In this document: piece by piece, positions 1-64,000 of the stretch | Layout of the letters: each line of letters opens with the position of its first letter | How positions within the stretch are numbered: position 1 is the stretch's first letter | From: Quercus robur | Lineage: Eukaryota; Streptophyta; Magnoliopsida; Fagales; Fagaceae | Length of the DNA stretch: 64,000 nucleotides | NCBI RefSeq assembly: GCF_932294415.1 | Contig: NC_065539.1 | Location: 47,344,501 to 47,408,500, forward strand | Direction: 5' to 3' | Program-made: the position numbers and the translations under genes | The notes under the pieces: model-generated | Seen by the model: only the letters and a program-made list of their open reading frames with translations | Told to the model about the DNA's origin: nothing | Database searches by the model: none

Positions 1-2048
1 TCCCATCTTGGCTTAAGCCTATACAAACTCACATTTGTTGATTCTCAAAAAAAAAAAACTCACATTTGCAAACCATTTCTTGCATGTTGAAAAGCAAAGG
101 AGGAAAAAAAAGTGTACAATGTTTCATTCTTAGATCATGTGATCAAAATGGTGGATGGTCATCCATATTACTGGCAGATAATTGTGCGCAAGGATTTCTA
201 TCTTGATGGCTAGCGGTGGAGCGTTGTTGTTCTTGGTATATACAATAAATACTGTATTGAAAATATTATAATAAATCTCGAATGAACTCTTGCTCAAATG
301 TTAACCTCTCCTTATGAGTAAGTGAGTGTTGAGTTTATGATAAAGTTATTCTTAATATTCATTTTCCTCCTTTTAAATTTGTGGCACTGAATAGTCTACA
401 CCTTCTCTAATGTTTTATTGCAGCTCTCTACTGTTTCTTCTTTGTTTTTGGTTTTATTACACCTCGAAAACACTGTTTTCTTTTGCCATGTCAATTACTT
501 TATGAGTGATCCGGATCCCCATAGCACAAATTTAGAATCCATTGAAAAACAATCATTTATAAGTTTCAAGAATCAAACTGCCAAAATCTTGTGCGATAAG
601 AGGTTATAGCACCAAGGCTGAGACCATGATCTCATTGTGAGGAAGATTTGCCAAAATGCGTTTTTTTTTGTTTGACTAATCTTTTTGTTCTTTAGTCATA
701 TTTCAAGAGATGCTCTAATGATCATCATATAAATATATGATAAAAATAAATAAATCATATAATTACTTCTCTGCATTACATGAAATCCATGCAAAAGCAG
801 TAAATGATTTTCCAATCTAGTAACAAATAAAGAAAGGAAAGGTAAGACAAAAGGGGAAAAACATAAATGAACATACAATCGTTTATCTCCACTGTTTTAT
901 ATCTATATTCACAATTAATATAAAAATATAAAAATATACATATATTAATATATGAAAGTGGACATAAAAACAAACACTTCTTTTATTTCAACAGCAGACC
1001 TACACTCTTTCAACAACGACATTACCTTCCCCAATCTCATCCACAAAAGATTTGAGGTTGTTATAGGAAGAACTACCTTCGTTGGCAGCCTCCATCGCCA
1101 ACTCCTTCCATTTCTTGGCATTCCTTCTAATTGCTTCTCCTCTCTCTCCATCTCCCACAACCAATTCCAAGCATCTCTTAATCTCATCACCTTCAACAAT
1201 CCCATCCTTATTCACCATCACTCTCACTCCTGTCTTCCACACATCTTCAGTTAGCTTTGCATTTGTCCCTTGATCAGACCACTGTGGAAGTGCTACCATC
1301 GGAACCCCTGAAACCAAACTCTCCAAAGTTGAATTCCACCCACAATGTGTTACGAAGCATCCTAGTGAAGGATGCGACAAAACCTCCACTTGGGAACACC
1401 ATGGCACTATCATTCCCATTTGTTCCAATTCCTCTCTGCAACTCAACTTCTCTTCTCCTCCATTTTCCTTAGCTCTTATGACCCACAAGAAGGGCCTCCC
1501 ACAACCCAACAATCCGCGTGCAATTTCCTCCATTTGTTGCTTCATTAAGACCGCTAAGCTCCCGAATGAAACATAGATAACCGATGATTCAGGCTTAGAG
1601 TTGAGCCATTCGATGTAGTCTGTGGAAATATCTCCTCCAAATGACTTATCTGATGGAAGTAGCGGTCCAACTGCAACCAAATTAAACTTTTCAATCGCCT
1701 TCAAGGCCTCAGGCTCTAGTGCATTAAAGGTGTTCACTAGAACTCTAGGATTGCTCTCTTTTTCAAGCGCTTCAAAGTGGGCTTGAAACATTGGGAGAAC
1801 AAAAGCGTGAGTGTTGGAAGCAAGCAAAAAGGAGGGAAGGTCACGGCTAGTGAATAATGGTAGTCCCGGTAACTTTATCGAAGATGAGGGGTAGTCATTG
1901 TTGTCGTTTCTGATAACATTGGCAAAACCGTTGAAGTAGTAGTAATATATGTCCAAAACCATGGCAGGTTGAATCCAAAGAAGCGTGGATGGAAGTTGAA
2001 GTTCACGAGCCACGTCAGCAGCCCAAGGTAGAAGCAGTGTGTAGACTA
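1..2048. repeat. Duplicated segment shared with UGT-2 region
   Basis: This stretch (the 3' flank plus about the last two thirds of UGT-1) is very similar to about 10251-12010. Both begin with the words tcccatcttggctta, share the flank through the UGT stop codon, and stay close to identical in the coding part. Similarity to copy 2 drops sharply near 2048, inside the coding region, and from there on UGT-1 resembles UGT-3 instead. The duplication may extend beyond the left edge of the window. Read by eye; no identity was computed. Confidence 0.85.
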
Positions 2049-2364
2049 TGTGTTGTTTATTGGCGGTGGAGACAATGAGGTCAGCGAGAGCTTTGGAGCC
2101 ATTGCGTTTGAGTTGATCCAATCGTTTAACTTTGTCATCCACAGGTACAACTCCGTCATCGTAGCCATCAGAGAAGGAGGCGAACAACAAGCCGTTAGGA
2201 GGAGGGCTTTTGATCATGCGACAATGGTGGGCGCTAACGGTGGTGAAGAAGGTGACATTCACCCCCAAGCGAATGAGGCGTATGGCAAATTGGAGGGCAG
2301 GGTTTATATGACCCTTCGCGGGATATGTGACTATGACAATGTGGCTTTGCTGTTGCTTTGCCAT
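1000..2364 (-). CDS. UDP-glucosyltransferase, UGT75-type (UGT-1)
   Basis: A 454-residue single-exon protein of plant UGT family 1, which moves glucose from UDP-glucose to a small acceptor, normally in the cytosol. The catalytic His is H19 in the motif PAKGHINP. The C-terminal PSPG box runs from about residue 322 to 365, starts with W, contains HCGWNS and ends in DQ; the final Gln is typical of UDP-glucose users. The stretch YTLLLPWAADVARE followed by LLWIQPA and IYYYYFNG marks the UGT75 group, whose known members act on anthocyanin, crocetin, ABA or IBA; the acceptor here cannot be read. The usual catalytic Asp is Thr, as in that group. The ATG precedes KQQQ, matching UGT-3, and a TATA box lies 86 bp upstream. 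The gene is mosaic: N-terminal third like UGT-3, the rest like UGT-2. It looks intact. Confidence 0.93.
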   Translation of the reverse strand: MAKQQQSHIVIVTYPAKGHINPALQFAIRLIRLGVNVTFFTTVSAHHCRMIKSPPPNGLLFASFSDGYDDGVVPVDDKVKRLDQLKRNGSKALADLIVSTANKQHIVYTLLLPWAADVARELQLPSTLLWIQPAMVLDIYYYYFNGFANVIRNDNNDYPSSSIKLPGLPLFTSRDLPSFLLASNTHAFVLPMFQAHFEALEKESNPRVLVNTFNALEPEALKAIEKFNLVAVGPLLPSDKSFGGDISTDYIEWLNSKPESSVIYVSFGSLAVLMKQQMEEIARGLLGCGRPFLWVIRAKENGGEEKLSCREELEQMGMIVPWCSQVEVLSHPSLGCFVTHCGWNSTLESLVSGVPMVALPQWSDQGTNAKLTEDVWKTGVRVMVNKDGIVEGDEIKRCLELVVGDGERGEAIRRNAKKWKELAMEAANEGSSSYNNLKSFVDEIGEGNVVVERV

Positions 2365-2449
2365 GATTATTTGATACTTTGATATATATGGGTTGTGAAT
2401 ATTCTAAGCTAGAATAGAAAAGCTGTTTTGTGCTTGAGATCAGTGAGAT

Positions 2450-2457
2450 TTATATAG
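2450..2457 (-). promoter_or_regulatory. TATA box of UGT-1
   Basis: Minus-strand CTATATAAAT about 86 bp upstream of the start codon. The same context (ccttctatataa on the minus strand) occurs upstream of UGT-3, which supports function. UGT-2 lacks a good match at this place. Confidence 0.6.
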
Positions 2458-2669
2458 AAGGACCAATGAATGTGAGGGTGGGCAAAGCTTAAAAATAGAG
2501 GAAAAAATTTTAGGAGCACAGTTTGTTCACGTGGCAAATTGTAAGTGGTGAGTTAATGTAAAAGCGATAAACAATTAGACACAGTCTACCACATAAAATA
2601 ATTGTAATAAGAATTATAAAATTTTATGTGGTATTAGAATTACTAAAGAGGATTTGGTAGGAGTATTAA

Positions 2670-2686
2670 TGACATTTGCAGTGACG
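2670..2686. promoter_or_regulatory. as-1-like element, UGT-1
   Basis: TGACATTTGCAGTGACG: two TGACG-type half-sites with a 7-bp spacer, one of them with one mismatch. It matches the motif upstream of UGT-3 at 62460 and UGT-2 at 12476. The spacing is that of the as-1 element bound by TGA bZIP factors. It lies about 215 bp upstream of the TATA box. Confidence 0.5.
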
Positions 2687-3077
2687 ATTTGGAGGTGGGG
2701 CTTTGTGATTTGCAATTTCTTCTTTTTAATGTTTTCATTAAAGTTTAGAGATGATAAGGACTACTAGCTTAAGGGCTTAGCTTGGTGACAAACAGTCCAA
2801 TGCATGCAATATGAATTTATAATCTGTCCAACTTGTTTCTCCTGGATGCATCTAAAGCACTAGTTTCTAAGTGGGCCCCATTATCAAAACAAAATGGCTT
2901 TCTTCACCATCATGTTTTACTTGGCATTAGTGAAAGTCCCGTATGTTGCACGGCTTTAATCAAGAATTTTCTTTTTATATATATATATATATATATATAT
3001 TTTCTTGAGAAATAATAACTAAATGAGTTATTATTACATAATTTTAGAACTTGTTTCTAATTAAATGAATGATTATT

Positions 3078-3718
3078 ATTATGTAAAATGCATAATTTTG
3101 TATATTTGTTCTTATTATAATATCTCTAATTAAAATTATCATTTAATTGTTTTTTTATGACTCCTTATTTATTTATGAAGAGAGTAATTTGAACTCAAGC
3201 AGTTAAACCTTTTCTAATACTTGTATAAACAAGGTTATCCTAAAATAATTAATTTTAAACTTAAGATTAAAAAATCAATTGTATTTATACACCTAAAAGA
3301 AATTCCATTTTCAAGTCTTGTTTTGATATTTAAATCATTTGTTTTAGCGTTGATTTTATTCAAATGGTTAACACCATAATTTATACAATTTGAGTAATGT
3401 CTCTAATTATATTGTGCTTTAATCTTTAAGAACTCATATATTAGCATTACATATGAAAAACAATCCAAATTTATGAAATTAAAAAAAAATAATAAAAAAG
3501 AAGTTAAGAAAAGATAGACTTACATATGAATTTTGACTGATGAATCTAATTTAGCTAGCCAAATATTATCTATGATCTAAAAGGATATAGGAGGAATTCT
3601 AAATTAAATTTAGTTAGACTTTTGAAGAAATATGGGAGGAATTCCGCATTCTAAGAAATTAACACAAAGCACAAACAAAATTTTAAAATATAAAAACATT
3701 GATAAAGTCTTAACAATC
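3078..3718. repeat. Tandem duplication, unit A
   Basis: Unit A begins with gtaaaatgcata and runs to cttaacaatc. It matches unit B (4458-5516) nearly word for word once a 437-bp insertion in B is set aside. Unit A is itself interrupted right at its end by the solo LTR at 3719. No coding signal seen. Confidence 0.8.
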
Positions 3719-4447
3719 TGTGGGGGTAAAATCCGTCAGTCGACGTTGGGCCATAGTACATATACTAAGCCCAACCACGACAAGAAGAAAGGGCATGGGT
3801 ATAGGGTACCCCGGCCCAACCATGTTGGGCCGGGCCTGCTTAGGGGCGTCCGAAGAGGAGTACCTCCTCGGACTCGCCAAGTGTGTGTACGTTTCACACC
3901 CTATGCATGGCGAAAAGTCATCCAATACAAAGGAACAATGCATGACGTTCTAGGAGGGGGGCAACCATGATTGCCGCATTAAATGCCAAGGAGCTACTTT
4001 TCCAGCCGCATTAATGTGGAAAGGACAGGAGCACAGAATTATCTTGGCCAGTGCAACTCACAGAAAAGAGGGAGGATGTCCTATGGGACAGGCATTCAAG
4101 TAGAGGCCCAGATGATTAACAAGTGTAGGGTCGTGATCTTAGGAAGGATGCTATATAAGAGAAGGAGATCCCCATGGCCAAAGGAGGGGCGAGCGAGAAG
4201 AAGAAAAAGATAGAAAAAGAGAAAGGAGTTAGAGACAAAAAGCAGAAGATACAGCCCCAGGGACTGTTATTCCAAAAGCTTGGAGGAATATCCTTACGTC
4301 CAACTGGTTGCATGGCTTGTTCATAACTACATTTCCTCTGTCAAAGACCTAGTTCTGTAGCCTACTCTCTACAAATTCATTGTTGAGGGACTTTTGGGCC
4401 AGAACCACCCGCCTGTTGGGCCTGAGCCCCAAAAACCGCCCCCTACA
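3719..4447 (+). mobile_element. Solo LTR of an LTR retrotransposon
   Basis: 729 bp starting TGTGGGGG and ending CCCCCTACA, flanked by the 5-bp duplication CAATC (3714-3718 and 4448-4452). A TATA-like ctatataaga lies near 4150. Unit B of the tandem duplication shows the uninterrupted site near 5505 (cttaacaatcaataag), which confirms the limits. No internal region or second LTR is present. Lineage not assigned. The short open frames inside are not genes. Confidence 0.85.
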
Positions 4448-4457
4448 CAATCAATAA

Positions 4458-5516
4458 GTAAAATGCATAGTTTTGTATATTTGTTCTTATATATAACATC
4501 TCTAATTAAAATTATCAACAAAATTTTTTAAAATTTTTTTTATAATTCCTTATTTATTAATGAAGAGAGTGATTTGAACTCAAGCAGTTAAACATTTTCT
4601 AATACTTGTATAAATAAGGTTATCCTAAAATAATTAATTTCAAACTTAAGATTAAAAAATCAACTGTATTTGTACACCTAAAAGAAATTTAATTTTCAAT
4701 TATTGTTTTGATATTTAAATCATTCGTTTTAGTGTTGATTTTATTCAAATGGTTAACACCCTAACTTATACAACTTGAGTAAATTCTCTAATTATATTGT
4801 GCTTTAGCCTTTAAGAACTCACATATTAACATTACACATGAAAAACAATCCAAAATTTTGAAATTAAAAAAAGTTAAGAAAAGATAGACTTACATAGGAA
4901 TTTGGACTGATGAATCTAATTTAGCCAAATATTAAAAGGATATGATGTAGGACACAATTTACTATTTAATTATTGTAATTTATTAATTTTGGTATTTAAT
5001 TTGTAATTTTTGTTATTTAGGTTTAGGGTTATTATTTCATTGTTTTTAGGTGCTTTTAATGCCTTTTAGGTCAAATTTGGTTCTTATTATTGTTATGTAT
5101 TAATTAGGAGTTATTTTAGAATATATTTTTTTGTCTGTCAAGTATTATGAATCCCTTAAATAAGTTTTTAAGTCTGTAAACATTTTTTTTAACAATTATT
5201 TAATCAATAAAATTCAGACTTTTGTCTTTCTATTTTCTGGTGGATTCCAAGCCCTTTCTCCTTGTGGATTTAAGGAACCCTCGAAGATTCGAGGCTATTT
5301 TTAGAAGAAAACGTGCTTTGTTTCTTATTTTTTAGATGTAGACATGTTTTATTTCTTGATACTTTCGCATCTTGCATCAGGATATAGGAGGAATTCTAAA
5401 TTAAATTTAGTTAGACTTTTGAAGAAATATGGGAGGAATTCTGCATACTATGAAATTTACACAAAGCTCAAACAAAAAAATAGATAAACATTGATAAAGT
5501 CTTAACAATCAATAAG
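4458..5516. repeat. Tandem duplication, unit B
   Basis: Second copy of the segment at 3078-3718, interrupted by a 437-bp solo LTR (4943-5379). Each unit carries one insertion that the other lacks, so the duplication is older than both insertions. Confidence 0.8.
4943..5379 (+). mobile_element. Solo LTR of a second retrotransposon family
   Basis: 437 bp starting TGATGTAGG and ending CTTGCATCA, with the 5-bp target duplication GGATA at 4938-4942 and 5380-5384. Unit A near 3585 shows the empty site (aaaggatataggagg). An AATAAA polyadenylation-type signal lies near 5207. Family not assigned. Confidence 0.85.
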
Positions 5517-6439
5517 TAATGATAAAAAAAAATAACCAGTAAGTAAAAGTGACTTAGAATAAAATTGCACTACAGCACATGAGAGACATGTTTTGAACCA
5601 AATTTTCGTAGTGATAATCAATTGAAAAAAAATAAAAACCCTTACAAACTAAATACATAGAATAATTAAAACCTAAAACACACAAAATAGTTCAAAAGTT
5701 GAAAATTTGAAATAAAAAATAAAAAACTTACCTAAGAGTAATCAAGAACTTAAATGGGTGAACCATGTTTTGCTTCTGTAATTATAGTAGACTTCCTTTA
5801 ATATAATATCCATACATGAACATTTAGAAACAAATAACAGTAAGTAAGATAAACTTATTTAATCAAAACTATCATATACAAATACATATGTGTAATTTGC
5901 AACTTGAAAAAAACAAAAATAAACAAAAATATGGGGTGCAAGAAGGATTCTATGGAAATTTAGACCATTGATGAATATATATGATTTTTGAAATTTTGAT
6001 AATGGATTTTTAGTTGGAGTAGGATTTAAATTTCTAAAACTTAGATGATAAAGTTTTAGCTAAATTAAATTAGAATTAACTTTTATCCCTTGATTTGAAG
6101 AAATATATCCTAAAAATTAATAAAATAATTTTTTTAAATAATTAATAAAATGTAGGATGCAACTTGAGAGGAAAAAAGTGTGGGGTGTTGTCAGTTGTGT
6201 AGGATTCCGTATTTTAGTTTAGAATTTTTATTTTTAATTTTTTATTATTAGGGAAGGAAGTTAAAAAAAAAATTATAATAGACTTTTAGTTTGAATAGAA
6301 TTTAAAATTTTTAAAATCTAAATGATAAAATTTTACATAAATTAAACTATTGTTAATTTAGTAGTTGTTTATTAGGAGAGAGATCTAACTTATACGTTCA
6401 GTCATAAATTAAAGATATCATTTTTGTGGTTGACATTTT
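5517..6439. other. AT-rich intergenic, nothing recognised
   Basis: Very AT-rich DNA with no long open frame, no recognisable domain and no clear terminal repeats on either strand. Confidence 0.6.
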
Positions 6440-6760
6440 TAAACCAAATGTTGAAGAAAATATTGGAAAGGTCTTCTATGGTGTTGGTAACGTTTGTTGT
6501 TAATTTTTACAAAACCTTAACTTTTTTTATCTTGTTTTCTCTTAATCTTTTATGTTTTTTATATATAGAGAGGAGAAAGACATAAAAGAGAGCAAAAATA
6601 CATATTTAACCTCATTTTTAACATGGGTAGGTTATGGAATCCTAACTGAGTTAACTTTAGATGGGTAAAGTATCAAATTTCAAGTCATGAGTAGACAACT
6701 TAAATTTCAACTAAAACAAAGGTGGATAAGTTGTAATTAGCCCAAGAAATAGAATTTCCC
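6440..6760 (+). repeat. Dispersed repeat, inverted relative to 9375-9660
   Basis: About 300 bp that matches the reverse complement of 9375-9660, including blocks such as cttgttttctcttaatcttt and acataaaagagagcaaaaat. No terminal inverted repeats or target duplication could be fixed, so the family is unknown; a MITE or an old LTR piece is possible. Confidence 0.65.
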
Positions 6761-7319
6761 AATATAGCACCTCTAGGTGCGACAAGGAAAATGCATATGA
6801 ATTAAGTTTAGGCTGCATTTGGTTTTAAGGATTTTGAACCGATGGATGTAAAAAAGGTAATTGTTGGTACTAATTGCTTTAATTGAATTTAAGAACACAT
6901 TCAATATTTGTGTCTGACTGTTTTTAGTTTATTATCTGGATAATGTTGTGCTTGCAATATATAGGGAGACATTTGAATAATAAATTTTGTGTTCTCCCTA
7001 TGTTTGCTTAATATGGAAACAAAATCATAGCAAAATAACAAAACTAACCCATGCATACGTAATTGTGACGATATGAGGTGTAACATTTGAAAGTTAGTGA
7101 GAGAGAGAGAGTATCATATAGATTTATCAACTCCTGTGAATCTATACAACATTTATATCCTTCCAATACAAATACGTATGCGTAAGTTTCAACTCGAAAA
7201 AAAAAAAGAAAAAAAGTGGGGTGCAAGAGAGATTCTATGGAGAAACTATTGGTGAATATATATAAGTTTTGAAATTTTGATAATAGATTTTTAGTTGGAG
7301 TAAAATTTAAATTTTTGAA

Positions 7320-8060
7320 TCTTATATGTATGTTGCATGTTTTGTTAAAGTACTTATGGTTACTTTATCTAAAGAAATTGATAAGAATAAATAAGTTGTT
7401 GTCTCTATCAATTAAAACTTAGATGCATGTTACATGTTTTGTTAAAACACATATTACTTTATTTAAAAAAATGATAAGAACAGATAAGTTCTTGTCTCTA
7501 TCAGATGCATGCTACATGTTTTTTTAAAACACTTATTGTTACTTTATTTAAAGAAATTGATAAGAAAAAAAAAAGTTCTTATCTGTATCAACTAAAATTT
7601 AGATGCATGTTGCATATTTTCATTAAAATGCTTATTGTTATTTTATCTAAAATGCATGTATGTTGCATGTCTTGTTAAAACATTTATTGTTACTTTATCT
7701 AAAGAAAGAACAAATTGGTTGTTGTCCCTATCTAAAAAATTGTTTTTATCTAAAATATTGCTATAATTTGGGGCGCAACTATGACTTCTAAGCCCAAATT
7801 TTATTATATATTATGTGATATGATATGATTTATTTAATGAAATTGATAAGAACAAATAAGTTTTTGTCTCTATCAACTGAAACTTTGATGTATGTTGCAT
7901 ATTTTGTTAAAACACTTATTGTTACTTTATTTTTTAAAAAAATTGATAAGAACAAATAATTTATTGTCTCTATCAACTGAAACTTATATGCATGTTGCAT
8001 GTTTTTTTTAAAAAATTATTTTATCCAAAATATTGTTGTAATTTGGTGAAGCCACTTGGC
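7320..8060. repeat. Minisatellite of about 95-bp units
   Basis: About seven imperfect units, each with a gatgcatgttgcatgttttg block, then ttattgttactttat, then aaattgataagaacaaataa and tgtctctatcaa. Units differ by small indels. No coding potential. 6761-7319 and 8061-8430 hold nothing else I recognise. Confidence 0.75.
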
Positions 8061-8430
8061 AAAACCATGATTTCTAAGCCCAACTTTTATTAGATAGTAT
8101 ATGATTATATTGGGCAAGAATTTAAGCTTTTGAGGGCCAAATGGAAGCATGAGGTGTACAACTAGGTTATGAGTAGTGATTATTACACACTCAATTTGAA
8201 AATTGTGTCACAATTTCAATTAATTTTTCATGTGGTGTGTAATTGCTTTTATCTTTAGGTTATATAGACATATAACAAGTTTTCATTCTCATACATTTAT
8301 ATTCATTTTTACGGGTTAAAATGTGGTCTTTTTTAAAATTTAAATATTTTTGCATTATCAATTGTAGAAATATTTGTGAAGTAGTAGATGTGAACTAGTA
8401 TGAAAATATATGTTTCCTAGATAATATGTT

Positions 8431-8575
8431 GTGAGAAAGAGAACCTGGTGGTGTCAAGACATCTTAATTGTTATGGCTGACCATTGATTAGTTGATATGG
8501 ATTGTGAGAAAGAGAAGCTGTCGGTGGTGTCAAGGCATCTGTTATAGCTGATCATCGATTAGTTGATATAGATTG
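8431..8575. repeat. Two-copy tandem repeat of about 70 bp
   Basis: The block ttgtgagaaagagaa, then ggtggtgtcaag, then catctg or catctt, then gattagttgatat occurs twice in a row with small differences. Confidence 0.65.
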
Positions 8576-8812
8576 TATGCTCTATAATTATTACAGAGGC
8601 ACTCAAAATTTTTCATAGTTTTTTTTTTGGTTGAAATATACTATTAATTCCAGAAGTTTATCAATTAAGCATTTTTTAAATTTTGATTTCTAAAGTTTCA
8701 CCTGAGCAGTATTGTTTTCTAAACTTTTAAAGATGAGAATTATTAGTCTTTTGTCAACTTCTGTTGTATACGGAATTCTCAGTTGCATAACTTAGCAACG
8801 TATCAATGAGGC

Positions 8813-8999
8813 TAATTAGGGGCAACATGAATGCAGCAATTTCATGCTTCACAATCCAAATGTAGAAGTCCCGTCCTTGCATTTGGTAAAAGAGTTTGAT
8901 AAAGGACCAATTAGCACCTATGATGCTGATAAAATTGTGAAATTGAGAGATCTAAGGCACCTCAAAGTTATAGCCTTAAATTCTCTTCTGGCTTGCCCA
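8813..8999 (+). pseudogene. Short open stretch, possible exon relic
   Basis: About 60 codons without a stop on the plus strand, ending CPR-stop at 8997-8999, preceded by a stop. It includes VKEFDKGPISTYDADKIVKL, which looks protein-like rather than low-complexity, in a region otherwise full of stops. I do not recognise the family. No start codon or clear splice pair was found, so a gene relic is only a guess. Confidence 0.2.
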
Positions 9000-10250
9000 A
9001 GGTAAATTGCAAAACTTTACCCAATGAACTGATAGTCCTCTCCTTAAACAAGACCTTCTAACAGAAGATTGCAAATCTCATCATTTCCAACCAGCCCTTG
9101 TGGCTGCATTAGTTTTCTTGTCTAGCCTTCGTCATATATAAACATGACGACGTGTGCATTTAAGTACATGTTGCAAATAAACTAAAAAAAAAAAAAAGGT
9201 TCATGCTGCAACAACTCCAAATTTTAATGTTCTAACTTGAGTATCATAGCCCAATATGACTTGGCTCATCTCTGTTTTATAACCGAGATAACCATTTCAT
9301 CAGCAGCTCTCACATAGTCCCACTACCAGTTAAGACCAACAACTTTCTAATAGTACTCTAGCTTAGAAAGAAATAAGGGCTAATTACAATTTACTAACGT
9401 GGTTTAGCCAAAATTTAAATTGTTTACTTGTAATTTGAAATTTGGCACTTTGCTATAAGATTAGTTCAGTTAGAGTTCTGTAACTCATCTCTATTAAAAA
9501 TGAGACTAAATATGTATTTTTGTTCTCTTTTATGTCTCTCTCATTTCAAAACATAAAAAACACAAAAGATTAAGAGAAAACAAGATCAAAAAGTAAGAGT
9601 TTTGTAAAAATTGAAAACAAACATTACCACCACCATAGAAATTTCTGTCAAGAATAATCTCTGTTGTTTCATTTTAATTTTTCCTACCTTTGTTCTTTTA
9701 AATTTTAGTATCTGTTTTGAAAATACTTGAACTCAATTAGTCTAATTATTGTTGTCAAGAACTATTTCTTGCAATCTTAGGCTCTACAATCCTAGTGTCA
9801 ACAGACTTGGGCATCATCCCATGAATACAGCAAAAATCTAAAGTTGATCAGTATTGTGTTTTTGCCAAGTTCCGTGACTATACATAAGTACAAATCCAAC
9901 TGCGCCTAACTGCCTAAGTCTTCCTTCAGTCAAAACTCCTCACAAAACCCACCATTAACGAACCCCAAAAGCCAATTACAAACCCAGCCTTCTTCTCATA
10001 TGAGCTATGGAGGTGCAACAAATTTGAAGTCTGAATTTATTGATGGGTATTTTTTGGATTTTTTGGTTTGCCTTTGAATTTTTATTATATATTACGTTCT
10101 TCTATAGGATTATAGACTTCACAATGAATTAGGTATATAAATTCAAATGAACAGGATTATATTGAAAATTTTAACATCCAGGATCCAACCGCCACATCAA
10201 GATTATCGGCCAAAAAAATTATGTATTAATGAGTCGTGAGTCATAAATAT
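9000..10250. other. Intergenic between repeat block and UGT-2 flank
   Basis: AT-rich with no gene seen apart from the dispersed repeat at 9375-9660. From about 10251 the sequence becomes the duplicated 3' flank of UGT-2, a match to position 1 onward. Confidence 0.6.
9375..9660 (-). repeat. Dispersed repeat, inverted copy of 6440-6760
   Basis: Reverse-complement partner of 6440-6760, about 80-85% alike by eye. The two copies are about 2.7 kb apart and could fold on each other; equally they may be two independent insertions. Confidence 0.65.
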
Positions 10251-10620
10251 TCCCATCTTGGCTTAATTAAGCCTATACAAACTCACATTTGCAAACCATT
10301 TCTTGCATGTTGAAAAGCGAAGGAGGAAAAAAAAATGGTGTACAATGTTTCATTCTTAGATCATGTGATCAAAATGGTGGATGGTCATCTATATATACTG
10401 GCAGATATTTGTGCGCAAGGATTTCTGTCTTGATGGCTAGCTGTGGAGCGTTGTTGTTCTTGGTACATACAGATATTTTCAATACTGTATTGAAAATATT
10501 ATAATAAATTTGGAATGAACTCTTGCTCAAATCTTAACCTCTCCTTATGAGTAAGTGAGTCTTGAGTTTATAATAAAGTTATTCTTAATATTCATTTTCC
10601 TTCCTTTAAATTTGTGGCAC

Positions 10621-10783
10621 TGGATAGTCTACACCTTTTCTAATGTTTTATTGCAGCTCTCTATTGTTGATTTCTTTTTTGTTTTTGGGAACACGTTTTA
10701 TTGCAGCTCTCTATTGTTGTTTTCTTTTTGTTTTTGGGAACACCATGGCACAATAAAACATTAGAAAAGGTGTAGACTATCCA
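10621..10783. repeat. Inverted repeat around a 50-bp tandem duplication
   Basis: A perfect 33-nt inverted repeat (10621-10653 against 10751-10783) encloses two direct copies of a 50-bp unit (10645-10694 and 10695-10744). The homologous place downstream of UGT-1 (about 385-820) has a single copy of the unit and about 330 bp of other sequence instead. The layout looks like a template-switch rearrangement in the UGT-2 flank. Confidence 0.85.
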
Positions 10784-10964
10784 ATCTAGTAACAAATAAA
10801 GAAAGAAAAGGTAAGACAAAAGGGGAAAAACATAAATTAATCAATATACAATCGTTTATCTCCACTGTTTTATATCTATATTCACAATTTATATAAAAAT
10901 GTACATATATTAATATATGAAAGTGGACATAAAAACAAACACTTCTTTTATTTCAACAGCAGAC

Positions 10965-12320
10965 CTACACTCTTTCAACAACGACATTACCTTCACCAAT
11001 CTCATCCACAAAAGCTTTGAGGTTGTTATAGGAAGAACCACCTTCGTTGGCAGCCTCCATCACCAACTCCTTCCATTTCTTGGCATTCCTTCTAATTGCT
11101 TCTCCTCTCTCTCCATCTCCCACAACCAATTCCAAGCATCTCTTAATCTCATCACCTTCAGCAATCCCATCCTTATTCACTATCATCCTCACTCCTGTCT
11201 TCCATACATCTTCAATTAGCTTCGCATTCGTCCCTTGATCAGACCACTGTGGAAATGCTACCATCGGCACCCCTGAAACCAAACTCTCCAAAGTTGAATT
11301 CCACCCACAATGTGTCACAAAGCATCCTAGTGAAGGATGTGACAAGACCTCCACCTGGGAACACCACGGCACTATCATTCCCATTTGTTCCAATTCCTCT
11401 CTGCAACTCAACTTCTCTTCTTCTCCATGTTCCTTAGCTCTTATGACCCACAAGAAGGGCCGCCCACAATTCAACAATCCGCGTGCAATTTCCTCCATTT
11501 GTTGCTTCATTAAGACCGCTAAGCTCCCAAATGAAACATAAATAACCGATGATTCAGGCTTAGAGTTGAGCCATTCGATGTAGTCTTTGGAAACATCTCC
11601 TCCAAATGACTTATCTGATGGAAGTAGAGGTCCAACTGCAACCAAATTAAACTTTTCAATCGCCTTCAAGGCCTCAGGCTCTAGTGCATCAAAGGTATTC
11701 ACTAGAACTCTAGGATTGTTCTCCTTTTCAAGCGCTTCAAAGTGGGCTTGAATCATTGGGAGAGCAAAAGTGTGAGTGTTGGAAGCAAGAAAAAAGGAGG
11801 GTAGGTCACGGCTAGTGAGTAATGGTAGTCCCGGTAACTTTATCGAAGATGAGGGGTAGTCATTGTTGTCGTTTCTGATAACATCGGCAAAACCGTTGAA
11901 GTAGTAGTAATATATGTCCAAAACCATGGCAGGTTGAATCCAAAGAAGCGTGGAAGGAAGGTGAAGTTCACGAGCCACGTCAGCAGCCCAAGGTAGAAGC
12001 AGTGTGTAGACTAAGCAAGTAAAGGGACGACCCTGGTTGGCGCTGGACACAATAAGGTGAGTGAGAGTTTTGGAGCCATTGCCCTTGAGCTGATCGAAGT
12101 GGTTCTGGGCATCATCCAGGGAACATCCGTCGTCGTAGCCATCAGAGAAGGTGACAAACGACAAGCCGTCTGGAGGAGGACTCTTGATCATGCGACGGTG
12201 GGCACTAATGGTGATGGCAAAGGTGACCTGTGCTCCCAAGTGAATGAGGCACTTAGCGAATTGGAGGGAAGGGTTGACATGGCCTTGCGCTGGGAATGTA
12301 ACGAGAAGGAAGTGAGCCAT
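10965..12320 (-). CDS. UDP-glucosyltransferase, UGT75-type (UGT-2)
   Basis: A 451-residue intronless family-1 UDP-glucosyltransferase. Catalytic His is H14 (PAQGHVNP). The PSPG box covers about residues 319-362 with HCGWNS and a final DQ. The UGT75-type LLLPWAADVARE, LLWIQPA and IYYYYFNG blocks are present, with Thr in place of the usual catalytic Asp. From VYTLLLPW onward it is nearly the same as UGT-1. The first 110 residues are clearly more different and carry an insertion (NQGRPFTC) absent from UGT-1 and UGT-3. The ATG is the first in frame and aligns with the other copies. A Pack-MULE sits 195 bp upstream of the start and the TATA context of the other copies is not kept, so expression may differ. 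Acceptor unknown; the ORF looks intact. Confidence 0.93.
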   Translation of the reverse strand: MAHFLLVTFPAQGHVNPSLQFAKCLIHLGAQVTFAITISAHRRMIKSPPPDGLSFVTFSDGYDDGCSLDDAQNHFDQLKGNGSKTLTHLIVSSANQGRPFTCLVYTLLLPWAADVARELHLPSTLLWIQPAMVLDIYYYYFNGFADVIRNDNNDYPSSSIKLPGLPLLTSRDLPSFFLASNTHTFALPMIQAHFEALEKENNPRVLVNTFDALEPEALKAIEKFNLVAVGPLLPSDKSFGGDVSKDYIEWLNSKPESSVIYVSFGSLAVLMKQQMEEIARGLLNCGRPFLWVIRAKEHGEEEKLSCREELEQMGMIVPWCSQVEVLSHPSLGCFVTHCGWNSTLESLVSGVPMVAFPQWSDQGTNAKLIEDVWKTGVRMIVNKDGIAEGDEIKRCLELVVGDGERGEAIRRNAKKWKELVMEAANEGGSSYNNLKAFVDEIGEGNVVVERV

Positions 12321-12475
12321 GCTATATATTCTATTGGATTTTGGTCCGAGTGTTGAGGTGTTGTGGGTAGTGACTTGTGAATATAAATAAGCTTAAAAGG
12401 AAATAGTTTTGAGTTCTTGGAAATGGAGATTACACGGGACCTGAGATGAATCATTGAGAGTTGTGCTTTGTAAAT

Positions 12476-12492
12476 TGACGTTTGCGGTGACA
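12476..12492. promoter_or_regulatory. as-1-like element, UGT-2
   Basis: TGACGTTTGCGGTGACA: one perfect and one single-mismatch TGACG half-site with a 7-bp spacer. The element ends 22 bp before the Pack-MULE at 12515, so the insertion separates it from everything farther upstream. Confidence 0.5.
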
Positions 12493-12514
12493 ATTTGAGG
12501 GACCCTATCTATTA

Positions 12515-13583
12515 GAGAAAATATTAGAGAAAACATACGGTTAGCAAGTGGCGTAAAAGTGTTGATTTAAGCCACCAATCAGTGTTTGCCACGTCACACA
12601 TTTAAAGAAAAATCAATACACTCTAACATACACAATTTAACTTACTCCGCACACACGTATCAGAGAGCAAAGCTGGAGAAACAGCACCAACGCCTAACCC
12701 ATTCCACCTCCTGCCCTCATTGACCACGCAACCCGCCTCACCGCAGCGCCATTGTTAAACCCACCATCCATTTCCATATACACCATCGGAAGCTTTCGCT
12801 CCCCAATTCTCCCTCTCGGCCCAGAAAACTCCCCACCGCAAACCCACTTCCGGAAAGCCTCCAAATAGTCAACCCAATATTCTTAGACCCATTCTGAACC
12901 ACCGTCGCCGCAGTCGTAGACTCCATCGGTGCAACCGCTCTGGTTTCGGTATCAGTGGGAAGCTCGTGGCGACAAATTGGGCAAGAATTCCGAATCAAAA
13001 GCCAAGGGAGCATACAATCAGAGTGGTATATATGCTTACATGGCATTTCTCGAGCTTTGGATCCGAATTCGAATTGCTCTTTGATCCTTTTTTATTCTTT
13101 GTTTGATTAGTGGGTTTTGGGAATTTTGTGTGGCTTGTTTGGGTTTTGGGATTGTTTGATCAGTGGCGTTGATCTTTTGTGGTTTTGATCAGTAGGCTTC
13201 ATTGATGGTGGTTGGGTTGTTTTGTGGCTTGATGATGGTGGCTGGGTTGGTTGTGTTGGGTCTGTGAGGGAGAGATGATAGTGTTAAAGAATGAATATTT
13301 GATTGAATAAAAAAGGAGCAGAACAAACCTTGAACTTCGATGTGGTGGTGCCAGCTCCAGAACAACGCTGTGGCGGGGTGGAGCTCCGGTGGTCAGATGA
13401 GAGCAGGAGGTGGAATGGGTTAGGCGTTGGTGCTGTTTCTTTAGCTTTGCTCTCTAATACGTGTGTGGAGTAAGTTAAAATTGTGTGTGATAGGGTGTAT
13501 TGGTTTAAATGTGTGATGTGGCAAACACTGATTGGTGGTGTAAATCAACACTTTTACACCACCTCCTGACCATATGTTTTCTC
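12515..13583. mobile_element. Pack-MULE with captured RING-finger gene fragment
   Basis: A 1069-bp element with a perfect 9-bp target duplication TATCTATTA (12506-12514 and 13584-13592), the Mutator hallmark. Both ends begin GAGAAAA and the terminal inverted repeats reach about 200 bp inward (to about 12720 and 13380), roughly 85-90% alike by eye. The left end carries a small internal duplication (gagaaaatatta). There is no transposase; the interior holds a piece of a RING-H2 ubiquitin-ligase gene on the minus strand. This is a plain non-autonomous DNA transposon that captured host DNA. Confidence 0.9.
12694..13075 (-). pseudogene. RING-H2 E3 ligase fragment, RDUF-like
   Basis: Minus-strand reading gives [20 protein letters not shown], then SDCMLPWL and [12 protein letters not shown], the C-terminal part of a C3H2C3 RING finger. 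It continues into [15 protein letters not shown], the tail block I associate with RDUF/RZF-type plant E3 ligases. The first Cys pair of the RING is missing: a stop lies just upstream, where the captured part begins. A frameshift near GREGELGSE moves the tail ([16 protein letters not shown]) into another frame, whose stop falls at 12694 inside the left inverted repeat. It is therefore a captured, broken fragment. An open frame from Met to 12738 remains (102 codons). Confidence 0.8.
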
Positions 13584-13592
13584 TATCTATTA

Positions 13593-14336
13593 TGTTCGAA
13601 ATGATAAGGGAAGCTGGCCAAAGAATATTCCTTAAAGTTTCTACAATCTAATTCAATTTTACTACTAAAAAATGGTTGGTTAATGAAGTAATGGTTGACT
13701 CCGGTGTCCGACAAGAAGAGGATGGTGTAGGTTGAATTTCATTGTCCTCAATTGATAAAGTTTTTTTTTTTTTTTTTAAAGATTTTAGTCAAAAAAAGTT
13801 TTTTTTTAAAGATAGTTGTCCATTAGGACCACTATTATTGGCGGCTCAACATACAAGTCAGGATGACCTGCAGAAAATGGCATATATGCCCTTCCCAAAA
13901 AAAAATTATATGTTAAACTAACTTATTGTGACCACCTTAATAAAAATGTTAAAGACCTTGACTTGAAAATTAAAAAAAATTGGGTTTAACAAAATAAGAA
14001 TAATGTTACATTCACCACATTTTCACAATAATTTTACAACAATTTCAATGTGGTAAATTGTTACTGATTTTAATTTGAGCTCAATACTGATATTATTTTT
14101 TTACCACCAATAACAGTTTTTTACATAAGATTTATTGTAAAAATATTGTGGACATAACATTACTCAAAAATTAATTTTGCCCCCAAACATAATCCTTAAT
14201 ACCTTCTATAAATTTTTTTTTTTAAAAAACTTAATTAATAACAATAAATACTAGCCCAAATAACAACAAATATAAACCAAATAAAAACAAGATAAAACCA
14301 AACAACAAGTGATCTAATTATTCAATAAAAAGCCTA
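13593..14336. other. Intergenic with one MITE
   Basis: AT-rich, no gene. A MITE-like copy lies at about 14004-14170. Near 13838 tattggcggctcaa resembles hAT ends seen elsewhere here, possibly the left end of an old element whose right end is at 35329. Confidence 0.5.
14004..14170. repeat. MITE-like element, copy 1 of 3
   Basis: About 170 bp with ends of the type ttacattcaccacattttcac and its inverse (aaatattgtggacataacat). Related copies lie at about 15680-15862 (inside a hAT element) and 36510-36700. All have a middle block with ttgttact, taccaccaataac or similar. Superfamily not assigned because the target duplications are unclear. Confidence 0.6.
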
Positions 14337-15114
14337 CTATAAAACGGGTAATTCTAGCGTACCCACCCTTTTTTTTGGGGGGTACGGTACCCACTAGTAG
14401 ACAACCTGCTATATCAAGTTACCAAAACATCACATTTGATGGTACTATTCTCATATTGTGTAGTACTAACATCACATGTAACTATACTTTTGTCACATAC
14501 AGTAGTTCCCTTATTTTTTCTCACATTTAATGGTACCATCTTCACATTGTGCAGTATCAACATCACATATGACAGTACTTTTGTTACATTCGGTGGTTCC
14601 CTTTTTTTTTTTCCTTACATTTGATGGTACCATTCTCACATTGCATAGTACCAACATCACATGTGACTGTACTTTTGTCACATTCGGTAGGTCCTTTATT
14701 TTTTCTCACATTTGATGGTACCATCCTCATATTGTGCAGTACCAACATCACATGCGACTGTATTTTTGTCACATTCGATGATTCCTTTATTTTTTTTTCT
14801 CACATTTGATGGTACTATCCTCAAATTGCGTAGTACCAATATCACATGTGACTGTACTTTTGTCACATTCGATGGTTCCCTTATTTTTTTTCTCACATTT
14901 TATGGTACCATCCTCATATTACACAGTACCAACATCACCTGTGATTGTATTTTTGTCACATTCGGTGGTTCCCTTTTTTTTCTCACATTTTATGGTACCA
15001 GCCTCACATTGCGTAGTACCAATATCACATGTGACTGTACTTTTATTACATTCAATGGTTCCCTTGTGTTTTTTTCCTCATATTTTAAGGTACCAGCCTC
15101 ACATTGCACAATAC

Positions 15115-15998
15115 CACGGGCGGCTCTAGGTACAATTCAGGGGGTTCAAATGAACCCCCTGAGTTGAACTCCCTGAGTTGGGCCAAAAAGAAAATTTATA
15201 TATAATTTTTTAATATTTTTTTTATTTGAGGCTCCTAAAATAAATTTTGAACCCCTTAGACCTTTTTATTTATTTATTTATTTTATTTATTATTTTTTTT
15301 AAAGCCTAGTTGAAACGAACTTGAATATGATCATGTTGACAACATCTTGGTCTTTTTAAACCCAAAAAAAAAAAAAAAAAAAAAAAAACCAATTTGATCT
15401 AAAATAAGAGGGAAAAATAGTAAACCTATTAACAAAAATATAAATTTGTTTATCTTAAATCTTAAAAAAATCATTTAGATCTTAACAAATTTAAAAGAAA
15501 CTAATACATAAAATTTTATTATATTTAGATCTCGCTTAGAGTTCACTTAACAACAATAATTCATATGTTGATTGTATTTACAAACAATAGATGATTTACA
15601 AGATTTAATCTTAACAATAATAATTAATATCTTCACCATATTAATAAGCAATATGCAATGAACTTATAATTTATCTTATATGAGAAACGCTATGTTCATA
15701 ATACGCTCACAACAAAGTTTAAGTGGCTAATTGTTACTAACTGTTATTGATAGGGAAAAAAGTAGTTTCATTAGTAAGTTTAAATTAGAACTAATAAAAA
15801 TGTATAACCTAAAATTTGTTAGAAAAGTGTTGTGAAAATGTTGTAGATGTAACACTTCTCATCTTTTATTCTCTTACTAGTATGTACTGTGAAAAATTTT
15901 GTAATAAAGAAATCACATAGACTGCAAGACTCACTTTTTTTTAACCAAAATGTATCTTTTAATTGACCCCCTAAATATATGTCCTGAAGCCGCCACTG
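15115..15998. mobile_element. Non-autonomous hAT element inside the array
   Basis: 884 bp with short inverted ends: CACGGGCGGCTCTAGG at the left and, reverse-complemented, CAGTGGCGGCTTCAGG at the right. The 8-bp target duplication is cacaatac (15107-15114) against cacagtac (15999-16006), one mismatch. The array repeat itself predicts the empty site (cattgcacagtaccaac), which fits. No transposase domain was found; a MITE copy lies inside at about 15680-15862. Confidence 0.8.
15680..15862. repeat. MITE-like element, copy 2 of 3
   Basis: Ends atgttcataatacgctcacaa and the inverse block ttgtgaaaatgttgtagatg, with the same interior words as the copies at 14004 and 36510. It is nested in the hAT element at 15115-15998. 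Confidence 0.55.
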
Positions 15999-16299
15999 CA
16001 CAGTACCAACATCACATGTGATTGTACTTTTGTCACATTCGATGGTTCTCTTTTTTTTTTTTTTTTTTCTTCACATTTTATGGTACCATCCTCATATTGA
16101 ATAGTACCAACATCAAATGTAACTGTACTTTTGTTACATTCAGTAGTTCCCTTATTTTTTTTTCTCACATTTGATGGTACTATCCTCACATTGTGCAGTA
16201 CCAGCATCATATGTCACTGCACTTTTATCACATTCCCTGATAGTCTTATTTTCTCTCACATTTAATGGTACTATCTTTACATTGAGTAGTACCACCGTG

Positions 16300-16790
16300 C
16301 TGTACTTTCGTATAATAAAAAATTTTCAGTCTCTGCTCTCAGTTTTCGAATCTTTGACTTTCTTCTTCTCTCTCTCGATTTTTCTATAATCTACGCTTCT
16401 CTCCAGTTTCGTCTCTCAAATTCTTCTCATCCAAACCATCCACAAAAACCTATCTAGAGCGACGATTACTAAACAAAACCCTAAGCAAGACCACAAAAGA
16501 AGAAACAGATCCCTAAGCCATGAACGGTTCCTCGCCAGCTCTAGCGAGGGAATTGTTCTCGCCAAAAAAAAGAAATGGATTGTTTATTTTTCCCTCTCTC
16601 TCTCGATCATGCCCTCTTTCCTTTCTCTTCGACTTCGCTCCCTTTTCAGAAAGGACCTCACCATTAATTGACCTCGTCGGTGCAAGGAAAGGGGTTTTAC
16701 ACAGCGACGATCGAAACCCATTTCACGTACTGTAGAGTTGGTTTGAAATTTCCCCAAATTTTTTGGATTTGAAAAAAATGATAACTATAA
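16300..16790 (+). other. Possible captured 5' exon of a host gene
   Basis: Between two blocks of the 92-bp array lies sequence of different, more gene-like composition. It has a pyrimidine-rich leader with ctctctctcgat and aaaaccctaagc, typical of plant 5' UTRs, then an ATG at 16520 and 71 codons beginning MNGSSPALARELFSPKKRNG. I do not recognise the protein. GC content is higher than on either side. Capture of a promoter and first exon by a MULE would explain it; a chance open frame is the alternative. Confidence 0.35.
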
Positions 16791-17584
16791 ATCTTATAGT
16801 ACTTTTGTCACGTTGTGTAGTTCCAACATCACTTTTGATAGTACTTTTGTCACATCTAGTGGTTCCCTTAATTTTTCTCACATTTGACAGTTTCATTCTC
16901 ACATTGTGTAGTTCCAACATCACATGTGATAGTTCTTTTGTCATATTTAGTGGTTCCCATATTTTTTCTCACATTTTACAGTTTCATCATCACATTATGC
17001 AATTTCAACATCACATTTAACAGTACTTTTGTCACATTTGGTGGTTCCTTTAATTTTTCTCACATTTGACGGTTTCATTCTCACATTATGCAGTTCCAAT
17101 ATCACATGTGATAATTATTTTGTCACATTTGGTGGTTCCCATATTTTTTCTCACATTTGACAATTCTATCCTTACATTGTGCAGTTCCAACATTATATTT
17201 AATAGTATTTTTGTCACATTTGGTATTAACTTTATTTTTTCTCACATTTGACGGTTCCATCTTCACATTATCCAGTTCCAACATTACATTTGACAGTATT
17301 TTTTGTCACATTTGGTGGTTCCCTTATTTTTTTTTTCTCACATTTGATGTTTTTTTCTCACATTGTGTAGTAAAAACATCACATGTGACTATACTTTTGT
17401 CACATTTGGTGGTTCCTTTATTTTTTTTTCTTATATTTGATTATTCTATTCTCACATTGTGTAGTTTCAACATCACATGTGACTGTTCTTTTGTCACATT
17501 TGGTGATTCCCTTTTTTTTTTTTTTTTTCCTCACATTTGATGGTTCCATTGTCATATTCGGTACTACCAACATATCATTTACCA

Positions 17585-17985
17585 AAAAGTGACTATAATG
17601 CTCTTAGAACCTAAAAAACGACCTTAATGCACCTTAAATCTAAAAAATGACTGAAATACCTAGAGTCCCAAAAAATGACCGAAATGACACTGAAACCTTA
17701 AAAAATTTCAAAATACCCTTGAAACCTATAAAATGACCAAAATATCTCATAAAACTTAAAAATAACAAAATACCCACGAAACCCTCAACAATTACTGGAA
17801 TAACCTTAGTACTTTTAAAAAAAATGACCGAATGATCCTAAAACCTAAAAAATGACAGAAATTACCTTAAAATATAAGAAATGATCGAAAATAACCAAGA
17901 AATCTAAAAAATGACCAAAATACTCTTAGTACCTAAAAAATGACTAAAATGACCTTGAAAACCTTAGAAAGGACTGAAATATCAT
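17585..17985. repeat. Minisatellite of about 34-bp units
   Basis: About eleven degenerate units of the type cctaaaaaatgaccgaaata followed by ccttgaaa. The array sits between the third and fourth blocks of the 92-bp array and is unrelated to it. Confidence 0.75.
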
Positions 17986-18340
17986 GTTGAACCATACTTT
18001 TGTCACATTCAGTGAGACCATTATTTTGTTTTTCACATTTGACAATTTCATCGTCACATTATGTAGTACCAACATCACATGTGACCGTACTTTGTCACAT
18101 TCAAAGGTTTTCTTATTTTTTCTCACATTTAATGGTTCCATTTTCACATCAAGTAGTACCAACATCACATCTAACAGTACTTTTATTATATTTGGTGGTA
18201 CCTTTATTTTTTACCCACATTTGACAGTTTCATATTAATATCATGCAGTACCAACATCATATCTGACTGTATTGTTATTACATTCGATGATAACCTTATT
18301 TTTTTACTCACATTTAAAGGTTCAATCGTCACATTACGTA

Positions 18341-19480
18341 CTATCAACTAGGGACGGAGAGAGACTTGGATGTTCAGGGGCAATGCCCCCCCCCCCACCC
18401 AATTATTTTTAAAAAAATATTATTATATACATAGGTACTAATTTTAGCAACTTTGTTCCATAAGATTACACTTAGAATAGTGATGCCTCTAACAACAGTG
18501 ATGCCTAGATCTTCAAACCAAGCTGAAACAATAAATTTTTAAGAGTGTGGGCTTCTAAGTTAGGTGCAATGCTGAGATAATCACAAATTTAAGACTAATA
18601 GAACCTAAGTAACAAATAGGAATGAATAGACCAACCATTAAGTGTAAACTCTTCCTTGGGCAGGTCCAAGGATAGATCTTATATTGATAAGTAAGGTTGA
18701 TATTACTTTACAGGGTAATTCTCTGTTCTCACACTTGTTTTCTTTTTTCATGGAAAACGTTTATTTCCTTCTTGTTGGGGGGTTCCTTTCCTTATATAGC
18801 CTATTTCCTTGTATCTCAGCCTTCCATCTATACATTTTAGGGGAACTCTTTGGATGCTTGTCCCATTAGGATCCTTTTGAAGCTGGTAGAAAGAGCTGTG
18901 AGCTATGAAATCACTGTTCAAGGGTTATTTCCTCATTAATGCAATTGGTTAGGTTGGTGCAAAGAATTGAATGCGAAGGTGGGAGGTGTCTTCTTCAGGA
19001 AACTTCCTTCCTTGCATGTCTTGTACCATTCCTTTGCCATTCAATCCCCTATCCTTGGGTTTTTTGGGTGTGCCAATTGTCCTTTAGCTCTTTAATTCTC
19101 TTTGGGTGGGCATAGTCCTTGGAGTTTGCCTGCTTTTCTTTATTTGAATTTTCTCACTGTCAAGCTTCTCTCTCTCTCTCTCTTTGAGTGTTGGTATGTC
19201 TCTCAACTTCTTTGCATTTAAGATATTTTAAAATATTTTGAAAATTTAAATTTCATATTTTTACAAAAAAAAAAAAAAAAAAAGAATTGTATAGAGTCCT
19301 GGTATATGTATCACTCTCTCTATCTCTCCAAGTAACTCTCTGGAATGAGCGGCTCAAATTGTCGTTGTTTATTAATTTTAATAAAATTCATGATAGTGAT
19401 TTTGTGTAAGTTTCAAAATATCATCATTATCATCTCAGAGTTTGAGAAATTCTTAAGATTATTTATTTTTCTATAAAGAA
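18341..19480. other. Unassigned DNA with a hAT-type end
   Basis: At about 18351 ctagggacggagagag, followed by a C-rich run, resembles the left end of the hAT element at 37524; no matching right end was found. The rest (18600-19480) is unrecognised, with a TATA-like ccttatatagcc near 18795 and a short (TC)n tract near 19170. No gene seen. Confidence 0.4.
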
Positions 19481-19615
19481 ATTAAATGGTAAATGGGTCA
19501 TAATAAGTTTTAAACTTAGAGTTTCGAGTCTTTTGGGTTAATATTGCAAAATTTAAAGTTGATTTGCGTTATAGGAACTGTTGGAAGTTAATTGGGAAAT
19601 TGAGGAGAGAGACTG

Positions 19616-21110
19616 AATTTCGGCAATGGGATTGCCGAAATTCGGCCAAAAAGCAGGAGAGAGAATAAGGAAAGGAGGAGAGAGAAAATGTTGAATTTCG
19701 TCAATCCCATTGCCGAAATTCCATTGCCCAGTTTTTCTGCCCGAATGCTGTGTGTCCGAGTGTGCCCGAGTGTGGAGTACTCTTAAAATAAAAAAAGGCA
19801 ATCGCGGCAATGTCATTACCGAAATAGGGGAATACATTTTTTTTTTTTTTTAGCAATTGTGATAATGGCATTGCCGAAAATGGAAAAAAAAAAAAAAAAA
19901 GTGGTTTCGAAATCTCTAGAAGAGTAAAAAACAGGTTTCATGGCCACAATATTTTCACAATAAATCACATATAATTAGTCCACAATATTTTCACAATAAA
20001 TCACATATAATTAGTTATTATTAGTTAAAAAAATTTGTGACAACTAATTGTGGCAATGGCATTGCCGAAATAGGAAAAAAAAATTTGTGGCAATACCATT
20101 GCCGAAATAGGGAGAAAAATAAAAGTGACAAACTACTTGAGGCAATTGCATTGCCGAAATAGGGAGAAAAAAAAATTGGAAATACCATTGCCGAAATAGG
20201 GGAATAAATTTTTTTTTAGCAATTGTGACAATGGGATTGCCGAAAATGTGAGAAAAAAAAGAGAGAGAAGGATTATGGCAATGGGATTTCCGAAATAGGA
20301 AAAAAAATTTCGGCCATTCCATTGACGAAAATGTGGAAAAAAAAAAAAAAAGAAGAAAGATTTGTGAATCAAAATTTTTCCCCTATTTCGGCAATAGCAT
20401 TGCCGAAAATGTGAAAAAAAAAATGGGAGAAAAGGATTACGGCAACGGGATTGCCGAAATAGGGGGGAAACAAATTTCCCCCTATTTCGGCAATACCATT
20501 GCCGTAAATGTTAAAAAAAAGAAAAAAAAAGAGGATTACGGCAACGGGATTGCTGAAATAGGGGGGAAACAAATTTCCCCCTATTTCAGCAATACCATTG
20601 CCGTAAATGTTAAAAAAAAATAAAAAATAAAAAAAAGAAGAGGAGAAAAGGATTACGGCAACGGGATTGCCGAAATAGGGGGGAAACAAATTTCCCCCTA
20701 TTTCGGCAATACCATTGCCGTAAATTAAAAATAAAAAAATAAAAAAAAAATAAAAAGAAAGGAGAAAAGGATTATGGCAATAGCGTTGCCGTAAATGTGA
20801 AAAAAAAAAAAAAAAAGAGAGAGAAAAGTACAGAAGGATTAAAAAAAAAAAAAAGGAGAGAAAACGGCAATGGGATTGTCGAAAATGTGGGAAAAATTTT
20901 TTTTTTCCCCTATTTCGGCAATGCCATTGCTGAAATTGTGGGGAAAAAAAAAATTTTGAGGTAATGGTATTACCGAAATAGGGGGGAAAAAATTTGTGAC
21001 AAATTAATTGTGGCAATGGTATTGTCGAAATAGGGAAAAAAAATTTTGTGACAATCTAATTGCCGAAAATGTGAGAAAAAAAAGAATTGTGGCAATGGTA
21101 TTGCCAAAAT
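19616..21110. repeat. Left palindrome array of the inner MULE
   Basis: About 25 copies of a near-perfect palindrome CGGCAAT-NNN-ATTGCCG, usually extended to TTTCGG and CCGAAA, separated by A- or T-rich spacers of 20-70 bp. Many copies have CGTAAA instead of CGAAA on one side. CG pairs are placed symmetrically in otherwise AT-rich DNA. The repeating open frames over it (reading YGNGIAEIGG) are by-products. Confidence 0.9.
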
Positions 21111-21234
21111 AGAGGAGAGAGATATAAAAAAAGTACGCATATTATTCTTTCAATATATTTTTGACTGAACCAGTTTGGTTTGTCACGTTCTTTTAGAAAT
21201 AGATAAGGATAGATTCAAGTACACTGGTACATTG

Positions 21235-21430
21235 AATCTTTTTCTAAAGTGCATGCTGTAAACAAAAACAAAAAAAAAGTACATAGATTCTTATAGAACG
21301 AAAAAATGATTGATGTGCACGCTGTAAACAAAAAAAACAAAGAAAGTATACAGATTCTTACCATAGAAAAGAAAAAATGATTGATGTGCACACTATAATG
21401 CGTGTATGATTATTGATGTGCACACTATAA
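21235..21430. repeat. Inner part of left inverted end
   Basis: Several units with agattcttatag, aatgattgatgtgcac and gctgtaaacaaa; the inverse of the units at 29690-30035 and 25480-25960. They form the inward limit of the left inverted repeat. 21431-21693 holds only AT-rich DNA before the transposase stop codon. Confidence 0.75.
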
Positions 21431-21693
21431 GGTGTTATTGAAACCCTAAACTATAATACACAATATATATATAGACACACACAGACACAAAATAAATAAA
21501 CGTACACCCCAATCTAACTTGCAGTGCTAGAAAACATCATAGCATATGGAATTAGTACCATGTTCTTTCAAATAATACAAACTAACAATATGGTCCAACT
21601 CCTAAAAACATAATTAAAAAAAAAAAAAAAAAAAAAACAACAGTCCAACCAATCCACTGAAGTAGATTGAATACTTATGTTGGGTCATTCAGT

Positions 21694-24428
21694 TTAGCCA
21701 CTAGTGGAGCCAGCCACAGTTCGAGTGGGGCATGTTCTTCTATTATGGCCTTCTTGCCTACAGAGACTGCACAATGTCCTTGGTTGAAGCTCTGCCCCTT
21801 CGTCCATTTCATTTCGAAGCCGAGTTGTTCTTGGTCGACCTTTTTCACGACGCAGCTTGACATTAGGATACAAGACCGGGAAATTAGGCTCATTCCAATG
21901 TACACTGTTTGGAACTGTGCGAAATCTAGGTGCATAACAAGCAACTTGTTCTTCCAAATGGTAGCAACGGTCGATATATCGCATTGTAGAGATGCCTTGA
22001 TATTTACACACAGCAATGACATGTGAGCACGGAATCTTATAAACCTGCCGTTTTTGACAACTACAAGTGTTCTGCCTCAAATTTACCTCATGACGATGAT
22101 TACCCCTATATGCAGAGTTAGGGTTTATTGGTGTTCTGACTTCAAACAGACCATCTTCATGACTGAACACGGTAACTGAATGCTTTGGTGCCTTTTTTCC
22201 CATTTATTGAATTTATTCTTTGCATAGGCCGTAATGCGTTCACCGGCAGTAACCTCTGCACATGCCTTAGTATACCGATCGGCAAAGTAGGCGACACAAC
22301 GATAGTATGTAAGTTCAACTAATGCAGTTATGGGCAAATTTCTAGCACTCTTTAGAATTCCATTGAAGTTTTCAGACAAGTTTGTGGTCATTGCCTCATA
22401 ACGATGTCCACCATCGTATGCTAACGTCCACTTTTCCACCGACATTTCCCTTAAATACTTCTCACCATCTGCACTTAACTGAGTAATTCTATCCCTGGTG
22501 ATTTGATACTTTCGTAACTGATTCTCCATGCCTGCCCACATTACCATGGCCTTCAAGTTTTTATTCTCAATTTGTTGATTGAAATTGCTAGCCACATGGC
22601 GAAGGCAAAAACGATGATACCAACGTGTCGATTGACATATAGTCCGTATCGCTGCCATTATACCAGGATGATGATCAGATATGACACATAACCCTTCTCG
22701 ATTAGTGACATTAATCTGAATACAACGCAAAAACCAATACCAGCTATCATCAGTTTCCTTCTCCACAATGGCAAAGGCAAGTGGAAAAAGTCTGTTGTCA
22801 CCATCCCAAGTTGATGCAATCAGTAACGTACCTTTATACTTACCATATAGGAAAGTTCCATCTATACTAATCACTGACCTACAATGTTGAAAACCTTCAA
22901 TTGATGGACCAAAAGCCCAGAACACTCTCTCGAATATCGCACAGCCTGGCATAGTAGCAGGTATTGTTCTCCAAATAACCCTGCTGTCCGGGTTTGAATC
23001 AGTCAAAGCTTTCAACCATTTTGGCAATAATTGATAAGATTTGTCCCAATCACCAAACGCTCTACCAATTGCTTTCTCTTTTGCCTCCCACACCTTGAAA
23101 TAAAAAGGCCTGTATTGGTACTTATTATAAAGAGTCTGTTGAAGTGAAGCAATCTTTATGGTTGGATCATTTTTGACAACATCCCTCAACTCTTTCTCAA
23201 TAACATGGGTGTCTAATTGCTCATGATCTTGTGTGAGCGTAGACTCTGTACATGTGTGTGGACCATTGTACTTCCTAACCTCAAACAACCCATATGTAGC
23301 CCGGAAGCATGCTCGAAGACGCCAAGAACAATTTTTGCACCTTACAGACCAACATTCTGGATCTAACTCTCTTACACAAAATGTTTGGTTCCTCTTGATG
23401 TGATAGCGTTTAACAGCAGCTTGTAGTTCATCCTTATCGACAAAAAGCAAGCCCACATAAAACTCTTGGGTAGGGTCCCAAATACTTTGAGTGGGCTTTT
23501 CAAATGGTGGGGTTGGATCAATTATATTATCCCACGTGTTCTGTGAAAAGCTTAGTGATGAAGGTTGATGGACTCCCATAGTTGGACTGCTTTCATGATT
23601 ACCTTCATTTGGAGGCTCCTGTTCATCTCCAATATCATCAAGGACCTCATCGTCATCAAGTTGGTCATCACTATCCATAGTCCACATCCTTTCTGATAAT
23701 GTATGGACCGCATTTTCAGTAGTAGCAGCTATACGATGTGTATCATTAGGATCATTAGCAGCTCTCTGAGAGGCGGTTTGGTCATACTGAGCTTCAAACT
23801 CAAAACAAGTAGTCTCTTGTGTGACATGCTCAGTTGGATTATCATAGTCAGCATCACTGTTGTTCATTAGCCGAGAAGGAACATGTTGGTCCTCAGTTGC
23901 AACATGAGTATATGGAGAATGATAGTCAGCACCGCCAATGTTGATTGGAGAATGAGCCGCATCTTGAGAATAATGACCAATATGAGTGGCATATGGATCA
24001 TGGAAGTGCCCGCCATGTGAATAACTAAACGATGCACTCGGTCCTTTGTTGGCATATCGAATGGGGAAAACATCTCGGTGGCTTCTTATAGGCTCTACAC
24101 CCACGTATAACTCTGCACCTACAAATCCATATTGGCGGTCTAACATATCGAATATTGCATTGACACCATTATCATCTGCTACCAAAACTTGCTGGTAAGT
24201 CACAGGATGTGGATGACATTGAAATGGAAATCTATACCAAATAGTCAATTTTGAATCTTCTCTGTTTATATGAAGTGTGGATGCTACTCTATCACATAGA
24301 TCTTCAAATGTAACACCCCGGCTTAATGGAAGCATAGAAGGAGGTGGCCCTTCGTAATAAACCCCATTTTCTCCATGTTTAATTATTCTACCGGAATGGA
24401 TGAGAAAAATGAACAACTTTTCTACCAT
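21694..24428 (-). CDS. MuDR/MULE transposase with one frameshift
   Basis: The first frame (22125-24428, 767 codons) has a PB1-like N-terminus (about 1-110) and an acidic linker. A MuDR zinc DNA-binding domain has C364, C367, H391 and C393. The MULE catalytic domain has D523 (SIDGTF), D585 (ISDHHPGI), the C608-H611 signature and a probable E685 (NLSENFN). The SWIM zinc finger (CSC, then PCSHVIA) and a CCHC knuckle (CSLCRQEGHNRRTC) lie in the next frame, 21694-22203. The frames overlap, and a -1 step in the run gggaaaaaagg near 22195 is enough to switch. Either this copy is broken once or the run slips. The ATG follows a good 3' splice site (ctttactgtag), so a 5' intron is likely. It would cut and join the element ends in the nucleus. 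Confidence 0.85.
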
Positions 24429-24429
24429 C

Positions 24430-25080
24430 TACAGTAAAGCATAATAATAGTATTAATAAATTAACACAACACAACCATTACAATGCAATACAAGAAGGTA
24501 ATCCATTAAAAATATTCATTGATAATAATAGTATTAAACATACGTGTATATTATAGGCTAACAAACTAAGTATTTCTTTAAGGAAATATACGTCAATTTT
24601 GAAATTTAGGCAAGAATTCATGGATAAATAATTTAAAACATATCATACAAATCAATTCATATTGCAAAACACATAATACAGAAACAAGATTTGCATGAAC
24701 AAATAATTTAACAAAAAAAAGATTTTCATACTTAGCTATGCCCCTAAAACATATCAACATGAATATTATAAAAAGAAAAGTAATTACTTAAGAAATATAA
24801 CTCACCTTCTAAGAGATAACGAACGGATAGATATTTGCAAGTGTTGTTACTTATAGTTGTTTGTAGAATATATGGCACGCATGATTTGAAAATGGTTGGT
24901 AAAATTATGAGGGGAACAAGAGTGGAGAAGAAGGTTGATGGAATTTATAGGGGAAAAAGAGTAGAAAATAAGAACGGTGGAAATTTCAGTGACATTAGTA
25001 CTGTTTAAATAGGATGCAAGTTTCATATCAGTTAAATTCAGTGACATTATAGGGTACTTTTACCATAAAAGAACATGACA
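24430..25080. other. Spacer upstream of the transposase
   Basis: About 650 bp of AT-rich DNA that must hold the transposase promoter and any 5' exon. No clear TATA box could be chosen among the many AT stretches. Confidence 0.4.
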
Positions 25081-25990
25081 AACAAAACTCCTTTGGTCAA
25101 AAAAATACTTAAAGAATCTCTGCAATGTCACAAATACTGAAAGAATCTCTACAATGCCACTGCAATGCCATTGTACTTGAATCTATCCTTATAGGGTACT
25201 TTTTTTTATATGTGTACTTTTTTTTTTTATCTCTCTCCTCTATTTCGGCAACAAAAAAATACTGAAAGAATCTCTGCAATGCCACAAATACTGAAAAGAA
25301 TCTTTGCAATGTCATTGTACTTGAATCTATCCTTATAGGGTACTTTTTTTCATATGAGTACTTTTTTTTTATATCTCTCTCCTCTATTTCGGCAATGCCA
25401 TTGCCACAAACCAGATGAGATAAGGAGTTGAAGTGATTGGTTGATTGACTCTTTGTTTTATTTTTTTTACTTTCTTTGCTTTTTTTGTTCACAGCGTGCA
25501 CGTAAGAATCTATGTACTTTCTTTACTTTTTTTTTTTTTTTTTTTTGTTTACAGCGTGCACATCAATCAATTTTTTTCTTCTATATTGTAAAAATCTATG
25601 TACTTTCTTTGCTTTTTTGGGTTTACAGTGTACACATCAATCATTTTTTTTTTCGGTATTGTAAGAATCTATATACTTTATTGTTGTTTACAGTATGCAC
25701 ATCAATCATTTTTTTATTCTATATTGTAAGAATCTATATACTTTCTTTGCTTTTTTTTTTTTGGTTTATAGTGTGCATATCAATCATTTTTTCTTTTCTA
25801 TTGTAAGAATCTGTATACTTTCTTTGTTTTTTTTTTTTTTTTTTTTGTTTACAACGTGCACATCAGTCAATTTTTTTCTTCTATAAGAATCTATGTACTT
25901 TTTTTTGTTTTTGTTTATAGCGTGCACTTTAGAATAAGAATCAATGTACGAGAGGCTATGGAGAATAAGAATCTATGTACTTTTTTTTGT
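25080..25990. repeat. Third, rearranged copy of the MULE end
   Basis: A partial copy of the inner MULE end lies between the transposase and the PMD gene. It has two runs of tatctctctcctctatttcg with tactgaaagaatctc blocks, one CGGCAAT palindrome, and then the cagatgagataaggagttg and TGCACATCAATCA array found at 29640-30035. Its order is the same as in the right end, but the long palindrome array is missing. Confidence 0.75.
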
Positions 25991-26247
25991 CTTTGACACT
26001 TTTACGAGGGTTTGGAAGAGAAGCTGTGGAGAATGAAAATAAAAATGTACACCACAATAGCCATCATGCAAAGGAAAAAAGATTTACCAAAGGAAAAATG
26101 TACACATTTCTTGTTTTCACAAAGGTCTTACGGTTAGTAGTATAATGTGCTATGTATACTATCTAGGCATAATATTTTTTGCTACAATGATGCATAAATA
26201 ATGATAATACTTTAATATATTTTTAATAAACAGTCATTTTACATTGA

Positions 26248-28870
26248 TTAGTGATTGCGACGATGAGGTACATTCAATTTTTGTTGTGTTCCACAACATG
26301 GAGGATGCCTATTTTCTCGTTGTGGGTACCTTTGTGCTTGCACAGGACTTCTCCCCATGCGCCTCGACTGTGTTCTAATATCAACCTCTGTTTGATAATT
26401 ACCATAGTCGTCATCTTCATTATCTGAAGACACCTCCATATCTTGGGTATCTTCTGCATCTTCCCCACTATCCTCATTTGAGGCATCTTCCTCAGAGTCT
26501 GTTACAGAGGCCTCTTCTTCAGAGTTTGGAGCACATACCCATGTATTTTGTGGTGTGCAAAAATCACCAACATGAGGGGGTGGTTGGGAAGGTTGTGGTG
26601 TACAGAAATCATAGTTGTACTGGCTATCTTGGCCATAATTGTATTGCCCAGCATAAGATGGAGGTGGCGATGGGTGATAGGAGGGAGGTGTTGAATTAGG
26701 TTGGGGATAATGGTCATAGATAAACAAACCCTCAAATCCTTGTCCTATGGAAGTGGATGACCCAATTTGTTGATATAAATTCATGCAATACTCATTGACA
26801 TTAATTGGATTATACTCACTGAAGGTGGTTGGCTCATTACTAGCAAATGTTGATGGCCCAACTTGGGTAGAGCTGTACATATTGTGTTGTGCGGAGGTGG
26901 ATGGTCCGACATCATCATTTCGGCATTGTCCACGTTGTGCAGAGGTAGATGAGTGGGTTTCAATATAGGTTTGCGACTGTCTTCCTTGGCGCCTTTGTCG
27001 TCGCCCGAAGTTTGTCACCCTTTCAGTAGGGATAGAGGAAATATTTGCTTCCATTGATAACTTCAGTCGGGTAAGGCCCTCTACTATTGGTGGAAGGACT
27101 TGTTGTGCTGTGAGATCATTTCTCTGTTGATTTGCAACAGCTAAATTTAACATATTATTGACCTCAGTTTGCTGTCGCAGAAAAAGGAAAATAACATTTA
27201 TTAGTGCAGTAATATTGAAAAAGTGAAAATAATAATTTGTTATCAATATTAGTGCAGTATTCGGATGTGTAAATAACTTGTTATCAATATTAGTGCAGTA
27301 TTATCAAAAAAGCTGAAATAATAACCTGGTATATATGGGCAGCCGCCTCTGGTGTTGTGAATAGGTGACCATTTTGCTGGTACCATGTTGCATAGTCCAC
27401 ACTTGAATCAAAAGGTCATCTCCAACTAGAAGTTCAGCTTGCATGTTCCAACGCTGGTAGTATTGGTCATGCTGCCTTCTCCAATTGACAGTGGACTTTC
27501 CTGTCAACTTTATACAATGCACAGATTTATCCAAATTGTCTGTAGGCCACCTTGGACATCTTTGCAACAACCCAAACTGTTGCATGACTCTTTCTGGGTA
27601 GTAATACTTTACAATTTGGAAGCCCAACAATGGCGCTGTTGTAGTTCATATATTTCTTTCTGCAAGACACCATGGATGCATATAGTTATCGTATGGTGTC
27701 CAAACAACCTGCAATTCCAATTACAATAACTATGTTATAATCAATCAAGACAATAATATAACTAGTAAATTAACCATTGATGCATTGTGATATATTACAT
27801 GTTTATTATTATGTGTATCATGATTAGAACGGTATGAACGCAAAACATGCGTTGGTGTATGAGTAAATGTTCTTTTGGTATTCCACCTATACACAATTAA
27901 TGATTGTCATACAATATTTAGGGTTTGGAAGTATCAAGGATTACAAAATTGTATAGAAATAAAAAGTAAATATTATACCTGCAACCGTATGGGTCGTCGC
28001 CATTTAAATTTGTTGGATTTATTGGAATTGGGGTCAGATATGGAAGATGCTCCCACGCCCATAATTGTAATATGAAAACAGGACCTGCAATCTCCGTGCT
28101 TTTTTTAATAGCAGTAGTACACAGCTCTTTATAAAGGTAAGCAAGTGTAGCACTACCCCAGCTATATTCCCCAGCTACACCAAAGTCGTCTAACAGCTTG
28201 AGAAAGCAGCAATGCAATCTACTTTGGCTCTTATTTCCAAATAGTAAAGCCAAAACCTGAAACATGTATGCCCTAGCATGCTGTTGGGTTGTTATAGCAT
28301 TGGCACCCTCTGGTAGGTTTGAGAATGTATCCCTTACCCATGTTATTTTAAGGCCACCAAATTTCAATGCTGTTTCAGGTGGTGTCACCCCAAGTAAATT
28401 ACGACATTCTGTACTCCAAATCAAATTTATTGGCCCGCACACTGCATTGCCATCAATAGGCAATCTTGTAAGGATTGCTATATCCTGTAGAGTTATAGTC
28501 ATTTCACAATTAGGTAGGTGAAATGTATGGGTACTACATTGCCATCGCTCCACCAAAGAAGTGATAAGACTCCAATCAATATCTATATGTGGTAGGCGGG
28601 TAACACGGTATAATCTACATTGATGCAAATATGGGGCGATACGCTCGCCTAACTATGGGAGGGGTGCAAACGATTGAGGTCGCACTCGTAAGGTGGAAAC
28701 TTGAATTTTTTTTTTAAAAAAAATATACAATGTTATATTGCTAATGTTTAAATTATTTTCATGTAAATTGAATAATTGTATATATTATTAGGACATTAAT
28801 AAATTTGGATCTTGCAACGTACATTGCCTTCCATTGCATCATTAGAGATGTGGTATTGTTGTTGCTCCAT
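26248..28870 (-). pseudogene. Plant mobile domain (PMD, MAIN-like) gene in MULE
   Basis: Exons read by eye on the minus strand: a short first exon (MEQQQYHISNDAMEGN, from 28870); the PMD core (28.68-27.98 kb) with WSLITSLVERWQ, THTFHLPNCEMTITLQDIAI and GDDPYGCR at a GT donor; about 27.89-27.78 kb (RWNTKRTFTHTPTHVLRSYR); about 27.71-27.33 kb (PERVMQQFGL to EAAAHIYQ); and a last exon (26248-27180). The last exon encodes a disordered Ser/Pro-rich tail with an acidic stretch and an Arg-rich end. The PMD occurs in transposons and in MAIN/MAIL1, host proteins needed for transposon silencing in Arabidopsis. This copy has two in-frame stops and one frameshift in the core exons, so it is probably not translated whole. 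It lies between two copies of the MULE end. Confidence 0.75.
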
Positions 28871-29640
28871 TTCAAATATATCTACAACAAAATTGAAAGA
28901 AACTCAAATAAAGGATTTATGAAGCAAAATTTTTAATAATAATAATAATAATAGTTTTTGCAAAAATAATCATACACACAATAATTAGTATTAACTATAA
29001 TTGAGATGCTTACCACAATTGTGATGCCAACTAAAAGAGTGAGAATTATAGAGTGATACTTGCAAAAAAAAAAAAAAAAAAAAAAAACACAATCAGATAA
29101 CCATAAAAAATAATTCATTAATCTAAAATTTGAATAACAAGACCAACAACAACAACAATTATCATAATCATAGGCATACAAATAATATTAATTACAATTA
29201 CAACAATACATAATATTTTACAATGTATTAGCTTCTAATATTTACAAAGCACATGTTTATACAATAATAATAAGTTTGTTAATTTCTAGAGCTATAAGTT
29301 AATAAGCAAAGCAAAAAAAATTACATTAACAAAAAACTTACAATCCTTAGTTGTGGCACACTGAAACAAAGTAAAAGAATAACTTTGCAACCTGAGGAAT
29401 TGTGATGAGATGCAATTCTAATTCGCACTTCCCTTCTCTTTTATTACCAATTGAACAATAAAAAGACAAAAAAGAAAGATTTAGGCGTGGCAAAATTTAT
29501 TTTCTGCAGAGAATATAAGTCAGATGAGATGAGGAGCAGACAAAAAAGAATCATGTTGGAGATGAGGTGAGGAGTAGACAAAAAAGAATCACGTTGAAGA
29601 TTTAGGTGTGGCAAAATATATTTTCTGTAGAGAATAAAAA
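28871..29640. other. Spacer upstream of the PMD gene
   Basis: AT-rich with ATT microsatellite-like runs. A two-copy repeat of about 125 bp (gatttaggcgtggcaaaat, then cagatgagatgaggag) lies at about 29480-29660. It presumably holds the PMD promoter; none could be singled out. Confidence 0.5.
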
Positions 29641-29689
29641 TCAGATGAGATGAGGAGTTGAGGTGATTGGTTGATTGAATCTTTGTCTT

Positions 29690-30035
29690 TTTTGGTTTAC
29701 TTTCTTTACTTTTTTTTTTGTTTACAACGTACATGTACATGTAAGAATCTATGTACTTTCTTTGTTTTTTTTTTTGTTTAAAGCGTGCACATCAATCATT
29801 TTTTTCTTCCGTAGTGTAAGAATATATGTACTTTCTTTGCTTTTTTGGTTTACTGTGTACACATCAATAATTTTTCTTCTTCTATATTGTAAGAATCTAT
29901 GTACTTTCTTTACTTTTTTTGGTTTATAGTGTGCACATCAATCATTTTTTCTTTTCTATTGTAAGAATCTGTATACTTTCTTTGTTTTTTTTTTGTTTAC
30001 AGCATGCACATCAGTCATTTTTTTCTTCAATAACA
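29690..30035. repeat. Inner part of right inverted end
   Basis: About five units of tttgtttacagcgtgcacat, caatcattttttcttc and gtaagaatctatgtacttt, the reverse complement of the units at 21235-21430. Confidence 0.8.
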
Positions 30036-30099
30036 TAACAAACCAAACTGGTTCAGTCAAAAAAATATTGAAAGAATAATATGCGTACTTTTTTTATAT

Positions 30100-30565
30100 C
30101 TCTCTCCTCTATTTCGGCAATACCATTGCCACAATTCTTTTTTTTCTCACATTTTTGGCAACGACATTGTCGAAATGGGGAAAAATTTTCCCATTTCGGC
30201 AATCTCATTGCCACAATTGCTAAAAAATTTTTTATTCCCTATTTCGGCAGTGGCATTGCCACAATTAGATTGTCACAAAATTTTTTTCCCTATTTCGGCA
30301 ATACCATTGCCACAATTAGTTTGTCACAAATTTTTTTTTCCTCCCTACTTCGGCAATACCATTACCACAATTTTTTTTTTCTCACAATTTCGGCAATGAC
30401 ACTGCCGAAATAGGGGAAAATTTTTTTTCCCCTATTTCGGCAGTCGCATTGCCACAATTAGATTGTCACAAATTTTTTTTTTCCTATTTCGGCAATACCA
30501 TTGCCAGGCAATGGCACTGCTGAAATAGGGGAAAATTCCCCACATTTTCGGCAATCCCATTGCCG

Positions 30566-30604
<39 letters not shown>

Positions 30605-30829
30605 CACATTTACGGCAACGCTATTGCCGTAATCCTTTTCTCCTCATTTTTTTTTTCACATTTACGACAATGGTATTGCCGAAATAGGTTTCCCCCCTAT
30701 TTCGGCAATCCCGTTGCCGTAATCCTTTTTTTTTTTTTTTTTTTAACATTTACGGCAATGGTATTGCCGAAATAGGGGGAAATTTGTTTCCCCCCTATTT
30801 CGGCAATCCCGTTGCCGTAATCCTTTTCT

Positions 30830-30862
<33 letters not shown>

Positions 30863-31625
30863 CACATTTTAGCATTGCCGAAATAGGGGAAAATTTTTGA
30901 TTCCCACAAATCTTTTTTTTTTCCACATTTACGTCAATGGAATTGCCGAAATTTGTTTTCCTATTTCGGAAATCCGATTGCCATAATCCTTCTCTCTCTA
31001 TTTTTCTCACATTTTCAGCAATCCCATTGTCACAATTGCTAAAAAAAATTTTATTCCCCTATTTCGGCAATGGTATTTCCAATTTTTTTTCTCCCTATTT
31101 TGGCAATGCAATTGCCTCAAGTAGTTTGTCACTTTTATTTTTCTCCCTATTTCGGCAATGGTATTGCCACAAATTTTTTTTTCCTATTTCGGCAATGCCA
31201 TTGCCACAATTAGTTGTCACAAATTTTTTTAACTAATAATAGCTAATTATATGTGATTTATTGTGAAAATATTGTGGACTAATTATATGTGATTTATTGT
31301 GAAAATATTGTGGACATGAAACCTGTTTTTTACTCTTCTAGAGATTTTGAAACCACTTTTTTTTCCATTTTCGACAATGCCATTATCACAATTGCTAAAA
31401 AAAAAAATTTTATTCCCCTATTTCGGCAATGACATTGCCGCGATTGCCTCTTTTTTTTATTTTAAGAGCACTCCACACTCAAACACACAGCATTCGGGCA
31501 GGAAAACTGGGCAGTGGAATTTCGGCAATGGGATTGACGAAATTCAACACTTTCTCTCTCCTCCTTTCCTTATTCTCTCTCCTGCTTTTTGGCTGAATTT
31601 TGGCAATCCCATTGCCGAAATTCAG
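30100..31625. repeat. Right palindrome array of the inner MULE
   Basis: About 25 copies of the CGGCAAT-NNN-ATTGCCG palindrome, in inverted order relative to 19616-21110, with the same variant types (CGTAA ends, cggcaacgggattgcc). Poly-T spacers reach over 40 bp near 30570, so the true length may be uncertain in the assembly. Confidence 0.9.
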
Positions 31626-33109
31626 TCTCTCTCCTCAATTTCCCAATTAACTTCCAACAATTCCTAAAACGCAAATTAACTTTAAATTTTGCAATATTAA
31701 CCCAAAAGACTCTAGAGTTTCACTATTTACTCATTAAATTTACCACTTAATTCCTCTAGACTAAACTCTTTTGCACTTTTATATCAACTCTAAAGAGTCT
31801 TTTTTATAAAAGGATTACTAGATTAGTCTTAATGAAGTCATTTCTGTCCTGCACATGGCCTTCTTGACAATTACCATAGCATCTAAGAGGGAAAATTTTG
31901 ATTCAACAGTTGTACAGAGAATCTAAAATGACTTAAAAGTTAGAGAAAAGCAACAAGAATAAATCGCAAATACTTTTCTCTATTGAGTAATGAATACATC
32001 CACAATGGAGGATATGGAAAACTATATTAGCCCAAAGAAGGATATGAAGTTTATGAACAACTCAACTTTATAAGCTATTTGAAAATTCCAGCCAAATACA
32101 GGGAAAAAGTAGAAAGGAATGTCTGAAGAAGAAAAAAAATTTACAGCCAAAATACTTCAGCTACCATCTTTCACATGTGTTGGTTTCTTCTGCAAGCGTC
32201 TCCCAAACGTTTGCCATCTTCTCTGCATATCATGCCTATACATAGGCATGTATCATTATCAGAGAAAAAAATTGCTCTTATTAAGTGTATAATGTAGCAT
32301 TATTATTATTCGGGGCCACATATTGCCAACGTCAAAAAAAGGAACCTAATTTGCAACAAATCCTCTCAACATAACAATAAATTTGGAGCCAATCTACCAG
32401 AAGCAACTTAGAATTTTAAATCCTACATCACAATTTATGTTGCCACATGTTTAACAATCAAGTAATAATAAGCTCTCATTATATGTACTTAATACATAAA
32501 CAGAAGAGGCATTAGGCCTCCTAGTGATGATTTTCCAACAACAATACAACTCTTAGTTTTTACCTAGCAAACCCAAAAGGAGGCCACATTGCATTTGACT
32601 AGAAAAATACCACATCTTCAAACATCTTCAATACCAAGAAGTAATCAAAATAAAAAATATTATAGGTAGAAGGTGATCAGAATTATAAGCTAGCCAATAC
32701 ATTTGCATACCTGTCAGTCTACCCTACTTGTATCCAAATTAAATAACAGCATTGAAGCTTGTAGCTTACAATAAAAAGGGAACCACATAAAATCAACAAA
32801 TATTTGTAGAAGGCATCAAGTAATAACTTGTCAACTATAAACAAAGAATATTTACTTTGCCAATAGGGGTCGTGAACATTTTACATTTAGTGGACAAAAA
32901 TCATAACTCCAAAAGGAACTTAAGAAACCAGTGAGGAACAAAATCAACACAAAACACACAAATGAAGTGAAAGTTACGTTCTTTATTAAATCAAACTTTC
33001 AAGTCCTAAGCACAAAACCGAGGGAAACAAGCGAGCCAAATAATTTCACAACAATAATTAAAATGAAAGACAATTTCAGATTACCTTTACTCTAAGTGCT
33101 TACTCATTT

Positions 33110-33830
33110 CTTGATATTGTTGATGGTTCTTATCCATGTCCAGAAAAAATTTTCAATCATGATAAGGGATTGCCTACCACACAAGAAAATCCAAATTTTC
33201 TTCAATGGTGCATAAAAAAGATCAAGCTTTAATGTCAATGATCAGTGCTACGTTGTATCACTTAGCTCTTGCCCTTGTTCTTGGGCAAACTATATCTAAA
33301 GGTGTATGGGATACTTCAAAAAGGTGCTATACTTCTATGTCTAGATCTAACATTCTTGGTTTGAAAAGAGAACTAAATAGTTAAATAGCATTAGGAAGAA
33401 AAATGATTATATTGATGTGTACTTGGCCAAAATCAAAGATTGCAGAGACAAATTGGTGACAGTAGGTGTTCATATTGAAGATGAAGAGCTTCTACACATT
33501 GTTCTTGATGGACTGCCACAAGGGTACTATTCCTTCAATTTTGCTCTAAGAACCAGGGATGATCCTATAGGATATGAACAAGTTCATGTTCTTCTCACCT
33601 CTAAAGAAAAATCACTAAAGCATGCCTCTGAGCTAATCAAAGACCCTATTCATATGGCTATGATTGATCAAGGACCTACGCCAAATTCATCTCCTCCAAT
33701 CCTTAATGGTCAGTGCCAAGCATATAGAGGAAGATCGAGGTAGATCAACCAATAATTAAGGCAGAGGAGGAAGATCCTATAGAGGTGGTTATCATAATCA
33801 AAATCAGAATTTTTATTAAGGTGGTTATCA
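33110..33830 (+). mobile_element. Copia gag fragment (fossil)
   Basis: A fragment of a Copia-type gag (UBN2 family) including LVTVGVHIEDEELLHIVLDG and GLPQGYYSFNFALRTRDD. There are no LTRs, protease, integrase or reverse transcriptase nearby. It is broken, with a few breaks, and old. It sits inside the outer MULE and ends near a (TC)n tract. Confidence 0.75.
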
Positions 33831-33832
33831 AG

Positions 33833-33836
<4 letters not shown>

Positions 33837-33868
<32 letters not shown>
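33837..33868. repeat. (TC)16 microsatellite
   Basis: Pure TC repeat directly after the Copia gag fragment. 33870-34755 beyond it is AT-rich, with a (GT)n tract near 34393 and nothing else I recognise. Confidence 0.9.
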
Positions 33869-33870
<2 letters not shown>

Positions 33871-35033
33871 GTTCTTGTTTTAGGTTTGAACTCAATTACT
33901 TTAAACTATGCATACATAACTGCATTTTCACTAAACAACCTAATTTGATGAACTATTGTATTTCCTTATTAAGAAACTGTGCTTGTTTCTATAACCCCCT
34001 TTTTATTACAGTTTAGACAGTATCAACCCCTTCCAAGAAAATCAATCTTCTTGGGCTACCAAAAATCTTAACAGCCCAGGAAGATACAATCACATGCACA
34101 TGCAATTTAAAGAAAAAAAAAATAGCGCAGCATTAATTGAGGAAAGGTACTACCATTTTAGACATGGGATATAATTTACTTATAGCATCCACTCAATGAT
34201 AATTGCTCTCTACCATCAGGGCAAGACACCAATTATTTTTTGGTTAGGCAGGATTTGAACCCCATGTCTCTTATTTTAAGACAAGATACTAGTTCCCAAT
34301 TCAAACAAACCAAGATCCTATGAGAATGTCAATTGTTTTCCAATGAGTGAATGTCAACTTGCAGACTAATACAACTTGCACTAGAACCAGAGAAAGTGTG
34401 TGTGTGTGTGTATTGTATTCATGGGAACCAAGGACCACAATATAAACGAATAAGATAATGAAAGGTAAGACACGAAAATTTACTAATACAAACAAGAAAA
34501 GGGGGAACAAAATTGATGTGTTCAAAAAAAAATTATTTCGAAGAAATCTATGCTAAAAAACTAATGCTGAAATATTGTGCTTCAGTAATGGATCCGAAGG
34601 ATCTAAAATCAATGATATCCAAACACCAAAACCATATATTAGGGAGTTTAGGGTTCCAAATTCATTCAAATACACGAAACAAAAACCTGCAAAAATAAAG
34701 AAAGAAGACAACGAAGTTTGAAATTTCAAACAAAAAAACAAGTTAGAGTTCACACCTTGCCAATCTTGAACTTCATGGAAGCAGTCTCGAGCATCATCTT
34801 CGTTGACATTGCCTCTAAATTGAAAGAACGAGAGAGAGAACGCAACATCTGTTTTTTTTTTTCTTTTTTTTTTCAGCTTTTATACTATAACTTGTTCTAT
34901 TGGTAATCGGTAAGCCACTAAAACTCAGTTAAACAGCCAGGATTAAAACCTTTAGAATTAATGGTCCAGATATGGGTGAGTACCATACCCTCACAAAAAA
35001 CAAGTGGGTACCGTAGAATGACCCCTATAAAAC

Positions 35034-36509
35034 AAAAAGATAAAAATCGCTAAACATAAATTTGTAGTTCGTTCAACCTATTCAATAAAAATAATCTCTA
35101 ATTTCATTTTTTCCTAAAAACTGGTACCAAGAAAAATATTGTGGTTGTCAATTCTCTTTGATGGTGATGATAGTTATATTCTTTTTAGCTTTGAAGTTAC
35201 AACAATTTTACTCTCCTTAGTGACTTGACTCACAATTGTAGCAAATATTCAAGTTATCACTTTATTAGTTTTTGTATAATTTAAATTTTTTAGTGACCAC
35301 TCTAAAAAAAATTCTTAGAGCCGCCACTGGGCACTACCTCAAAGCAACTTGGTGTAAACTTAAATGGTTACCCAACTTCAAATCAAATTGAATATTGAAT
35401 TCGGAAGTGAGATGAAACCTAACCTTAAAAAATGAACCTAAAAAATCTTAGTATTAGATTCGTTATTTTGTGTGTTCGGTTTGGACATGGGTTTTTTTCG
35501 TTGTGTTTAAATTTACGTGGTGACCACTCTTTAATTACCCTTGCTATGTACATTCTCATTAAATCATTGTGTTTCCGAGTGGTCAAAATATTTGCTGCGG
35601 AAATTACATTACTGTGAAATTCAAATTGTGAATACCGAGGGGTCAAAGTACAAAGCGTTAAAAGATGAAACTTAAAAGTGAAAGAACAAGAGAATTTGAG
35701 AGATCACCGAGAGAGTCTATAAACTACTAATGCATAGAGCTATTTGAGGCTACCACGAGAGACAGAATTCTATGTGAGAGCTGCCGCTACAGTATAGGCA
35801 CCACTCGGTAAAGTTTTTATTTGATTATTTATTTTATTTTATTTTTTTAAATGAGGTGTGTATATGGATTTGTTCATTCTTCATTGCTAGGTCTCATTAG
35901 ACTCTTTTAACTATTTTAGTAATTGACAAACACACAAATCTCGAATTAGGATGAATATAAAATTTTGAAATAATAATAATAAAAATAAAAATAAAAAGCT
36001 AATGCATAACAAATCCAACTTCTTGAGTTATCTACATAGGTTTGGTGGTTATACTAAACCATTATTTCTTCTTTCAAAACAATCTTTTGAGTTTTCAAAG
36101 GGTGTTTGGATTTGGTAAAAACTGTGTTATATAACTTAGTTTTCATCACCCATAATCCAAAACACATGGGCTCCACATCATTTCTACTTGTTTGGCTTGA
36201 TTTTCTTCCTCACTTTCCATCATGCATAACTCAAAAAAATGAGTTAGTGTGAGTGAAAATGAGAACAAAATTTTGGTATTTCCAAATCATGGATTATGAG
36301 TTACAGAGGCAATGTTGTAATTCTCTAGTGTCAGAGCAATAATGCTCACCAACGGGCAAAAGTACTGTTCATTACCATTTTTTTGTTTTTCCCGCATTTC
36401 TCTCTTCTCTTTCACTCCAGTCTCCTTGTTCTTGTTTTAATTTTCATAGTTCATACATCTAAAATGTGAAAACAAAGAAAAAGAAAAAATAATTTGAATA
36501 AACAAAAGA
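35034..36509. other. Intergenic, with a hAT-type right end
   Basis: At 35317-35329 agagccgccactg matches the right end of the hAT element at 15998. A mate may lie at 13838 on the other side of the outer MULE. Near 36100 gggtgtttggatttgg resembles the start of a common plant MITE, but no second end was fixed. No gene seen. Confidence 0.4.
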
Positions 36510-36700
36510 GAAATCTTATGTCAACAACATTTTTATAATATTTTCACAAAAAATTATAAGTAACAGGCTGTTGCGGGTTGTTATTGGTAGGTAAGAAGAT
36601 AATTTCAATAGTAGGTTTAAATTAGAGTTAATAACAGCTTACCGCCTATAATTTATTATGAAAGTGTTGTAAAAAAGTTGTGGATGTAACACACCTCTGA
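36510..36700. repeat. MITE-like element, copy 3 of 3
   Basis: Ends ttatgtcaacaacattttta and the inverse block aaaaagttgtggatgtaaca; interior words ttgttattggtaggtaag and agagttaataacag match the other two copies. Confidence 0.6.
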
Positions 36701-36777
36701 ACAATAAGCAACCTATGCAATTAATTATCTACTATGCCCTATGTCATACAACCAAAAGACTTTTGTAGGTATGGCTT

Positions 36778-38070
36778 TTTTTTTTTTTTTTTTGGGGGGG
36801 GGGGGTGGGGGTAGAAAACGTTGCTTATATAGAAAAACTGAGGAGGAAATTTAGTTACAGAGTTCAAAGGGCATACCCTCTCAATACAACCCTCTCATAA
36901 TACAACCCTATACAATCATGAAGGAGAAGTAAAGAAAAGTCCACAGGAGAACTATGAAGTAGACAAAAGTCTTGGTTAGTGCTCGATCCCTTTTTAGCCA
37001 GTAAGTCCGCACACTTGTTGGCTTCACGAAAGCAGTACTTCATCTTCACCTGAGGAATCTGGTTGATGAAGGTTCTACAATCCATGATAAGAAAAGCATG
37101 ACGTAAATTATAATTAAAATCTTCCATCACCCACCCAAGAATAACTCTAGTATCAACTTCAATTTCAACGGCCAACAAGTTTAAATTAACACAAAGCATA
37201 AGTCCATCCCTTAAAGCTCATAGTTCTACCTCTACACTGGTTGTTACCCATATGGAGCCGGTAAAGCCTTTCACTCAATTCCCTTTGTCATCCCGGATTA
37301 ATCCAGCACCACCTGCCATACCCGGGTTGCCTAGGGAGGACCCATCCATATTAAGCTTATACCAGCCGGGGTCAGGTTTGCTCCACCTTACATTAATAGA
37401 GTGCTTCCTTTTTCCCATGACAGATCTAGCGGCACAGAATAGGAATTCAGTAGCAGCGGCTTGGACTTCCTTAAGAAGCTCATGATTAGGGCGCGAACTC
37501 TTAAAAACTATTTTGTTTCTGTGCAGGGACGGAACCAGGATTCATACCTGGGGGGGCCAAAGCTTAAAACCAAAAAAAATTTTATGAAAATAAAAACTAA
37601 CATCTATTTCATATTCAACAAAATACTACATACAAAATAAGTATTTCTTAAACATTTCATATTATAAACACATCAACAAAGTATAACATACAAAATAAGT
37701 GTTTCTTATTTTGTACGTGATTTTTGTTTAGTCCATATTTATTTTTTTATTTTGTTTTTGTAGTTAAAGGGGCATGAATTTTATTTATTTATTTATTTTC
37801 TTGTAGGTCAATATCTAAATATTTTAGAGGAGGAGAGACAAATATATATATAAGGGCAAATCTTATTTTTTTTATACTAGTTTTTTTTTTTTTTTTTTGG
37901 TTGGGGTGGGGGGTTGGGGGAGGGGGGGGGGGGGGGGGGGGCAATGGCCCCCCTCTGCCCCAACGTAGATCCGTCCCTATTTCTGTGGAGCCAAAGACTC
38001 CAAACTGCGAATGGGAAGAAGGTCTTCCAAGGGCCAGGTTCAACCCAAGGGCTAGGTATGGCATTTAAAA
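36778..38070 (-). pseudogene. LINE 3' fragment with RNase H domain
   Basis: On the minus strand the reading runs FAVWSLWLHRNKIVF, then KPDPGWYKLNMDGSSLGNPG, GAGLIRDDKGN and REANKCADLLAKKG. This is the end of a plant LINE polyprotein: the tail of the RT region followed by an RNase H domain with the DGS and the late Asp. A poly-A tail (T-run at about 36778-36798) closes it. The 5' part is missing, as is usual for LINEs. Two in-frame stops lie in the RNase H part, and a hAT element (37524-37979) splits the frame at HRN/KIV. Confidence 0.8.
37524..37979. mobile_element. Non-autonomous hAT element in LINE
   Basis: 456 bp with ends CAGGGACGGAACC and, reverse-complemented, TAGGGACGGATC. The perfect 8-bp target duplication TTTCTGTG lies at 37516-37523 and 37980-37987. 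Removing one duplication copy and the element restores the LINE reading frame across the site. It has G-runs near both ends and no transposase. Confidence 0.9.
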
Positions 38071-39012
38071 CACGTCTGTATGTGCTTGTTAATTTTTTCA
38101 ATTGCTTTTGTGCAATTGGTGCTTATTTTGTTCTCTTATGTTAGAAGTGACATTTTTACCATAAAATAAAATAAAATAAAAAATGTTCACAAGCAGGTTT
38201 CACTTAGTCGTAGACAACGAATTACTAGCAATTTTATTAAGATGTAATGGCTATTGAACTATTTATTTTAGATAGAATGACTCTTACATTGAATCATGAA
38301 ACTCATTAGAGTGAGTTAGGGCCAAATATTTTCTGAGAATTATCTCATGGTATGTCGGGTTCACAGATGTCAGATAGGGACTACATGACTACAAACAAAC
38401 CCGTCCATTTTTGGTATTTACTTTCCAAATTATTGCTAAGGCTGTTGATTTGCAAATATAAAGAGAGGTTTAAACTCTTAAATAGAGATGAGTAAATTCT
38501 AATTTACCATCTTTTAATTTGGACATATCACAATTTAATTCAATTTTTTTTTATTACAACATTTGTGCCCCTAAAGATAGACTATACTAAAACCATTAGG
38601 ACTATGTTAAAATGAACATATTCTATATGTTGTGGATAATAAACCTTCTCATCTTGTTCTTATTCTTAGGAATTCTTCTTCCAATTCCTCTTCTACAAAA
38701 AATAGTCTTTGATCTAACCCATAAAAAAAAAAAAAACTATTTATAATATATATTATAAAAATTGGATCTTAAAATTGATAGATGCATGTTACAATGACAA
38801 GTATTCATTTTCAAAGCATACTACAATAACAAATAGCAACTTCCTATATTTAATCGGTATGATATGGATAAACAATGTCACATGTCAACAAATTATTTGT
38901 ATATATCAATATGTTTGCTATAATACTAGCATATGTGGCATAAAATTTAAAATTTTGAGTGAAGTAAATGCATTTCTTTAGTATGGTATTTATGTTAACA
39001 TTTTTATTCTTA
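38071..39012. other. AT-rich intergenic
   Basis: No open frame with recognisable content, no repeat structure apart from short A-rich tracts. Confidence 0.6.
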
Positions 39013-39020
39013 TTTATGAC

Positions 39021-39482
39021 CATAGTTGTCAAAACGTGAATTGTATTGTGAATCGATTTTTTATTTTTTCGTATCGTGTATCGTATCGTAAGATACACAA
39101 ACACTTAATAAAATTTATAAAAAATTATAAATATACATACATAAATGGTATATTCATTATAAATTTTAACTAATAACTAATTTATTCATCACTTATGTAA
39201 TAATATTTAACAAGCTAACTAAATAAATCAAACTAGCATTTGCTCATAACATACACATTCAAATTACTTAAATTCAAAAGTGATAATATATTACAAATGA
39301 CCCAAAAATAATAATTTATTTTCATCATATTCATCAAATTACCTAGTCAACCCCATCTAAGTCAATGCTATTATCATGTTTATAATTTTGCAAATGTATT
39401 TCTTTTTTAAAATTTTCTTCATCGTCATTCGTCATTAACATTTACAATCTCTTCTTGTTCTTTTTATTTTAATAATTATATC

Positions 39483-39515
<33 letters not shown>

Positions 39516-39914
39516 TTTGGCATTTTAGTTTCTTGGACTTGTAACAATAATGATAAAAAAAATTAAAAAATAATTTTAAATATTAAAGTGAAAGATGTAG
39601 TCCAATTTTAGGAGAGAGGGGAAAAAATTTATAAATATGTTATTTTAGTAGGAAAAATTAAGGAAACTAATAATTGTGTATTAAAAACAAGTCTAACAAT
39701 TTGTTAGATTCAAATAAAAGTACAAATTTTAACAAAAATCTTATTTTAAAGTATTTGTTTATGTATCATACGATACGTACGATTTTATGATATGATACGA
39801 TTTATACGATACATAGACTATATTGTACAATTTATGAGCACTTACAATACGCCGATATGATACGGAACTTTTTATATACGATACGATACATATCGTACAA
39901 TATTGACAACTATG
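39021..39914. mobile_element. hAT-like element with GATACG-rich ends
   Basis: 894 bp with the 12-bp inverted ends CATAGTTGTCAA and TTGACAACTATG, and the perfect 8-bp target duplication TTTATGAC (39013-39020 and 39915-39922). Both subterminal regions are full of GATACGA or TCGTATC words: several near 39070-39100, and more than ten near 39765-39900. Such subterminal clusters are typical transposase binding sites in hAT elements. There is no transposase; the middle is AT-rich with a (TA)n tract near 39485. Confidence 0.85.
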
Positions 39915-39922
39915 TTTATGAC

Positions 39923-40433
39923 CATTAAATCTTAATTTTTCATTTGCTTTTCTTTTTATTTTCCTAACCATTCCCCTTCTAAAGGTTATTCCAGTATTTC
40001 ACTATTTTGTTCTAAAAAAACTATTTCGTTTAAAATTACTTTAATTGAGTAATATATTTGTAATCTAATTATCATAGCTAGATATTAGATATTATAAAAG
40101 TTGGATTCCAAAATTGGAGAAGGTATTTATTATCAAACTAGCATTTGAGAAAAAGTTAATAATTTGCATTCATCATAATTTGAGATTACTACATTTTTAA
40201 TCACAAAAATACCTAGGCATGTGATGAGTGTTATATGTTTGTGGGTGAAATAATTTTTTCATCATACGCCTAGATATTTTTGTTATTGGAAAATGTAGAA
40301 ATCCAAATTATAATGGATGTAAATTATTAACTTTTTCCCAAAAAAATAGAAGAGCGTTTGAGCACGCGCATGAGTGCGTGCTCAGAGGCTAGTATGCACT
40401 TAAATATAAACACAATCTTTCATAGAAATAAAC
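39923..40433. other. Intergenic
   Basis: AT-rich, no gene or repeat recognised apart from a short imperfect duplication of aatttgcattcatcataatt near 40160 and 40310 in opposite orientation. Confidence 0.5.
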
Positions 40434-43400
40434 TGTTAACCTGTATTATGTTGTGGGCTTTAAGTCCAATTAGATTACTTGTATAGTACATATTCTTGTA
40501 CTACACTCTTACTTGTACTGCACACAGTACCACACACATATGCCTCCTATATAAAGGCATTTATGTATATTCTTTTACCATGAAATACAATACTACAGAT
40601 TTCAGTATTTCTAACATGGTATCAGAGCCACTGCTCTGACCTTTTCTTAGCAGTCTTGTCTTTATTGGTGTTATTCCATTCTCAACATTGCTTCCACCGT
40701 CATAACAGTCATTGCAACCTCTTGCCATTGAACCTCCAACGTCTTCTAGCTATTGTCTTTGGGTTCTGGACCTACAGCCGCTGTCGTTAAGGAGTCCTAC
40801 ACTGCATAGACAACTGCACGTGTCGTCAACGTCGTAAATATTGTTTCGATCACATTTCTGTAGGTATCACTGAGATCGTCTTGTGCCGATCTACACCTTG
40901 GTGGAAGCCTTGCAGTCATCGGAGACCACACGCGCCGCCCAAAGCTTCTGCGTCAAAGCCCATGCGCCGTCCTTAGCTCCAGCTGACGTCACCCGTGACA
41001 TCATTAGTGCCACTTCAGCCCTAGCTTACGTTAGCATCCAGTCATCTGCTGACGTCAGTGCCACGTCATCTTGCTGATATCATCCAATGACCGTTGATCG
41101 AGTTGACTTTGACCGTTGACTTTTGTAGTCCAAGTTCCCCTTACCTAGTTTTTTGCGTAGATTTCATTTTTGCAGTTTGTTTTTGTATATTGTGTCTCTA
41201 TATGGATAAAAATGATATTTTTCTTCCTTGCCCTATCAATACTATATTGGAAGGGAATAAGAATTACTTTTCTTGGTCTCAAGCTATATGCAGTTTTTTT
41301 AAGGGTCGTATGTGCTGGCATTATTGTACTAGTACAATTACTATTCTTGTCAAGGGAGCGAGTGAAGAAGATGCTGCTTTCCTTGGTCGCATGATTGAAT
41401 GGGATAGTCACAACCACATGATCCTCACATGGATTCGAAACACTTCCATTTCCTCCATCTCCAATATGTTGGGCAGCTTTGATGATGCAAAATCATCATG
41501 GGATATTTTGGCCAAAAGGTACTCCACTACTCACGGATCCATGAAATATCAGTTAGTGGTTGAATTGCATCAACTTAGGCAAGAACCAGGGCAGTCCATC
41601 AATGACTACTATGATCAGCTTCGCTTTATTTGGGACCAAATTGACCTTTTTGATCCAACTTGGGCATGCTCAAAGGATGCTCAGTAATATGCTTCCATTA
41701 GAGATGAATTTCACCTCTATGAATTCCATTAGAGATGAATTTCACCTCTATGAATTCCTGATGTTAGCTTCTTAATCGCAGTCTTACTCCCTCTCTTGAT
41801 ACTGTTATGAACGAGTTGGTTAGAGAAGAAGCTCAGCTTGCAACCCTTCAAGCCTGGAATAAGCTCAATGTTTTGGCTATTACTCCTTCTACTCCACCTA
41901 TAGAGCAACCTCAGCAATCAGGTGATTCCTCTGGCTCTAGCAATCATTGCAAGCAGACCAACAAAAAGTTTTGTAACTATTGCAAGTATCCTGGCCACAC
42001 CATTGAGACTTGTTATCGTCGCAACAAATCTACTGTTGCTGTTGCTAATACTAAGCCTACTCTGCCGATGGCATCCATTTTAGCTGAGTTCCAGTCTTTT
42101 GGATCCATTATCAACCTCTCCTCCACTGAACTACAAGAGATCATAGTTCAGGCTGTTCGTACGGCTGGTAATGCATCTCTTTCCACTACTCTCTCTGTTC
42201 TGTCTGGTAAGTCTCAAACTTGGCTTTTTGATTCTACCTGTTGCAATCACATGATACCTCACTCGTCCTTATTCTCCAAACTTGACCCTGCACCATATCC
42301 TCTAAATATTCATATAGCTGATGGTTCCACCATGCATGAGAATAGTCTAGGTTTTGTTTCGACCTCCAACCTTTCTGTTCCTTAGTCTTCTATGTACCTG
42401 ACCTATCCTATAATTTGTGCTCTGTGGGACAATTAGCTGAACTAGGTTATCGTCTTAGTTTTTACTATTCTGGGTGTAATGTGCAGGATCCGAGGACGGG
42501 GTAAGAGCTTGGGACCGGTCCTAGAGTTGGGTGTATGTTTCCCGTGGACAATCTTCATCTTCCACCTGTTGCTCTTATTTCTATTGCTGCTACAGTTTCT
42601 TCCTTACAATCTCTCGCACTTTAGCATTCTCGTCTTGGTCATGCACCATTTTCTCGGGTATAACAGTTAGCTTTTAAGGGTCTGTTGGGTTTTGTAACAT
42701 CTCGTGGGTTTTTAAAAAAAAAAAAAAAAAAAAAGGGGTAAGTCAGAATTTTTGTGGACCAAAGGTGCCCCCACCTAACCCCACTACCCATCACACAATC
42801 CACTCCCTCTTTTCTCTCTTTGGCCGGTCACTCCCACTCTTATTCTCCTTTTCTTTTTCTTTTTCAGTCAACACAACACACATACACACACTCCTCTCCC
42901 TCACCCTCCCACCGGTACATTCCTCATCATCACCCCTACCATTTTTTCCAGCAAAATCACTAGAAAATCCTCAAGAACATCACATCTTCACACAAGTTAA
43001 TTGAGGTAGAATTTTTAATCTCTTTTGATGAGTATTATGTTCTTGTTTGAGGTTATTTTACCCAAGCTTTAATATTGATTTTCATGTGATTTAAGAGCTT
43101 TGGAAATGATATTCATGTGATATACATATGGGTTTTGGTCTTGGTGGATGTATTTGATGAGTGTGTTCATGATTTTTACAATGTTGGGTATCTAAGGCTT
43201 GTTATGGTGAAAATTTAGGGGTTTTGAGGTATATTTTGTGAAATAAATTGTGAATATAATTTTATGGTTTATTTGGAGCTAGTTTAAGATCTAAATTGTT
43301 TGTTTGAAAGGATATTGTGATTTTGGTGTCATGGGTCTCTTGATGATGTTGTGAAAACCATGTGGAAACTATTTATAAATTATTGAGGTTTTGATGTTAG

Positions 43401-46400
43401 AAATAATACCTTGTATGATTCATAAGTATAATGGGAGTCTATGTCTTGTAAAGTAATTGGTTGAGAAACTTTGGAGATGGAAAATATTATTTGTGAGGCT
43501 AAATCTAGGCTTGCCTAATTTAGTGCTTATTTGGCAATTCCTAATATGTAGCTAGATACAATTTCAAGCTTTGTGCTCATTGTGATAGATTTGCTTGACA
43601 TTGTTTAGGTTCTAGCTAATCTCCCCTTGAAGCTTGGAGAATTAGGATTTTGCGGTTGCTAGGCAAGTAGCTTTTTAATGGGTATTTTTGAAAAACAACC
43701 ATATCTTATAAATATTGTTTTTAGGTCAAACACATTTTGGAAAATTAATGGTGGAACTATGTTTTTCTAAAAGGTGTTGTGTTATGACCCTACTATGTAT
43801 ATGATTATATATGAAAATGCATATTCTTATTGCATATGGGGGATTTGCATGATTTGTTAGCAAAGAAAAGACTAGCATCTTTGATTAAATTCTAGAAAAT
43901 GCGTATATTATGGATTTATTGCATTATTTGCAAAAATATAAAGATGCTTTATCTTGGCCTATGTTATTTGGGAAGTTAATACAAAATCTCTTTGGCAAGA
44001 AATAAGTTGAAGGCATTGAGAACCTTGTGAATATCTTGGGCATTCAAATGTTTTATGAAACTACTTAGAAGTGAAATTATGTATTTTGAATTAAAGTTAT
44101 GTGAGCTCTTTATGTTCTACCCTTGTGTTGTGACATGTGATTACCTAGCTAGATACTATAGTTTGTGTGACATTAGTATCTTAGCACCCGTCTTTGTGAT
44201 GGTTATTAGTTCCGGCTTTGTGTCGGCGATGAGTTCCGGCTTTGTGTCGGCAGTTTAGTTCCGGCTTTGTGTCGGCAATGAGTTCCGGCTTTGTGTCGGC
44301 GATTATCATGTGGCCTTGGGTTGGATTTTCTGGTTTGGAACGGTGTTGTTATTGCTCACAGTATAGTAAGTAGTTTCATGTTGAGATATTTTGAGGAATA
44401 TATAGTATGTAATCTCATGAGAACATTTTGAGAAGCTTTGTGCTGTGTCAATTTATTCATTCTTGTCATATTATTTTTGGGAAATGGTTTTGTAGAAACT
44501 ATTTGGAAACTCCCGAATTAAAAGCATGATTTGTAAATTGTTACCATCATGAAACTTGCATTTCCCCCACCCCCTTTAATTATGCTACTTACTGGGCTTT
44601 GTCTCATTCCATTATTTTTATAACTTTTCAGAGTAGGCAACAATCTTTTGAGACAGCTTTTTGGTGGCTAATAGTAGTTAGACTAACTACTGATGGAGGC
44701 TGAATTTTTTTGTAATGGATATATTAGATGGTGTACATCTTAGTCTAGGCTTGACTCATTCTTTTGTATATTATAGTGGTTATGACTGTATTTCCACTGT
44801 TGGGACAAGCTGTTGTCATGTAATTGTTGTTTTCAGACCTCTATTCTTTTGTGGCCTATGGTCCTTGTAATTAATGCTTAGAGCTCTGACTTACTCTGAA
44901 AGTATATTCTATGGGACGATTATGATAATTCTTGTTGTTGGCACTTGATAAAAATTATGTGGATTGAATTGTCAAAAAGGAAAAATTTACAGGTACTTGA
45001 GACGTCTCTCTCATGTTTTGGACCCTTTGGGGTTTGGGGCGTGACAGGTTTTTTGTCTAAAGACAATTTTGATTGTACTTCATGTCAGTTAGGAAAACAG
45101 CTAGCTTTGCCTTTCAATAACAGTGAATCCATTTCTAATAGTATTTTTGAGTTAATTCATTCTAATGTTTGGGGACCTTCTCCTGTTGCTAGTATTGGTG
45201 GATCTCGATATTTTGTTGTTTTTGTTGATGATTATTCTCGTTACAATTGGATTTTTCCTATGAAATCTCGTTCTGAAATTTTACCAATATACAACAATTT
45301 TGCAAAAATGGTTGAAACCCAATTCTCTAAACGTATCAAAACTTTTCGATTTGATAATGCTCTTGAATATACTCAATATGCATTTCAAGCTCTGTTACAT
45401 TCCTATGGCACTGTACATCATCTAACTTGTCCATGTACCTCTCAACAAAATGGTCGAGCCAAAAGAAAACTTTGTCATATTCTTGACACTGTTCGTGCTC
45501 TTCTTCTTTCTGTCAAAGTTCCTGCCCCATTTTGGGGTGAAGTTGCTCTTCATGCGATTAATCACATTCCAAGCACTGTCATCCATAATCAGACTTTGTA
45601 TAAGTGTCTCTTTGGATCACCCCCTGTCTATCATCACCTTCGCTCCTTTGGATCTGCTTGTTTCGTTCTTTTTCAACCTCATGAGCACAACAAACTTGAG
45701 CCTTGATGTAGACTTTGTTGTTTCCTTGGTTATGGCGAAACTCAAAAAGGGTATAGGTGTTATGATCCTATCTCTCATCGTCTTCATTTTTCTTGTAATG
45801 TTGTCTTTTGGGAACATCGATTGTTTGTTGAACTCTTTCACTTTTGTTCTTCCCTAACTACCTCCTCTATTTTAGATATCTTTCCAGATGAATCTCTTAT
45901 TCCTTCTACAAATACTCTTGATCCTCCTTTGGATTTCTCTATTCAACCTCCAGATATTTTTGATGCTTCTCCTAGACAGGTCGAAGATGAACAGTTTGAT
46001 GACGAGCTACCCCACTTTCACCTCGCCACTTAACTCGGGTAAGATCCATTCCTGCCCATTTACTTGACTATCATTGTTACACTGCCCTTGCTACATTTCA
46101 CGAGCCTTACACCTATTATGAGGCCTCCACTGACCTTTAATGGCAGATTGCAATGAAAGAGGAACTTGATGCATTAACCAAAAACCATACTTGGGATCTG
46201 GTCACTCTTCCTCCTAAACAGTCTGTGGTTGGTTGTAAGTGGATCTATAAGACCAAGACTCGCTCTTATAGGTCCATTGAGAGCTACAAGGCTCGTCTTG
46301 TTGCAAAAGGTTTTACATAGGAGTATGGGATTGATTATGAAGAGACCTTTACTTCAGTTGCTCATATCTCATCTGTTCATGCCTTCTTAGCTGTTGTTGC

Positions 46401-47779
46401 TGCTGGTAAATGAGATCTTTTTCAGATGGATGTTAAAATGCCTTCCTTAATGGGGATCTGAGTGAAGAAGTCTATATGCAACCTCTTCCTGGTCTCTCTA
46501 TTGAATCAAACAAGGTTTTTTGCCTTCGATGTGCACTTTATGGCCTTAAACAAGCTCTACCATCTTTCGCTTGGGTTACACTACTAGTCCTTATGATTTT
46601 GCCTTATTTCTTCATCGCATTGATAAAGGCACCATTTTGCTTCTCCTATATGTAGATGATATGATTATCACTGGTGATGACCTCAGTGACATTCAAGAAC
46701 TCAAGGATTTTCTCAGTCAGCAATTTGAGATGAAAGATCTTGGACATCTTAGTTATTTCTTGAGTCTTGAAATTACTCATTATACAGATGGTCTTTATAT
46801 TACACAAGCCAAGTATGCTTCTAACCTTTTATCTCGAGCTGGACTCAGTGACAGCAAGACTGTTGACACTCTAGTTGAACTTAATGCACATATAACACCC
46901 TCGGGAGGGAAACCATTGTCTAATCCTTTTCTTTATAAATGATTGGTTGGTAGCCTAGTTTATCACACAGTTACTCGTCCAGACATTTCCTATGCTGTTT
47001 ATCTGGTGAGCCAGTATCTGTCAGCTCCACGATTGACTCACTATGCTACTGTTCTACGCATTCTTCAATACTTGAAGGGCACTCTCTTCCATGGCCTTTT
47101 CTACTCAGCTTAGTCTCCTCTTGTACTTCATGCATTCCCTGATGCTGATTGGACAGAAGATCCCACTGATCGCAAGTCCACTACGAGTTATTTCTTTTTC
47201 CTTGGTTCTTCTTTGATTTCTTAGCGAAGTAAGAAACAAACTTTTGTGACCTTCTACAGTACTGAAGCAGAATAACATGCCCTTGCTGATACCACATCTG
47301 AGCTCCTTTGGCTATAATGGCTTCTTAAGGATTTAGGTGTGTCCACATCCTCTGCTACTCTTCTTTATTGTGACAACCAGAGTGCCATTCATATTGCTCA
47401 CAATGATGTCTTCCATGAAGGACTAAACACATCGAGATTGATTGTCATTTTATCCATTATCATCTTGTCCATGGTGCTCTCAAGCTTTTCTCAGTCTCCT
47501 CTAAAGATCAACTTGCAGATATCTTCACCAAGTCACTTCCTAAGGGACGCGCTCATGATTTAGTTGACAACTTCAAGCTGGTCGTCTCACATCCACCTTG
47601 AGTTTAAGGAGGGCTATTAACGTGTATTATGTTGTGGGCTTTAGGCCCAGTTAGATTACTTGTATAGCACACATTCTTGTACTACACTCTTACTTGTACT
47701 GTGTGCCTCCTATATAAAGACACTCATGTATATTCTTTGATCATAAAATACAATACTACAGATTTTAGTATTTCTAACA
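40434..47779 (+). mobile_element. Copia retrotransposon, old and broken (fossil)
   Basis: LTRs of 183 bp (40434-40616) and 165 bp (47615-47779) differ at roughly 9% of shared sites by eye plus one short indel, so the insertion is several million years old. A primer site of the initiator-Met type (tggtatcagagcca) follows the left LTR and a purine tract precedes the right one. Parts in order: gag about 41.2-42.1 kb with a CCHC knuckle, integrase about 45.05-45.7 kb, reverse transcriptase about 46.1-46.9 kb with YVDDM, RNase H to about 47.55 kb. More than ten breaks. No clear target duplication. A 2.35-kb solo LTR of another family lies inside. Confidence 0.9.
42693..45046 (+). mobile_element. 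Solo LTR of a Gypsy element inside the Copia
   Basis: 2354 bp starting TGTAACATCTCG and ending GGCGTGACA, with the 5-bp target duplication GGTTT (42688-42692 and 45047-45051). A short tandem repeat of ttccggctttgtgtcggc (five units, about 44209-44303) and the large size fit the Tekay/Del lineage of Gypsy LTRs; that lineage call is from general resemblance. No internal region remains. Confidence 0.8.
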
Positions 47780-49451
47780 AACACAATTGCATTTGGTGAT
47801 AATGATTTTTCTTTTACATTTGACTTTGGAACCCCCAATGTAGAAGAGGAATGTATACATCCAAAACAAATTAACTGAAAAATGGAAAATATAATCTAAA
47901 TTGAGAGAGAGAAAAAAGAAGAAGAAAAAAGTAGATAAGAACTTAACCCTACAATCTCATGTTTACTCTCCCTATAAAGTGTATAAAACTCCAATTGCAA
48001 AATTAATTTAAAAAAAGAAGAAGAAAGGAAAAAATCCCCACAATTGTTAACACAGTAAACTAAATAATATGACCATAAAAGAACACTCCTTGTTTAAAGG
48101 GTATTGGACTTTAATGGTGTTGTTATCAATATGGAATTTCTATTGATCCTTGAAGTTACATATTTATAAGGAAAATTGCAGCATTAAAAATAGAAAAGAA
48201 AAAAAATGGTATTCATAATCTTATAATATTCTTCAAAAAATTAATAAAATTATAACAATTAAATTTAAGCTTCGTGTAATGACTTGCTAAAAAAAAAGAA
48301 AGCAAGTCTTTACATATTGTAACACCTATGTTAACTATCTTAAAATAATAATAATAATAATAATTCGCACTTGTGATGAGGTTCTTTTTTTTTTTTTTTT
48401 GGGATTTAGTGTCATGATTTTTCACTGTCCCATTTTTGGATTATGACACTAAACCCCCCAACAAATACCAAAAATCATGTTGCTTTGAACTAAAAAAAAA
48501 AAAATTAAAAAAAATTTAGCACCCACAAACCAATCTTCTCAACCTTATTCCTCAAAGTTTTAATCAATTCAGCAAGATCAACTCTCATGATCACCACCAG
48601 TTGATCATTCTCCTTTTTGAGTTTCATAGAGTCCACGTCTGCATAGCAAATGAAATATATATAAAAATCTAGAATTTGACATATTAATGATTTAGTTTTT
48701 AATATGTGATTTAGCAAGAAAATATTCATTGTAGTGGGCATATTTTATAAAAACTTTTTAAAAATTAAATTACTTTTTTTTTTGGGAGAAGCAAAAGATT
48801 CAATAACTTGGTGACCTAGCATGCAGGTGAATTTAAACAGAAACTTTGTATTAATCTTATGAGTCACTTTGAAAAAAAAATGAATGAATGAAATTTCTGG
48901 ATAGGCATTAATAGAAGCCAAGATGAAGAAGTATAAATGAAGGGAAAAAAAAAAAAACTTATTTTTCATATTTTTCACAAAAAATTACATGCAAAATTAT
49001 CGAATTAAAAAAAAGAAGAAGAACAATTTGACATCAAAGAAGAGAAATAAGTACCAACTAAATAGAAAATTGTCATGTGGCAAGAGACAAACAAATACAA
49101 TATTTTAAAACAACAATTAAATGTAAGAAATAGAAAACTAAAAAATAGGAGAAGTAAAAGAAGAATATTTGCTTATATACTTATCCGGATAATCTTGGAG
49201 AGTAGAATTCAAGCAATTTGTTAGGAGTAAAATGTGGGAGTGGAATTCAAACATGTTAAGGGTTTTATTTAAAAAAAAAAAAAAGAAATGTGGTAGATAA
49301 TTTTTTTGATACAACATGGCTTTAGTTATTAGGTTTTTATTTTTTTTATTTTTTAAAATTTTTATCAATTTAAGATTTTAAACCATTTCTTATGATTTAG
49401 AGATAAAGATAAGTTTATTAAATTAAGGGTATTTCATTAGTTGTGTGTGTG

Positions 49452-49507
<56 letters not shown>

Positions 49508-49640
49508 TCTAAATTTTAGGACTTTTTAAATTGATAATTTTACATGTCTAACCCTATTATTTAAGCTTTACAAACCGGTAAATTTGAGGATATTTTGGGC
49601 ATCAAAATTAAGGAATCCAAACAGGTGAAACTCCTTAAAT
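47780..49640. other. AT-rich intergenic with (GT)n and poly-T
   Basis: No gene. A (GT)12 tract at about 49442-49466 runs directly into about 35 T. Several A-runs. Open frames here are low-complexity. Confidence 0.6.
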
Positions 49641-49645
49641 AATAG

Positions 49646-50108
49646 TGATGGGAATGACGAGATCACATTACCCTGACGAGATCAGCACTAGTGACGAGGT
49701 AAACCTTGACGGCAAACGAGTCATCACCGACGAGGAAAAGAAAATCATTCAATGGCGCCAGCAGATAACCTGGGCAGTTACGAAACTAGCAAAACAGACC
49801 GTTGGAGCCTAATAAAAGCCCCATAATTGGGCTGAAGGCGTTACAAGAGAGAGGCATTAACACCCCAACGGCTAGCAGTCAAGCTCACATATATAAAGTC
49901 CTCACATTGGCAGCATAAGGTACATAGTTACTGAGACTCTCTAAAAATACCTATTACTTTCTAGTTCTGTGAATTGCTTTATTGTTCTAACTTTGGCATC
50001 GGAGGCGTTGTGGCAGGCACCACACCGGTGACTCCTTTCTTGAAGATAACCAAGTGCTGATAGGGAGTTCCATCTGCCTACTGCGATTGACGAGTTTGCA
50101 CCTCATCA
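49646..50108 (+). repeat. Left LTR of the Gypsy element
   Basis: 463 bp, TGATGGGAATGACGAG to GCACCTCATCA, with a tatataaag promoter-type box near 49891. Confidence 0.9.
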
Positions 50109-53100
50109 GTTTGGCGCCGTCTGTGGGGACGATATTTTCAGATTCATATTTGAAAATGTAGTTTCCGTCAACCCTCTACATTCAGATGGAATCCAACCCA
50201 GATTCAGCAGTCTTGGCCCAGCAAGTCCAGGCCCTTGCAGCCACCATTGAAGAACTCACCAAACAGAACCAGGAAATGAAGCTACGGCTCCAGCAAGTCC
50301 AACAGGCTCAACAGGAAGAGAACCGGTCCAAAGGTAACTTGGAGGAAGAAGGGGATAGTCAACAGAGAGGAACCCTTCAGAGACCAATTACTCCAGACGA
50401 GCAGAACTCGGACCTCCTTCGAGAAATGAGGAAGGAAATGGACGAGCTGAGGAGCGCCATTAAAGAAAAGACGGACCGAAGCGTGGACAAAATGGTAAGG
50501 GCTACAGATTCACCCTTCACCGCCGCGGTACTCGAATGCCCTGTGCCGTCAAAATTTCGCTTACCTCAGCTTGAGCCGTTCGACGGACTAAAAGACCCCC
50601 AGGATCACCTTAATACCTTCAAGACGACTCTGGGACTTCAACAACCACTTGACAAGATACTATGCCGTTCCTTCCCAACGACTCTCAAAGGAGCTGTAAG
50701 AGAATGGTTTACTAAGTTGCCAAACTCGTCCATAGACAACTTCGATCAGCTGAGTAGTGCCTTCTTGCGCCACTTCATAGGAAGGCAACGCCCAAGGAGG
50801 CTAGTAGACTACTTACTCACCATAAAACAGGGGGAGAAGGAAACCCTGAGATCATATGTCAAACGATTCACCCGGGAAACTCTGGAGGTGGACGAAGCTG
50901 ATGACAAGGTGCAGCTGACGACCTTCAAAGCAGGGTTGAGGTCCAGAGACCTCGTGGCCTCTCTCGCAAAGAACCCCCCAAAGACGATGGCGGAGATGCT
51001 CCTGAAGGCACAAAAATACATGAATGCGGAAGATGCTCTAGCTGCTATAAAAGATACTAAGAAGCCAGGAGACAAGGCCAAGAGGGAAGACGACCGTAGG
51101 GGGCAAAAGAGAGATCGACCAGACCGTCAGAACAATGACGGGAACAGGAGGAAGGATGATAAAAGTCGGACGGTAAGATTTACTCCCCTGGTTATGCCTG
51201 TTGACAAAATTTTCACGTAGATCAAGGACGAACATTATCTCAAATGGCCCAGGCCATTACACTCATCCCCCAATGTTCGGGACAAAAACAAGTATTGCCG
51301 GTTCCACAGAGACCACGGCCACCACACAGAGGATTGTAGAGATCTAAAGGAGCAAATAGAGGAGTTAATACGGAAAGGGAAGTTACAGAAGTATGTAAAG
51401 AAAGGAGAATATAGTAAGTTCAGGGACGACAATAAAACCCAGCATGAAGCCTTCTCCTGGGATGACGACCATCCGTCCCAGCCTCCACACAAGGTGATCG
51501 GGGAGATAAACACGATTACAGGAGGACCATTCTCAGGAGGATCGTTCAGATCATTCAAAAAGGCATACTAGAGACAGGTGAACAACGTCCACGCAGTACC
51601 TCCGTTAAAGCACCGATGAACATACCAGGACATGTCTTTCAGCGAAGGAGACGCCGCAGGAGTGAAGCAGCCCCACAATGATCCCTTGGTCATAATGCTG
51701 AATATAGAAGGGTTTAATACCAAAAGAATCCTCGTTGATAACGGAAGCTCCGTGGACATCATTTACTCCCCAGCCTTCCAGCAGCTGAGATTAGATCCAA
51801 AAAGACTTCGGCCTTTTGACTCTCCACTCGTCAGTTTCAGCGGAGACAGGGTCTACCCTAGAGGCATAGTGATGTTGACGGTGACCGTAGGGACCTATCC
51901 AGTACAATTGACAAAACAAGTAGACTTCCTGGTGGTATATTATCCCTCATCTTACAATGTCATCATTGGGAGGCCCACCCTTAACAAGTGGAAGGCGACG
52001 ACGTCAACCTACTGTTTGAAGGTGAAATTCCCGACCGATAATGGCATTGGTGAAGTGAAGGGTGATCAAGTCCTGGCAAGAGAATGCTATCAAGCTGTCC
52101 TAGCTGGAAAAGAGAACCACATGTGGATGATTGAAGAAAAAGAGGAAGACAGGATAGAGGCCCTAGAAACAGTGGAATTGGTAGAAGGAAATGCGAATAA
52201 GACGACTAAGATAGGGACGACGCTGAGCCCCGAGATGAGGACAAGACTCATAAGGTTCCTAAAAGAGAATCTAGATGTCTTTGCGTGGAGTCACGGGGAC
52301 ATGCCGGGCATATCTCCAGAAGTCATCCAACACAGGTTGAATATGGACTCAGAACGGAAGCCCGTCCAGCAACGACGAAGAACCTTCGCTCCAGAACGAG
52401 ATCAAGCAGTTGCAGAGGAAGTTAACAAACTCTTGACAACTGGATTCATCCGGGAAGTGTATTATCCTGAATGGCTCGCCAATGTTGTCCTGGTCAAGAA
52501 AGCGAACGGGAAATGGAGGATGTGCGTAGACTTCACCGACCTGAACAAGGCATGCCCAAAGGATAGCTTCCCTCTACCAAGAATAGACCAGCTTGTGGAC
52601 TCTACAGCCGGGCATAAGTTATTGACGTTCATGGACGCCTTCTCAGGTTATAACCAGATAAAAATGGCTGAAGAAGACCAGGAGAAGACCGCCTTCATCA
52701 CAAGTCAAGGACTCTAATCTTACAAGGTAATGCCTTTTGGGTTGAAAAATGCTGGAGCTACGTATCAGAGGCTCGTGAACAAAATGTTCAGCCAGCAGAT
52801 TGGCAAAAACATGGAAGTGTACGTGGACGATATGCTCGTCAAGAGCAAGGAAGAGCTTGCACATCTGGACGAGTTGAAGGAAACTTTTGCAACCCTCAAA
52901 AAACACCAGATGAGGTTGAATCCAAGTAAGTGCGTTTTTGGGGTAGCCTCGGGGAAGTTCTTGGGATTCATGGTGTCCTAGAGAGGAATAGAAGCAAACC
53001 CAGAGAAAGTACGAGCTATCATTGACATGGCCTCACCCAAAACCGTCAAGGATGTTCAAAAACTCACAGGAAGGATAGCGGCTTTAAACAGGTTTGTCTC

Positions 53101-55439
53101 TAGGGCTACAGACAAATGCCTCCCCTTTTTCAAAACCTTGAAGCAGGCTTTTGCCTGGACCGTCGAGTGTGAAGTAGCTTTCCGAGAGCTAAAGCACTAC
53201 TTGAGCAGCCCACCTCTCTTAAGCCCGTCCAAAGAAGGAGAAAACTTATACTTATACCTGGCAGTGTCAGCCTCGGCAGTAAGTGTAGCTCTAATTAGAG
53301 AAGAAGGTAAGAAGCAACTCCCGGTTTACTACGTCAGCCAAGTTTTCCAGGGAGCTGAGTCTAGATACCTAAGGATCGAAAAGATTGCGTTTGCACTAAT
53401 AGTGGCCTTGCGCAAGCTCAGGCAATATTTCCAGTCAAATCCTATTCTGGTAATGACGGACCAACCAATCAAGAAATCAATGAACAAGCCCGAAGCAGCA
53501 GGGAGAATGGTCTAGTGGGCAATTAAACTTAGTCAATTTGACATCGAGTACCATCCAAGAACAGCGATCGAGGCACAAGCTCTGGCGGACTTCATCGCAG
53601 AATTCACTGTCCCTGACGAAGATAGGATTACTGATGAAGTAGATAAATTGACAATACAGACTGATGGTTCGTCAGCCCAAAAGAAGGGGGGAGTAGGGGT
53701 CATCATAACCACCCCTGACGGAGAAGTGCTGAAATATGGGGTCCAACTAAAGTTCCCAGCTACCAACAACGAAACTGAATACGAAGGAATACTAACAGGA
53801 CTAAGGCTTGGGAAAGCTCTTGATGCCAAAAATTTGTTGATCCAAAGTGATTCGAAGCTAGTGATCGGACAGATCAAGGGAGAATACGAGGCAAAGGAAG
53901 AAAGGACGCAGAAATACCTCAAGCTGGCGAGACAACTAACTCAGGAATTCGATACAGTGGAGTTCGTACAAATCCCCAGAAGTCAGAATATGAGGGCTGA
54001 CGAAGTGTCAAAGCTAGCGTCATCAGAAGAAGGGGGACTAGCACAGACCTGGCGATGGAGGTCCAGAAACATCCTAATATCGAGGAAGTTGCAACATTCA
54101 TCATCCAGAGCACTGATACCTGGATGACGCCCATAATGTCCTTCCTCCAGGACGGGCGCCTACCTCAAAACACAGAAGAAGCCAAAAAGATCAAGAAGAG
54201 AGCAGCCAGGTTCACAATCCTGAATGACGCCTTGTACAAGAGAGGCTTCTCTATGCCTTACTTGAAGTGCGTCGACGAGAAAGAGGCCAAATACATTTTG
54301 GAGGAAGTACACGGAGTAATTTGTGGCGACCATGCCTGCTTCAGATCCTTGGTAAACAAGGTGGTAAGAGCAGGGTATTTTTGGCCAACCATGCAGGTGG
54401 ACGCTGCTGAGATCGTCAGGAGATGCGACAAATGCCAGCGATATGGGAATGTGCAACGGCTTCCAGCAGAGAAAATGACGACTATAGCTTCCCCATGGCC
54501 ATTCGCACAATGGGGAATCGATATCGTCGGTCCTCTGTCCCAAGGTAAAGGTCAGGTAAAATTCCTTCTTGTTGCTATTGACTATTTCACAAAATGGGTT
54601 GAAGCAGAGGCCCTAGCAACGATCATTGAGGCTCGGATCCGGAGCTTTGTGTGGAAAAATATAATCTGCAGGTTCGGGATTCCCTCGACGATTATATCAG
54701 ACAATGGAAGGCAATTCAATAGTCAAGGCTTCAGGGAATTCTGCTTAAACCTTGGGATCAAGAATCAGTTCTCATCCCCAGGGCATCCTCAGGCAAACGG
54801 GCAGACGGATGTGACGAATCGGACGCTGCTCAAGATTATCAAGACCAGACTGGACGATGCGAAAGGTGCCTGGCTGGAAGAACTACCAAATGTCCTGTGG
54901 GCTTACAGAACCACCGCCAGAACCCCAACAGGAGAAACCCCCTTCAGGCTAACCTATGGCACAAAAGCAGTAATTCCAGTTGAAGTAGGGGTCACGAGCA
55001 TCAGGCGTGGAACTTTCAACGAAGAGACCAATGACGACGAACTGCGACTCAATCTGGATTGTTTGGACGAAGTAAGAGACAATGCATCCAGCAAGATGAC
55101 GAAGTATCAGAAAAAGATGGCCGAATACTACGACAAAAGGGTCAAACTCAGACGACTGGACATAGGTGACCTCGTCCTACGCAGGACAATCATGGCAACT
55201 AAAGACCCTACCCAGGGAAAGCTGGGTCCTACGTGGGAAAGTCCCTACCGAGTCATTCACTACTCAAGACAAGGAAGTTATCACTTGGAAACCATGGACG
55301 GACAGAGGCTCCCTCGACCATGGAACATTGAGCATTTAAAAAAGTACCACTAGTAGATGTAATAGACAAATACGGTTACTCTTGAATTCAATAAAAATTT
55401 TATCCTTTGATGCCTTTATGTAGATGGGTCCAGTCAATT

Positions 55440-55930
55440 GAAAGTCAAACTAACGTAACAAGAGTCCGCCTTGACGGATGCAAGTTATCGACGATAACGC
55501 CAACGAGTACGAGATAAACTAAAGTAACAAGATTCCGCCTTGACGGATATAAATTACTGGCGACCCTCATAATGGGTACAAAATAAAAATGACTAAGTGA
55601 TAAGATTCCGCCGAGACGGATCTAAATCACTGACGAAGCCCTAAGTGACGAGATTCCTCAATTGGATGTAAGTCACCAAAATAAAAATAGCTAAGTGATA
55701 AGATTCCGCCGAGACGGATGTAAATCATTGACGAAGCCCTAAGTGACAAGATTCCTCAATCGGATGTAAGTCACCAAAATAAAAGTAGCTAAGTGATAAG
55801 ATTCCGCTGAGATGGATGTAAATCACTGACGAAGCCCTAAGTGACGAGATTCCTCAGTCGGATATAAGTCACCAGAATGAAAATGGCCAAGTGATAAGAT
55901 TCCGCCAAGACGGATGTAAATCACTGACGG
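55440..55930 (+). repeat. Tandem repeats between pol and antisense ORFs
   Basis: Units of about 120 bp built from two half-repeats: aagtgataagattccgccga, then gacggatgtaaatcactgac, and aagtgacgagattcctcaat, then cggatgtaagtcacc. About four full units. Such variable tandem repeats 3' of pol are usual in Tat elements. Confidence 0.8.
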
Positions 55931-56389
55931 AGGCACACAAACGTGCTGGAAATGTAGACGTAATCCTAAAGTCTACGCGAATGGCGGGGTCCCACTTAAC
56001 GAACTAAGGATACTGACGAACCCGCAAGGAAAAGAGCAAGGAGAAAAAGAAGAAGGATAAAGAATGACGAGCAAGTTACAGGTAGAAAAATTTGCTCTAA
56101 TTACCAGCTAAGTACAAGGTACGCTAAGAAGTTTGTGCTAAATCACGAATATGTGCATAGTCATAGACAGTAGCATAACCACAAAAGCAAGTAAGCATTA
56201 AATCATAAAAAAAAAGGCCTAAAAACATAGGGCAATTATCCTTGTTCTTCCTACAGACCCATAAAACGAAGGGCCAAAAGATATTGTTCTGAAAATAGAA
56301 ATAAAAACAAAAAGAAAAAAAAAATGTACATCTCCAAAAAAGGGCCCAAAACACAACGGGAAGATATAAATGATAAAATCTCCTAAGTA

Positions 56390-57409
56390 TCAGGTTCGGG
56401 GGTCTGGAGCGTCAGTAACAGGATCGTCAATAGCAGGAACGTTCTCAACAATAGGAGCGTCGTCAGTAGCAGGGGCATCACCGTCAGGAACAGAAGACTG
56501 GGTAGCCTCGTCAGCAGCCATCACTTGATCTACCACTTCTAAATCCAGATTTAGCAGATCAACCCCTGTAGGGTACTTGACGAGGTACCGGTGGAGGAGT
56601 TCAAATCCCTTGAAGTACCAACTGAAGAGTACTGTGGAATACTCCTTAGTCTGCTGAAAGGCCTCGACAGACCTGGCAGCGATTGTCTTCAACTTCTCTT
56701 TTGCCGCCTGAAGCTGGTCGTCCTTCTTCAGATTCAGCTGACGCTCAACCCTTAGGTCAGAATTTAGAGCCTTGACTTTCTCCTTCAAGGTGGCAGACTC
56801 GTCCATCGACTGTATGAGGTCCTTTTTCAGAGTTGAGTTCTCCTTTTCCAGAGCCTCCATCCTAGAAGTCAAAGAAGCCACCTTAGCCTCTTGAGTAAGA
56901 CACTCAGAAGCCAGGTGAAGGCTCTCCCCCAACACCTGACGAAGCAAGATAAGTGCGTCAGTAAAAAAAAAAATTTGGAAGAAGAGACCAAGGAAAAATG
57001 TATGAATAGCCTTACCTGCACAATCTTATGGACATGCTGACTCGCAACCACGTTGACAGGCACCCCAGAAAAGACCTTAAGGTCCTCAGCTTTCACAACA
57101 TTGTGTGCCCGCTCCACAGCCACACCTTTGTCATCAAAGACGGACGAGCCAGCTCTCTCCTTCTCTTTGTCTTTGGCTGACAACCTCGGCCTCTTTGATG
57201 ACGGGGTAGGGATCTCCTCAACGGAGGTAGCTGGCGAAGCCACCCAGGTACCCTCTACTCCCGAGACGATTGGAGTAGCATCCACGGAACGGACGACGGA
57301 AGGACCCTTCCCCGTCACACGAACCACTTTCTTGTCGATACTAGCCAAGGGTTCGTCTTTCTTGGCCCTCATCTTGGCGTACATATCCTTATTGAACTTG
57401 GTCGTCATC

Positions 57410-57453
<44 letters not shown>

Positions 57454-58622
57454 CTAAGAAATCCAAAGTACGCAAATGAAGGTCAGTATTGACGAAGTAG
57501 ACACTTACTCTTCTTCTCCTCGATGCTAATGCTGCGCAAAACATAGGGAGATGGATCCGGGCCTAAGCAGTAGAAAGCAAGTGTCCGTGGGTCAAGGAGA
57601 TCGTCCCAACTCTCAATCGACTTAGAGTATTCGATTGCCTTTTGAAGATGTTCCTGGTATTTGCTCTTCAACTTGGGACGCTTTTTAACTGCAAAAGGAA
57701 GTGAACAAGTGGTTAATGACGACAAAACATGCAAGACAAAAAATAAACAAACGAGAAGAAACATAGACGCACCTAAATTTGGGGTTCCCCACCGACGAAG
57801 TAATCTTGGGATATCACCCCAAGCCTCGCTGGAAGGGGTCTCAAAGTCATCCCTGGACATGAAAATGAAACGGGACTTCCAGTACCTGAATGACGAGGCT
57901 AGACCCTTAATGATTCTAGTCCTCCTCGTCCAAGGGACTAGTTCGTAGTACCCATACTCTTTTGATTCTTTCAAACGATAGATATGGACGAGCTCACTCA
58001 CTTTGATCATATCCTCGTTGGCAGCCAGCCAAATCTCCGTACAATTAATGACTATCCTCCAGGAGTTAGGCATGAGTTGCCCGGGGGCAATGCCAAAATG
58101 ATCCAATAGCTCCATCACCAAAGGATGGACAGGTAGCCTAAGTCCAGAGGTGAAAGTAGCCTCGTAGAAGCACACTTCACCTGGAAAGAAATGGCAGGCC
58201 CGATCCTTAGGACCAGGCCGACGAACACAGACCCGGGCAGGGAACTGGAACCTGTCCTTAAACCTAGCCATTGTATCAGCGTCCAGCCCACACTCTTCGT
58301 TGAGAGCGTAAAAAGCCTTAACCTGACGAGGGGTAGAAACGGCTGTATCACCCTCGACCGGGCCGCCGCTAGACGACAACCCAGTGTCTAACTCACTGGA
58401 TCTCACCTCAGACATCCTCTTCGTCTCTCTCTCAAACCAAGCCAATGACCGACCCAAAATCGGAGATAGCTCCCCTAAAACCACACTCAACCCACTACCT
58501 TCAAAAAGATAGTCCCCAATCGAAGGAAAAAAGTCCCTGGAAACACCCAAAGCCACCCCTAAGCGAGCAAAAAAGAAAGAAATTGAGGGGCAAGCTACCC
58601 AAACCTTAGATGAATTAACCAT
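56390..58622 (-). other. Antisense ORFs of the Gypsy element (fossil part)
   Basis: Three open frames on the strand opposite to gag-pol. The farthest upstream (57.5-58.6 kb) contains FYEATFTSGLRLPVHPLVME and WRIVINCTEIW, the pattern of the plant domain called putative gypsy-type transposon protein. The next parts (56.39-57.41 kb) are charged, with a long coiled coil (about 56.45-56.94 kb). Splice-like junctions separate them. Function unknown; such antisense genes are a known trait of Tat elements. Confidence 0.7.
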
Positions 58623-59171
58623 GAAAAGGGATACCCAATCCTAAATGCCCAACATACCAAACACGAAAATAAAAGAAAAAAGGAGAAAAAATCAGAGATT
58701 TATAAAGAGACCTTGAAGAAAAAAATCTGAGAAATCGAAGAAGTAGCGTACCTTGGAGAACGGAACAGTCGAGGCCGAAGAAATTCGTCGCCGGAGTAAG
58801 GTCAGAGTCGTTGGAGTAAGGTCAGAGTCGCCGGAGCAGAATTGGGATGGTGGCAGAAACAAGCAAAGAAAAAAGAAAAAAGGACAAACACTCGGAGCAG
58901 AAAAAGAAAGAAAAACCAGAGTGAAGAAAAATGAAAGGTCTTTAAAACCAAAAACCCAAGGAAACTGAAAAGTAGCGGGAAACCCAATGGGTCATGCCAT
59001 CAATACTCTCAATCAACCTATGCCACGTGGCCACGTTCCATACTGCGCCACCATCACACATTAAATTCGGAACGAAACCCCAAGCGTCACAAACAATTCA
59101 GGAAAAGAAACTTTTCACCTTCTATGGCCTTCATGACACGTCACTGACGACCACAGAACCTGGGGGGCAAC

Positions 59172-59634
59172 TGATGGGAATGACGAGATCACATTACCCT
59201 GACGAGATCAACACTAGTGACGAGGTAAACCTTGACGACAAACGAGTCATCACCGACGAGGAAAAGAAAATCATTCAATGGCGCCAGCAGATAACCTGGG
59301 CAGTTACGAAACCAGCAAAGCAGACCGTTGGAGCCTAATAAAAGCCCCATAATTGGGCTGAAGGTGTTACAAGACAGAGGCATTAACACCCCAATGGCTA
59401 GCAGTCAAGCTCACATATATAAAGTCCTCACATTGGCAGCATAAGGTACATAGATACTGAGACTCTCTAAAAATACCTATTACTTTCTAGTTCTGTGAAT
59501 TGCTTTATTGTTCTAACTTTGGCATCGGAGGCGTTGTGGCAGGCACCACACTGGTGACCCCTTTCTTGAAGAAAACCAAGTGCTGACAGGGAGTTCCATC
59601 TGCCTACTGCGACTGACGAGTTTGCACCTCATCA
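59172..59634 (+). repeat. Right LTR of the Gypsy element
   Basis: 463 bp, same ends as the left LTR, preceded by the purine tract cctggggggcaac. Confidence 0.9.
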
Positions 59635-59639
59635 AATAG

Positions 59640-60351
59640 TATAGAGATGATACCATGTTAACGGTTTCAAAATCTAATAAGTGTGAAATGTCAGTAAAAA
59701 ATAACTTCCCCATTAACAAATGAAAGACATGTGTTAGTGAATACTTATTTTTGTACACATGTCTCTTGGCTATTAGATTTTGATATAGATGATGTGGTAT
59801 TATTTGATATATAATACTTTTTCCAAAAACTGGTGAATGCACAAAGTGATGACACGTGTCCCTTTACCAATGCATATAAATATGACAAGTAGGATTTGCT
59901 TAATCTTTTATTTTATTTTTTAATTTTTGGGATACAAACAGGTTTTGCTTCTTCTTAATTAGTAAAGTACAAGAAATTTCATTAAAATGTAATTGTCTAA
60001 TTGCTACCGACCAATTTTATATTATAGAATGTGAGGTCCACAAATATGTCTAGAAGACCTAATATGCATATAGCTACTGGACAAACCAAACCATAATTAT
60101 ATATTTTCTAAACTACATAGGTTTTTTTTTTTTTTTTTTTTGACTAATAACTACTTAGTTGATTTGCGGCAACCTAGTAACAAATAAAGAATGACAAGAT
60201 AAGGCAAAGGCAAAAAACATAAATCAACCGCCCATGGAAAATAACTCGTTACACTCATTTATCTCTACTATTTTATTTCAATCTTCACAATTAATGTAAA
60301 AATATACACATTTTAATATATGAAAGTATGGATGTAAAAACAAAAACATTT
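59640..60351. other. UGT-3 3' flank
   Basis: From about 60170 it matches the flank downstream of UGT-1 and UGT-2 (cctagtaacaaataaagaa, then tttatctct, then atatgaaagt). Before that it is unassigned AT-rich DNA with a poly-T run near 60122. Confidence 0.6.
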
Positions 60352-60712
60352 TTTTTTAAGAACTGAAAATATTATTCAACGGAAAGCAAATTACAAGGAA
60401 ACAAAAGAGACAACCCTACATGACTATAAACACTGGGAGGGCAACAACCCAGACCAAAAGAACCCACCAAACTTTGAATCCTAGACCATTTAGCTAATTT
60501 ATAAGCAGTCATATTTGTCTCAAAATAAACTCAATTAAAGGAAACTGAATCCAGAGAGGACCATGCCACGTGGACAACCTCTACAAAATGAATTTTTAGT
60601 CTCCAATGCATACTGTCCCTGAGAGGGAATCTATACATGTCTTAGAATCACTTTCTATAATTACACGTGAAGCATCATAACAAGTTGCAAGAGCAAGACT
60701 GAGTGCCTATAA
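60352..60712 (-). pseudogene. LINE 3' end fragment
   Basis: Minus strand reads LALATCYDASRVIIESDSKT, then CIDSLSG: the end of an RNase H domain of the same LINE type as at 36864. It continues as untranslated sequence with in-frame stops to a short poly-A (T-run at about 60350-60358). The insertion parts the UGT-3 3' flank from its conserved counterpart: UGT-1 has aacaaacacttcttttattt without the break. Confidence 0.65.
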
Positions 60713-60747
60713 CATTGCTAATGAGAGTGATGAAATAAAAGAAGAAC

Positions 60748-62121
60748 CTACACGCTTTTAACGAGGTTACCTTCACCAATCTCATCCACAAAAGCTTTGA
60801 GATTGATATAGGAAGAAGAACCAGCTTCGTTGGTAGCCTCCATAGCCAACTCCTTCCATTTCTTGGCATTCTTTCTGATTGCTTCCCCGCTCTCTCTATC
60901 TCCCACAACCAATTCCAAACATCTCTTAATCTCATCACCTTCAACAATCCCATCCTTATTCACAGTCACCCTCACTCCTATCTTCCACACATCTTCAATT
61001 AGCTTTGCATTCGTCCCTTGATCAGACCACTGTGGAAATGCTACCATTGGCACCCCTAAAATCAAACTCTCCAAAGTTGAATTCCACCCACAATGTGTCA
61101 CAAAGCATCCTAGTGAAGGATGTGATAAAACCTCCACTTGGGAACACCATGGCACTATCATTCCCCTTTGTTCTAATTCCTCTCTACAACTCAACTTCTC
61201 TTCTTCTCCATTTTCCTTAGTTCTTATGACCCACAAGAAGGGCCTCCCACAATCCAACAATCCATGTGCAATTTCCTCCATTTGTTGCCTTTTTAACACC
61301 AATAAGCTTCCAAATGAAATGTAAATGACCGATGATTCGGACTTCGAGTTGAGCCATTTGATGTAATTTTTGGAGCCATTAGACGGATCTCTTCCATCCA
61401 AAATAGCATATGGAACTAGCGGTCCAACTGAAACCAAGTTAAGTTTTTCGAGCACTTTTAAAGCCTCAGGCTCTAATGCATCAATGGTATTCACTAGAAC
61501 TCTAGGATTACTCTCCTTTTCAAGTGCTTCAAGTTGGGCTTGGAATTTAGCGCGTACAAGAGCATATGGGTTTGAAGCAAGCAAGAAGGAGGGAAGGTCA
61601 CGAGTAGCGAGTGATGGCAAACCTGGTAACTGTATCGAATAGGAAGGCCCGTCATCGTTGTTGTTCCCAATAACATCAGCAAAACCATTGTAATAGTAGT
61701 AGTATATATCGAAAACTATTGCAGGTTGAATCCAAAGAAGGGCGGAAGGAAGATGAAGCTCACGAGCCACGTCAGCAACCCAAGGTAGAAGCATTGTGTA
61801 GACTATGCACTGTTTATTGGCGATGGAGACAATGAGATCAGTGAGAGCTTTGGAGCCATTGCGCTTGAGTTGATCCAATTGTTTTTCAGCATCGTCTGTA
61901 GGTACAACTCCGTCATCATAACCGTCAGAAAAGGTGGCGAATGACAAGCCGTCAGGAGGAGGGCTTTTGATCATGCCTCGACGATGGGCGCCAATGCTGG
62001 TGAAGAAAGTGACATGCACTCCCAAGCGAATGAGGCGTTCTGCGAATTGGAAGGCAGGGTTTATATGGCCTTGCGCAGGAAATGTGACTATGACAAATTG
62101 GCTCTGCTGCTGCTTCAACAT
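60748..62121 (-). CDS. UDP-glucosyltransferase, UGT75-type (UGT-3)
   Basis: A 457-residue intronless family-1 UDP-glucosyltransferase. The frame is open 14 codons farther upstream but without an ATG there; the ATG before LKQQQSQFVIVTFPAQGH aligns with UGT-1. Catalytic His is H19. The PSPG box spans about residues 325-368 with HCGWNS and a final DQ. UGT75-type MLLPWVADVARE, LLWIQPA and IYYYYYNG blocks are present, with Thr at the usual catalytic Asp. A short insertion (AILDGRDPSNGSKNY) near residue 240 is not in the other copies. The C-terminus ends GEGNLVKSV. It is the most divergent of the three in the last two thirds, but close to UGT-1 in the first third. Acceptor unknown. TATA box, as-1-like motif and a duplicated promoter block lie upstream. 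Confidence 0.93.
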   Translation of the reverse strand: MLKQQQSQFVIVTFPAQGHINPAFQFAERLIRLGVHVTFFTSIGAHRRGMIKSPPPDGLSFATFSDGYDDGVVPTDDAEKQLDQLKRNGSKALTDLIVSIANKQCIVYTMLLPWVADVARELHLPSALLWIQPAIVFDIYYYYYNGFADVIGNNNDDGPSYSIQLPGLPSLATRDLPSFLLASNPYALVRAKFQAQLEALEKESNPRVLVNTIDALEPEALKVLEKLNLVSVGPLVPYAILDGRDPSNGSKNYIKWLNSKSESSVIYISFGSLLVLKRQQMEEIAHGLLDCGRPFLWVIRTKENGEEEKLSCREELEQRGMIVPWCSQVEVLSHPSLGCFVTHCGWNSTLESLILGVPMVAFPQWSDQGTNAKLIEDVWKIGVRVTVNKDGIVEGDEIKRCLELVVGDRESGEAIRKNAKKWKELAMEATNEAGSSSYINLKAFVDEIGEGNLVKSV

Positions 62122-62205
62122 GGTTATTTGATATTTGATATGGGTTGTGAATAGTCTAAACAAAAACAGAATATATAGTTGTTTTGTACTTTAGATATGT
62201 GAGAC

Positions 62206-62214
62206 TTATATAGA
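62206..62214 (-). promoter_or_regulatory. TATA box of UGT-3
   Basis: Minus-strand CTATATAAG about 85 bp upstream of the ATG, in the same context as the box of UGT-1. Confidence 0.6.
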
Positions 62215-62459
62215 AGGACCAATGCATATGAGGATGGGCAAGGCTTAAAAATGTAGCAAATTTTTTTTGCTTTTTAAGTCACAATTTTTGCCACAATTGT
62301 ACGTATAATAAACTATAAGTGATGGAAAAAAAAGTAATTGAAGGATTTATAGGAAAGTGATAGATAATCAATCATAAAATAAAATAGTTATAATAAAAAT
62401 TATAAAATTTTTTGTAGTACCAGAAATTAGTACTAAAGTGGACTGGGTATGAGTATTAA

Positions 62460-62476
62460 TGACGTTTGCGGTGACG
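62460..62476. promoter_or_regulatory. as-1-like element, UGT-3 (perfect half-sites)
   Basis: TGACGTTTGCGGTGACG: two perfect TGACG sites with a 7-bp spacer, as in the as-1 element (TGACG-N7-TGACG), about 245 bp upstream of the TATA box. Confidence 0.6.
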
Positions 62477-62598
62477 ATTCGGAGGAGGTGGGGCTTTGTG
62501 ATTCAATTTCTTCTTGTTGTTTTCGTTATAAACGACAAGGACTAGGTTTTTTGTGGTATTAGAAATTAGTACTAAAGTGGACTGGGTAAGAGTATTAG

Positions 62599-62615
62599 TG
62601 ACGTTTGCGGTGCCA
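62599..62615. promoter_or_regulatory. Second, degenerate as-1-like copy, UGT-3
   Basis: TGACGTTTGCGGTGCCA: the first half-site is kept, the second has two mismatches. It lies in the second unit of the promoter duplication. Confidence 0.35.
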
Positions 62616-62689
62616 ACTCGGAGGAGGTGGGGCTTTGTGATTCAATTTCTTCTTCTTGTTGTCTTCGTTATAAACGACAAGGGCTAGTT

Positions 62690-64000
62690 GGTCAGACAAA
62701 AACAATCCAATGCGTGCAAATTTCAAAGCGTGGGCCCCCAAGATTTAAAGCACTTGCACTAGTTTTAGACACCCAACGGCGTCGTGTTTGACCTGGCATT
62801 GTATTGGGCAAGACTTTGAATATAGGTTTTGACTAATGCATTCAAAACTTATCGAAACTAGTTAGTTTGGTTCTTAAAATTAATTTAAGCTCTAAATAGT
62901 TAGTTATTTTTTCTCAATTATTTTAAGGATTAAACTGATTTTAGGAGGTCACATTGATTAGTTTTGAAAAGTTTTGAATTTGTTTAACATTAGCTCAAAC
63001 CTCTGGGGTTATAAATGAAATTTAACCTTAAAAAATATTTTTCAAGACAATGATTTGAGCATTAGCATCTAATATTTAGAAAATGAGATGGGTTAAAGTT
63101 ATACATTTTCTAAACCATTAGATTTAAGTAAATCCAACCGTAAAAAAAATGTACTTATTAATGTTGATATTCTGATAAGGATTTAATTTATTATCCTTAG
63201 TTATAACATTTCATACCTATTTCTAATCCCAAAAATAAATAAATTTTTCTCTCTGCTATTTTTTTTTCATCCACTACACATTTCTCTCTTCTCCATTGCT
63301 CTTCCACCTTTATTACCTCCATTTTTACAAGATTCCACCTCCACAGTCACATAATGAAGGCAGCAAATGCATTATTGCACAAAATGGCAAAAATTAGATT
63401 GGGATTGACATCTCTGAGTGTGAGAGCCATACCAGCTGTGTGAACCTAATGGCATTGATAATTTCTTGCACAGTGAGACTTTCAGTGCATGAGATTGGAA
63501 GTAAAATGATTACTCTGATGTATGATGAATCAGTAGTACTCTATCAGATAGATGATTCATATATATATATATATATATATATGAATCATATCCCGTTATG
63601 GGACTACTGGACTAGTCAGTGGAGCAAATGTATGGACTTATTAGGGCCTTAGGAAATTAAGGATATAGACAAGGAAGTCAAATTTCACTTTGCAACATTT
63701 AAGACTCAAGCTAGTTGCCTTTGGGGGTAGAACCGTAGATCTAGAGGTGTCTTATTGCAATGAAAGCATTGACGTCCCATCAAAAAAAAAAAAAAAAAAT
63801 GTAAGCACTGACGCAATTTCAATTATTTGACAAATCTATTTGTCAATTTCTTACATATTTACTTAAAAGCTGTGCTCATGATAGAAATTATGACCAATTT
63901 TTTTTCTTTTTGGTAGAAAGGAAATGCATTAAAAACTAAAGAGTTTTGGGACAAAGTTTATTACATAACACATCATTCAAATTTGCTACAATACAAAATC
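62690..64000. other. Upstream flank and intergenic DNA
   Basis: Similarity to the UGT-1 upstream region ends near 62815. Beyond it is AT-rich DNA with an (AT)n tract at about 63558-63582. The last 110 bases (ttggtagaaaggaaatgcat and on) resemble the 3' end of a plant LINE on the minus strand, but too little is present to call it. Confidence 0.45.

Follow-up and report, generated by a model that had tools for sequence, protein, structure and literature searches.

The window analysed here, the whole 64-kb stretch of Quercus robur DNA, contains a PMD-bearing foldback-type MULE at 19526..31712 (minus strand; 12,187 bp), the minus strand carrying both a MURA-like transposase gene and a PMD gene. 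Its features are as follows, the TATA-like boxes being recognized from sequence only:

19517..19525, no strand: left copy of the TSD, TAGAGTTTC (border-pair test)
19526..19617, plus: terminal 92 bp, left TIR (GAGTCTTTTGGGTTAAT...; variation among 63 arms)
19618..21109, plus: left array, 25 dyad units (unit scan)
21123..21131, plus: TATA-like box, located 13 bp inward of the last left-arm unit
21249..21398, plus: inner repeat block (TGATTGATGTGCAC type) in the left arm
21694..22203, minus: MURA C-terminal part, read in another frame; SWIM PF04434 (Pfam)
22125..24428, minus: 767-aa frame of the MURA-like transposase, with DBD_Tnp_Mut PF03108 and MULE PF10551 (Pfam)
25365..25373, minus: TATA-like box facing MURA, at 13 bp from the solitary unit
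25387..25409, minus: solitary internal unit upstream of MURA (unit scan)
25408..25927, minus: block of inner repeats separating PMD from MURA
26248..27300, minus: 350-aa frame in line with PMD, acidic by eye
27304..27645, minus: further frame of the PMD gene, end part of PF10536 (31.6 bits; cut-off 34.9, narrowly missed)
27918..28652, minus: main frame of the PMD gene, PF10536 (Pfam, E 1.8e-47)
29740..30032, minus: inner repeat block between the right-arm TATA-like box and PMD
30090..30098, minus: TATA-like box, located 13 bp inward of the last right-arm unit and facing the PMD gene
30112..31620, minus: right array, 25-26 dyad units (unit scan)
31621..31712, minus: terminal 92 bp, right TIR (variation among 63 arms)
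31713..31721, no strand: right copy of the TSD, TAGAGTTTC (border-pair test)

All pairs of left ends at 19461-19560 and right ends at 31691-31790 were compared for a TIR match of at least 10/12 and a TSD of 8-11 bp with at most one mismatch. The sole pair passing was 19526-31712, whose 9-bp TSD matches at 9/9 positions; the ends given in the first-pass annotation (19481..31755) lack a matching TSD and are replaced by this pair. The inverted ends (19526-21393 versus 31712-29855) share 79.8% identity over 1962 columns, with termini identical over 35 bp and arms of ~1.9 kb, and the arm alignment and unit scan bear out that both are built mainly of the dyad. The assignment to MULEs also stands, given the transposase domains, the TIR, a TSD within 8-11 bp and the family members described below, and the long inverted ends of tandem sub-repeats in variable number are those of a foldback-type element.

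MURA was recognized by PF10551 (6.5e-17), PF03108 (5.4e-08) and SWIM (3.8e-08), and a zinc knuckle (PF13696) in its C-terminal frame reached 21.7 bits, below the curated cut-off of 27. Since MURA forms a single open frame of 911 aa in several sister copies, the gene of this copy is frame-broken where its two frames overlap. The PMD gene is separate from and linked to MURA and seems to be split over exons. No Pfam family was found in the 350-aa frame, which has a dN/dS of 0.22-0.36 against three sisters and is probably the tail of PMD. None of the five frames scanned in this copy matched a VANC-type (DUF1985-type) domain in Pfam. A search of solved-structure sequences returned no match for MURA and three chance-level matches for PMD (E 0.23-0.48), and no relatives of either protein were found in viral contigs.

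The arm unit is a dyad, AATTKYGGCAAT-NNN-ATTGCCGAAAT, of ~33 bp, present 25-26 times per arm. Scanning for TTTCGGCAAT-NNN-ATTGCCGAAA with at most 4 mismatches of 20 gave 25 units in the left and 25 in the right arm, against a mean of 0.0 in 50 first-order Markov sequences of both arms; the rest of the 64 kb outside the element held 3 weak matches (5-6 mismatches). The first-pass annotation described ~25 CG palindromes per end: the number holds for dyads, but CG in both halves marks only a sub-type (20/51 arm units at up to 5 mismatches), another 21/51 having TG outside and CG inside. The exact CGGCAAT-NNN-ATTGCCG string occurs 7 times in the window. Genome-wide (786 Mb), exact matches number 976 for the TTGTGG form and 287 for the CG/CG string, and some of the TTGTGG-type sites among the matches listed stand alone. 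When 298 units were anchored on one half, the other half was 79-99% conserved at GGCAAT, with decay outside; this decay partly reflects indels in A/T runs. The exact dyad was also met in 4 genome stretches and 1 viral stretch of bacterial and viral collections, which we took as chance.

A second repeat had been reported inward of the array. It is real (TGCACATCAATCA/TGATTGATGTGCA, 6 exact places in the window; ~73-bp tandem units at 29740-30032), but its place is not confined to the ends, as it also occurs between both genes (25408-25927). At both inner arm edges and upstream of MURA in the 4 full copies, 13 bp separate the unit end from a TATA-like box (12/12 sites), and the same spacing is found in 4/6 further arms; in the L057 arm the next full unit lies 38 bp from the box, and the L024 arm is without such an edge. 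These figures rest on a looser pattern that replaced a stricter first one, which found 1 place. Among the 20 short elements, 8 loose TATA-edge matches were seen. The solitary internal unit occupies the homologous place in 4/4 full copies. Moreover, when the four-copy consensus of each place was compared, the arm edges could be aligned with the site upstream of MURA over ~56 bp (unit, GAGAGAGA and TATA), the differences being a single substitution and 2 bp in the length of an A run; the immediate flanks did not align. In the older relative L063 the order is array, TATA-like box, inner repeats and MURA leader. Likely promoters lie right at the inner ends of the arrays.

From 38 stretches of the host genome, taken after 5/30 end loci had been left out as other ends of elements already included, we assembled 24 relatives flanked by TSDs (at most 2 mismatches required), 4 full and 20 short; 13/38 stretches added no further element with a TSD (repeat ends, or a partner lying beyond the stretch), and two L043 rows with an empty TSD slice were dropped. 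The TSDs are 9-10 bp long; 19 of them match perfectly and 5 have a single mismatch. All 24 carry arrays of 5-58 units per element, in a set that was chosen by dyad, end or MURA and so favours array-bearing copies; members lacking the array, which would have spoken against the first-pass annotation, did not appear. Nor does the CG/CG string behave as ordinary satellite DNA: by hand count, 46 of the 50 sites listed (287 in total) lie in TSD-flanked elements and 1 in an array without a TSD, the stretches, which cover 47 of the 50, having been picked from that same list. A good MURA copy near C2:34404181 without the CG/CG string was considered as an array-less member and rejected, as it has a variant array. 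No units were seen in L058, where 2627/3601 bases are N, nor in L064, whose stretch probably stops short of the array; L059-L061, also without units in the stretch taken, are uninformative on ends because these stretches covered that side of MURA on which, in older copies, PMD is often found. PMD lies 3.2-5.5 kb upstream of MURA on the same strand in 23/27 copies with MURA identity of at least 89% (38/66 MURA and 39/150 PMD rows entered; distances from matched parts). The two genes share a strand in young copies and lie on opposite strands in older ones.

Arms differ by gain and loss of whole units, and in one clear case, L057, the motif has turned over synchronously: its array is swept to TTGTGGCAATGGGATTGCCGAAA, with TG/CG in 21/27 units and GGCAAT-NNN-ATTGCC kept. 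In the older L063 the outer CG is likewise TG.

On these data, we consider it on balance probable that the arrays are promoter-linked binding sites for a dimeric, probably element-encoded protein that activates or de-silences the element, and that the 92-bp ends serve transposition. A dimer would bind the many ~33-bp dyad units that immediately precede the TATA-like boxes of both genes, where promoter activity is presumed, and its binding would raise expression or lift silencing. The binder would most likely be MURA, whose DNA-binding domain is of the MuDR type, acting by itself or together with the PMD protein. The terminal ~92 bp would form the transposition end proper.

Alternatively, slippage, unequal recombination and conversion between arms might have produced the array as a by-product, its units being functionless. 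This is possible but on the unlikely side. Unit number does range from 5 to 58 per element, whole units come and go between arms, and known foldback MULE ends vary in repeat number, as described for Muta1 (PMC5225508) and Tm1 (PMC3169594). The signs of constraint on the units are weak and mixed, two of three tests giving no extra constraint on cores. In the arms of this element, non-CpG divergence is alike in core (8/218) and spacer (30/851), and in the first two units of 63 arms core pi is 0.190 versus 0.167 in spacer (permutation p 0.69), so that cores are not more conserved. Among 8 full arms, non-CpG divergence was 136/4947 in core versus 490/12386 in spacer, and the core was lower in 22/26 arm pairs with enough sites (28 non-independent pairs in all). 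Against a by-product stand this last result, the unit-TATA spacing fixed at three non-allelic places in four copies, the lone unit kept at MURA and the dyad retained in the swept L057 variant.

We regard as unlikely that the units serve to dock the transposase, their number setting how efficiently the element transposes, without a role in expression. Short elements, 0.64-2.2 kb long, retain 5-25 units, and maize MURA binds a TIR motif (PMC3310237). However, the strongest conservation lies in the terminal 92 bp (pi 0.09-0.10 in 63 arms), where non-CpG columns vary less than in units or spacer and which is likely the main transposase site; moreover, one unit persists deep inside the element, at the promoter-like site of MURA. 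A role of the ends as hairpin or dsRNA sources that silence the family, as maize Mu killer does (PMC3440606 gives the precedent), or resist silencing is improbable: 16/20 short elements have at least 80% of their length within one terminal inverted match, but 2/20 have less than half, and such a role accounts for inverted arms rather than dyads. At the unit level, compensatory changes do not exceed expectation (31 versus 34.9 in 222 distinct units; only pair 10-14 lies above its shuffle, 8 versus 2.5), so a hairpin is not supported for the unit, and hairpin RNA production, proposed earlier, finds no support at this level. That symmetric CG placement is itself a signal for methylation sensing, also proposed earlier, is very improbable: the two arrays have a CpG observed/expected of 1.08 and 0.98, versus 0.50 in the interior and 0.53 outside the element, and arm CpG sites diverge ~4 to 10 times faster than other sites, as methylated sites do, but the motif itself accounts for the high CpG, CpG columns vary no more than other core columns (0.199 versus 0.190) when the two outermost units are compared across 63 arms, and the outer CG is dispensable, being TG in 21/51 units here, in most L057 units, in L063 and in the commoner form genome-wide.

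In its logic, the preferred promoter-linked reading resembles VANDAL/VANC of Arabidopsis. VANC21 binds motifs arrayed in noncoding regions, with repeats upstream of VANA21 too (PMC5735166), and in VANDAL21 and VANDAL6, as here, a short motif recurs many times in noncoding element DNA, its variants turn over synchronously and an extra gene lies beside the transposase (PMC5735166, PMC10398659). The VANDAL group also has SWIM and CCHC domains, with 'PMD and/or DUF in half the members' (PMC6446971). In contrast, the VANC21 motif is described as a 9-mer in one orientation rather than a dyad, and VANDAL TIRs as degenerated (PMC10398659) or 46-174 bp long (PMC6446971), unlike the ~1.6-2.2 kb arms here; degenerate or short TIRs are not found in 19526-31712. 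A VANC-kind binding-site reading of the array is plausible, and both the turnover of arrays and the constant distance from unit to TATA strengthen it.

As for the ends, Muta1 of Aedes and Tm1 of Meloidogyne similarly combine a MULE transposase, 8-9 bp TSDs, tandem repeats in the TIRs and short nonautonomous copies (PMC5225508, PMC3169594), and Arabidopsis FARE is cited in PMC3169594 for a foldback-type MULE likeness. Muta1, however, has 12-bp repeats, 9 copies in a 145-bp TIR (PMC5225508), versus ~33-bp dyads at ~25 per arm. Unlike all three, the oak element has arrays adjoining TATA-like boxes and adds a PMD gene. Maize MuDR differs in its second gene, which is mudrB, not PMD, and in its short TIRs, which are not known to hold dyad arrays. 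It resembles the oak element in having two genes, TIR promoters and transposase (MURA) sites in the TIRs (PMC3310237); MURA induces TIR hypomethylation (PMC10398659). PMD capture by MULEs is documented (PMC5418596), and the MUDR, MDR and MUDRAVI2 groups share a MURA with SWIM, 9-10 bp TSDs and, in most, a PMD (PMC6446971). That PMD is often antisense, as in older oak copies but not in young ones, and the TIRs are given as 30-373 bp, with dyad arrays unmentioned in the sections cited (PMC6446971). The literature searched gives tandem-repeat foldback MULEs and PMD-MULEs separately and not combined; the first-pass annotation likewise knew of no described family of this design.

PMD has been termed a domain of unknown function (PMC7156037), and an anti-silencing role of MULE-captured PMD is speculation in print (PMC5418596). 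Tentatively, and with a rather low expectation, we suggest that the MULE-borne PMD protein, with or without MURA, may recognize the dyad arrays and lift silencing of its own promoters, array and protein co-evolving. The family offers a concrete target, a dyad present ~50 times per full element and a one-unit promoter-like module at MURA; open MURA frames are available in sister copies, along with 20 short derivatives. Between them, the TG/CG and CG/CG arrays form a natural series for motif-protein co-evolution outside the Arabidopsis VANDALs. If true, plant transposons would have a second anti-silencing system that acts sequence-specifically, and captured-PMD anti-silencing, only speculated on by Ikeda et al. 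2017, would gain a defined DNA target.

The element ends at positions 19526 and 31712, where matching termini are bordered by a perfect 9-bp TSD (TAGAGTTTC), and no alternative end pair with a fit was found within the ranges tested around both ends. MURA and PMD are both encoded on the minus strand of this copy. The genes of the element and the features of its neighbourhood are as follows.

21694-22203, minus: SWIM end of MURA, in a different frame from the main part
22125-24428, minus: main MURA frame, DBD_Tnp_Mut and MULE domains
27918-28652 and 27304-27645, minus: PMD gene, upstream of MURA and followed by the 350-aa frame
14430-15116, 16001-16294, 16808-17573 and 17991-18348: ~92-bp repeat blocks, all in one orientation
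1000-2403, 10965-12392 and 60748-62190 (minus): three frames resembling glycosyltransferases and related to one another (DNA identity 81-91%)
41091-45706 and 50162-58640: LTR retrotransposon remains with gag, reverse transcriptase, integrase and gypsy-type transposon domains (five frames scanned)

The ~92-bp units, rich in TCACAT/ACATGTGA, form a second tandem family of single orientation (window 14430-18348), 1 kb left of the element. The glycosyltransferase-like frame at 1000-2403, the sole one of the three scanned, matched Pfam UDPGT. Because several sister copies retain MURA as a single 911-aa open frame, the window copy is either frame-broken at the SWIM end or contains a miscalled A run. 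Against three sisters, MURA gave a dN/dS of 0.35-0.61 and the presumed 350-aa tail 0.22-0.36; the value for the PMD frame, 0.35-0.86, involves just 2-4 synonymous changes.

The first-pass annotation had proposed about 25 CG palindromes per end, and 25-26 units were indeed counted in each arm (at most 5 mismatches to TTTCGGCAAT-NNN-ATTGCCGAAA). The dyad arrays are thus present, but CG occurs in both halves of only 20 of the 51 units here, and of 229 of 543 across 24 elements of the family. In 298 cases anchored on one half in the arms of these elements, GGCAAT in the opposite half was kept at 79-99% per base and the AATT flank at 78-86%, with a drop in conservation at the unit borders that is partly due to indels in A/T runs. 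By this profile the unit is about 33 bp long, with the form AATTKYGGCAAT-NNN-ATTGCCGAAATWG. The two arms of the window copy are collinear, yet differ by whole units.

In the 785.7-Mb host assembly, exact CGGCAAT-NNN-ATTGCCG occurred 287 times, against once for the reversed control, and exact TTGTGGCAAT-NNN-ATTGCCGAAA 976 times (490 + 486), against none. The latter query has more fixed bases; by these counts the asymmetric form is commoner than CG/CG. At C2:14869993-14871017, 13 exact TTGTGG units lie close together, ten one way and three opposite, and resemble a short element that has been swept.

A search of this genome with the outermost 195 bp from the start of the element gave 77 match rows (40 of 485 candidates scored). 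Elements were sampled from 11 places with CG/CG matches (13 stretches), ends matching the first 195 bp, and one MURA copy; 24 were assembled with 9-10 bp TSDs, perfect in 19 and with one mismatch in 5. Four full elements measure 12.2-13.9 kb and hold 49-58 units; the 20 short ones measure 0.64-2.2 kb and hold 5-25. One terminal inverted match covers at least 80% of the length in 16 of the short elements, about 70% in two and under half in two. This set, from one genome, is biased toward array-bearing copies, because places were picked by dyad or end. Among nine copies picked by MURA, with the 3' side taken, five carry arrays of 21-30 units each; one of the others is masked and three are uninformative about arrays. 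The MURA copy at C2:19687174, with PMD 15.7 kb away, likewise looks array-ended with extra DNA inside, as TTGTGG units face inward at 19668417-19669045 and 19689939-19690761. A 6.4-kb member at C38:51199076-51205473 (loci L024 and L027) has no PMD match, and its right array directly abuts the MURA start. Locus L017 (4180-8749) is a nested family cluster, where a perfect TSD (GACCAAACG) borders one inner element and no further end pairing.

Of 27 copies whose MURA is at least 89% identical, 23 have PMD 3.2-5.5 kb upstream of MURA and on its strand. Of 11 older copies (MURA 74-88%), 7 show a PMD match on the opposite strand, 2-13 kb away on the MURA 3' side. PMD orientation differs within the family, being convergent in older copies and same-strand in younger ones; PMD in MULEs, often antisense, is already published (PMC6446971). 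More than 100 of 150 PMD matches in the genome have just 35-44% identity, and since many share scores and are stop-free, further PMD-bearing families may have spread recently in Quercus robur.

Unit and promoter-like sequence are regularly spaced. In the window copy and three full sisters, three sites each have a unit that stops 13 bp short of a TATA-like box (12 of 12 sites): the inner edge of either arm, and a place upstream of MURA where a lone unit lies. The same spacing occurs in four of six further arms; in L057 the nearest full unit is 38 bp from the box, and in L024 the array is fused to MURA, without such an edge. The arm edges and the site upstream of MURA share about 56 bp that align save for a single substitution and a 2-bp difference in an A run; their immediate flanks do not align. 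In the older copy L063, an array of 10 units, each with the TTGTG outer type, is followed by a TATA-like box, then inner repeats, then the MURA leader. As pieces farther downstream of the MURA site also resemble this leader by eye, the site may be what is left of an old arm and not a cassette moved there.

The earlier suggestion that the units produce hairpin RNA is disfavoured by the lack of covariation (31 double complementary changes, 34.9 expected). Core CpG sites diverged at 10/64 against 8/218 for non-CpG sites in the window arms, and at 153/1447 against 136/4947 in eight arms, figures inflated by defining a CpG site by CG in either arm; the faster divergence apparently reflects methylated cytosine. 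Across 63 arms, CpG columns in the first two units are about as variable as the other core columns (0.199 vs 0.190). In these arms the two outermost units showed no constraint and the terminal 92 bp are conserved. Cores and spacers are equally diverged in the window copy, with no extra constraint on cores there; eight full arms show modest constraint (core 2.75%, spacer 3.96%; core lower in 22 of 26 pairs). The L057 array has been swept to a single variant with the dyad retained, indicating turnover.

Judged from sequence, the arms are laid out as would suit binding sites of a dimeric protein placed beside promoters. MURA, which bears the DNA-binding domain, would be the putative binder, and PMD its natural partner. 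Neither the dyad nor the TIR strings occurred in the papers searched, and no such family turned up in the literature examined on palindromic MULE ends or on PMD with anti-silencing. Published parallels are VANC, the VANDAL anti-silencing protein (PMC5735166, PMC10398659), and the MuDR TIR promoters (PMC3310237), and a MULE-captured PMD acting against silencing has been put forward as speculation (PMC5418596). One table gives PMD or DUF genes in half of the VANDAL members (PMC6446971); should the transposase prove to belong to this group, the resemblance to VANC arrays might reflect kinship and not analogy.
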